64,000 bases of DNA from Arenicola marina (Eukaryota > Annelida > Polychaeta > Arenicolidae). Made by a program: the position numbers and the translations under genes. The notes beneath the pieces are model-generated. The model ran no database searches. It was not told the DNA's origin and saw only the letters and a list, made by a program, of their open reading frames with translations. Numbering within the stretch: position 1 is the first letter of the stretch; every line of letters begins with the position of its first letter. Shown one piece after another: positions 1 to 64,000 of this stretch. Where the stretch lies: contig OZ025258.1 of assembly GCA_964019135.1 (NCBI GenBank), positions 15,221,771 to 15,285,770 of the forward strand, in the 5' to 3' direction.

Positions 1-1043
1 TACATACAGTATATGCATTGACCCGGAAAATTCAAAACGTTACCTTATAAGGTGTGGTACGTAAAATTAAGCTCGTTATACCTGTACGATAATAGGCATC
101 ATAAGAAAATGTCATGACGTTCACATAGTCTCTCATATATTGACCTTCCAAATTCACAATTCCAAAGCCTAATTGGTTCCGTCTCAAGTGCCAAAGCGTT
201 TCTCAATAAAAATAAAAATAAAAATGAATACGAAACTCACGAAATCCAAAACGTTACCTTACACGGAGTTTTCTGAACACCGCCGTAAAGCAAAGAGAGT
301 CCACAGGTTTCACAAAGGAAAGGCAAGGCTGGAGACTTTTATTCTGGACTCACAGCCTGCTAAAATAGGATTAAACTAAGTAATCGTCTCGTACGCTACG
401 CATAAACGCTAGTACGCTAGTAACTTCAAGTGACATATATATATATATACGTGAATAGCTTCAAGCATATTACATTATTATAAGTCCCTATCCAGATTTT
501 GTGGATCCGCCCCTGAAACAGGTCACAATTGACTAAGATTATGAGGTGCATTCAGCAGGGTAACTGCTAAGGTACTATGCTCTCTGCTATATGGGAGGTC
601 GTTATATATGGGAAACAGCTTCTCGTTGGCGGTAAGTAGTGGTGATCGCACTGATAATAACATTCCACGCCATGACCTCAACATGAAGACAGGTCAACCT
701 TGAGTGCGGTAAAACCGTCATAACGTATGCATGTATAAGATGCTGTCCGGCAAAATAGTGTTCATCACAAGATATAAATAGCACCAAGTAGAATAATTAC
801 GGGAATCGAATTATAGAGTTCATACCCATATAATTATATAATAAGTAATATAATAATTACTCCCACGTTCACATAAAGTCGGCCTCATTAGTTCATTACA
901 TCAAATTATATATCTAGTGATAAAATCAACACACCACACACCATATAAGCGGATATGACTAGGTATGAAACTCGGTCACACAAAAGTTGTCTGGGGCGGC
1001 CAGACACCGAGATTTACCAATGCGCGGAAATATGAATTCACTT
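1..1043. repeat. 3' flank of SULT unit A, directly duplicated at 6506-7537
   Basis: This non-coding stretch lies downstream of sulfotransferase copy A (minus strand). It is nearly collinear with 6506-7537, downstream of copy B: both begin with the same TACATACAGTATATGCATTG and run through the same AT repeats and the same GGATCCGCCCCTG fragment (about 503 and 6999). Small open frames here recur in the duplicate with scattered changes and show no protein family, so I treat the region as flank of a segmental duplication. The AATAAA signal seen beside copies C and D is not kept at the matching place here. Confidence 0.75.
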
Positions 1044-4000
1044 TCAATATGAGCTAACTACCCGATTGATCATCTTGTACTGAAACGTTAAGCCGATAGA
1101 TTGCAGCTCAGCTTCACAACGGTTGTCAACAAACTGACTCTGTTCTGCGGAGAAATAGTTCTGCCAGTCACCGATGGTACCTTTCCGCAGGAAGTGAGCT
1201 ACTTTAATGTCGAACGCTCGTGTATTATCCAAATTAGTCATGGGATTTGCTTTCATGCTGTCAAAGCATGTTTCGCGTTGTATAACCGAGATGACATCAT
1301 CAGACAACGGCGTTCCATACAGGGTCGCCACCTGGCGAATGACAGCGGCGCTATTCGTGATAGCGTCTTCGTATTTCACCACGAGGACATTCGAGTTATC
1401 CTTCAGCTCCCACCATGTTTTACACCAGTCGAGCGGATCACCATATAACAAACCTCTCGCTTTAAAGATATCGAAAAACTCGTCCCACGTTCCGCGGAAA
1501 GGGCCCAACAGTGTGTTCATCTTGTAGAAATGGTAATAAGACACGAGAACATCTTTGGGGTTTCGCATGGTTACAACGACCTTGACCTTGCTTGCCAGTA
1601 CCTGTCGTCTGAAGTAAGTGGCGGGCAGATGGGACTTGAGGACTCGTGGTGGTGATACGCTGGCAAGAAGATCCAACACAGGAGCTCCGGCCGAAGGGTA
1701 GAAGTTTTCCACAAAGTGTGTTCGTCGATACAGGGGACTTGCCCTGGTATACGCTGTGTCTCCTCCGTGCATTACCAAATCAGCGGTTTCTTGCATCCAC
1801 GATGTTCCTTAATTAGAAGATACAAAAAGTAATTTTATGTAGTTATGGTACATAATTTGTATGCGAAATTGCTCCGGTGACAAAGTTTGCTCCTTTTTTA
1901 CCACAACATTAACATTTCGCATTTCGATATTAAGTTCAAATATTATTGCTTGCATCGAGAGCGTTATGACAACATTACATCCGTCTGCTTGTTAAAGGGA
2001 ACCGCCAGCCTGGCCTCTAACGCTGCTTTACCGATTCATATAATACTCAATTGTCTATCCTCCAAATTACAGAATTTTTCGTTCTATCTGTAGCTCACCA
2101 TGGCATTTAGAAGTGACCGCCAGGCACGATTTGGCCGCCTACCCAAGCGGCAGCCCTTTTTGGAGGCGTGTCCGCGATTGACCAATCAGGAGGCGATACT
2201 CTAATTTATTCAAACCGGAAATTGCGCCTATTGTGTGAGCTAAACAAGAGCGCATGATAATCGCTAATATAAATAGCTGCGATTCTAACTCCAATCATGG
2301 CATTGTTGCGGATTCAATCGTCGCCAGACGTATATCAATTTGTTTAAACGGTACTTTTCCATGAAAGGGTAAGATTTTGCGCTACTGCACGGCTTGGAAC
2401 TGCCGCTGTTCATCTAGAAATCGCGGCCCTGATCTCTCTCTCCGCGAGCTGTAACGTAAGGCGGCGCCATATGAATAGTCACAATATGCGTCACTTGCTC
2501 CGGCAAAATGGCGCGCTGCTCGACATTGATGGAGGCGGCTTGCCTTAATTTTTTTCTCTTTACCAGTCGGCCGAAACGAAGCGTTAACACTCGCCAATTT
2601 AATTTTAAGATGTAAACTTTCGGTGCAGATCGCGATTAAATTAGGTTGGCCACCCGCTTTAATGTTACATCGGGATCTTTCGTTTAACGTTAGAATACAA
2701 TGTAAGAACAAACCGGACTCGGAGGAAACAGTTAACAACATATTCAAATGAAAGAATAAAAATAATGGAGAAACAATTTTGGAGAGATCATCAGTATTGT
2801 GAGTACTATAACCAATCTAACCATAATACAACGTTACACTAACCTTTACAGGCTATCAGGGATATATCGATCAATCAGATGCTTAAGGCGGAGAAGTTAT
2901 GACATGTTTTGATTACCGTAGAAGCGCTAGGGGAGGGGGCGAATCCAGAAATTTGAAAAAGAAGGGATTCAAACTTGGGGGTGTCCGCGCCACCTCAGAT
3001 AGCGTTCTTCCTCAAAAAGGGGGGGTCCGAACACCCCCCCCCCACCTGAATCCCCCCTTGCAATTGTCGGGTTTAATGGCATGGATATTTCGAGCAAACG
3101 CACTCACTCGAAACCCTTTCTCTTTCTGTTCGTTTTGTTGTTACATCATAAATGTATCCCTCGCCATTTTGAAATACATGAATCGATGCGTGAGCTTGAA
3201 GGCGGGCAAACTGTTGAACGCGGTTCTAAAAATGGTTTCCGTTTCTTGCTGGTTTCTTGTAAATCAAACCCACCCTTATATTCCCCGTCAGATGGGTGGG
3301 GGGGGCATAGTTTAAGGCAGCTTACGTATGACTTTGACCTTGATCGATGAATCATATAGCTCGACAAACGTATGACCCTGAATTAATCAAAAAGGTGCTT
3401 TGATAATATAACTTGCGAAGTCGTCTGTTCAAAAACGCCCAATTACTGTAAAATACGGCACAATATTGTAAGTGATAAGTGATATCGATTTTCGAATAGC
3501 TATTCTGTCAAATTTGTTAGTACATATATAGTCTATATATATGTGGATATCACATTGCCTTCTGATGTCCTGGCGATTCTTAGCTATGTCGAATAAAGTG
3601 TTCGAGCCACGATTTTGTCTTGCTCAGAGTTAACTTGGTTTAGGGAAGATAAACAAATAACAATTTGTGTTAATGGTTGTTTACATTTTTTATTCCACGA
3701 TATCACTATAATGCGTTCGTCAAAATAGCAAAAATGAGATCTGGCGGGTTTATTTCTGGGAGCATTGCATCTGAGCGTTATTTGAAATTTCCCTAATGAT
3801 GTCATTGGCTGGTTGGGCTTTGATGCAGTGCGTAGACATCTGTGGTCGAGGGCGTGTATTGTTTTAATGGTTCAGTGCGTTTCGTTGAGTTCAAGCCAAT
3901 GAGCAGAGAGAATCTGTCTCAATATAAAAGCACATGCGTTTCTATTCCCCTTTGACGTCACTTTCCTTGCTCGCAGAAGTTGGTGCGAAAACCAGTGGAA

Positions 4001-5060
4001 AAAGTACGCTCTTCTACCACTTGGGGCGTTACAGCTCGATAATATCAGCGTGGAAACACAGGAGATTAATATGAGCTTCAGTTGCTTTGGCGTGGCACGA
4101 AGACTTTAAAAGCTGCGATGTAGGTTACATGTAGGCTAATCTCTGACGAACGTGTTAACAGTCGCAATAAGCCTGCTTAAAATTGCATATCAAGCTGACC
4201 GTTGCAACGGATGCACCAAAATAAACTTTGTATACTTCAGTGTCTAAATAGGTGTCTGTAGCAAGTGAAATGTTGCTCGATGTGTCAAACGATCAAGAGA
4301 TGCGGGGAAACGGCCATTTAGACCTGATTCGCCGCCCCCCCCCCCCCCCCCAACCACCCCGCCACCCTAAGTATTTGAGCACCTGCTAACTTAGAGGTTT
4401 AAGCATTACACACACAGTGCCAACGGCCGCCGGCAAAGGGGCGTGGCGCTCTAGACTCTACTGTTGTCAGATATTATTTGGGGCTAGGGCGCCCCCTGTT
4501 GGTGGGACCGCTTAACAACATGTGTACACACGTTTATGGCGTTTCACAACAGTCACAAATATTCGCTTTTGCGGAGGGAAAATTCAAAAAGTTGGATTGT
4601 TTTGGTCATTGGCAGATAATTTGTGCTGGATATGGTAGGTGTTTATAGTTTGTAAACCCTAATTATGAACCCTACAATTAAGTCCCTTTAACTTAGGTTT
4701 GTGTTCTTATACGCAAAGGCGACATTCAAAAATAGCAAAAAGTTTGATTTGCCACTTTAATTATTTAAGTCACCCATCCATGCGGCCATGTTCCATTCCA
4801 CTTTAAGCATCTCAAAAACCGATCGTGTCCCGAGAGGCGTGTTTCACAGCTGACCTAAATCCGGCTACGGTATGAAAACACTTACCTGACTTCGGGTAAC
4901 CGGCGACCAAGATATCACTGGAGTCCGTTGTGAATGTCTTGACCCGATCCACGATATCTGAGCGGATAAAGGGAGTCTGCAGAATCAAACCGTCATGGTG
5001 CATAAACTGACCGGGAATCTCATACAATTTCTTTTTCAACGTGGGCTCACCCTCCGCCAT
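1044..5060 (-). CDS. Cytosolic sulfotransferase, copy A (two exons)
   Basis: Transfers sulfate from PAPS to small hydroxylated acceptors in the cytosol (family knowledge; substrate unknown). Exon 1 is 5060-4886, from an ATG followed by MAEGEPTLKKK to the PSB loop, ending after TCA G at a GTAAG donor. Exon 2 is 1807-1044. The phase-1 join restores YPKSG-TSWMQ, giving about 312 residues, close to the usual ~295. Visible motifs are the catalytic-histidine segment LKSHLP, the 3'-phosphate segment RNPKDVLVSYYHF, and the C-terminal PAPS motif RKGTIGDWQNYFS. The intron is 3.08 kb and carries a TTAA MITE (1996-2658) and a GGATCC-type MITE. Its acceptor is AAG, rarer than CAG or TAG. The C-terminus carries a MINRVVSSY tail shared with copy B and absent from D. 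Confidence 0.9.
1992..2662. mobile_element. 663-bp TTAA-flanked MITE, copy 1 (in SULT A intron)
   Basis: The element is 1996-2658, with TTAA on each side (1992-1995 and 2659-2662). Its ends are imperfect inverted repeats, AGGGAACCGCCAGCC and AGCGGGTGGCCAACC. The equivalent intron site in copy C (TTAA at 11218-11221) is empty and matches both flanks, so the insertion and its TTAA duplication are directly visible. Internally it has a CCAAT box and a TATAAATAG near 2268 but no recognisable transposase. A TTAA target is typical of piggyBac-type elements; that family assignment is inference. Confidence 0.85.
2927..3066. mobile_element. Short MITE with CAGGGGCGGATCC-type ends, in SULT A intron
   Basis: Degenerate ends GGGGGCGAATCCAG and CTGAATCCCCCCTTGCA flank a G/C-homopolymer-rich body. 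It is orthologous to the copies at 19722-19872 (unit D) and 10791-10931 (unit C), so it was present before the SULT units duplicated. The same family recurs at 16533-16716, 24785-24912 and 34893-35060. Confidence 0.6.
3115..4140. other. Intron stretch private to SULT A
   Basis: About 1 kb inside the copy A intron has no counterpart in unit D, where the flanking sequences (CGAGCAAACGCACTCACTC and the CGAACGTGTTAA segment) are almost joined. I see no terminal repeats, no splice-linked reading frame and no RNA gene in it. It may be an insertion in A or a deletion in D. Confidence 0.45.
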
Positions 5061-5148
5061 CGTTGGTTACTGCAGTTACGTCCTCGAAATCTCTCTGCCT
5101 CTGACGCCCACGGCGGTGTTTACCGTTGACCTACTTATGGGCTAGCCC

Positions 5149-5260
5149 CAGTGGCGGATCTCACTAATAGTCTAGACGACTACGGGGCTTAGTCGACTAA
5201 AGTTACCATGTAAATGATGGGCGATTTTAGCCGACTAAGCCCCGTAGCCGGCTCAGGAGA
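5149..5260. mobile_element. Palindromic mini-MITE upstream of SULT A
   Basis: It starts with CCAGTGGCGGATCTCAC and contains an inverted pair around ACGGGGCTTAGTCGACTAAA and GCCGACTAAGCCCCGTAG. It interrupts the promoter-side sequence that copies B, C and D share between GTTGAC and GGGAGACC. A relative with the opposite end, GTGAAATCCGCCACTGG, is at 58790-58896. Confidence 0.55.
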
Positions 5261-5940
5261 CCAATACTCGGTCGGGGTGGGTTTATCGCGCATACCTGCG
5301 ACCTTCACCTGGTAAAAATTAGGTGATAGCACGCCTTCGGACAATGGAGCCTGCATTCAGGCCACATTATATGGGGCGCCGCGTTTCACACTCTTCATAT
5401 TTTATATATTTATATTTATATCCCTGACAAAAGAAACGTTGAAGCCGGGCACCTGAAACAACTCCATACGAATCGGTCCATACGAAACGGTCTATTGGGG
5501 TGCAGCTCTACAGTAGGTGTAGACCTGGTCTCTTTCCAGTAGAGGAGCGCAGTATAGGCCCTATATATATATATAATATATATAGGGGAAGTCGTGTTCC
5601 CAAATCACGAAGAATAAATGTCTTTATTCCCAGGTCACGATGAAGTAATTGGTAACTCCCCGCATACAATGGAAGGGGCGGATGCATGATATAAATTGCC
5701 GATTTCCCAATTCTCCGTTTCTTAGCATTAAAATTCTCAATTCGTGGTGGACAATTCCCTGTCGCCCCACGAGATATTCCCATACCCTCTTTTGTGAAGC
5801 ATTCGAAGAGCGCATTATGATATGGTTTCCAGCAGGCGACTTCCGGACTATACGGAGCACGGAGTTGGTGTGACGAAGCATTTGGGATACTCTAATATTT
5901 CCTTCCAAGGCAACCTCGATTACCCCGCGAATGGGAACGG
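5261..5940. other. Flank upstream of SULT A, no gene seen
   Basis: 5261-5430 continues the SULT upstream block shared with B and C. The rest is AT-rich with a (TA)n run near 5565-5585. Short open frames on both strands lack any recognisable family and splice support. Confidence 0.5.
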
Positions 5941-5944
5941 AATC

Positions 5945-6205
5945 TTAATTTTATAAATTGAGACTCCAATGGGTCTACTTCGCAATCCAGTTGGTTCACT
6001 TTAAACATATTAACCTCTGTAGGTCATACGGCGACAATGGGAAGGGTCAAGGTAGAGGGGAGCCACGTCTCCGGGAGTAACCCCCAACTCTTTGCGAAGG
6101 AAACTGCAGAGGAGGGGTTCGAATCATACCGTTTGGGTTGGTCTAGCAGAGCGCACTCGACAATAGTGGAAGGCACTACCTACTAGGCCGAGGGGCGACA
6201 CCCGC
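5945..6205 (-). mobile_element. tRNA-headed SINE, family 2
   Basis: Read on the minus strand, the head is GGCCTAGTAGGTAGTGCC with a B-box-like GATTCGAACCCC. It is followed by a module containing TTCGCAAAGAGTTGGGGGTT and CCGGAGACGTGGCTC, then a tail ending near CTGGATTGCGAAGTAGACCC. The same family occurs at 14943-15505 (split by a MITE), and a head fragment is at 30280-30380. The pol III boxes are recognised by pattern only. Confidence 0.7.
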
Positions 6206-6505
6206 TCACGCAGTGACCATAACACATATTCTTAAAGAGACTTTCAGATACAACAACTCTCCTTTTATAAATCTTTGAAAACTTTTATTTTTACAGAAGT
6301 GCAGGAAACATGCTATGTTAGAATGTAAAATTAATCATTTAATTTATTCATAAGCAGACCTATCTGTAGGTCGCATCATCGCTGCCTCGGGCAGATAATA
6401 GAAATTGACGGGGGCCGCTGCAGCTTAATATTGAGCAATTGTCCAACGCCCCGCTGACGTTTTTGTTATATTAACGGATATGCAAATGTGTGCAATAAGC
6501 AAACT

Positions 6506-7537
6506 ACATACAGTATATGCATTGACCCCGAAAAATTCAAAACGTTACCTTATAAGGTTTCCGATAGTTATACCTGTACGATAATAGGCATCATAAGAAA
6601 ATGTCATGACGTTCACATATTCTCTCATATATTGACCTTCCAAATTCACAATTCCAAAGCCTAATTGGTTCCGCCTCAAGTGCCAAAGCGTTTCTCAATA
6701 AAAAAATAAATAAATACGAAACTCACGAAATCCACAACGCTACCTTACACGGCGTGGTAGATGTTTTCTGAACACCGCCGTAAAGCAAAGAGAGTCCACA
6801 GGTTCCACAAAGGAAAAGCAAGGCTGGAGACTTTTATTCTGGACTCACACCCTGCTAAAACAGAATTAAACTAAGTAATGGTTTCGTACGGTATGCATAC
6901 ACGCTAGTACGCTAGTAACTTCAAGTGACATATATATATATAAACGTGAATAGCTGCAAGCATATTACATTATTATAAGTCCCTATCCAGATTTTGTGGA
7001 TCCGCCCCTGAAACAGGTCACAATTGACTAAGGTTATGAGGTGCATTCAGCAGGGTAACTGCTAAGGTACCATGCTCTCTGCTATATGGGAGGTCGTTAT
7101 ATATGGGAAACAGCATCTCGTTGGCGGTAAGTAGTGGTGATCGCACTGATAATAACGTTCCACGGCATGACCTCAACATGAAGACAGGTCAACCTTGAGT
7201 GCGGTAACACCGTCATAACGTATGCATGTATAAGATGCTGTCCGGCTAAATAGTGTTCATCACAAGATATAAATAGCACCAAGTAGAATAATTACGGGAA
7301 TCGAATTATAGAGTTCATACCCATATAATTATATAATAAGTAATATGATAATTACACCCACGTTCACATAAAGTCGGCCTCATTAGCTCATTACATCAAA
7401 TATATATCTAGTGATAAAATCAACACACCACGCACCATATAAGCGGATATGACTAGGTATGAAACTCGGTCACAAAAAAGTTGTCTGGGGCGGCCAGACA
7501 CCGAGATTTACTAATGCGCGGAAATATGAATTCACTT
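6506..7537. repeat. 3' flank of SULT unit B (duplicate of 1-1043)
   Basis: Collinear and nearly identical to the start of the window, with small indels and an altered AT repeat. This shows that units A and B arose by direct segmental duplication of roughly 6.5 kb spacing. No independent gene is seen. Confidence 0.75.
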
Positions 7538-9244
7538 TCAATATGAGCTCACTACCCGATTGATCATCTTGTACTGAAACGTTAAGCCGATAGGTTGCAG
7601 CTCAGCTTCACAACGGTTGTCAACAAACTGACTCTGTTCTGCGGAGAAATAGTTCTGCCAGTCACCGATGGTACCTTTCCGCAGGAAGTGAGCTACTTTA
7701 GTGTCGAACGCTCGTGTATTATCCAAATTAGTCATGGGATTTGCTTTCATGCTGTCAAAGCATGTTTCGTGTTGTATAACCGAGATGACATCATCAGACA
7801 ACGGCGTTCCATACAGAGTCGCCACCTGGCGAATGACAGCGGCGCTATTCGTGATAGCGTCTTCGTATTTCACCACGAGGACATTCGAGTTATCCTTCAG
7901 CTCCCACCATGTTTTATACCAGTCGAGCGGATCACCATATAACAAACCTTTCGCTTTAAAGATATCGAAAAACTCGTCCCACGTTCCGCGGAAAGGACCC
8001 AACAGTTTGTTCATTTTGTAGAAATAGTAATAAGACACGAGAACATCTTTTGGGTTCCGCATGGTGACAATGACCTTGACCTTGCTTGCCAGTACCTGTC
8101 GTCTGAAGTAAGCGGCGGGAAGATGTGACATGAGGACTCGTGGTGGTGATACGCTGGCAAGAAGGTCCAACACAGGAGCTCCGGCCGGGGGATAGAAATG
8201 TTCTACCTGGTGTGTTCGTCGATACACGGGACTTGCCCTGGAATACGTGTCTCCTCCATGCATTACCAAATCCGCCGTTTCTAGCATCCACGTAGTTCCT
8301 TAGAAGATACAAAAAACGTAAAGTCATTTTAGTTGTATGCGACATTGGTTGACTTCCGGTGACAAATTCTGATTTTCACCAAACGTAACTTGTTCTTTTC
8401 CGATAACATCAAAACAACAACACGTATTACATGTCTGTAGGTTGTTTTTTCAATGAGAGGCTCAATACTGTCAAAATGTTACTGTCAATGTATTATTGTT
8501 TTCAAATAAAAAACATCAAGACGGTCAAACGGCCTAATTTGTTCGCTAAGAGTGCTTTGCTATTTGCTAATGCGAGAGCGTATCTATCTCATCAGCAAAT
8601 AGCAAATGTTAAAAAGTGGTGTATTTGATGCCAAACTGTGAATATGTCTTCGATCAGATTAATTTCCAATTTTCGCTTATGAAGGATAATTGTGATGGTT
8701 AAATTTGATGTGGGGCAAATGAACTATAGAGTAAGCAGAACGCCCTCTGGCGGGGACATCGGGGTTCTCCTTGGTTGAGTTCGGGTACTAGTCAGAATCC
8801 GCGGAGTGCATAACCGAACGAGGAGATTATGGCCCGATAACGCGGTAACGTGGTATGTTTTACTCCCGGAATTTTTTTCAAGAATGTACTGTTACATGGG
8901 CATTCTCTTTACGAAAACGCCATGAAGCAATTAGACAACACTCGCAATAAACCTGCTTCATTATTACAGTCGCCCATCCCTGTGGATATGTTCCATTCCA
9001 CTTAATAACATGATTATTAGAACATCCATGAGTAGAATGCACGTTTTCAAGCAATTTGTAAGCACTGACCTGCCTTCGGGTAACCGGCGACCAAAATATC
9101 ACTGGAGTCCATTGTGAATGTCTTGACCCGATCCACGATATCTGGGCGGTTTAAGGGAGTCTGCAAAATCAAACCGTCATGGTGCGTAAACTGACCAGGA
9201 ACCTCGTACAATTTCTTCTTCAACGTGGGCTCACCCTCCGCCAT
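7538..9244 (-). CDS. Cytosolic sulfotransferase, copy B (two exons)
   Basis: Exon 1 is 9244-9070 and exon 2 is 8298-7538, with a 771-bp intron (GTCAGT donor, AAG acceptor), giving about 311 residues. It is close to copy A. Family motifs are present: RNPKDVLVSYYYF, RKGTIGDWQNYFS and a PSB loop. Two active-site differences stand out. The PSB loop reads YPKAGTTW rather than YPKSGTSW, and the residue two before the catalytic histidine is Met (LMSHLP) where the other copies have Lys (LKSHLP). That lysine is implicated in catalysis in mammalian oestrogen sulfotransferase, so B may have altered activity (inference). Copies B and C are divergent, with 1.26 kb between their start codons. Confidence 0.88.
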
Positions 9245-9480
9245 CGTTGGTCACTGCAGTTACGTCCTCGAAACCTCTCCGCCTCTGACGCCCACGGCGG
9301 TGTTTACGGTTGACATATAGTTGGCCTCGGGAGACCTATGCTCGGTCGGGGTTCGTTTATCGCGCATACCTGCGACTTTCACCTGGTTAAAAGTAGGTGA
9401 TAGCACGCCTTCGGACAATGGACCCTGCATTCAGTCCACATTATATGGGGCGCCGCGTGTCACTCTCTTCATATTTTATA
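9245..9480 (-). promoter_or_regulatory. Shared SULT upstream block, copy B
   Basis: About 240 bp directly upstream of the copy B ATG is conserved in all four copies: inverted at 10265-10506 before C, and in pieces upstream of A and D. It includes GTTACGTCCTCGAAA, a CACGGCGGTGTTTACGGTTG stretch and GGGGCGCCGCGTGTCA. Conservation with strand-correct placement suggests a promoter and 5' leader. No clear TATA box is placed, so the start site is unknown. Confidence 0.5.
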
Positions 9481-9924
9481 TATTTATATTTATATCCCTG
9501 ACAAAAGAAACGTTGAAGCCGGGCACCTGAAACAACTCCATACGAATGCATGGTAAACGCATGCGGTAATCGGTGTACTAACCCGAAACACGCAGCGTCT
9601 ATTTTTGACGATAGATGTGGCTTGGGATATCTGGAACGGTCTATTGGGGTGCTGTTCTACAGTAGGTGTAGAGCTGGCCTCTTTCCAGTAGAGGAGCCCA
9701 GTATAAGCCCTATATATATATAAAGGAGAACAACCGAGAAACACAGCCGAGAGACCCAGCCGAAAGACTATACTAGACCCGCAACAACGGATGTAATCAC
9801 GTTAAATAAAGAAACCGAAAAGTGGAAATACCTTGTCCAAGTTAGTTACTTTCCAGTGTGAACGCGCGGCAGGAACGCAACAATATCTACAAATGTTTTA
9901 CATATATATATAAATAATTTAGAA

Positions 9925-10078
9925 ATATGCATAAATTATTTCAGATATCTATATATTATTTGCAGATATCTATAAATGATTTGCAGACATCTATAAATGA
10001 TTTGCAGATATCTATAAATGATTTGCAGCTACAGTATAAATGATTTGCAGATATCTATAAATTATATGCAGATATATT
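9925..10078. repeat. 21-bp minisatellite
   Basis: About seven tandem copies of a unit close to AGATATCTATAAATGATTTGC lie at the centre of the divergent B/C upstream region, between the two inverted promoter blocks. Nothing else recognisable is in 9480-10265 apart from (TA)n runs. Confidence 0.8.
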
Positions 10079-10264
10079 TCAAGAGGCCGATTCAGAGAGA
10101 TCTACACAAGTTTTACATATATATATAAAATAATTCTTCACGTGGACCACTAATACGGCAGACTATGCATACGGCGTTCGGCTTCCCGATAATCTGCACG
10201 TCATGTGACCATGTGCCGTACGAATAGTCACATGGCTTATTCATACGGACCCGTACGAATAGCC

Positions 10265-10506
10265 ACTACGTATAAAATATGAAGAGGGTGACACGCGGCG
10301 CCCCACATGATGTGGCCTAACTGCAGGGTCCATTGTCCGAAGGCGTGCTATCACCTACTTGTTACCAGGTGAAGGTCGCAGGTATGCGTGATAAACCCAC
10401 CCCGACCGAGCATAGGTCTCCCGATGCCAACTATATGTCAACCGTAAACACCGCCGTGGGCGTCAGAGGCAGAGAGATTTCGAGGACGTAACTGCAGTGA
10501 CCAACG
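10265..10506 (+). promoter_or_regulatory. Shared SULT upstream block, copy C
   Basis: Inverted counterpart of 9245-9480, ending at the copy C ATG (10507). The pair makes a palindrome with arms of about 240 bp and a loop of about 785 bp. Confidence 0.5.
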
Positions 10507-10790
10507 ATGGCGGAGGGTGAGCCTACGTTGAAAAAGAAATTGTATGAGATTCCTGGTCAGTTTATTCACCATGACGGTTTGAGTCTGCAGACTCCCTTCA
10601 CCCGCTCAGATATTGTGGATCGGGTCAAGACATGCACAATGGACTCCACTGATATCTTGGTCGCCGGTTACCCGAAGTCAGGCCAAGGTTTTCATACCGT
10701 AGCGGGATTTATGTCAACCCTAAAACGCGCCTCTCTGGACACGATCGGTTTATGAGATGTTTGCCCTAGGCTATATATGCGGCTCATAGA

Positions 10791-10931
10791 TTGCAAGGGA
10801 GGATGCAGGTGATGGGGGGGGGGGTCGGACCCCCCCCTTTTTGAAGAAGAACGCTATCTGAGGCGGCGTGGACCATGCCCCGCCCCCCCCGGACCTCTTT
10901 TTTAGATATCTGGATCCGCCCCTGCAATTGT
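10791..10931. mobile_element. Short MITE with CAGGGGCGGATCC-type ends, in SULT C intron
   Basis: The right end TGGATCCGCCCCTGCA is well kept; the left end is degraded (GCAAGGGAGGATGCAG). It sits at the same place as the MITEs in the introns of A and D, in inverted orientation as expected for the inverted copy. Confidence 0.6.
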
Positions 10932-11217
10932 CCCGAGACGCCCCCTCCCTTAGCGCTTCTACGGTGATCAGAACATGTAATAACTTCTCCGCCTTAAGCG
11001 TCTGATTAATTATAAATCCCTGATAGAATGTAAACGTTAGTGTAACGTTGTATTATGGTTAGATTGGTTATATTACTCACAATACTGATGATCTCTCCAA
11101 AACTGTATCTCCATTATTGTTATTTCTTTCATTAACATATGTTGTTAATTGTTTTCTCCGAGCCAGGTTTGTTTTTACATTGTATTCTAACGTTAAACGA
11201 AAGATCCCGATGTAACA

Positions 11218-11221
11218 TTAA
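11218..11221. other. Empty TTAA site matching MITE copy 1
   Basis: Flanks (CCGATGTAACA before, CAAGCG after) equal the two flanks of the 1996-2658 element in copy A, read in inverse orientation. Only one TTAA is present. Confidence 0.8.
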
Positions 11222-12213
11222 CAAGCGAACAGATGTAATGTTGTCATAACGCTCTCGATGCAAACGTTAATATACGAACTGTTATTTAATGTTGTCATAA
11301 CGCTCTATATAGATGCAAACGTTAATGTTCGAACTTATTTAAATGCGAAATTATAATGTTGTGGTAAAAAGGAAAAAAAATTGTCACCAGAGCAATGTCG
11401 CATACACATTATATAGCTTAACTATGTAAAATTACTTGATCTTCTTGTATCTTCTAATTTTAGGAACTTCGTGGATGCAAGGAACGGCTGATTTGGTAAT
11501 GCACGGAGGAGACACAGCGTATACCAGGGCAAGTCACCTGTATCAAAGAACACACTTTGTGGAAAACTTCTACCCCCCGGCCGGAGCTCCTGTGTTGGAT
11601 CTTCTTGCCAGCGTATCACTACCACGAGTCCTCAAGTCCCATCTTCCCACCACTTACTTCAGACGACAGGTGCTGGCAAGCAAGGTCAAGGTCGTTGTCA
11701 CCATGCGAAACCCCAAAGATGTTCTCGTGTCTTATTAACATTTCTACAAGATGACGAGTTTTTCCATATCCTTAAAGCGAAAGGTTTGTTATATGGTGAT
11801 CCGCTCGACTTGTGTAAAACATGGTGGGAGTTGAAGGATAACTCGAATGTCCTCGTGGTAAAATACGAAGACGCTATCACGAATAGCGCCGCTGTCATTC
11901 GCCAGGTGGCGACTCTGTATAGAACGCCGTTGTCTGATGATGTCATCTCGGTTATACAACACGAAACATGCTTTGACAGCATGAAAGCAAATCCCATGAC
12001 TAATTTTGTTGGTTTACCAGTGTTCGACACAACAGTATCTCACTTCATGCGGAAGGGTTCCATCGGTGACTGGCAGAACTATTTCTCCACAGAACAGAGT
12101 CAGTTGGTTGACGACCGTTGTGAAGCTGAGCTGCAACCTACCGGCCTAACGTTTCAGTACAAGATTTGAGAAGGTCACATATTTTTGATGTCGAGCTAAG
12201 CGTAGTATGTAAT

Positions 12214-12703
12214 AGTATGGAGGGCTACCGTATAGTGGCTACGGAAGACGAAGGCCTTATGATCAGGCTGAAAGTAAATTCGTATTGAAAGGGAATGAAT
12301 ATTTTCGAGAAGAAATAGATTTTCGTGTCTGGCAGCGCGAGAGTTTGATACCTTGTGGTATGTCAGCCTATATGGTATGTGGTGTGTTAATTTTACCATT
12401 ACATATATTTGCGATGTAAAGAGCCAATAAACCAAAATTATATGGGCGTGCGAGTAATGGTATGGAGGGCTACCGTATAGTGGCTACGGAAGACGAAGGC
12501 CTTATGATCAGGCTGAAAGTAAATTCGTATTGAAAGGGAATGAATATTTTCGAGAAGAAATAGATTTTCGTGTCTGGCAGCGCGAGAGTTTGATACCTTG
12601 TGGTATGTCAGCCTATATGGTATGTGGTGTGTTAATTTTACCATTACATATATTTGCGATGTAAAGAGCCAATAAACCAAAATTATATGGGCGTGCGAGT
12701 AAT
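12214..12703. repeat. Near-perfect 245-bp tandem duplication after SULT C
   Basis: 12214-12458 is repeated at 12459-12703 with almost no differences, so the duplication is recent. Each copy has an AATAAA (12426-12431 and 12671-12676), the probable poly(A) signal of the unit. The short open frames in it are identical by duplication and look non-coding. Confidence 0.85.
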
Positions 12704-12938
12704 GGTATTCCACTTATGTTACTATGGTTAGTAACTATGCAACTTAATTCCCGTGATTAATCTACTCTGTGCTATTTATATCTTGTTATGAACACTATTT
12801 TGCTGGCCAGCATCCTATACATGCATACGTTATGACGGTGTTATGGCAACGAACTCGATTGGGTCTCGGTTCCAGCCTGCAGCCTGGTTCCCAAACTGTG
12901 TAACCCTGAATTCTCTGTGACAGAGGGCGCTGCTGTTG

Positions 12939-13609
12939 TTAAAGGGAACCGCCAGCCTGGCCTCTAACGCTGCTTTACCGATTCATATAATACTCAATCG
13001 TCTATCCTCCAAATTACAGAATTTTACGTTCTATCTGTAGCTCACCATAGCATTTAAAAGTGACCGCCAGGCACGATTTGGCCGCCTACCCAGGCGGCAG
13101 CCCTTTTTGGAGGCGTGTCCGCGATTGACCAATCAGGAGGCGATGCTCTAATTTATTAAAACCGGAAATTGCGCCTATTGTGTGAGCAAAACAAGAGCGC
13201 ATGATAATCGCTAATATAAATAGCTGCGATTCTAACTCCAATCATGCCATTGTTGCGGATTCAATCGTCGCAAGACGTATGTCAATTTGTTTGAACGGTA
13301 CTTTTCCATGAAAGGCTAAGATCTTGCGCTACTGCACGGCTTGGAACTGCCGCTGTTCATCTAGAAATCGCGGCCCTGATCTCTCTCTCCGCGAGCTGTA
13401 ACGTATGGCGGCGCCATATGAATAGTCACAATATGCGTCACTTGCTCCGGCAAAATGGCGCGCTGCTCGACATTGATGGGGGCGGGTTGCCTTAATTTTT
13501 TTCTCCTTACCAGTCGGCCGAAACGAAGCGTTAACACTCGCCAATTTAATTTTAAGATGTAAACTTTCGGTGCAGATCGCGATTAAATTAGGTTGGCCAC
13601 CCGCTTTAA
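12939..13609. mobile_element. 663-bp TTAA-flanked MITE, copy 2 (3' of SULT C)
   Basis: The element is 12943-13605 between TTAA at 12939-12942 and 13606-13609. It is the same length as the 1996-2658 copy and highly similar. The empty site is preserved in the inverted arm beside copy D (TTAA at 18253-18256, between the CGCACTTTGAAG and CGACAACGGCAGCGCC flanks). The insertion therefore post-dates the C/D duplication. Confidence 0.85.
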
Positions 13610-14099
13610 CATCAAAGTGCGCGTCCGACAGCGCCCTCTAGGAACCAAGTTGCATTGACAGGTACCAGCATGCGCAAAACAAATATGGCGCCCGGATCGG
13701 ACATCGGTGTTCCGTAAAACCTTTTGCAAATACAGATAAGAAGTGAACACTTTTTAGATTGTTGGGAAGAATTCAATAGCTAAAAGCTTAATCTATGCAA
13801 AAATGTGATATCTGCATCCAGATAATTAAGAATTCCCAAATGCGCCTATTCTTCTTGAAAATCCCCGTGGGTAATACAGGCTGGAAGCGAGACCCAAAGC
13901 AGAAACGGAGTGGGTCTCACGATGCCAGGTTGACCCTCTGCCCACCTGTCTTCATGTTGAGGTCATGCAGTGGAACGTTATGATCAGTGCGATCACCACT
14001 ACTTGCCATGCCGCTATTTCGGAGAATGTGTCGGGCGCCAACAATACGCTGTCTCCCATATACAGCGACGAAGTAGAAGCAGGGAGCGTATAGTACCTT

Positions 14100-14940
14100 A
14101 GCAGTTACCCTGCTGAATGTTCCCCGTAATCTTGTTATTACAATTAAATTGTGATACGTTTGAGTTTAAAATTGGTGTGTGTCGAAGATAACATATTAAC
14201 ATATATGTATTACCATTAAAACGAAAAATGTCCCATCTTTTGGTATGTAATATATCAATATTGATTTTGTTACTTACAATGATGTAATATGTTTGCAGCT
14301 ATTCTCGTTTAAATACTGTTCCTTTGTATATGGCATTTGGAGTTACTAGCGTGTATATTGTACGTGACAATTATTTTGTTTATTCCTGTTTTAGTAGGGT
14401 ACGTACGTATTAGGTTAAGGATTAGGAAATTTGGAGAGTCGTTTATAGGAGAGAAGATGTAAACGCCATGACATTTTCTTATAATGCCTATTATCGTACA
14501 GGTGTAACGTTTCGAATTCCGATAGTTAATAGATTTTGCTTATTGTAATATTTCGATATCTGTTTATGATCAATGCAAAAGAACGTAACAATAGTTTTTA
14601 CGGAATATCATCAATTTAGATGTCTATTGCATAACTGCAACGATAGATCTTGCAATAAATAACAGGGTGTGGTTTAAAGACCGACTGCTGCATCTCGTAC
14701 AATGGAAATGTGGCTTTCTTGTGTACTACGTCATCAAATTCCGGTCTTGGCGACCGTTTTGTGGGGCTTTGGCATGCAGATAGGTCCAATACATATTAAA
14801 TTGAATGATTAATTTCTCCTTAACATAGTATACATGTTCTGTACTTCTGTAAGAATTAAAGTTTGCAAAGATTTATCAATGGACAATTGTTGTTAAGAAT
14901 ATATTTTATGATATTGTCACTGGGTTATGAGAGGTCAACC
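14100..14940. other. AT-rich 3' flank of SULT C, no gene seen
   Basis: 14100-14270 is the inner end of the inverted-repeat arm. 14460-14530 matches the flank near 70-120 and 6575-6620 in inverse orientation. No coding signal or RNA gene is recognised. Confidence 0.5.
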
Positions 14941-14942
14941 TG

Positions 14943-15505
14943 TGGCCTAGTAGATAGCGCCTTCGACTATAGACCGATCCAGGCTGTCAGTCATTCACTG
15001 ACGTCACTGTTGCTTTTATCCAATCATGTGGTGAAAATAGGTCTTCCACGTGCGTTATGTCGGACAAACAAGTCGGTCAAACAAAGCAGTGTGTCGGACA
15101 AACAGGTCAGTCAAACAAAGCAGCATGTCGCTTTGTTGTCAGTTTCAGAGATGAGTACTTCTCACAATATCTACCATCAGTTTGATTGTCAATTTCATAC
15201 TCACGAATGAGGCAAAAGGACACAAGCGTGGGCGGGGCTTATTGTCGGAACCTGGATCGGTCTATTGTCGAGTGTGCTCTGCTAGACAAACCCAAGCGGC
15301 CGGTGCGCAGTTTGAATCCCTCCTGTGCAATTTCCCATTGTCTTTCTTCGCAAAGAGTAGGGGGTTACTCCCGGAGACATGGCTCCTCTCTACCTCGACC
15401 CTTTCCATGTCGCGGTATGACCTACAGAGGTTAATCTGTTTAATGTGAACCAACTGGATTGTGAAGCAGACCCAGGGGAGTCTCCATGTATAAGGAGAAA
15501 GAATT
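14943..15505 (+). mobile_element. tRNA-headed SINE, family 2, split by a MITE
   Basis: The head GGCCTAGTAGATAGCGCC (14943-14969) resumes at about 15267 with TATTGTCGAGTGTGCTCTGC, a B-box-like GTTTGAATCCC, the TTCTTCGCAAAGAGTAGGGG module and the tail ending near 15490. The uninterrupted relative at 5945-6205 shows the two parts were once adjacent. Confidence 0.75.
14967..15268. mobile_element. MITE with ATAGACCGATCCAGG ends (nested in SINE)
   Basis: Inverted ends ATAGACCGATCCAGG and CCTGGATCGGTCTAT, flanked by a 2-3 bp TA/TAT duplication. The body includes repeated TGTCGGACAAACA segments and GTGGGCGGGGCTTA. No coding capacity. Other copies are at 15508-15704, 16009-16258, 17438-17580 and 55376-55630. 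Confidence 0.75.
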
Positions 15506-15507
15506 CC

Positions 15508-15704
15508 AGCATACTCCGACACTAAGCCCCGCCCATGCTTTTTCGTTAATTGTGAGTATGAAATTGACAATAGCTGATGGTAGGTACAAGTGAGAAGTAC
15601 TCCTCTCTGAAACTGACATGCTGATTTGTTTGTCCCACTTGTTTGTCCGATATAACGCACGTGGAAGACCTTTTTTTGTCACATGATTGGATAATCACCG
15701 TCTG
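15508..15704. mobile_element. ATAGACC MITE, truncated copy
   Basis: Inverted relative to 14967-15268. It has ACTCCGACACTAAGCCCCGC near the start and ends after ACATGATTGGATAA, so the GACCGATCC end is missing. Confidence 0.6.
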
Positions 15705-16008
15705 CCATACCCTTCACGATCGTGACACACGAAGTGTTCATGTCGCATGTTAAGCCATCTCACGGCCATGACAAACCTAGGGCACACACTGTCGGCCACT
15801 TTCGTTCACGACCATTGCAAACCCGGCCTTCACATCGGGAAAACATGCTCATTGGATTGTCACCTGGCATCTAGCCCAGAACCCTATAGGCTGTGTGTGG
15901 GCTCTCATTCTATACCCAAATTCTATAGTAAAATTTAAAAAAAAAATGTGTACAACTTCGTGCAATATAAAATGGTGGAATGTTGTCCATCTTGTGCCAG
16001 TAGGCAAT

Positions 16009-16258
16009 AGACCAATCCAGACTCCGACACTAAGCCCCGCCCACGCTTGAGTCCTTTTTCCTTACTCATGAGTATGACATTGACAATCATAGGTAATGGT
16101 GTGTACAAGTGAGAAGTACTCATCTCTGAAACTGACAAGGAAGTAACTAGATTTGTTTGTCCGACATAACGCACGTGGAAGACCTTTTTTCACCACAAGA
16201 TTGGATAAAAGCAACAGTGACGTCAGTGGATGATTGACAGCCTGAATCGGTCTATTAT
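16009..16258. mobile_element. ATAGACC MITE, near-complete copy
   Basis: It runs from ATAGACCAATCCAG to CTGAATCGGTCTAT with the family body in inverse orientation. Confidence 0.7.
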
Positions 16259-16532
16259 GGCTCCTTTGAAAGATTTCAATAACTTTGCAATCAGTAATTT
16301 TTCCTAAGAACGTACTGGTAACTTATTGAAACTAATTATGAAAACTATAAGCAATTCAATTTGTCATGTAAAGTTGATTTTTTCCGACAGAATGAAATAT
16401 GGCTATGATTCTTCAAACATAGTCATGGGTTCATGGCTACCTACTTGACGATGTTATCATGGTCACTATATTTGACCGGGATAGCGAAGACAGCAAACAA
16501 TATATTGGTTTGTCCTCTTTTCTGCACCAGCT

Positions 16533-16716
16533 GCAGGGGTAGATCCAGAATATTTGGATAGGGGAGCCGGTATCTGGTATCTGGATCCGATCAGGGTCGG
16601 ATCCAGATATGCTGGATAGGGGGGCCGGTTTCGGTTTTTATATGTTAAATGATATAAAGTTCGGAACTAAAAGGGGGGGCCTGGCCGGGTCGGCCCCCCT
16701 TGGATCCGCCCCTGAT
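16533..16716. mobile_element. CAGGGGCGGATCC-type MITE, possibly nested pair
   Basis: The left end CAGGGGTAGATCCAG and right end GGATCCGCCCCTG are clear. An internal GGGTCGGATCCAGATATGC suggests a second element or an internal duplication. Confidence 0.6.
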
Positions 16717-17437
16717 TTGACCCACATTTTGGTATATTAATTTAACCATGGACTAGCAGCGGATAACCTATATCATAAAACTGGGTAGATCGAGAAGGAA
16801 ATTAAACATAAAAGGAGTTAGAAACTAGGATGCAGGTCGATTTTCTATGTTAGGGGCAACCTTTTATCTGCATAGCTGACGAAGTACCCTGGCCAGATAG
16901 TGGGTGAGTTCGGGTAGTTCACCCAGAGGAGGATCACGAGGATTTCCAACATGGCGTCCAGGCTCAACAATACGTAATATATATATCAAGTGGTATATCG
17001 GCCCGCAAAAAAATCTGGAAATAATATTATAACAACTAGAATAAAATAATCCGTATCCGTTTATTGATTTTATGGTACTGTTTAACGATCTTCATGAATT
17101 GTGCAGTTCAGCAAGTGCAGCATTCACGCGGACCGCAGATTTTGTGTTTGGTTTATCTTGATCCGCACACTGGCGGAGAGTGTGAGTGCGCATGCTCCAA
17201 ATATCCGCTCTTAGTTTCATGAAACAACAAACACAGTTTATTCGAGATATAATGATTTTTTTTTATTTACATGAAATATATCTAAGTATTTGTTTGGCCA
17301 ACTGGGCATAGAATCTTACTCACTTACTACACTGTACGGCAGCTAGATTCTGTAGAGTTAATTTGGGGCCGTAATGCCCCAGAAAGTGATGAATACCTGT
17401 ACCGTCTGGCAGCTGGACACAGCACAGTTGCTGTGCC

Positions 17438-17580
17438 GATTATGTAGGTCTCCCACGTGCCTTTTTGTCGGACAAACAAGTGGGACAAACAAATCAGCAT
17501 TTCACTTTCGTGTCAGTTTCAGAGAAAAGAACTTCTCACTTGTACCTACCATCAGCTATTGTCAATTTTTGTCAATATCA
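17438..17580. mobile_element. ATAGACC MITE, truncated copy
   Basis: Body fragment with CCCACGTGCC, TGTCGGACAAACAAGTGGG and the CTACCATCAGCTATTGTCAA segment. Both termini are absent. It abuts the inner end of the SULT D arm. Confidence 0.6.
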
Positions 17581-18520
17581 AAATCAATATTGATATATTA
17601 CATACCAAAAGTTCGTCTTAATGGTAATACATATATGTTAATATGTCATCTTCGACACACACCAATTTTAAACTCAAACATGTCACAATTTACTAAGATT
17701 AAGAGGAACATTCAGCAGGGTAACTGCTAAGGTACTATACGCTCCCTGCTTTTAATTCGTCGCTATATATATGAGTTAGCATATTGTTGGCCACCGACAC
17801 ATTCTCCGAAATAGCGGCATGGCAAGTAGTGGTGATCGCACTGATCATAACGTTCCACTGCATGACCTCAACATGAAGACAGGTGGGCAGAGGGTCAACC
17901 TGGCCTCGTGAGACCCACTCCGTTCCTCCGTTGGGTCTCGGTTCCAGCCTGTATTTCCCAAGGGGATTTTCAAAACGAATAGGCGCATTTGGGAATTCTA
18001 AATTATCTGGATGCAGATTGGGGCTAAATATCACATTTTTGCATGGATTAATCTTTTAGCTATTAAATTCCTCCCAACAATCTAAAAAGTTTTCGCTTCT
18101 TAACTGTGTTTGCAAAAAAGGTTTTACGGAACACCGATGTCCGATCCGTGCGCCATATTTGTTTTTATAATAATAATAATAATGTCCAAGGATATGCATC
18201 ACAAGTAAACAAACATATATTACATAGACGCTGTCGGGCGCGCACTTTGAAGTTAACGACAACGGCAGCGCCCTCTGTAACACATAATTCACGGTTACAC
18301 AGTTTGGGAACCAGGCTATAGGCTGGACCCGAGACACAACTGAGTGCGTGCGATAACACCGTCATAACGTATGCATGTATAGGATGCTGGCCAGCAAAAT
18401 AGTGTTCATAACAAGATATAAATAGCACAGAGTAGATTAATCACGGGAATTAAGTTGCATAGTTACTAACCATATTAACATAAGTGGAATACCAATAATC
18501 GCACGCCCACATAATCTTGG

Positions 18521-18526
18521 TTTATT
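18521..18526 (-). promoter_or_regulatory. Probable poly(A) signal of SULT D
   Basis: AATAAA on the minus strand, about 236 bp past the copy D stop codon, in the same context (GAGCCAATAAACC) as the two signals beside copy C. Confidence 0.55.
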
Positions 18527-18761
18527 GGCTCTTTATATCGCTAATATATCTAATGGTAAAATTAACACACCACACACCATATAGGCTGACATACCACAAG
18601 GTATTAAACTCTCGCGCTGCCAGACACGAAAATCTACTTCTTCTCGAAAATATGAATTTACTTTCCGCCTGATCATATGGCCTTCGTCTTCCGTAGGCAC
18701 TATACGGTAGTCCTCCATACTATTTTTACGCTTAGCTCGACATCAAAACTATGTGACCTTC

Positions 18762-21148
18762 TCAAATCTTGTACTGAAACGTTAAGCCGATAGGTTGCAG
18801 CTCAGCTTCACAACGGTCGTCAACAAACTGACTCTGTTCTATGGAGAAATAGTTCTGCCAGTCACCGATGGAACCCTTCCGCATGAAGTGAGATACTGTT
18901 GTGTCGAACACTGGTAAACCAACAAAATTAGTCATGGGATTTGCTTTCATGCTGTCAAAGCATGTTTCGCGTTGTATAACCGAGATGACATCATCAGACA
19001 ACGGCATTCCATACAGGGTCGCCACCTGGCGAATGACAGCGGCGCTATTCGTGATAGCGTCTTCGTATTTCACCACGAGGACATTCGAGTTATCCTTCAA
19101 CTCCCACCATGTTTTATACCAGTCGAGCGGATCACCATATAACAAACCTTTCGCTTTAAAGATATCGAAAAACTCATCCCACGTTCCGCGGAAAGGGCCC
19201 AACAGTGTGTTCATCTTGTAGAAATGGTAATAAGACACGAGAACATCTTTGGGGTTTCGCATGGTGACAACGACCTTGACCTTGCTTGCCAGTACCTGTC
19301 GTCTGAAGTAAGTGGCGGGAAGATGGGACTTGAGGACTCGTGGTGGTGATACGCTGGCAAGAAGATCCAACACAGGAACTCCGGCCGGAGGGTAGAAGTT
19401 TTCCACAAAGTGTGTTCGTTCATATAGGTGACTTGCCCTGGTATACGCTGTGTCTCCTCCGTGCATTACCAAATCAGCCGTTTCTTGCATCCACGAAGTT
19501 CCTTAATTAGAAGAATACAAGAAGTAATTTTATGTAGATCTAGTTATGGTACATAATTTGTATGCGGCATTGCTCCGGTGACAAATTTTTACCAAAATAT
19601 TAACATTTCGCATTTAAATAAGTTCGAACATTAACGTTTGCAACGAGAGCGTTATGACAACATTACACCTCTCCGCTTGTCAATGTTGCATCGGACGCGA
19701 GGGGGCGTCTCGAGACAATTGCAGGGGCGGATCCAGAAATTTGAAAAAGAGGGGGTTCAAACTTGCCACCGAGGGGGTGTTCTTCCTCAAAAACGGGGGG
19801 GGGGGGACCGAACACCCGTACACCCCCCCCCCCCCCCCCCCACACACACACCTGAATCCTCCCTTGCAACTGTCGGGTTTAACGGCATGGATATTTCGAG
19901 CAAGCGCACTCACTCAGTAGACCATGATCTTAATGCTTCTTGGCTCAGTATGTTAATTAAAAGATATAGACCAATGTCAGACGAACGTGTTAAAACAATA
20001 AAATAACACTCGCAATAAGCCTGCTTAAAATTTGCATAACGAGCTGACCATTACAACGGGTGCACCCAAAATAAACTTTGTATTATTCAGTGTCTGTAGC
20101 AAGTGAAATGTTGCTCGATGTGTCTGTGACAGCCATAGGCTATCCATACTTTTGACGGGAGACCGCGATTGCTAGTAGCGTCGTGTGTATGTGTAGGAGC
20201 GTCTGCTCATTAGCATATTGTGGTGCTGTCCACCTATGAGTATTAGTTATATTAGAGGAATGTTATGTGTGTCATGTTTTTTTTTTGTCTGTCCAATCGT
20301 CTTGTCCGGATTAGCGTTTCGTGGCCCATCCCAATTAGGGAAGCCCAATAAATAGGGCTCGATGCCCATGTATGTCACATTTTCCGCTTCGTCCCAACAC
20401 AGGACCAACCTCTGGGGCTGGATGCGGCGGAAGTCCACCATGTATGTTTACGTCTATACAATTTAATAAAAATATAGAACCTTTGCCATCTTATAATTAA
20501 TGTGAAATGTCAAACGATCCGGATTCACCCAATTTTCACTTTTGCAGAGGGAAAATTCAAGAAGTTGGATTGTTTTGGTCATTGGCAGATAATTTGTGCT
20601 AGATATGGTAGGTCTTTTTAGCTTGGAACCCTAATTATGAACCCTATAATTAAGTCCCTTTAACTTAGGTTTGTCTTCTTATACGCAAAGGCGACATTCA
20701 AAAATAGCACAAAAGTTCGATATACAACTTTAATTATTTAAGTCACCCATCCCTGCGGCCATGTTCCATTCCACTTTAAGCATCTCAAAACCCGATCTTT
20801 CCCTGAGAGGCGTGTTTCACAGCTGACCTAAATCCGGCTGCGGTATGAAAACTTTTTCACGGGATCCCTGCGGCCATGTTCCATTCCACTTTAAGCATCT
20901 CAAAACCCGATCTTGCCCTGAGAGGCGTGTTTCACAGCTGACCTAAATCCGGCTGCGGTATGAAAACACTTACCCGACTTCGGGTAACCGGCGATCAAGA
21001 TATCACTGGAGTCCGTTGTGAATGTCTTGACCCGATCCACAATATCTGGGCGGATGAAGGGAGTCTGCAGAATCAAACCGTCATGGTGCATAAACTGACC
21101 AGGAATCTCGTACAATTTCTTTTTCAACGTGGGCTCACCCTCCGCCAT
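18762..21148 (-). CDS. Cytosolic sulfotransferase, copy D (two exons)
   Basis: Exon 1 is 21148-20974 (GTAAG donor) and exon 2 is 19501-18762 (AAG acceptor), with a 1.47 kb intron, giving about 304 residues. The PSB loop reads YPKSGTSW, and LKSHLP, RNPKDVLVSYYHF and RKGSIGDWQNYFS are intact, so it should be a working PAPS-dependent enzyme; the acceptor is unknown. It ends in LTFQYKI without the extra tail of A and B. The intron holds a CAGGGGCGGATCC MITE (19722-19872), a ~385-bp insertion (20124-20508) and a local duplication next to the donor (20748-20967). Confidence 0.9.
19722..19872. mobile_element. CAGGGGCGGATCC MITE in SULT D intron
   Basis: The best-kept member at this locus: TGCAGGGGCGGATCCAG on the left and CTGAATCCTCCCTTGCA on the right, with long G and C runs inside. 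Open frames across it are products of the homopolymers. Confidence 0.65.
20124..20508. mobile_element. ~385-bp insertion of uncertain class in SULT D intron
   Basis: Copy A reads straight through (GATGTGTCAAACGATC near 4280-4305) where D is interrupted and resumes at ATGTCAAACGATCC, with a TGTC-like direct repeat at the edges. It starts TGTGACAGCC and contains AATAAATAGGG and AATAAAAATAT. It resembles a solo LTR in layout but does not end in CA, so the class is open. Confidence 0.4.
20748..20967. repeat. ~117-bp tandem duplication beside the SULT D donor
   Basis: The segment from CCCTGCGGCCATGTTCC to GGCTGCGGTATGAAAAC occurs at about 20748-20850 and again at 20865-20967. The second copy continues into the exon 1 donor; the first does not carry a GTAAG. 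Confidence 0.8.
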
Positions 21149-21857
21149 CGTTGGTCTCTGCAGTTACGTCCTTGAAATCTCTCCGCCTCTGACTCCCACG
21201 GCGGTGTTTACGGTTGACATATAGTTGGCCTCGGGAGACCTATGCTCGGTCGGGGTGGGTTTATCACGCATACCTGCGACCTTCGACGGCGGTGTTTACT
21301 GTTCGACCTACTTATGGGCTACGGCCGGTCGACTTTCATGGCCTCGGGCACAGGCGCCGCAGGCATACCAGTGTGGATCGACTGACACAGGCCGGGGGAG
21401 GGGGGGGGGGGGGACGCGCACCGCCTAGTTAGTTCAGGTGCCCGGCTTCAACGTTTCTTTTGTCAGGGTTAGGTTGGTTCTATGACATTGTTATTCACAG
21501 AACAAACACACAAGATGTATCTATATAAGCTTTTCTGTATGTATTGTTTTTTTTAATGGAATCACAGCTTATATTTCATTGGATTAAAAACAGTCCTATC
21601 TGTTAGACCACGTTCGACATGCCGGGTTGCTACGCAACAAGGCTTGTGTCACTCGTGTTAAAAACATGTGGTAATTGATATCACGGGCAAGATTAAGAGA
21701 CTCCATAGACCTTTCTTAATATTCCTCATGAATAATTAATTTCTGCGCGAAAGCGAGGCCAGGAGTGTAAACATCCATGCGGCGCTCGCACGCGGTGGCA
21801 CGGAACCACGGCGTCTTTTGATGGCGATCTATCCGTAGGGCCCAGATTGTCACTTAC

Positions 21858-22123
21858 CCTTGTGGAAAATTATCTGAACGAGAATTCCAAAGCATCCGGC
21901 GAGTGACATGTATCCAAAAGTATTCAAGTATTTCAGTGAGGGTTACATCAATCAAGTCAGAGTCAAATCCTTTCAGAGCTTTACATGCGAAAAACCGGGT
22001 CTTGGGATCACACTGTGTAAACTGTATCTGAGTTGGCGGCATCAGAATGGGGAGGGTAGTGGGAGGTATAGTTAAACGGGTAATAGCATCAGACTCTGGA
22101 CTACTTCTGGCACCTGTTGTCAT
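21858..22123 (-). CDS. Possible orphan exon, unassigned
   Basis: An 88-residue frame containing CDPKTRFFACKALKGFDSDL and ending exactly at a consensus donor (CAAGG then GTAAGTG). Amino-acid composition is protein-like, but I recognise no domain and find no partner exon. It may be a relic of a gene or transposon. Confidence 0.25.
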
Positions 22124-23840
22124 TAATCTTCCCGCCTTGAACCTTTACCGTAGTTTCCCTAATACAAGAGCATATGGTTTTGTACTTACATGTGCATGAA
22201 CACATTTACATTGCAGTGACAGCTAGAGGTCGGTGAGGTGTGCAAGGTACAAGCCAAATCGTCCCGTTCTCAAAAGCAGTCAGAAACCCCCCATAGTATA
22301 GACGGTCAAAATTAAGATTTAGGGCCAAAAGGTGCTCGGGATGTGACTGTAAGGGCACAGTAAAAATGCCCATGGACAGGGAATTCGGCAATGCGTATCA
22401 ACCCAATCTAGGGCCCCCAATCTACAATCCCTTACCCAACATGCAAACTCTTGGGGCTAGATTACAGGATATAGACCCACCACTTTTAAATGTTCACGTT
22501 CTACAAAATAAAGTTACAGAATATTACGATAATAAAGTAGACAAATTGCCCAAAGGTTCCATTTTAAGCTATCAACATATTTTTGATGGTGTTACATTCC
22601 CGAATCGTGCATTAGACTTCATGAATAATAACTACCAAGCACTATTATCAAAGAAAGCCTTCAAAGAATTCGACAGCAGCTGAAAGTCACTGCAGCAGAA
22701 AGTGACAAATTTCAAGAAATTACAATACAACGCCACAACAACCCTGTGTGAAATACCATTAGAATAGGATAACAGCTGCCAAACTACATAGAGTATAGGT
22801 ACCCGGGCAAGCTTCGGAACTATTGTTACAGACAAGAAGGAATAGCAGGTTTTTCTTGTCTTCCGCTAAGATTAAAAGTGTCTAATTGTTAGATAAATTG
22901 TTTATTGGTAACTTCAGGCACCAGGCCCATCGTACAAAAACAAAACACAAAAATAACATACAAAAAATAACGACAAGAGCAAATCTTGTTACTTAGAACG
23001 AACTGGCTAAACCTTTTTTCATAAATATTGAACGCTTTTTGAATAAATTTTGCCCAGGTGATTAAACATGTTCGGATGTCATAATACATTACAAAAACCT
23101 CTTAATATCATATATCATTCAATATCTTGAAGGAAAGTAATTTTGGCGGATATGATCATACAACGGGCATTTCATTAAAAGAAGGAACTCATCAAGAGAG
23201 GATGCATTTTCACCTTCTAAGAAATATTTACAGGAGTTAACTCCGCCCCCCCCCCCCCTTCCTGCAGAATGATCTAGTTAACAGCACCCTACACCTGAAT
23301 CTGACTAAAATCTGTCGTAGTCTGAAGTCCTCAAGAAGACACAAGTAGGGGTTTTCGTATGAGCAACGTCTTATACTCTTTATAATTCATCAGGACTCGT
23401 CAATTTAGTGTTGAGTAGTGGTCAACCCGTGGTCACCATGGCTGGCCGCACCCCTTGATATGCGATAATAATGATAGTGCCGTCTGATTTTTTGTAACTA
23501 AGTTAAGTCTGTAAATGTGAATCTTTATGTGAATATGTGTAGATTGTAGATCTCTATAGATACACTAGCTGCAATTGGGCGTTCGACAAAGAATTTGGAT
23601 GGTGTTTATATTGATACATTTACGGTAGGCCGGAGCGCCTGCTTTCAGATTGTCGGCGCCGTGGCCTTTTCAAGGTCAGACCCAATATAATAGTACAATG
23701 AGCGGGCAGAGGTTTTAAGACGTTCACACAACGTGTTGAACATTTTGTTTGAGTCATACCAGGACGTTATATGTTAGAGTAAACACCCGAGTCCATTGCG
23801 TTTTTGACACAGATGTTCTCTCTGGATTATAACTCTTACC

Positions 23841-24016
23841 CTAAATAACGGACTTTCTTTCCGCCGGATAACATGTACCCACTGATTTTTTTCACTTTTC
23901 TGGCTTGGAGAGGCATGTAAGTGAGTATTATCATCTTTTCCCGCAGACGAGGAACATACTGGTACTGAATAAAAGGCGTGACTTTGTCCAGAACTGGACG
24001 CGTCTGGATCCGCCAT
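23841..24016 (-). pseudogene. Degenerate THAP-domain exon
   Basis: From the ATG at 24016 the frame reads MADPDASSSGQSHAFYSVPV, then CSSSAGKDDNTHLHASPSQK and NQWVHVIRRK, matching the start of a THAP zinc-binding domain (CSVPGC, HxFP, KKWL.AIRR pattern). It ends at a GTAAGAG donor. The first zinc cysteine is Tyr and the FP phenylalanine is Ser, so metal binding is doubtful. No following THAP exon was found. It could be a decayed P-element-type transposase or a host THAP gene fragment. Confidence 0.5.
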
Positions 24017-24530
24017 GGCGTTAAGCTGTAGCACGTGGCGCTTGTTTACATCGTTTACACTCCTAGCCTCGTTCTCGCTCTGCATGCATAATTTTTGAGA
24101 GGGGCCTATTTGGCAGTCTGGCATGCGTGGAATATAGACAAAAGAAATTTTGGATGATTCAAAGATTGATTCTTATTTGTATTATTTTGACCTTTTTAGT
24201 CTTGACGGGAAAGAGCTCGATAAGTAACTTTAACAATTGCATCCTTTGACCTTGCCTCCGTTAAACCAACAAACTATGCAGGTACCAAAAGTGCATAATT
24301 TAGGACCAATAATGTGCAAACCAAAATACACGAAAAAGACGATCCTTTGTAGTCAGTTGCTATATAGGCCTTTGCCGCCTAGTCAAACTCCGACACTGAG
24401 GATATGAAAAGGCGACATGGACACAGATTTTTGAAGAAACGACTCTGAACTTTACCCCTGGGGGAGAATTATTACCTTGAAGCTCGTCACAGGGTGATCC
24501 GTGCGTAGATATAACTAAAGCCGCCTCCTG

Positions 24531-24782
24531 GGGCCGTATTCATAATCGCCACTTAGGCTACGCCATTAGACTTAGCGCTAAGTGGACGATTTGTCGAACG
24601 ATTATCGGGTGCAAAATACATTGTTAGTCACCCAAGAAGTGAATTTTCTGAATTAAGAAAGTGTTAAAGTTATATTGAAGAAGATTTCTTAATCATGAAC
24701 ACCACCAAAAAGAGCTGGTGAGGCTACGACGAAACTGCACTTTTCGTGCGTAACTTACGAGGGGATTATGAATATGGCCCCG
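24531..24782. mobile_element. MITE with GGGGCCGTATTCATAAT ends
   Basis: Left end GGGGCCGTATTCATAATCGC, right end ATTATGAATATGGCCCC, non-coding body with CTTAGCGCTAAGTGG. A second, longer copy lies in the esterase-like gene intron (43903-44287). Confidence 0.75.
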
Positions 24783-24784
24783 GC

Positions 24785-24912
24785 TAGGGGCGGATCTAGG
24801 CATTTACAAATGGGAGGGGGGTTGCTCGGAAAACTTTTACAGTGTATGTTCAAGTTCCCAGGGGGGGGGTGCCCCCTAACCTAACCCCCCCACCACTAGA
24901 TCCGCCCCTGCA
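24785..24912. mobile_element. CAGGGGCGGATCC-type MITE
   Basis: TAGGGGCGGATCTAGG to CTAGATCCGCCCCTG with G and C runs inside; a partial repeat of the right end follows to 24945. It is immediately adjacent to the preceding MITE. Confidence 0.65.
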
Positions 24913-25608
24913 CCCCCACCACTAGATCCGCCACCCCCCCCCTTCAGCCCAAAATATTGTCATAACGCACACAATATATCTGAGCGGACGAACGGAGCTG
25001 CACCTAGCGAATGGAAGCTTAAATAGATTGTGTATTTACGTCGTCGGCAGGTTTTGAAGTAACCTAAGCTATAGTAAGGTGAAATGCAATAAATATGCTC
25101 TAAATATGAGGCAGGCTGAGGGAGGGTCAGGCATAATCTGGCGTAGTGCAGTTTTCTAACCTCATCCCTATTTTGGCTCGTAGCATGTAACGCGTAACAT
25201 GAGAATATTCATTTCGTGTGGGCGATAATGGGGATACAGTCAGAAACGACATGTTCTGTGATCTGTCACTGAATTGCTGCTAATGGCCCCTAATCTGATG
25301 TAACCTCAGTCACAATTGCCGTTCACAACGTTTTTGACGATATTTATGTTCAAATTCCAGCAATTGCGCAGAAATAACTCTAAAATTCACAGGCTAAATT
25401 AGCTACTCTATTCCTCTGTTGTGTTCTACTAGCTCCAGAGGCTAGCCTATAGTATAGGGCTAAATATAATATTTTTTATAATCATTGATCCACATGCTGA
25501 TAGCCTAGGCTCTCAGGTGGCCAGAGCACTCAATGCGAGGGCTCCAGCCCACTGCGCTAATGCTATGTATCTGTAGAATATGTGAAGGAATTATCTACAG
25601 GGAAAGCA

Positions 25609-25715
25609 AGCTACTATATAGCCTGAATGTTCAGACACTTGTTCTTGTGACTTACAGTCACAAGAACAAGTGTCAAGACTGTAACGTCTGAACATTCAGG
25701 CTAGCTACTATATAG
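25609..25715. repeat. Hairpin palindrome flanked by 13-bp direct repeats
   Basis: Arms 25634-25652 and 25656-25674 are perfect 19-bp inverted repeats around a 3-nt loop. Outer arms 25621-25636 and 25686-25701 also match, with 11 extra bases on one side. AGCTACTATATAG stands at 25609-25621 and again at 25703-25715. Confidence 0.85.
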
Positions 25716-25775
25716 ATTTATTTTTTTTAAGCAAATTCAGGTGTACCGTAGTGGTATATCAAACGTGATAATTAA

Positions 25776-26239
25776 TATATCAGAAGTGACCTTGCTTTCA
25801 AGCGGGGTATTAATTAGCCTCAGGAGACCCACTCTGTTAATAATAAATGGAGTCCTTTTTTTCCCGCTATATATTTCTTACCAGCAGGTAATGTTAATCC
25901 ATTATAGATATAGTTGGAAATAAAGACTTAAACGTATATAATAAAATAAAAAGATACAACTTCTTAAAGCATATGACAGGGGCGGATTCAGAAAATCTAG
26001 ATACGGGGATCTGGTTTCGTTCTTTGATATATCAGAAGTAACCTTACTTTCAAGTGGGGCATTAGTTAGCCTCCGGAGAACCACTCTGTTAACAACAAAT
26101 TCTGTAAAAAAAAAAATCTGACTAAATATTTCTTATCAGCAAGTAATGTTAATCCATTTTAGATATAGTTGAAAATAAAGACTACAAGGTGAAACCCATA
26201 TGATAAAATAAAAAGATATAACTTCTTAAAGCATATCAG
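25776..26239. repeat. Diverged direct duplication, 252-bp offset
   Basis: 25776-25977 matches 26027-26239, for example TATCAGAAGTGACCTTGC against TATCAGAAGTAACCTTAC and ACTTCTTAAAGCATAT in both. A GGGGCGGATTCAG fragment lies between the two units. No coding signal. Confidence 0.75.
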
Positions 26240-26675
26240 TTTGAGAAGATATGAGAATAGGTAAGCCTAGATGATTTCCCCTCCCTAAGTCAGTACTTTT
26301 CTCCTTTATCAATGGCAACATTTTGGTAGGGACCTGTGGTACAGTAGCCTGACATTATGTAGTTAACCATCCCTGGTAAGCTGTGTAAGTTTAAGGTTAA
26401 TAGAAAATTGTGAAAAAGGAAAAGTTGCCAGAATTTTATATACTTACCAGTTCATATGCCTCTTGCATATGAACCAAGAAATATCTACCGGTACATGGTG
26501 TGTGTTTTTATAAATATCATTGAAACTACCAGTCACTTGTCGTCTCAATATACTAATGCCATTAATGTACATATTTCATTTTTTATATCCACATCCCTAT
26601 CAGTGAGCAATGTTTGTACAAACAGCAACAATGTAGAATGATGAAAGTATAAACCTAACAAATTTGTTTATTTTA

Positions 26676-26678
26676 CAG
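26676..26678 (+). other. 3' splice site of a 5'-UTR intron
   Basis: TTTATTTTACAG precedes the exon. The frame of the following ATG (26696) meets TAA and TGA between the splice site and the ATG, which fixes the start codon. Confidence 0.7.
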
Positions 26679-26695
26679 GCTAATGAAATATCAAC

Positions 26696-29431
26696 ATGGA
26701 CCAAACTGGAAGCCGAATTGAGAGCTTTAACCTGCTCCACAATGCAGAGACGTGCAACCTGCTGAGAGAACACGGAAGTTACTTGGCAGCTCTTGTAGCC
26801 GTTACCCAGTCGACCAAGGACATGGATGCCTCGCTTCTGGGCTACGGCAGCGGTGGCCACCTCTGCCATCTGAAAACATCCTCCTTTGGCAATGGTTGCT
26901 ATGCGCTCCACCCGCAAGATGGCTACAGCGCCGTCTACCTTCTGCATCGCCCGTCTATCGTGCTGGAACACCAGTCTGTGCAGTACAAGGAGAAATTTCC
27001 CTTGCTGTTTTACAAAGTCAGCACCACTGTCCCAGGCCTGGTGAAAGTTCAGATGTCGGCCAGAACGCGAACAATCATTGGCAATAACTCCAAATATGCC
27101 GCTCGGTGCCCCTTGGCGGAAAGCGTCGTCATCCGCTCGGACGAGGCGGGGCTTCCCAAGTTCTTCCTCTCCAGCGATAAATACCATTCATTGTTCCACC
27201 GACAAAATGGCGGTATCGCAGGCGTCCGGAGCGTGATCCTCTTCAAGCCGCCGGTGATAGCGATCCGGAACAGCAATCATCGGCCCTCTGATCCGGACGA
27301 CCACAGCGCCGAGGGCGACGATCACCACAGCCAGTGGCATGACCTCCAGAAGGATGACGTCCACGCTCTTAAAGTCACTCCGGGATTCCGCTGTCAGGGC
27401 TGGCCCAGCGAGGCCCTGTCTTGGGCTACCAGATCCAGACACTGGCCCCCGCAGAGCGTGGTGGAAGACATCCTGAGGCAGGGGGCCTTCGTGGTACCCT
27501 CGGACCCGGATCCCGCGTTGGCCGAGCGCCGCTCCGATGCCGACCTCTACTGGAAGCTGGACTTTGCTGAGGCTGAGCAGGTATTGATCCAGGTGTTGAC
27601 TCCAGAGCAGACGAGGACGCTGCTGTTCTGTCTGAGCCTTCTGCAGAACGAATCACGCCGTGTGCTCGATCTCCTGAGAACAACCTTCTTCTGGACGCTC
27701 GAAAAAGAAATTTCTTCCGTCTGGAGTGCACAAGGCTTCGCTCACTGCGCAGTGAAAGTTTTCGAGCGCTTCCTGCAGTTTCTCAATCAAGGATCCGTAC
27801 CGGATTTCTTCATCGAGGAGCGAAATTTGCTCCACGCGGAAGAACTCGACCTGGCTGCTTTGAAAGACGCGCTGATGGAGTTGCAACGTAAACCGTGGCT
27901 ACTGGAGAAGGATGACCAGAGCATTCCCCCAACTATTCGAGACCAGGTGGTTTCGTCCTTGCGCAGACGACTTTTGGAAGTGGCGCGAAGCAACGCGGAG
28001 ATCACCGCGCTACAGCTGTATCAGAGACTCCACGACGCGTCGTTCGTTACGGCGGGGCTGGAACTGCACGACGACGCATTGGAGGCGCTGGCCCGGCTTC
28101 AGCGGGAAGCCTTCGACGGTGACGGCGACGACGACGACGTCTCGGACGGGACACGAGACGCGAGCCATAATAATGCTACCAGAAGTGAAATCCCGGCCAA
28201 AGCCGGAGATGATACCGTGGCTTGTAGCGACGACAAAGGAGGCGGGATTCCGCGACAGGGTCGTCGTGAAGGTGGGTTCCAGTGGCTGATTAGGGCGACG
28301 AGGGACGTCGTGGCGACGAGCGCCAGTCTACTGTACCTGAAAAAGAGGCAGACGGCGTATTTCGCCAAGGAGAAGGCGGCGTGGGACAAGAAGGCGCGGG
28401 AGTGCCTGGCCGGGATCTGCCACAGGGAGAACGCCTTGTTCGTGTTGCTCCACGAGGCGCTGTACCACTTCCGGCGCGGGGAGCACGGCCGGGTGTGTGT
28501 CCTCCTCCGGCCCGTCCTGGAGGCCTACTCCGTGGAGGACGTCGAGGAGAGTGACGTCGACTGGTCCCCGGGGGTCTCACCCCTTCCAGTCCGGGGTACC
28601 AGGGGCACTGCCACCGTCGCCACCACCGCCACCGCCACCGCCCCCCCCGCCGCCGCCGCCGCCGCTGCTGCTGCTAACACACCTCAACCCCCGACCGACG
28701 CTCTAGCCGACCACCTGCAGCGTACCTCGGATCCTGGTCCCAGTTTTGGATCTGTACCTTCAGAGATTACAGATCCAGATTCTGGGGGCGGTGCCAAACA
28801 GGGATCCGACCGCGACGAGAGGGAAATCGTCCGCGGCGGCGGGGTTCCAGCGGTGGGGATTTCAGCTCCGGCATCCGATCCAGGATCCGGTAGTACCGCC
28901 ACCGCGGAGCTGCTAAGGACTCAGGTACTCCAGAAGCTCGACGGACTCGTTTTCATGTGCAGCGGCCTCAGTCGCTCAGTCCTCCCCAAACCACTGGCCA
29001 AGAACATGACTCTGACCGTCAACCAGCTGCTGGGCTACGGCGGCTGCTCCGTTGGCACCTTCCACCCGTACTTCGTCGCCGGGTACTTGCTGGCGCACTC
29101 TCTGCTCTGCCACCGTCGAGATCTGGCTGGCGTCCGGATCGTTCTGGATCGCCTGGAGCCGCTCGCTCTGCGGGATCAGAGCGATATGAACGAGAAAAGA
29201 AACGTGACGTACCTCAACCTGCTGGCGGATATCTACTTGGCCATGGGGGACAAGGAGCAGGCCGTGTACCTGTTGGAGAGGTCCCTCAAGATGATGTCCA
29301 ATCCTCGGAACCCGGCAAGGTGGACGTTGCTGTCGATCACCACGGAACGAACCCGGAATATCGTCCTAGGAGGCGTCGGCGTGATGGCGGTCAGCATTGC
29401 CGCCGCATTAGCCGTCAAGTTATTGCGGTAA
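26696..29431 (+). CDS. Mab-21 / cGAS-like domain protein with TPR-like segment and C-terminal membrane tail
   Basis: A single 911-codon GC-rich exon. Residues ~45-180 resemble the nucleotidyltransferase half (GYGSGG at 50-54, then QDGYSAVYLL at 74-83). Residues ~236-405 are the clear Mab-21 C-terminal helical region: WPSEALSWATRSRHWPP, DLYWKLDFAEAEQVLI, LLRTTFFWTLEKE, VPDFFIEERNLL. In active cGAS-like enzymes the GS motif is followed by an (E/D)-x-D pair; here only one Asp (D75) is visible, so activity is doubtful. Residues ~640-700 are low-complexity, with poly-Ala. Residues ~836-866 (YLNLLADIYLAMGDKEQAVY) look like a TPR, and residues ~888-908 are a hydrophobic helix at the extreme C-terminus, suggesting tail anchoring. 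The family senses nucleic acid or signals in animals; this member's role is not known. Confidence 0.82.
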   Translation: MDQTGSRIESFNLLHNAETCNLLREHGSYLAALVAVTQSTKDMDASLLGYGSGGHLCHLKTSSFGNGCYALHPQDGYSAVYLLHRPSIVLEHQSVQYKEKFPLLFYKVSTTVPGLVKVQMSARTRTIIGNNSKYAARCPLAESVVIRSDEAGLPKFFLSSDKYHSLFHRQNGGIAGVRSVILFKPPVIAIRNSNHRPSDPDDHSAEGDDHHSQWHDLQKDDVHALKVTPGFRCQGWPSEALSWATRSRHWPPQSVVEDILRQGAFVVPSDPDPALAERRSDADLYWKLDFAEAEQVLIQVLTPEQTRTLLFCLSLLQNESRRVLDLLRTTFFWTLEKEISSVWSAQGFAHCAVKVFERFLQFLNQGSVPDFFIEERNLLHAEELDLAALKDALMELQRKPWLLEKDDQSIPPTIRDQVVSSLRRRLLEVARSNAEITALQLYQRLHDASFVTAGLELHDDALEALARLQREAFDGDGDDDDVSDGTRDASHNNATRSEIPAKAGDDTVACSDDKGGGIPRQGRREGGFQWLIRATRDVVATSASLLYLKKRQTAYFAKEKAAWDKKARECLAGICHRENALFVLLHEALYHFRRGEHGRVCVLLRPVLEAYSVEDVEESDVDWSPGVSPLPVRGTRGTATVATTATATAPPAAAAAAAAANTPQPPTDALADHLQRTSDPGPSFGSVPSEITDPDSGGGAKQGSDRDEREIVRGGGVPAVGISAPASDPGSGSTATAELLRTQVLQKLDGLVFMCSGLSRSVLPKPLAKNMTLTVNQLLGYGGCSVGTFHPYFVAGYLLAHSLLCHRRDLAGVRIVLDRLEPLALRDQSDMNEKRNVTYLNLLADIYLAMGDKEQAVYLLERSLKMMSNPRNPARWTLLSITTERTRNIVLGGVGVMAVSIAAALAVKLLR

Positions 29432-29432
29432 C

Positions 29433-29880
29433 GGTAACAGTTGTTTGTGCGGACTTACACTTCAGTGGGAAACAGCTGTAGCAGCTTTCAAGTTGTTGCA
29501 TTAGTGATAACAGTTGTTTGTGCGGACTTACGCTCCAGTGGGAAACAGCTGTAGCAGCTTTCAAGTTGTTGCATTAGTGATAACAGTTGTTTCTACGGAC
29601 TTACGCTCCAGTGGGAAACAGCTGTAGCTTCTTTCAAGTTGTTGCATTAGTGATAACAGTTGTTTATACGGACTTACGCTCCAGTGGGAAACAGCTGTAG
29701 CAGCTTTCGAGTTGTTGCATTAGTGATAACAGTTGTTTATACAGACTTACGCTCCAGTGGGAAACAGCTGTAGCAGCTTTCAAGTTGTTGCATTAGTGAT
29801 AACAGTTGTTTGTGCGGACTTACTTTCCAGTGGGAAACAGCTGTAGCAGCTGTGAGGCTAATGCGGTAGCGGTCGCTGTT
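29433..29880. repeat. 73-bp minisatellite directly after the Mab-21 gene stop
   Basis: About six copies of a unit containing GATAACAGTTGTTTGTGCGG, CCAGTGGGAAACAGCTGTAG and CAAGTTGTTGCATTAGT. Unit starts at 29506, 29579, 29652, 29725 and 29798 give an exact 73-bp period. It begins within a few bases of the stop codon, so it probably lies in the 3' UTR. Confidence 0.9.
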
Positions 29881-30279
29881 TGTGCGGACTTTTAGTTGGT
29901 AGTTTCCATAGCAAGGTTTGCTTTGTTAATATAATATTAATTATACAGTTAGTGGATACCGATTTAAGACTTCCGTTTTTTTACGTTTTGAAAGGATGTC
30001 TTGCTGACAGTTCTTAAAGTTGTTTTTTGCATGTGACAGGCTTTTATGTAGAAAAAGGAAAACTGGTCATGCTTGGTTTGATCCCATGTGTTCGTAAAGG
30101 TGGCCCGAAATGCCCATCTATCAATCGCCATAATTTATGTGCCATATTTTCGTAATCTGATATATGTACATGGGGCGAATCTAGACCTTGATATGAGCGG
30201 ATTCCTAACCTGTCAGACGCCACATATAGAAATTGATTGGATTCAATTCGTGTTTTATTCCCGTTTTCAATCCCAGGTG

Positions 30280-30380
30280 ACGTAGGGACCAGGCACCGGC
30301 CGCTTGTACTGGCTTAACAAAGCATAGTCGACAATAGCCGAACAGGCTATCCACTAGGCCACGGGGTGACCCATTAAGAC
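30280..30380 (-). mobile_element. SINE family 2 head fragment
   Basis: On the minus strand GGCCTAGTGGATAGCC and GGCTATTGTCGAC match the head of the 5945-6205 SINE; the rest is missing or unrecognisable. Confidence 0.5.
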
Positions 30381-30489
30381 CATTTTCAGAATCTAAAATT
30401 GTTGCATCTTATGGCCTGATCGGTGCTCTGTTCGTGTCGCCTCCAATTTTCGATAATCCGTTGAGCTAAACATTGTTTGAGCTATGTAT

Positions 30490-31365
30490 GTTTACCATTA
30501 CATTTTAAGCAAATGTTACAGTTCGGCAAATGTGAACTTTAATCTTGCGTTTGAAGCAAACGTTACAGTTCCGTTAAATGTGAACGTTAATCTTTCATTT
30601 GAAGCAAACGTTAGTTCCGTTAAGTGTGAACGTCAATCTTTCATTTGAAGCAAACGTTACTGTTCCGTTAACTGAACGTTAATCTTTCATTTGAAGCAAA
30701 CGTTACTGTTCCGTTAACTGAACGTTAATCTTTCATTTGAAACAAACGTTACTGTTCCGTTAAATGTGAACGTTAATCTTTCATTTGAAGCAAACGTTAG
30801 TTCCGTTAAGTGTGAACGTCAATCTTTCATTTGAAGCAAACGTTACTGTTCCGTTAAATGTGAACGTTAATCTTTCATTTGAAACAAACGTTACTGTTCC
30901 GTTAAATGTGAACTTTAATCTTTCATTTGAAGCAAACGTTACAGTTCCGTTAAGTGTGAACGTCAATTTTTCATTTGAAGCAAACGTTAGTTCCGTTAAA
31001 TGTGAACGTTAATCTTTCATTTGAAACAAACGTTACTGTTCCGTTAAATGTGAACTTTAATCTTTCATTTGAAGCAAACGTTACAGTTCCGTTAAGTGTG
31101 AACGTCAATTTTTCATTTGAAGCAAACGTTAGTTCCGTTAAATGTGAACGTTAATCTTTCATTTGAAACAAACGTTACAGTTCCGTGGAATGTGAACGTT
31201 AATCTTTCATTTGAAGCAAATTTTACAGTTCCGTTAACTGAACGTTAATCTTTCATTTGAAGCAAACGTTACAGTTCCGTTAAATGTGAACGTTAATCTT
31301 TCATTAGAACAAATTTTACAGTTCCGTTAACTGTGAACGTTAATCTTTCATTTGAAACTAATGGT
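30490..31365. repeat. 43-49-bp minisatellite
   Basis: About eighteen tandem copies of a unit close to GTTCCGTTAAATGTGAACG followed by TTAATCTTTCATTTGAAGCA and AACGTTAC. Variants lose 2-5 bp around TAAATGTG or TTACTG. Open frames through it on both strands only reflect the repeat. Confidence 0.9.
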
Positions 31366-31399
31366 ACAGGTTCATTTCAGCTTACTATACAGAAGACAA

Positions 31400-34300
31400 C
31401 TATTTGTGTGAAGAACTTAATCATGATGATGTTTCGAATGAGAGTGCAGTTTGTGGCGTGATATGCATTGTAACTTGTGGTTTTAAGCGTTCAATGTTAC
31501 CCCAAATACGTATGATTCTCATTTCGCTAACGCCAAGAATAGGGCATTGTTACAGAAGAATCCAGAGAGCTGGGATTCCCAGGCCAGGGTGCCTGGACAG
31601 CACTGTTTTCCAATGATGCTTCCGATTCCAGACAATGGAGATAATGTGCAGGTAGATTAAGAGAATTAGATGGACGCTCCCCATCCAATTTGAAAATACG
31701 ACATTAAATTAAATATATATATCGTTACTCATTTAACTATGTTCGCAACAATAAATATGTAGCAGATTATTAACTTTACATATGTTTTGAGATCGCTGTA
31801 TCTCGTTGACCCTGCAAAAACTCCACTGATCTAAACAGCGGTTTCGACGAAAATGGGGAGCATCTGTTTTTCTAATACCTTCGGTTCAGAATTGACCAGG
31901 AGGTCAGAGTCGACAACAACCTATGTAAACCAAGAAAATGTATGCATTTCCAAAAGCTTCAATCAGCGCTTTGTGAGCGATAAGTTATTCGATTTTTCCT
32001 GTTTACTGTGATGGTTATTTTGTGCAATAAAAGATGTATGACTGCTTATCTGACTATAACTTGTGAATCGCTTCTTGCGTAGCCTTCTCTACGTTTCAAC
32101 TTCACTTTAAAGATAAGTTTCATTCGAATATATTGCTGCGCATTAGTTCGACATGTCAACGATATATGATTCCGGCTGAAAAACGAACATGAATTGGCGT
32201 TTTAGAAGCCCACTTAAAGCAGCCGCATAGCCGGTTGCAGATATAAAACGCACTGTGAAAAAATGCCATGCTCCAATGTGGACATAAACCTTGTTTCAGG
32301 CTCCCATGGGGATAGTTTCTTGACAAACTCACTTCCATCTTCCACTTCCACTGGAAATCATTTTTTGACGTAAACGGGGATCGTTTTTTGACATAAATTT
32401 AACGCTCTTATCTATGTTCCCATCTAGATAGTTCTTTGATATGAACGGGGGAGGCGGGGGGGGGGGGGGCGGCGTCGCAAGGGGTATTTCCGTTCATCGG
32501 GAATGGGTTCTTCATTTTACCGTGAACTGGGAATAAGGCCAATAATTCTTGGTGAACTAGGAATGAGGTATTAGCCGACCGTCGATTTTCAGTAATCGTG
32601 AACTGTGAATTTTAATATTAAATAACCGTGCATCAAGAAATTGCAAATTTAGTGTTATGTATCCACCCTTCCTTTGTATGCGGGGAATTATTTAAATTCA
32701 TCTTGACCTGGGAATATACAAAAATTATTTTCGTGATCTGGGTACCCGACCCCCCCTTGCCACCCCCCCCCCCCCCCCCCCCCATGAACGCGCTCCCGTA
32801 AAGATAATCGCCAGCGCCTTTTAACGCCATTCAGTCGTACGTACACTACCGCGTGTTATATGATATTGGGTACGACATTTCATTAACATCCTGAAACAAA
32901 TATGACACATTTTCGAGCAAATTTCACATTTATTTAGCTGTTTACACACCCAGTTTATATATTGCCATCAACGCCATGCTACATAGCTCTTGTATGAACT
33001 AATATGCTACACGGATATGACATAATGCATATGCAGGGTACTTCTGGAAATATTGGCAGGGAGCGAGATGACGTACTTAGTTCGACGCATCCTGTTGGTA
33101 TTAGGACTAAATAAACATATATATAACATTATGTGGGTCATATATGTCTCATATAACAGGATGCCGCTACGATCATATGCACATCACCCATGCAAGGTTC
33201 GGCTTCGGTTAGCCGCCGCCTGACGAGGCAGTGGTGACCGCATGCAAGACTCATCCGTCAGTTTTTAATCGAGATAGAGGCCTTTATCAGTTCATGTGCA
33301 ATACATTACATACGACATCGTCAGTTTGCCGTAATACAGAAGGAGGCATATGAAGTGCCTTGTATGCTTAGAGGCACAACCTTCGATCAGTGGCAGAGGT
33401 CGAGTCAGACTAGTGATTGGCTTATCAATCGTGTCTGACCGGCAATATATCTGCAGAACGTATACATGTATGACGAAGCCTACATAAAGTAAGCGAATAT
33501 TTATACAGGTTAGTAACGTTTAGCCTTGGTGCCAGATCATTAAAGTTATGTTTAGTGCCTGCATTGAATAACACGGCGATTTTCACGGTATCATTGGACG
33601 TGGCCTAATGGCATTGGTTGAGCCGTTTACATATATATAGCTTCGCATGATATTTGTCAGCGCATAGCGCTAATTAACTGACCTGTGATAACCTATACTG
33701 TGTGACAATTAAGATTTCGCCTGTTTATCAGCTTATTTCGGGGAATCCGGCCTAGGCGTTATAGAGTATAAGTCAGTGATAAATTTCGTGATAAATAAAT
33801 ATAGGAAACCGGATATTATTACTCATTGATTGTAAAGAAAGCTCCGGCATTCAGAACATTTACATTTTTCACGAAGAGTCCAATTAATTAAGACTTGGTC
33901 CATGCATGCAGGTGTGAGATTTAGGTTTCGTGAACTGCACGTTGGGAAAGTCTTCTCTGTCGCGGAGAAAAGTTCCAACTTTGTGACGTTAAAAGACGAA
34001 CCCTCTGCATAAACCGAAAAGTTTCTGGAAGGGGAGAAACATCAAAACTTTGTAAAGAAGCTGAAGTGAACAGGTGTAACAATAAGGTGATAAAAGTGCA
34101 CAAATGTAAGTGTAGTCTACATCTACTGCTTGAAAATTTAACGAGTTGAATAACTTAACAGAGAGAACTAACTTACATTTGAAGAAGTCTGGCCACCAGG
34201 CCCCACTTTGATGTAGCCTGAAAATCAGACTGTCACGACGTCTGATATTTAGGTTACCAGAGCTTAGGCCTTAGCAGCTTAGTGCGAGCCTGTGACAGTG

Positions 34301-34440
34301 TGAGTGATGAAGTGGCCTGTCGTAAATTTTCAGGCTAACTTTGATGGTGAATAAGTGTTACTGTTAGGCCTATGGCTATATATATATGAACATATGACTT
34401 AGGCCTACCAAAGCTGGGCTAAAGTGCGAGCCTGTGAGTG
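31400..34440. other. No gene recognised; AT-rich with G/C homopolymers
   Basis: A G-run lies at 32451-32471 and a long C-run at 32763-32782. I see no coding frame with splice support, no tRNA and no terminal-repeat element. Confidence 0.5.
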
Positions 34441-34468
34441 ATGAAGTGGCCTGTCATAAACATATGCC

Positions 34469-34553
34469 ATGTTATCTCTAGCTTTGACATCAAAACCCAT
34501 ATACAAGGTAACCTTGTATATGGGTTTTGATGTCAAAGCTATGTTATCTCTAG
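34469..34553. repeat. Perfect 30-bp-arm hairpin flanked by 13-bp direct repeats
   Basis: Arms 34479-34508 and 34512-34541 are perfect inverted repeats with a 3-nt loop. ATGTTATCTCTAG occurs at 34469-34481 and 34541-34553. The architecture is the same as at 25609-25715. Confidence 0.9.
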
Positions 34554-34638
34554 CCCAGAACCCTAGGGCTAGGCTGTGTGGGCTAAAACACATGATTCTT
34601 CAACCATAGGCATAGCCGGATTCATGGCTATGTTATAT

Positions 34639-34715
34639 TCAAAGTCTAAACTTATATAATTATGCCACAACTTTCATAATGATAATGAAAGTTGTGGTAT
34701 AAGTTTGGACTTTGA
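34639..34715. repeat. Interrupted hairpin palindrome
   Basis: CCACAACTTTCAT is answered by ATGAAAGTTGTGG across a short loop, and the outer TCAAAGTCTAAACTTATA by TATAAGTTTGGACTTTGA, with about 8 extra bases on the left arm. Confidence 0.8.
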
Positions 34716-34892
34716 TATGCATATGATGGTAGCAGCATATCCTGTTATATGATGTATATATAATATATGTTATGAAAACTATGAAAGTCCTAGTCTTCAT
34801 TGTTGAGCTACATGACTCATGAGCATCAGTCGCAGGTGGGTGGGGAGGAGGCAGTGTATAACCATACACTCATATGTCATATAATGAGTATT

Positions 34893-35060
34893 GCAGGGGC
34901 AGATCCAGGAATTTGAAAAAGGGGTGGTCTATTGAAATATAACAGATAACGTTCTTCCTCAAAAAGGGGAGGGGTCTATGCCTCAGATAGCTTAAATTTT
35001 GCAAATAAAAACATACGTTTTTCCTCAAACCCTCCCTTCCCGCCTCCCCCTCCCCCCTTA
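34893..35060. mobile_element. CAGGGGCGGATCC-type MITE, degraded
   Basis: Starts TGCAGGGGCAGATCCAGG then AATTTGAAAAAGGGG, as in the 19722-19872 element. The right end is not clear. Confidence 0.5.
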
Positions 35061-35942
35061 GAACCGTCCATGTATTGTACAACTGACAAGATTCTTAACC
35101 ATTATACACAACTGCTTAACTTCAAATATTGTCCTCATGATCATTGTTCATAGTTTACTCCCCCCTTTGACCGTTGACATTTGGATAATTTTACCACCAG
35201 ACCAGGGTAGGTAGGGTATAGAATATGTGTGAAGGGGGAGGGGTTTAATTGTAATCATGTATGCATTGGGTCAAAGACAATATTTGAAGGTTGTAGAAGC
35301 ATGTAAATTAAGATGACAGGAAATGGAGATGGCAAGTTGTTATTGATTAATCTGCTTAAAAATCATTTTAGACACCAGTTTAGAACACAACTTCATCTTT
35401 TATTCTATTTAACGTATATATATGGGCAGTTTTACAGTCACAGGCACCTTTTTGTCTCACTAGGGTCAAAAAATAAAGTTCTTTATTTAAGTGTGATTAT
35501 GTTACATTCTGGTAGGATAGGCTTTCTAGTGTCATGAAAAATGCATTACATTATAAGTAATCACTTACTTACTAAATTATTGGCTTTTGAGTAAGGAAAA
35601 TGGAAAGTAATAACATAATTATACAGACCAGGAAATTGCTAAAAAAAATGTCAGCAAAGTATCAAGTAACATGAATAACATCATTTAGATTGATTTAATA
35701 GATATATGTCTTGGCTGCTCCAGCAAAAACAGCTTAATAATATCCTAAAAATTCTGTCTATTATGAATTTCAAGAAAGTACATGAGACAAAATTCTCACA
35801 TGAGACCATACCAACCTTTGTCACAATCAATTGAATCACTTTATATACATAGAAAGTCAAATTCCTGTTTTGATTTGATGTCTATTGCAAACATGTTTTG
35901 TTGTTTTATTAGCATATGTGTCACTATCTTTTACCGAGCTGT

Positions 35943-36880
35943 CAAAGAAACATGTCCTTTCCGCAGTATTTGGGTCGGAAGGGACAACTTTTTTTGACAC
36001 ATCATATATTTGAGAGAATAAAAGTATTGTATAGTTTAACAAAAAAAAAACCGAATTTGTTTATATACCTTAAATACAAAAGCCACAGGCCTTACATTAT
36101 GTTGTTATTCACCGGGTAATAACCATGATTTGTCCTAGGCAATTAGTTAAATGCATAATTATATAAATATTGGTGCCATTATATATACTTTTAGTTTAAT
36201 CATGAGTTTTGAGCACTAACTATACATGTTGTAGTCAAATAGTGCAGTGATTGTAAGGTAAATTACAGCTTTGGTTGTTTTTATGGAACCCATATCATGA
36301 CATGGAATGTGTAGGAAAGGACATATTTTTGACCACATATTGTAGAATCATTGTTTTGGTATTAAATCTATTCTAACCTTCATGTAGCGTTGAAATAACT
36401 AGCTCATTTTATTATACATACAAGGATTTAATGCCTGACCTGGCATATCTGTCAAAAATAACTAACTTCAGGTGAACCAGACAAGAGGTGTAAATATATA
36501 TATCTAATATGTCATATTAATCACTTAACATAGTCTTATCATCAGTATGTTCTCATCTTCGTAGGGTATAATGACTATTACTTAGTATTAAAAACCTGCA
36601 TGCATATGGCTATATTTCTGCCGACTTAATTACTTATGGTAGCATGTGCTTCAAATGTGTCGGAAAGGACAATTTTTGACAACATAATGTTTATTTCAAT
36701 ACTGTTTAATGCCTTAAAAACTAGCAACATTATATGCCAGTTGCAACGTCACAATACCATTCACTAACCGGCAAAACAATACTTTTAAACGGAACATCAA
36801 ATTATCTAATCACCATAGTCATTCAGAAATTACGACATTTTCAAACTTATTGTATATGTGTCGGAAAGAACAAATGTTTT
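35943..36880. repeat. Left subterminal motif cluster (GTCGGAAAGGACA)
   Basis: Copies at about 35952 (minus), 35974, 36313, 36659 and 36860 (plus). The first two form an inverted pair (TGTCAAAG..ATGTCCTTTCCG and CGGAAGGGACAAC..TTTGACA). Each GGAAAGGACA core is followed 5-12 bp later by TTTTGAC or a near match. Confidence 0.8.
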
Positions 36881-37048
36881 ACCACATAACAGGACTCTAA
36901 ACAATAGCAATTCTACGGTTCATAACAACCTGTATTCGCAGGACATATATAGCAACTGTTCTTATTCTATCCCTAAATACTGATCTTAGTTTTCACAAAT
37001 AGCTAAGCATGTTAAGGTGCAGCAACACATAATGCACCGAAGATTAAT

Positions 37049-38207
37049 TTATTTTCCTTTCAATGTGGCCAAACAGTCTTCCAGTTCAGCCTTGTTGAAT
37101 TGAAACTGGAGACCTCTTCCAGGCAGCAATTTTGGTTGTGAAATCTTGATCACTTCTTCTGATGGTATCCAGGACTGATCTGTTGCATGTGGCCAGGAAT
37201 AGATGGTTCTGTTGGCAGTAATCTCCCCATCCATGTATCGCACCAAAAGTTCTCCAGACTCATCCACCTCCAAAACCTAAACAGCAACATCGAAAGATAA
37301 ATCCATGTTCTGCTACTGACTTAAACTCTTTATGAAATTATGAATTAAATGCTGCTGGTAAGACAATCATGTCAGCTCGAACAAGTTTCTTGCTTCTGGA
37401 ACAACCTACCTTGGCTAGGTACAGACATCTGCTTTTCCTAGACTGTAAACAGCATGCGACAAAGTCTTCCACTTCTGTCATCAGTATGGCCCTGCTTAAC
37501 AGAAATAATGTTGATTTTAATTTTGGGGGATTACGGACACAAGTAAAATTGAAGATAGTAGATCGCTATATTTTCTAAAATCATATCTGTTTGCCTACCT
37601 TGAGACCACTGGGTATTTGATTGGCTCCAGGCTGACATAATGCTTCTGGCGTTTGATGAAACCCAGGGAAAGTGTGGAAGTGAATTCTTCACCAAACGTG
37701 TGTTGCCTTTCAACTTCCAGTACACATAGCTTTACTTTGAGCATAAGTGCAGCACATTTGACAACAATTTCATCTGCATATGTTCCATCGCATGCCATTT
37801 GTGCCAAGTACTCCTCCATGGGTTCAGTTATAAATGCCTGGAGATCTGTCTTTTGAGTCTGAAATCAAGTAACACGATGATAAAGCCAGGTAACATGCTA
37901 TAATAACTGACTAAACTGTAAGGAGTAATAGTGCATTCCCTACTAGTTTATCTGCTGCAATATATATATGTCTACGGACAGCATTAGTATTTTAACTTAC
38001 CTCAGGTAAGTCTCTGATGTATTGAACTAGCATATGCCTCAGTTGATGATGAGAATAAACCGTCAATCCCGCCAAATCAAGCTGATCACTGAGGGCCCAG
38101 AAGAAGCAGTTCCCATCACTGGGTGTTGCGCGAACTGATAAATCACGTTCTGTCTGTAAGGCATGTTCAAATGCTGACATCTGTCGTGCTGCTTCAAGGT
38201 TTGCCAA
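37049..38207 (-). CDS. OTU-domain cysteine protease (transposon cargo), three exons
   Basis: Exons: about 38207-38001, 37858-37599 and 37276-37049. OTU proteases cleave ubiquitin-like chains. The catalytic motif PSDGNCFFWALSDQL (Asp and Cys) lies in the first exon and the histidine region IKRQKHYVSLEPI in the second, about 112 residues apart as expected. Donors GTAAGT and GTAGGC and acceptor TTTCAG are good for the first junction. The C-terminal exon (VRYMDGEITANRTIYSWPHA) is not a family I can name. The first in-frame Met is at 38180; upstream codons run back to a stop at about 38233, so an earlier exon is possible. The second junction has a phase mismatch (AG before GTAGGC, acceptor in phase 0), so either a weak donor 7 bp upstream is used or the gene is decaying. 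Confidence 0.8.
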
Positions 38208-38379
38208 AGTCCAAGTCCAGGGTTCGTTTATTTACCTAAATGTACCACCAATGCTATATCAAAGTTGCCAATGCCATCTAAACAAAATGAAAATGTGCAG
38301 CTGATACTGGAAAGTGACTAAGAACATCTGTCATACAGGACAGTAGCATGAAAGGACCCAAGGAGAGAGGTTATGATCC

Positions 38380-39140
38380 AATGTCAAAATAAATGTCCTT
38401 TCCGACACACTTACTGTCAATGGCATAGCTGCTGCATTATGATACATGCAACTTAAAACTGACACCAAACTGATGTGCAACTCATGATAGCCATATTGAC
38501 TCAACCAAACACCACAGAAACATATTGAAAAGTTCATATATTTGTTTGTGGCATTTGGTCAAGATTGTCAAACAACATTTTACCATCATTAACTGGTGAA
38601 AAATTATAATTTACAGTAATAGCCTTACAGTAAACTAAACTTACAGAAACACAGGTTGCTAGTACTCCAGTTAACAACAGTTTTTTTATTAAACTGCACT
38701 GAATTTTCAGTTGTAAGGTCTTGGAAGAGAAAAATACAATGTGCCGGAAAGGACATTCAGATCTTTGACATACTTTAAGTCATAGAACTTTTTCTAAAAA
38801 GCAGAAAGGCACTTAAACTTATGTTAGAAAGATTAAGCAGTTAACAAAATATCGGAAAAAAGCACTGCAGTTCCAAGTACAGTGTATGGTAAAGAAACAA
38901 ACAAGAAATATCCATGTGTCGGAAAGGACATCATTTTGACGGAAATTTGAGTCTCTATGTTCAGAGTCTTATTACTCATGTACTGTTCGTACTTGTATCT
39001 GGTGACTTATATTTTTCTTGTAAGGACTCCTTGCAGTAACTTATGGACTTACAATCAATCCATAAGTAGTTATCTATTAATAGTTAATTATCAGATAAGA
39101 TCAAGTCGGAAAGGACTTTTTGTTTGACGGAAACATCATG
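38380..39140. repeat. Right subterminal motif cluster (GTCGGAAAGGACA)
   Basis: Copies at about 38380-38412 (minus), 38740, 38917 and 39105 (plus), with the same core and TTTTGAC partner as the left cluster. As on the left, the first copy is inverted relative to the rest. Confidence 0.8.
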
Positions 39141-40009
39141 TTATGTGAAAACCCATTTTTTGTGGCAAGTTGGCTTATATGTAATGTTGAAAGATTATCA
39201 GAGGCAAAAATATAAACCACACTGTGTAAAGCCATTCCATTCTCAACCTATAATTTGAAAATAGTGATTTGCGCAATCATCTAAATCAATTTTGTGCTAA
39301 ATGAGACAAAAAAAGTTGCTGTTTTCAAGACTAAAATGACTATATCTTTGCACTCAAAAGAGATAATATCATTCTGTCTTCTGTTTTTATGTGCTTGACC
39401 AAGGTACCAGTTGGTGCAATACCACATTGCCAGCCCTTGTGTACCGTTATTTTTTAAATACACCAAATGATGTCTAATTACAGAGGTGCCTATGACTGTA
39501 AAACTGCCCATATACACAATGCTGTAGCCGGTGGTGGCAATGGAACAGAGAGGCATTGAGTGCTAGCTATGTCAGTGGTAAGAGAGTCCCTCCCCCCCCA
39601 CCTACCTTCCTTGTCAAATTGACCAGCAGTCAAAGAGGACAGCGGTTGAAGTGGGCATACACCTTGTACATTACTGGTAATATTAAGTTTGTTAATAATC
39701 ATTGCTACTATAAATATAGTATATAGACTGTATTATATAAGCTGCATACCTGACTTTGGCATCAAAACTACATGTTTCCAGAACTTATTCCAAAATAAGT
39801 TGTATATTACAAGTTTCACCTTGGCCTCAGTTTCCCCTCTGAAGTCTGCGACTAGTTACACCTATATATTAATTCATTCCTTTTTACAAATCTATCCCCC
39901 TCCACACACCAAGGTGACTTAAAATGGCCAAAATGTTATATGTACACCTATAACATTTTTAATACAAGCCACAGCTTTCAATGGGTTGTTTATGGTATGA
40001 CAGTTTCTC

Positions 40010-40112
40010 TGGATATTGACAGGTCAATTTACCTGGATAGTGACAGGTCAAATTTACCTGGATATTGACAGGTCAATTTACCTGGATAGGGACAGATCAA
40101 TTTACCTGGATA
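40010..40112. repeat. ~29-bp tandem repeat
   Basis: Four copies of a unit near GATATTGACAGGTCAATTTA followed by CCTG. Confidence 0.85.
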
Positions 40113-40730
40113 TGCCGGTTAGGATCTGCTCCTTTTTGTCCTGTTTTCAGTTTGGTAATGTTTTTAGCACAACTTTAGCTTATATTAATCTTCTGTGTTT
40201 ACTCTCTTACTTTCTTAAGTTATTATGCCCCAAATAGTAGAAGGGAATACTTTTTCCACTGATTTATGCACATACTGATTGAAATTCTGGGAGCAAGAAA
40301 ATTGATGTCAAAGAGGCATACAAATGCTTGTGCTTTTACATTGAGACTTAGGTTCCTTTCGCTCATTGGCTTCAATTTAGCAAAAAAATGTGTGATTATC
40401 TATATAAGTGTAACTGCACATCCAATCTCTTTTATTTAATACTGTTCTTTTCAATACTCTTTTCCCTTGGTTCATTGCCGAACTCTAAGTAGATTTATAT
40501 GCTATTTTGGCAGCAAATAGACATCAACATTATGGCCATGCATTATCTTCACAACTTTGATATATTTTTATATTGATCCCCACCCCTCCCCTGCTCCACC
40601 CCATCCACGGCACCCTGGCCATCCCACCCCCAACGCCGCTCACTTCAGTCTTTAGCTTGGCGGTTATCAAGTAACCCTGGGAATCGAGTGCTGCTAGCTG
40701 CCAGCCACAGACACCGCTATATAGCACACC

Positions 40731-49047
<8,317 letters not shown>

Positions 49048-49847
49048 AGCCCTGCGCGCTGCCCCCAGAACCGCTGCTACCGACTGCTAAATTTAAAGCT
49101 AAATCTCAAATGTCGCGACGAAGAAATTCGGTCATAAATCTGAATAATTAATTTTATGTCGCAACACAAAAAAATCGGTCAGAAAAAATGTGTTTTTTCT
49201 TTATCAGCGTGTTGAGTGTGTATGGAGTAAGTTTCTAACACAGAAATGTGTTTGGAAGTAACTTGTTTCCAGGAGTGTAAGGAACAATCGTTTTGTTCGT
49301 ATCGTGAATCGGGTTGACATTTTTTCTTTGTATTGGAATGGTCTCATATTCAATGGGTCTTAACTGACATTTTGTTGGTGTCTAGATATTTTTCTCTGGT
49401 GTCTAGATACTTTTGTTGGTGTCTAGATATTTTCCATGGTGTATGTATTTCGATGAAGACTTCCAAGAGCCGCACATGACAAACTGTTAATGTATATTAA
49501 TTGCGTTTATTCTGCTGTACCTGTCTTTATCCAAATGCATCAGGGTTTTTATGTGTGACACACACATATATATATATGTCTTGTGCGTTACACGTAAAAC
49601 AAATCTAGTATAGTTGTGTTTTGGAAAAGCGTTGTTGAAAGATATCCGATATTGGGACTATTGATATATATATGTATATATTTTGTGACTTTCCTAGTTT
49701 GACATCGGCTTAGCTTAATTACTCATTGTCTTGTGTAGATTTCCCAGCCGCAAGTCAAAAACTTTAAGAAGAAATGTAAAGGCGTCGGTTTCGTATAGTT
49801 GAAAAGACTGTCGTTAGATTGGTCGCGGACTCCAACCACCTTTCCGG
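49048..49847. other. 3' flank of the neurotactin-like gene
   Basis: Probable 3' UTR and downstream DNA. A 24-bp repeat (TTGGTGTCTAGATATTTT, three copies) lies at 49375-49440 and (TA)n runs near 49565 and 49665. No clear AATAAA was placed. Confidence 0.4.
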
Positions 49848-50105
49848 GGCCGCCTCGATAGCTCAGTGGGTTAGAGCGCTCGCGTTGAGTGCTCTGGCCA
49901 CCTGACAGCCCAACGGTAAGTGGATCGCTGGTTCGAGCGCCGCTGGCTGTGGCCATGTCTGTGTGGTCGCAGGATAAAGATCCCATGTCCTTCTTCGCAA
50001 AGAGTAAGGGGTTACCCCTGGGGATATGGCTCCACTCTCCCTTCATTCTCCCATTGACGCGATATGACCAAAAGTGGTTAAAGCGTCTTACATATATTAC
50101 AACCA
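49848..50105 (+). mobile_element. tRNA-headed SINE, family 1, copy 2
   Basis: ATAGCTCAGTGGGTTAGAGC head, GGTTCGAGCGCC B box, the CTTCTTCGCAAAGAGTAAGG module and a tail close to that of 44397-44640. Flanks are AT-rich; target duplications are not obvious. Confidence 0.8.
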
Positions 50106-50109
50106 ACCA

Positions 50110-52600
50110 CCTTTCAACAATGTGTTGTAAGCTGTTGGCACTTCTGCGAAGCGATTGCGGAGCTTGGATGGATGTAGTTTGGGTTTATTTTTGCATAACG
50201 TCCATCAAGACTTGTATCATTGGGAGTATTATGCGAATGCCATTTCTACAGCTATGTGAAGGGTCATTCTTCTATGTTAGCGCCAACCATTGTTTCCGTA
50301 TAGCTCACGTATTACTCATGATTAAAATGTACTACAATAATTGCATCGGCGGAGGGTAACATTGAAGATAGACTTTATGAAGGCAGAATTATGAGATTTA
50401 CAGAAGAAATATTGCGCCAGTGATAAAAATCTTTGCCCGAAGCAGGTAACTTTGCCAGTTTACACCTTCTTGTGGACGATTTGAAGGTCACAATGTTTCC
50501 ATCGTGAAGACGTCTTTCGTCTTGGTTGAATGTTAATCTTAACATGGTCGTCTTTGATGAAGAACGGCTTTCGTCCGTAGTTAACAAGTTGGTGTCTCGC
50601 GTGTTTTTCTGAACTGATCTACTGCTTGTATCAGCTCAGATTGTTTTAACTCCGTGTGTAACCTTCTTATAGCAGCTCCAGTAACAATGCTAAGCCGTAG
50701 CTAATTTAACATTGTATGTAGATATCTAGTATAGTGTACTCTGATTAACATTGATAGAATATTAATATAGTGGTGCACAGAGCATATAGATATCCTACAC
50801 AAACCAATGAATTTATTCGACAGGTTGTCATGGTGTCTCGTGAAGCGACTATTTTCTGTAGATTATTGTAGATTTTAGATTGTTAGTATTCGGGTGTAGA
50901 TTTTCCATTCTGTGATATTTATTAATCACGCGGCGACGTCGGACCGTCGGATCAATGCGTTTTTGGTCACGCTTCGAGAGTATTAAACCCTTGTATTATC
51001 GCCCATTATACTGGGACTTTTTAAAATGTATGAGCATATTTGGAGATTAATGATAATATCGCGATATAACGCCCTTAATATGCCGCTGTCCAATTTAACA
51101 CAGCCCCTCCCCCACGACCCACCCCCTCCCCATTTCTAGATCCAACTCTTCACCCCCCCCCCCCCACCTGCCTTCCCCTTCCTCACCCTCACCCAATTTT
51201 TTTGATGAAAACAGCGTCGACCGCCAAATTTTGTGGAGCTGCCAACTACCCCGCCTACCCGCCCAGCAATTAGCGGGCGCTAGGGCACTGATATCTATAT
51301 CTGTACGTCGTTTGTCGTGTGTTATTATATACATGTTATATTTGTATATAAGGGACCAGTGAATCAAATCAAACTTTGAAACCCTATGCATGATTTAACC
51401 GGGAAGACCGGGCCGAGAGAACGGATGAGCTGGTGTCTGGTTTGAATCCCCATCTCTGGCGCCTTGGGTTTGCTTTATTTAGTTTGTCAACCACGGTTTG
51501 CATGGACAGTTTTAGCTTGAATAAGACCAAAACAAATCTGGTGCTTCATCGCTCGCTTTATCATAGTGTGGTGTTCAACGTTATATGTTTTGTGCGCTTC
51601 CTATTTTATACCCATTGCGTGTTCCATGGTGTTTATAGATATTTTTGCTTGTTTACGAAGCCAGATGGGTTGAGCAACCGATTCCACAGTGAGCGTCGTA
51701 GCTCAGTTGGTATCAAAATAAGCATGGATGAGCTTGAGTCAAAATAGACCAGGATTTGAATTCTTTAATTGGGCTCCGTGTGTCTGACTCATGTATGTAT
51801 GTATATGGGGATATTTCATGTATTATGCATCATGCATTTCATTACTATCACACGATGGTTATTGTCCCTGTATGGTCCATGTATGCACGATTGTGGCATA
51901 GAACGCGTAATGGTCTGATCCATCCATCCATCCATCCATCTTTGGATTCAGGATCATAGTCCTGGGATTTGTACTCTTCTGGATTCTTTATGTGTTTTCT
52001 CAGATCGCAAAGAAACCGATTAATTCACTCCTTCCTTTTTTTGCTGCGGTGTGCGTCGTCTTCAATGTTGATGGGGAATTGAACATACAATAACCCAACC
52101 TGGCTGACCTCAAACAAATTGAGAGAGATTTTTTCCCGTGCTATATTATAAATAATATTTGATATTCATTGATATACTTTAAGTATGAATAATATTTTTC
52201 ATTTGAAAACTGTTGAGTTGCACAGATCTGTATTTAATCGAAAGATGTTTGTGCCACTCGTTTGTCTTCAATATGAGTAGTATTAATGTCAAATACATAG
52301 CCGACTATATCATTACATATGAACGACGAATTACAATATGTTAAGTTTCAGGAGAAATATTGATAAAAACGGACCTGCTCTCTCAAGCCAGGATTACATG
52401 TTCAATTCCCGGGAATATATGAAGCTTGTTTGTGTGAGAATTACCTGCTTGAGCAATATCTGAATGTCTGTACTGTCTCTGTCTGTATTTTAACTAATGA
52501 GATTATCACATGATATTTTCATTTTGATTTTATCAATAGGCAATATATTTTCTCGCTTATTTGCCTCTAGTTTATATAACCATAAATCCCCCTTTCTTCG
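50110..52600. other. No gene recognised
   Basis: AT-rich DNA with a C-run at 51153-51166, a tRNA-like GTCGTAGCTCAGTTGGTA at about 51696 and a (CATC)n microsatellite at 51919-51943. Open frames are short and lack splice or family support. Confidence 0.45.
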
Positions 52601-52619
52601 TGTGTTGCTTGTAAGTTGT

Positions 52620-52930
52620 GCTTCAAGTAATACGATTTGCTTCGAGGCACTTGCGAGCTTATGACTAAATAAGCCTATCTGTGACCGACACAGCTTACCG
52701 CAGTCGTCGCATCGATGACCTGTCGTTGGGTCTTGGTCACCAGATCCATCGTCCTTCGTAGACGATGATGGGTTGGCATCTGTCCCCCCGCGAAAGACGA
52801 TGGTTTGTTTTGGTTTAAGTAATAAGATTTGCTTCGCGGCATTTGTGCTTATGGCTAAATAAGCCTATCTGTGACTAACAGAGCTTACCGCAGTCGTCGC
52901 ATGGATGACTTGTCGTTAAGTCTTCGTTAT
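52620..52930. repeat. Diverged direct duplication (~120-bp units)
   Basis: 52625-52741 matches 52815-52930 (AAGTAATACGATTTGCTTCG against AAGTAATAAGATTTGCTTCG; CTTACCGCAGTCGTCGCAT in both), separated by about 75 bp. Confidence 0.75.
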
Positions 52931-54349
52931 TACTCACTGGACGCCTAGGTTAGCGTTTCAAGTCCAGTTTCTCAAACCAGAGCCCGTCGTCGTGGGCCAT
53001 TCCCTCACGCACGAGACTCTCCCATCCCCTCTTGTGGGATGCTAGATCCTTGCAAGAATTTGAATCGATGCCGAAAACCTTTCGTAGACGGACTCCTGAC
53101 CATCAACCAAGTGCAGAAAATCTGTTTGTAGCTCGTCATTCTCACTTGCTGTGATCGCTGGAGAAGGTATTTTTCTCCTTGATTCGCCTGTAGCTCATTA
53201 CCTTGACTCGCCTGTAGTTTATTACCAAACACTTTCCGTTGGTGTGTGTTTTTTTGTCAGCATCGCTTCACTGTTGATACTAAGTTTCTCGCTAACCTGC
53301 TCTCTTCGTCTTCTTTATTAGTGTTACATAAATGTCTGCTTTTGTTCTTGTTCCTGCTTTTTTACTTCACGTTCTTGCAGTTATTTAGCCGCCAGATACA
53401 GTCAAAGGGAGCTGGTTCTCTTGTGATGTAGTAAGTAGTTTGCATCGTGGCTAGTTAATGGTGCTGAAAGAAGTCTCGGGCGGTAAACCGATGCGTAATG
53501 TGCGTATTCGGCCCACCTTCGGGACATCCCCGGGTTACCAAAGAAATGCTCCCACTAGTATTTGAGATTTAGGCGCACTATGGGAAGTTTTACGTTGAGT
53601 AACGTGGCTATTATGTGGCGCTTTATCTCTTGTGAAATTCGTGCCCCGTCGCTATATATTCTTACGGCTTTGGTGGCGAGGTAACAGGAGTTTTGTTAGA
53701 TTACTGTACTACGGTTGTGAATTTAGATTGTCTGTGTATACATATATATATGTATAGATATGCGGAATATTTGTTCTTACACATGCAATGCAAGTCGTTA
53801 TTAACTAACATCTTCCCAGCGACAAGTGAATGACATTGTCGTATACAGTACATGATATTATCTGTAACAGTACATAGTAAGTGTGTCTGCCTCCCGGCCA
53901 CTGAAATAATGCTACTTTGAATTGAAAACTAAAACATTTTGCAGTTAGTTAAATGATGCCTGCATTTACGTCAATGATATCCATCGATAATTCAGCTTCT
54001 GGTAAAAGATGGCATTTAATATTTCTGTTTTTTAATTTGAAATGATAGGTAAGTCAACATTGACAACACCAATCCCGTTACTGTAAAATCTTTCATCGCA
54101 ACGTTGAAAATGTGTGTAAAATCAACTCCCATGGATTTGTTGTTATTCTTTATGACCTGTCACGTTTATTCTTCACACTTAAAGTGGTCTTCTCTGTATA
54201 TGTGGCCAGTGGTTTTGACGAAGGCCCGATTATCAATTGAGGCAGAACGTTCAGTGTTCAATCTTGTCTGTTGGCATATCGAATGTTTGGTTACAGAACG
54301 ATTAATTAGCGTTGGGTTTCGTTTTCCTATATTATCGCTATGTTAATAT

Positions 54350-54801
54350 ATACGTCCTATTATCGCTCGAACTTGTGCCGTGGGAGCTACACGTTCTCCG
54401 CATAGAGGGCGTCCGGTTTGTTTATGCTTCGACCGTATTGTTAATGGTTAGTGCAAGATGCTCGATTGTATGGTATTTTTAGTGCAAGATGCTCGATCGT
54501 ATGGTATTTTTTCGATGAAAAAATAATTTAAAATAATTTAAATGATTTATTTATGTCATTGATGCATAAATACAATTATATTGTGCGAAATACGTCCTAT
54601 TATCGCTCGAACCTGTGCTTGGGAGCTACGCGTTCTCCGCATAGAGGGCGTCCGGTTTGTTTATGCTTCGACCGTATTGTTAATGGTTAGTGCAAGATGC
54701 TCGATCGTATGGTATTTTTTCTATGGAAAATAATTTAAAATAATTTAAATGGTTTATTTATGCCACTGATGCATAAATACATTTATATTGTGCGAAATAA
54801 G
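54350..54801. repeat. Tandem duplication (~240-bp and ~212-bp units)
   Basis: 54350-54589 and 54590-54801 both run from TACGTCCTATTATCGCTCGA to TATATTGTGCGAAATA. The first unit has an extra internal copy of AGTGCAAGATGCTCGAT. Confidence 0.85.
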
Positions 54802-55375
54802 TATCGCGACTTATTGTTCAGGACATTGCGTTACCTCAACATGGAGATGTATATTATAATGCGTGTGCATCTTGCATAGTTAATGCAAAAGTCAACAAGA
54901 GACTGCATCCAGTCATCTTTTGGGCAATCTGTTGAAAGTGATGTGAAGAGAAAAATTACCGTATGAATGACTTTTAGTGATTGTGATCGCAAATGTTATC
55001 GTGGAAGAGAATTTATGGTGAAAATAAATAATAGCAATAAATACAAATCATTTTGACTTTCAGAACCATGTTTTAATTTTGAACTTTCAAAATTATGGTG
55101 GCGTTATGCATTATTATTTCGGGTTCAGTGCAAAATAATCGCAAAGTGCACCAATCCGCGGTGATATATAGCTATCAATAAATAATCCAGTTCATCAAAT
55201 AGCGAACGACGGTCAATAACTGAATGTCGACTGCCTTAATAAATCATGTGGGAAATTGTTTGATTGTTATTCTACGTAATATAGTCTTAACGCAGCCAGA
55301 GTGGTGATTGCGCGAGGCGGCAGTGCGTCTAAGAGTGAGTAGACATATCTCCGCCATTTATCCCAGCTCACCATA

Positions 55376-55630
55376 ATAGACCGATCCAGGCTGTCAATCA
55401 TTCGCTGACGTCACTGTTGCTTTTATCCAATCATGTGGTGAAAAAAGATCTTCCACGCAAGTTATGTCGGACAAACAAAGCAGCATGTCACTTTGTTGTC
55501 AGTTTCAAAAATTAGTCTTACTGCTTACTTGTACCCACCATCAGATACGATTGTCAATTTCATACTCACGAGTAAGGAAAAAGAACTCCAGCGTGGGCGG
55601 GGCGTAGTGTCGAAGTTTGAATCGGTCAAT
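55376..55630. mobile_element. ATAGACC MITE, near-complete copy
   Basis: AATAGACCGATCCAGGCTG to TTTGAATCGGTCAATT, collinear with 14967-15268 but with a single TGTCGGACAAACA unit. Confidence 0.7.
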
Positions 55631-56299
55631 TCGTCCAACCAGCAATCTGCATCGGCTTTTGCCTTGGTGAGCCGCTCAGTTGATAAACAGGAGTAGGGTG
55701 CTATCATTATATATATATATTGCTTGGATTGTTTCACCCATGAGAAAATTACTTGTTCGTACGATGTTCGATTGTTGCCATATATGGCCAGATTAGTCCG
55801 ATGTTGGTTAATTGTTCTTGTGTTTCATACGTTACAGTACGATAATCTTCCAGTTATTGCAAGACAAATGGTATCACGTGTGGTCTGTGATTGACCTGAT
55901 TCTTTGTATGATCATTGAATGAAATAAATCTGTTTGCATTCGCCTTTAGTGGTATGAGTTGTTCAAAAGAACTCCAAACATCACAAATATCTGCAAATCC
56001 TTCACGTTTGGCTGCAAGTCGTTATGAAAATCATTTATAGGTACCTGCCTATTATTATCTGCATATCTGGGTTTTAATGCGTAGTGGTTTGCAGGCCTCA
56101 GGAGGCCGGTGTGACCTGCAGAAGTCCCCCCCCCCCCGCCCGCCCATCCGCAGCTGTCCCCCTAATACAAAATATATAATATTGAGACCCTTTCCGCTCC
56201 ATGTCTTCGTTTGGTGTCATTATGATAGATACAGCATGGGGAACACACCGGAGTATCGTAGAACCGCCGCGTGTCCATGCATGCGGTGTGCATGTGCAA

Positions 56300-56830
56300 G
56301 ACTTCAGCACGAACTCGTGGTTCTACGGTCGTCCGGTGGCCGGTCTCCCGCGGCCTGCAGCTGCACACCGCATAAACGCTGTAGCCTAGGTCTGGCTCCG
56401 TCCTTGGGTTAGCACGCACTGGTGGTTCTACGGTCGTCCGGTGGCCGGTCTCCCGCGGCCTGCAGCTGCACACCGCATAAACGCTGTAGCCTAGGTCTGG
56501 CTCCGTCCTTGGGTTAGCACGCACTGGTGGTTCTACGGTCGTCCGGTGGCCGGTCTCCCGCGGCCTGCAGCTGCACACCGCATAAACGCTGTAGCCTAGG
56601 TCTGGCTCCTTCCTTGGGTTAGCACGCACTGGTGGTTCTACGGTCGTCCGGTGGCCGGTCTCCCGCGGCCTGCAGCTGCACACCGCATAAACGCTGTAGC
56701 CTAGGTCTGGCTCCGTCCTTGGGTTAGCACGCACTGGTGGTTCTACGGTAGTCCGGTGGCCGGTCTCCCGCGGCCTGCAGCTGCACAACGCATGAACACC
56801 GTAGTCCAGGTCTGGCTCCGTCCTTTGGTT
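56300..56830. repeat. 105-bp minisatellite open in one frame
   Basis: About five units of 105 bp (GGTTCTACGGTCGTCCGGTG through the GGGTTAGCACGCACTGGT end). Because 105 is a multiple of three, the minus strand stays open for 266 codons (56962-56162), with a 35-residue repeat containing CSCRPRETGHRTTVEPPVRA. No family is recognised and composition is unusual, so coding is unproven. Confidence 0.85.
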
Positions 56831-56969
56831 AAACAACCTTAAGCTTATCGGCTCTTTCAATGAACATTCGTTCATAGAGCAGTAGGTCCTGCTCGACCTC
56901 TGGATCCACGGAGTACAGCTGCCACGCAGTGTTGCGTTGTGGCACCACGTTTTTTTTGGCATTGCGTTT

Positions 56970-59460
56970 TCCCTGCTCTTGTCGTGTTCTTTCGGTGTGT
57001 ATAGGGAGGTGTGTAATTGATCCAGATCAGATATAAGTTGTATTAATAGCGGGACTGCGTCAAACGAAGGAGATTGTTAATTGAATATGTTGCATACTGC
57101 GATGTTATTTGTCGGCGACGCAGCGGTCTCATGGATTAACTTGCGCACGCGTGTGCTTTGTAGGTTCTTAAGTGTTACGAAAACATCGTAATGATCTATC
57201 TGGTAACGCCTGCGTCAGAAAGTAGGCCTGCCCTGGGTTATGTACATTTGGGGTCAGTAAATACATTTCGTTCTCTGCAAACTATAGTCACGAAAACATC
57301 CCCCGGCTCTAGATGACGAAATCGCATTGGTGAGACAGACGCCCTCTTTGGTAGGCCAAACAAGCGAACGTGGTAAAACTCAAAGCCAACCATTAGCACA
57401 AAATTTTTTAATTTACATGACAAGTGTTCTCAGGACTTAAGCACTATATATGCAGTAATAAAATAGGCATCCTTTTGGTGAAAAATCTCAATTTCATAGT
57501 CATTCCTTTTCGGTATAACTGTTTCTGTCCACGCAAAACTCTGGCTTTCGCATCATGTGATATAGACACAGTAAATGAAGTATATTACAGTGCTGCAGTG
57601 CGTTTTATTTAAACAGCGTATTTTATGTACCATGCAAGAAGTGTAGCACCCCGAATGCAAGGGGTGTATATCTGTGGGCCTATATATATATACAACGCCT
57701 TGCGGCATACACCAAGCGAGCGTTTTTATCATACATATCTAGCATTCCAAGCTAAGCCAAAGAGGTATGTATATATTATATACAAAAGGAAGACCATGAG
57801 TTACAAAGCGACTTGAGGTGTTGACTGTAGTCTAGAGCGTATATCTGGCTCTGATTATGGACGCCAGGACAAACTTCACCAATCCCATGTGGCGCACTAC
57901 GGTACCGGAAACTACGGAACCGGAAACGGGTCACGATATATAGCTCGAATATAGACGACACTGTAAGTCGAGCACGAAGCAGACCATTGTGTTTTGCGCT
58001 TACAGTGGTGATTATAAGAGCCAGCAAGATCTAAAGATAGCACATTATGGGTAATAATTATCAACAGTACTGTGTTTGTTTAAATACGTTAAATGGCGTA
58101 TGTACACTTCAGATTAAAAATTTGATAATAAACCATCAACTTATAGCACCAAACCCTTTAGAACTATTCGCCAACAAAAATAACGTACATATATAGATAT
58201 ACACACATACACGGTGACAAACATTTCATATTCACATAGGCGAGGCGAACCTAGATAGGTGATTGCGGGGCACGATTCCCCATGTTTTGTGAAGCGGGGA
58301 GGAGGGGGAGGGGGGCTGGGCTGAAGACTACCACCACCAGTTTGTCTTTGTAATGTTAATTGTCATATCTCGGCCGCGAGTACTTGATAACAAAATAAAT
58401 GAAGAACTTCAAAAATCACAGAAATAATGTGACACAAAATAATGTATTATTTATTAGATGTTATTTTTTTGGTTTGATTGGGAAACGAAAATGGAAGACT
58501 GGTAAACAACAGCATGGTTACAACACATCGCGAAGTTATTCCATCTATCTTTTATGTGGACTTTCTACTCACGATGAACCATGCATACGCCAGGTGCAGG
58601 TCACATCAATTTTCAGCGAGGAATTACTCTATTGCGTGACTACACTAACGTACAATAACGCGCTACACATACACGTTCCGAGTACATTTCTTGTTGTTTT
58701 ATCGCGGGACAACATTAACGTACAATAGCGATTATCTTGCGCTACGCGTGTTGAGTATTCTTAATACAGTGGCCTGTTTATCGTACACAGTTTAGCCGGC
58801 TGCAAGGTTTATTCGGTTAAAATCGCCTATCTTTTTACATGGAAAGCCGATTAAGCCCCATAGTCGGCTAAACTGCGTTCGTGAAATCCGCCACTGGTGT
58901 TTGGAAAATAACCTCCTAAAGCTTTCCAGGAAACCTTTGAATTCATTATTCTGTCGGCAGTGAATGAAAACGGCAAGATCTGTAAAAAAAAGATAAACCA
59001 CGTGGGACCCAGTTTCGCGTTTTGAACACATTAATCAATGGATGCAACAGAGAAAAGTTTGGCTCAACGAATTTATATCTTTAACGAATTTATATTCAAC
59101 ATTAACTTATTCCGTTAGCCATTGCAAGAATTCCACTGACGAGCTGTTACTTACGAGCGATGGAAGAGAACAAAAAACATATCTTCCACCCAGCCTCAGT
59201 TACACCTGTTTTGTGACTCGAGTTAAATGATCCTGTTGGGCCGTTATCAAACCAATGACCTGCCAAGCGAGGGTCAGGATCTTGTAGGTACGCTCATCAG
59301 TTAAACGGGTTATGCGTTCTAAATTGTCATCAGGATCTGAACAGCTTCTTGTCGCTGTATACAAATATATGTGTGTGTGTGTATTAGAAGTCATCAATGG
59401 AACTGGAGTGAGACCGCGGGATGCAAAAACCACATCCGGATTAAGACATCCGCGGCTCCG
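56970..59460. other. No gene recognised
   Basis: AT-rich DNA with (TA)n and (GT)n runs, a G-rich stretch at 58297-58320 and a mini-MITE at 58790-58896 (GCCGGCTGCAAGG to GTGAAATCCGCCACTGG). Confidence 0.45.
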
Positions 59461-59464
59461 GAGT

Positions 59465-60733
59465 TCAGTGCTTCTTCATTGGGACCAGGATGACCAGGCG
59501 ACCATCCTTGCCCAATCTGGAGCGGGTATGGTCGACGTCCGCCATCTCCGGGAGGGAGTACTTCTTAATGAGTTTGACGGTGGGCTTTCCCTGCTCATCC
59601 ACCCCTTCGGCCGTCACCAGCAAAACATTCTCGTCTGTGACCTGGACGTGGAGGTCCTTGGCACTGACCCCGGGTCCCGTGTTGACCAGGATCTCCAGAG
59701 TCTGGGAGCCGTCGTCGTTTTTCCGGATCTCGTAAACGAAGGACTTGATGTCGCGCCCGGGACTCTTCTTCTCCAACGGGAAGTAGTAGATGAGGGGGAC
59801 TTCAACGCGCAGGACGCCATCACGGGAAACGTGGCAGGATAGCCGCTCGTCGTCGGCGAATCTCGGCAGCTGGATCTTGTGGGTGAAGGTGCGGGTTAAG
59901 GTGCCGTGGCCCTCGGCCTTGCGGCACTGCACGATGCACTTGCACGTCAGCTTGTCGACGTTGACGGAGATGTTGCGCGGGGAGTACTCGCTGACGTCGA
60001 AGAAGGCCTTGAAGATGGGGACCCCCGAGCTGTTGTCCACGAAGCTGTTGTCACCCTCCTGCTTGGCGTTCTTGGGCACGCCTCGCATCATGCTGCCGTT
60101 GGTCAAGCGGTCCACCTCCCCTTTCCACTCCTGCCGCTGCTCCTCCAACTCATGCTGGACCTTCTTCAGGAACTTCTTCTCGCCGGGACGGCGTCCGGAG
60201 TTGGTGGCGCCCTGCTGGGGACTTCCGGTCTCCAGATCGCGTATCTCCCTCTGGTGGTCGCTGATTTCTCGCACCATCCGGGGTTTCCCCGATTCGGAGG
60301 AATCGGATCTGGATATGGAGATCTGGCGTGGACCCCTATCCGTGGTTGTCGTGGTTACCCCGCGCTGCTGTTGCTGTTGCTGTTGACCTTGGAGTCGGTC
60401 CAACTTATGCTGTTGCCGCTGCCTCTCCTCCTGGAGTCGTTCCACTTCGCGCAGTTGATGTTGCCTTTCCTCTTGGAGTTGTTCCAGTTGGAGTTGTTGA
60501 TGCGAGCTCGGGGGCTGGCGTTGCTGACGTTGGTGCTGCTCCTGCTGACGGTGTTGGCGTTGTCGTTGCTGTTGTTGCTGCAGCTGCTGCCTGGGGTTCT
60601 GCTGGGCGTGCGGCTGATCGTCATACTCTCGACTTCGAGTCACGTTGTGGACGCGTTCTCGCGTGATGTGGTTACTTCTGGAGGGTTCCGCGTACGGGTT
60701 CGACATGTAGTCGAAGGCACTGCCTTGCATCAT
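59465..60733 (-). CDS. Small heat-shock protein with two alpha-crystallin domains and a Q-rich coiled coil
   Basis: Small heat-shock proteins hold unfolding clients as ATP-independent chaperones. The exon starts at a strong acceptor (CTTTCTCCTGACTTTGCAG, exon from about 60756), so the open frame further 5' is intron; the first Met is at 60733, giving 422 residues. Residues ~38-125 are Gln/Arg-rich then heptad-like (QLEQLQEERQHQLREVERLQ). ACD1 at ~232-315: FKAFFDVSEYSPRNISVNVD, TRTFTHKIQLP, SRDGVLRVEVPL. ACD2 at ~329-422: IRKNDDGSQTLEILVNTG, KDLHVQVTDENVLLVTAEG, KDGRLVILVPM. Most members have one ACD; two-ACD forms are known in flatworms. The C-terminus ends VPMKKH without a separate IxI tail. 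If coding begins in an upstream exon, a few residues precede Met. Confidence 0.88.
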   Translation of the reverse strand: MMQGSAFDYMSNPYAEPSRSNHITRERVHNVTRSREYDDQPHAQQNPRQQLQQQQQRQRQHRQQEQHQRQQRQPPSSHQQLQLEQLQEERQHQLREVERLQEERQRQQHKLDRLQGQQQQQQQRGVTTTTTDRGPRQISISRSDSSESGKPRMVREISDHQREIRDLETGSPQQGATNSGRRPGEKKFLKKVQHELEEQRQEWKGEVDRLTNGSMMRGVPKNAKQEGDNSFVDNSSGVPIFKAFFDVSEYSPRNISVNVDKLTCKCIVQCRKAEGHGTLTRTFTHKIQLPRFADDERLSCHVSRDGVLRVEVPLIYYFPLEKKSPGRDIKSFVYEIRKNDDGSQTLEILVNTGPGVSAKDLHVQVTDENVLLVTAEGVDEQGKPTVKLIKKYSLPEMADVDHTRSRLGKDGRLVILVPMKKH

Positions 60734-60889
60734 CTTGTCTCGGCGTCCTCTCGCGATACTCTGCAAAGTCAGGAGAAAGAACATGCATCAAAAAACAGAA
60801 ATTTATGTTCACACCAAAACTATATTTATAAGCTTATTGCACATCAAACCATACAATGCCAAATACGTTAATAATTAAGAGCTGTCCCT

Positions 60890-63800
60890 TACGAAAATGA
60901 AAAGTTAGCTTTCAGTTGCATTATAGGAAGTTCGCAACAGAAAGTTAACTTTTTGTTAAAAAGTTATTTTTAAACTAGAATTCATCTCGCAAATGAGTTA
61001 GTTGTCAATACTTTAGCTGGGCAATAAGTGAATTATACCTAGCTTTCAACTGAAAACTAACTCTAGTGATACAGTTGAAATTCGTATCTCCTTTTCGTAC
61101 GGGTGTTGCCTTCCTTTGTCGTGTGAACGTTTTGTATCAAACACACATTGATGAGCACTCCAAACCATAAATAATGCAATCAATCTATACAGGGTCCATT
61201 ATGCTAATAATTTAAATATACATGAGGGAAATATAGTGTACTGACAAAATGGTTCACTATGTCAATCGGGTTTTAGTTTTGTTTCAAACATCTTGCATAA
61301 TAAATGTCATACGGAAGAGAATACGAACAAGATGAAAATGGGTATGTAGTTCATTAACTTTGACTTTGTCCCAGCTTCGTAAAGGTTAGAAGAGGTTTTT
61401 ATTCCTATCAGATCCATTTAACGATGTGACAAGATCTAGTGAAATAATGCGGTCAAGCGATCAAGTGATGTATGTGTTCAACCTATTGTTGCTGTCACAT
61501 CGACATTGTGAGCAGAGCCTGGAAGGTAATGCCGATGTCTTGAACTGCCGTCAACACAGAGAGTGGCGAGAGCGCCTCCGATCGTAAGATTTTTCACCGC
61601 CCCCCATTTCCGGTCGTCAGAAATGAAACCCCAAATGGACCCTCCATCGCCCCTCTCTTTTCAAACTCCTGCATCCGCGCCTGTTTAATCAAGGGGGATA
61701 CTTAAATAACAATAACACTGGGGATGACACCGTGTCATACGTGTTCTGAGAGCATCTGCAGACCAACCTGCTACATGGGGAAGTTCATTACATCCTTTAC
61801 GCGCCTCCCATTGTCACATGGATTCTGTTTGGCGCATGCGTGGTGGTACAAACTTGGCATAAAACATCAAAGCAATCCGCTTATCCATCTATAACGGTAA
61901 CCACTCGCCGCCCCACCATCTCCATCCCCACTCACTGTCATCATCTATAACGTCTATATTGGCGTTGTCCTGCGATCTCGTTGCGTCACCATGACCGCAA
62001 ACAACCTACGTGGCGGGTGACATCCGTCGTTATAACAACCATCGCTACCAGCAGCTGGTCTGCATGGCTTCCTGCATACTTCCCACGGTAAAAGCGACCA
62101 GTGTTCCCAGCCAGGCAGTCACAGCTGTTTCACTGTCCAGTTTAATGGCTGGGTCACATATAAATGTCCGCTTTGACGCCGCAGTGTTGGAATAACAACC
62201 AGGTAAAGTACGTTTAATACAAGACCGGAAGGAGGGACGGGGGGTGGGCAAGGGGGGGGGGGGGGCGGGGGGATATCAATGGGGTGTGGGGATAGGTTCG
62301 ATTATTCGATTATTGCAATAAATGCACTGAGCGATTGAGTAATACGTGAGCGACTCTCGGTAGTGATGATTTTATGGAAACCTGATCGCCGGGTAGACTC
62401 AATTACAGGTCAGCGTATGATTGCACATGTCCGTCTTACGTGTTCGTCTCCTCGATATTATTTGATAATTGTGGTAAATGAGTGAGGTTTGAGTAATACG
62501 TGAGACACACTGAAACAATGGTTCTTGTACACGTATTAAGAGCGGCATAGAAGGACGACCAATTGGACAGGACAGACTGGCTGTATCCTGAGGGAATACC
62601 TTTTCCGATCTCAGCGATTGACATTGAGGATTTCTTGGAGATTTGAGAATAGCTGTTGGCTATCTTTGGGGATCGTTATCTGTACAATTCCTGGTTCAAC
62701 GCGAAGATCCTTTTCCTATTTACCACAATATGTTATAGCAGTCTGTGAATTCCTCGATATTCGTGATATCACTTTTAACGGGTTTTTTGGGGGCCCCGGT
62801 CTTGAACAGTGCTCATCTTGGAGATTCGATATTGCTCACCCTAATTGTATCCACCCCCCACCCCCTCACCCCTATCCTATTGTCATGCCATTTGCGGGAT
62901 ACATATATATATATACTGCGTGGGATCCATGTTCGTGGAGACGGGGGGAGGGGGAATGCACAAAAATCCGCACATATTATTGGGACAATATTATAAGTAA
63001 AAAGTCAACTTGCCAAATGGCAAATCCAAAGAAATAGGTCTCAGTAAAGGTAAAAGTTGAAAGTTCCGTCTCAGAATCCGTTTACAAGTCCTATACTAGG
63101 CTATGGTAACAAAAGTATAATGAAAGTTTGTAAACGTTTTTAACTGTAACGTTTCAATGTGCCACACATCGTGGAATATTGAAACTGCTTGAATGAAATT
63201 TCTTGGCAAGCATTTGCGCAGTGGTTAAAATTTAGCCATGCCTTGCGGAATGCCTGGAATTCCAAGAGACGTTTTGTAGACCCTGTCTCTATATCTTAAC
63301 AAGATAATATATTTATCGTGGTATTTTTGAACATATATATATAGATATACAAATAACCAATGCCGTCGAACTAACTGCATACCCATCTTTGTCAAACACA
63401 AGTCTATAGTGTTTTTTTGCGACTTCCTACATGCAAAATCTAAGTGGACAATCTAAGTGCATTAGGGCGTGATTGTTGATACGTACGCACTGATACAACG
63501 TTTTATGGCTGCTGCTATCTAAACAACCATCACTGTGAAAGAGGGGTAAAACATTGCCCAAGATGTCGGGAAAATGTTGAGACACATTCAGAGTGACAGG
63601 CGGGCGAGGGTTTCTACGAGCGGTGTGTACAAAAAAACTTGTTGTTTGAGGAAAAAACAACAGTAAACAATTTTTTGGCAGCATAGATGCGGTGAAGTTA
63701 CGTGCAATGCACTTCAATCTTCCAGTTTTGTATGGTGTCTGTAAAGTGGACTCAAACCCAAAGTGACGGTGGCACACAAAGGTCTTGAAGTCGTGGCTAT

Positions 63801-64000
63801 GTTCTTCAGCAACGCACCAGAATGACGGAAGACTTCCAACGGACATTTTTCACAGGCCACGTTTTACAGAAACTGGTTTCTTCCAGTAGCAGTGCGATCC
63901 GATCTTTCGTGTGTATTATGCCAGTGGCAAGACATGAACATAACCCATTAAGGCCTGGTATCTTAAAGGGGTCTGGAAGGGGTAAATGGCGACACGCGAC
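60890..64000. other. No gene recognised
   Basis: AT-rich DNA upstream of the sHSP gene, where its 5' exon must lie. A G-run is at 62249-62270 and (TA)n near 62900 and 63340. A 139-codon minus-strand frame (63846-63427) containing FKTFVCHRHFGFESTLQT has no family I recognise and no splice support. Confidence 0.4.

Follow-up and report, generated by a model that had tools for sequence, protein, structure and literature searches.

Within the 64-kb stretch of DNA analysed here (the window), we found a unit of 4,088 bp (positions 35,423-39,510) bounded by a pair of terminal inverted repeats (TIRs), which are 27 bp long and start with TGGGCAG. The left TIR (35,423-35,449, plus strand) and the right TIR (39,484-39,510, minus strand) match at 26 of 27 positions, and each is bordered on the outside by TATA (35,419-35,422 and 39,511-39,514). 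These results bear out an earlier sequence-only reading of this DNA, which had reported matching TIRs 4.09 kb apart with one mismatch and a TATA outside each of them; the left TATA sits in a TATATATA run. When the outer TATA is included (35,419-35,449 and 39,484-39,514), the arms are complementary at 30 of 31 positions, and their longest exact pairing is 22 bp. TATA is palindromic, so that a duplicated target would be indistinguishable from a longer TIR, and because the left copy lies in a TA run, a target duplication is only weakly indicated; a putative 4-bp target-site duplication is thus plausible but unproven.

As a comparison for the 22-bp pairing, the window was simulated 40 times with a first-order Markov model; the longest exact inverted pair with a spacing of 100-10,000 bp then measured 13-16 bp. 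Moreover, the 17-bp core of the TIR occurs only twice in the 64 kb when up to three mismatches are permitted, both times exactly and once at each end of the element; in shuffled sequences (n = 100) its mean number of occurrences was 0.15, and two or more were seen in 1 of 100. Outside positions 1-20 kb, four exact 17-mer inverted pairs were found at a distance of 100-10,000 bp, namely the TIR, one pair of copies of the motif described below, and two pairs belonging to a single small unit at about 43.9 kb. Positions 1-20 kb of the window are a duplicated region, in which many exact 17-mer inverted pairs occur.

The OTU gene and the search for a transposase

Between the TIRs, a gene on the minus strand was found, with four exons, three GT-AG introns and 249 codons plus a stop. 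Exon 1 (38,001-38,180) begins with an ATG at 38,180, shortly before the OTU domain, and encodes the DGNC motif, exon 2 (37,599-37,858) encodes the HY motif, and exon 3 (37,410-37,491) is followed by exon 4 (37,049-37,276), which encodes the C-terminal region and in which an AATAAA overlaps the stop codon. The G+C content is 0.445 in the exons versus 0.338 in the introns, and the frame is open despite an exon CpG o/e of 0.27.

The encoded protein matched the Pfam family of OTU-like cysteine proteases (PF02338) with an E-value of 3.8e-12 and a score of 47.3 bits, compared to a curated cut-off of 23.3. The match spans residues 20-121 of the protein and positions 1-102 of the 128 in the profile, ending before HY. 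Among 16 solved sequences with E ≤1, the best relative was OTUD3 (E 1.8e-7), followed by viral OTU proteases (E 0.006-0.01). Both DGNC and HY are present and align to those of OTUD3; the residue two positions after the HY histidine is V here versus D in OTUD3, and catalytic activity is therefore not assured. Together, these data suggest that the gene product is an OTU-type protein and a putative deubiquitinase. The last ~100 residues matched no Pfam family above cut-off and gave just one sub-threshold hit (E 0.21), and the matches of this part in the PDB had E-values of 0.18 or worse (Prp8, and 'Medulloblastoma antigen MU-MB-50.72' at 1.7). We take the C-terminal domain to have a Tudor-like look, reminiscent of domains of OTUD4/ALG13 or of invertebrate transposon proteins, and leave it unnamed because only matches at these levels were obtained.

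The scan for a transposase covered the 1,626 bp and 1,330 bp of the element (2,956 bp) that lie to either side of the gene region (37,049-38,180); each piece was put through a six-frame translation in which stops were written as X. Within the gene region, a small remnant may still lie in an intron or on the antisense strand. In these 12 stop-masked frames, no transposase, integrase, helicase or nuclease was found in Pfam at E ≤1, nor was any RepHel-type or YqaJ match. The sole family at E ≤1 was a bacterial sporulation family at a chance-level E-value of 0.052. Two further claims of the sequence-only reading are thereby upheld: its spliced OTU gene with DGNC and HY, which proved to have 249 open codons and a clear OTU match, and its lack of a transposase, as far as Pfam and the 12 frames beside the gene are concerned.

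Relatives of the element were sought in viral and prokaryote collections, and the absence of relatives from these says little about animals. Judged by eye, the genes of the window, being spliced and of animal type, suggest an animal host. In viral contigs, the 17-mer TIR core was present in 14 stretches, and none of these 14 loci carries the 25-mer TIR; since several 17-mer matches are expected by chance according to our estimate, they were dropped. The 25-mer was likewise found in no prokaryote genome contig. Peptide patterns of the OTU protein or its C-terminal part occurred in 1, 16 and 14 stretches of viral and prokaryote contigs, none of which was a relative by tblastn, and the bipartite motif described below was found in no viral contig. 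PADLOC returned 0 families, and neither Rfam families nor tRNAs were found in the 64-kb window.

Bipartite motifs and CpG depletion

If up to two mismatches are tolerated, the window contains 11 copies of the sequence GTCGGAAAGGAC, nine of them inside the element; whole-window shuffles gave a mean of 3.4 and a maximum of 10. For all nine copies inside the element, compared to 0 of the 2 copies elsewhere, a TTTGAC (at most one mismatch) comes 4-16 bases later. This second half is exactly TTTGAC in eight copies and TTTTAC in one. When the element was simulated 200 times with a first-order Markov model, such bipartite sites appeared with a mean of 0.01 and a maximum of 1. A looser search, with up to four mismatches in the first half and an exact TTTGAC, returned the same eight copies inside the element and one outside, at 63,423.

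The bipartite copies flank the OTU gene, and none lies within it. Five are located to its left, with first halves at 35,954-35,965 (minus strand), 35,974-35,985, 36,311-36,322, 36,659-36,670 and 36,860-36,871 (all plus strand, the last being the copy with TTTTAC), and four to its right, at 38,395-38,406 (minus strand), 38,743-38,754, 38,918-38,929 and 39,105-39,116 (plus strand). Seven copies are thus oriented one way and two the opposite way, the first two being divergent from each other. Their repetition makes it probable that the motifs are bound by a protein of the element family, and they are treated here as candidate sites. The CpG is kept in eight of the nine copies, and no copies decayed to TG/CA were found when up to four mismatches were tolerated beside an exact TTTGAC; this retention may reflect protection or a recent spread.

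The motif array and a CpG-poor zone around it are additions to the earlier reading of the locus. The zone (34,001-40,400) comprises the element and both flanks, and all 16 of its 400-bp bins have a CpG o/e of 0.10-0.59, compared to 1.20 in the bordering bin on the left and 0.69 and then 1.12 on the right. At a bin size of 2 kb, the ratio is 0.27-0.40 in the three bins from 34,001 to 40,000 versus 0.52-1.29 in the other 29. The 2-kb bin at 0.52 contains a tandem array. TG (1.39) and CA (1.34) are raised in the element. The edges of the zone are sharp and lie beyond the TIRs, by 1.4 kb on the left and 0.9 kb on the right, indicating that the CpG poverty is no property of the element alone. For this reason, we rejected CpG loss as a proof of methylation directed at the transposon.

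Five repeat pairs (R1-R5), each with one copy in the zone and one outside, were compared for CpG content. In R1 (40,170-40,385 versus 3,880-4,084), the zone copy has one CpG and the outside copy nine; five sites read TG/CA in the zone, and one site shows the change in the reverse direction. R2 has one CpG in each copy, R3 has one in the zone versus none outside, and R4 and R5 show no such change, the same single CpG being retained in each. Only R1 is informative, and the four other, shorter pairs are uninformative or balanced. The simplest reading of the zone is germline methylation within a mostly unmethylated stretch, which may be methylation around the transposon or that of a methylated transcription unit containing the element.

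Comparison with described transposons

The sequence-only reading had known of no named superfamily with these termini, and none of the superfamilies compared here fits; the putative target agrees with that of Ginger2, the ends do not. Ginger1 elements are described as animal TIR DNA transposons of ~2.6-7 kb with a 4-bp target duplication (CCGG in 75% and CCGT/ACGG in 24%), TGTNR ends, TIRs of ~40-270 bp and introns in most of the families listed, and in some families an OTU domain forms the C-terminal domain of the transposase (PMC2836005). The element described here resembles them as a TIR DNA transposon with a putative 4-bp duplication, an OTU domain and introns. However, it has TATA, TGGGC and 27-bp TIRs instead, and the 12 frames beside its gene contain no Gypsy-integrase-like transposase. 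For Ginger2/TDD, the same source gives an RTATAY target, TGTNR ends, a transposase with H2C2 and DDE and, in its table, TIRs of 45-297 bp, and its Ginger2 section does not describe an OTU domain (PMC2836005). The A-TATA-C found here agrees with RTATAY, a weak likeness given the TA run on the left. In contrast, the ends are TGGGC versus TGTNR, and the frames of the element beside the gene contain no H2C2/DDE transposase.

Helitrons are not known to have TIRs. OTU or VTD deubiquitinase domains have been described in Helitrons and Helentrons, where they are proposed to block the proteasomal degradation of transposition proteins, and the same article states that OTU domains of transposons had yet to be assayed for catalytic activity (PMC9741609). 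The likeness consists in a transposon that bears a deubiquitinase-type domain; Helitrons are rolling-circle elements with RepHel, whereas the present element has TIRs and no RepHel match. ISL2EU/PHIS elements are reported to have an A|AT|T target and GG ends (PMC4482050). If the TIRs are read from GGGCAG, they also start with GG and are flanked by AT, but the target would be T|AT|A rather than A|AT|T, and the 12 frames beside the gene contain neither a transposase nor a YqaJ match.

In Arabidopsis VANDAL elements, the VANC protein is reported to bind noncoding regions that contain repeated short motifs and to induce the loss of silent marks; these motifs are tandem repeats, and the binding of VANC21 was determined by ChIP-seq (PMC10398659). 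Both systems combine a transposon protein with repeated short motifs in the noncoding DNA of the transposon. Different from VANDAL, the motifs here are dispersed rather than tandem, and they are candidate sites known from sequence.

Interpretation and rival explanations

We propose, with a probability of roughly 0.6, that the unit is a cut-and-paste DNA transposon of the non-autonomous kind, in which the one protein that can be recognised is an accessory of the OTU type. The label of transposon is based on anatomy, and this anatomy supports the DNA-transposon structure with OTU as sole recognisable gene that had been put forward before. A transposase encoded elsewhere, by a relative recognising these ends, would move the element into a TATA target, and the 249-aa OTU-type protein would be an accessory and not the mover. 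The protein would deubiquitinate the partner transposase, which would then be spared from degradation; alternatively, it would take ubiquitin off the chromatin of the element, by which silencing would be eased. The nine bipartite motifs flanking the gene would be bound by a protein of the element family. This array fits an accessory role, either in protecting the machinery or in countering a host response, without proving such a role, and it makes chromatin-directed deubiquitination on the element worth testing. By analogy with plant VANC, an animal counterpart may even be imagined. In it, the nine motifs would recruit the OTU-type protein, by itself or together with a partner, which would deubiquitinate chromatin or silencing factors there and thereby give the element and its relatives a sequence-specific escape from host silencing. 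We consider this extension rather improbable.

An accessory-bearing transposon has to be weighed against a host or domesticated OTU gene. In that case, the CpG-poor zone would reflect gene-body methylation of a broadly transcribed gene enclosing an old transposon, and the OTU gene of that transposon would now be retained by the host. The extent of the zone, 1.4 kb and 0.9 kb beyond the TIRs with sharp edges, is consistent with such a gene, as is a frame that is open though its exons have a CpG o/e of 0.27. However, with an AATAAA overlapping its stop, the OTU gene may have its end between the TIRs, which themselves have kept 26 of 27 matching positions, and only short open frames (≤93 aa) occur in the flanks within the zone. 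Moreover, a spread of methylation from the transposon would also explain the zone. On balance, a host gene has some chance of being correct, and a limited one.

It is also conceivable that the unit is a deletion derivative of a Ginger1-like transposon with a C-terminal OTU on its transposase, the OTU gene being what is left over. Indeed, OTU is listed as a C-terminal domain in 7 of the 16 Ginger1 families in Table 1 of PMC2836005. Such an origin would nonetheless sit poorly with an ATG directly ahead of the OTU domain and with 12 frames beside the gene in which no remnant of an integrase or transposase was detected, and the CCGG/CCGT targets and TGTNR ends of Ginger1 differ from the TATA and TGGGC found here, making this derivation quite improbable. 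Finally, a chance occurrence of unrelated inverted repeats around an ordinary gene, to which knowledge of a single locus lends itself, is hardly credible in view of a 22-bp exact pair, compared to ≤16 bp in 40 simulations, and of a motif array that lies wholly between the TIRs.

OTU proteases in transposons are already published for Ginger1 (PMC2836005) and Helitrons (PMC9741609), and in these descriptions the OTU or VTD domain is part of the transposition protein or its ORF. Among the matches listed in a literature search with OTU and deubiquitinase terms, which covered titles and the starts of abstracts, no TIR element with OTU as its only gene was found. With a small OTU protein as the only recognisable gene together with a motif array, the accessory role would be split from the transposase. 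Such a split makes it testable whether deubiquitination aids transposition and whether it is directed at the DNA of the element itself. By its anatomy, this element would be a parasite equipped with a helper or counter-defence protein instead of its own mover.

A repeat pair within and outside the CpG-poor zone

Two copies of one repeat (73%), at 40170-40385 and 3880-4084, were found to differ in CpG content, with only 1 CpG in the former, which lies in the CpG-poor zone around the OTU-bearing element (34,001-40,400), versus 9 in the latter. The left part of this zone also holds a 63-bp palindrome (34479-34541), whose 31-nt arms pair perfectly across a 1-base gap, as well as another foldback (34660-34702, 90%).

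Other inverted repeats and putative coding pieces

Several copies that we call sulfotransferase-like, a label given by eye and not by family search, are present at 1047-19502 in both orientations, together with long inverted duplications. A unit of 371 bp (43909-44279) contains exact inverted repeats in two nested pairs, of 23 and 20 bp; it is perhaps a small MITE, and the pieces on either side of it resemble esterase coding sequence by eye. On the minus strand, a 440-codon frame (59468-60787) resembles by eye a small heat-shock protein, appearing to comprise a glutamine-rich stretch followed by two crystallin-type domains.
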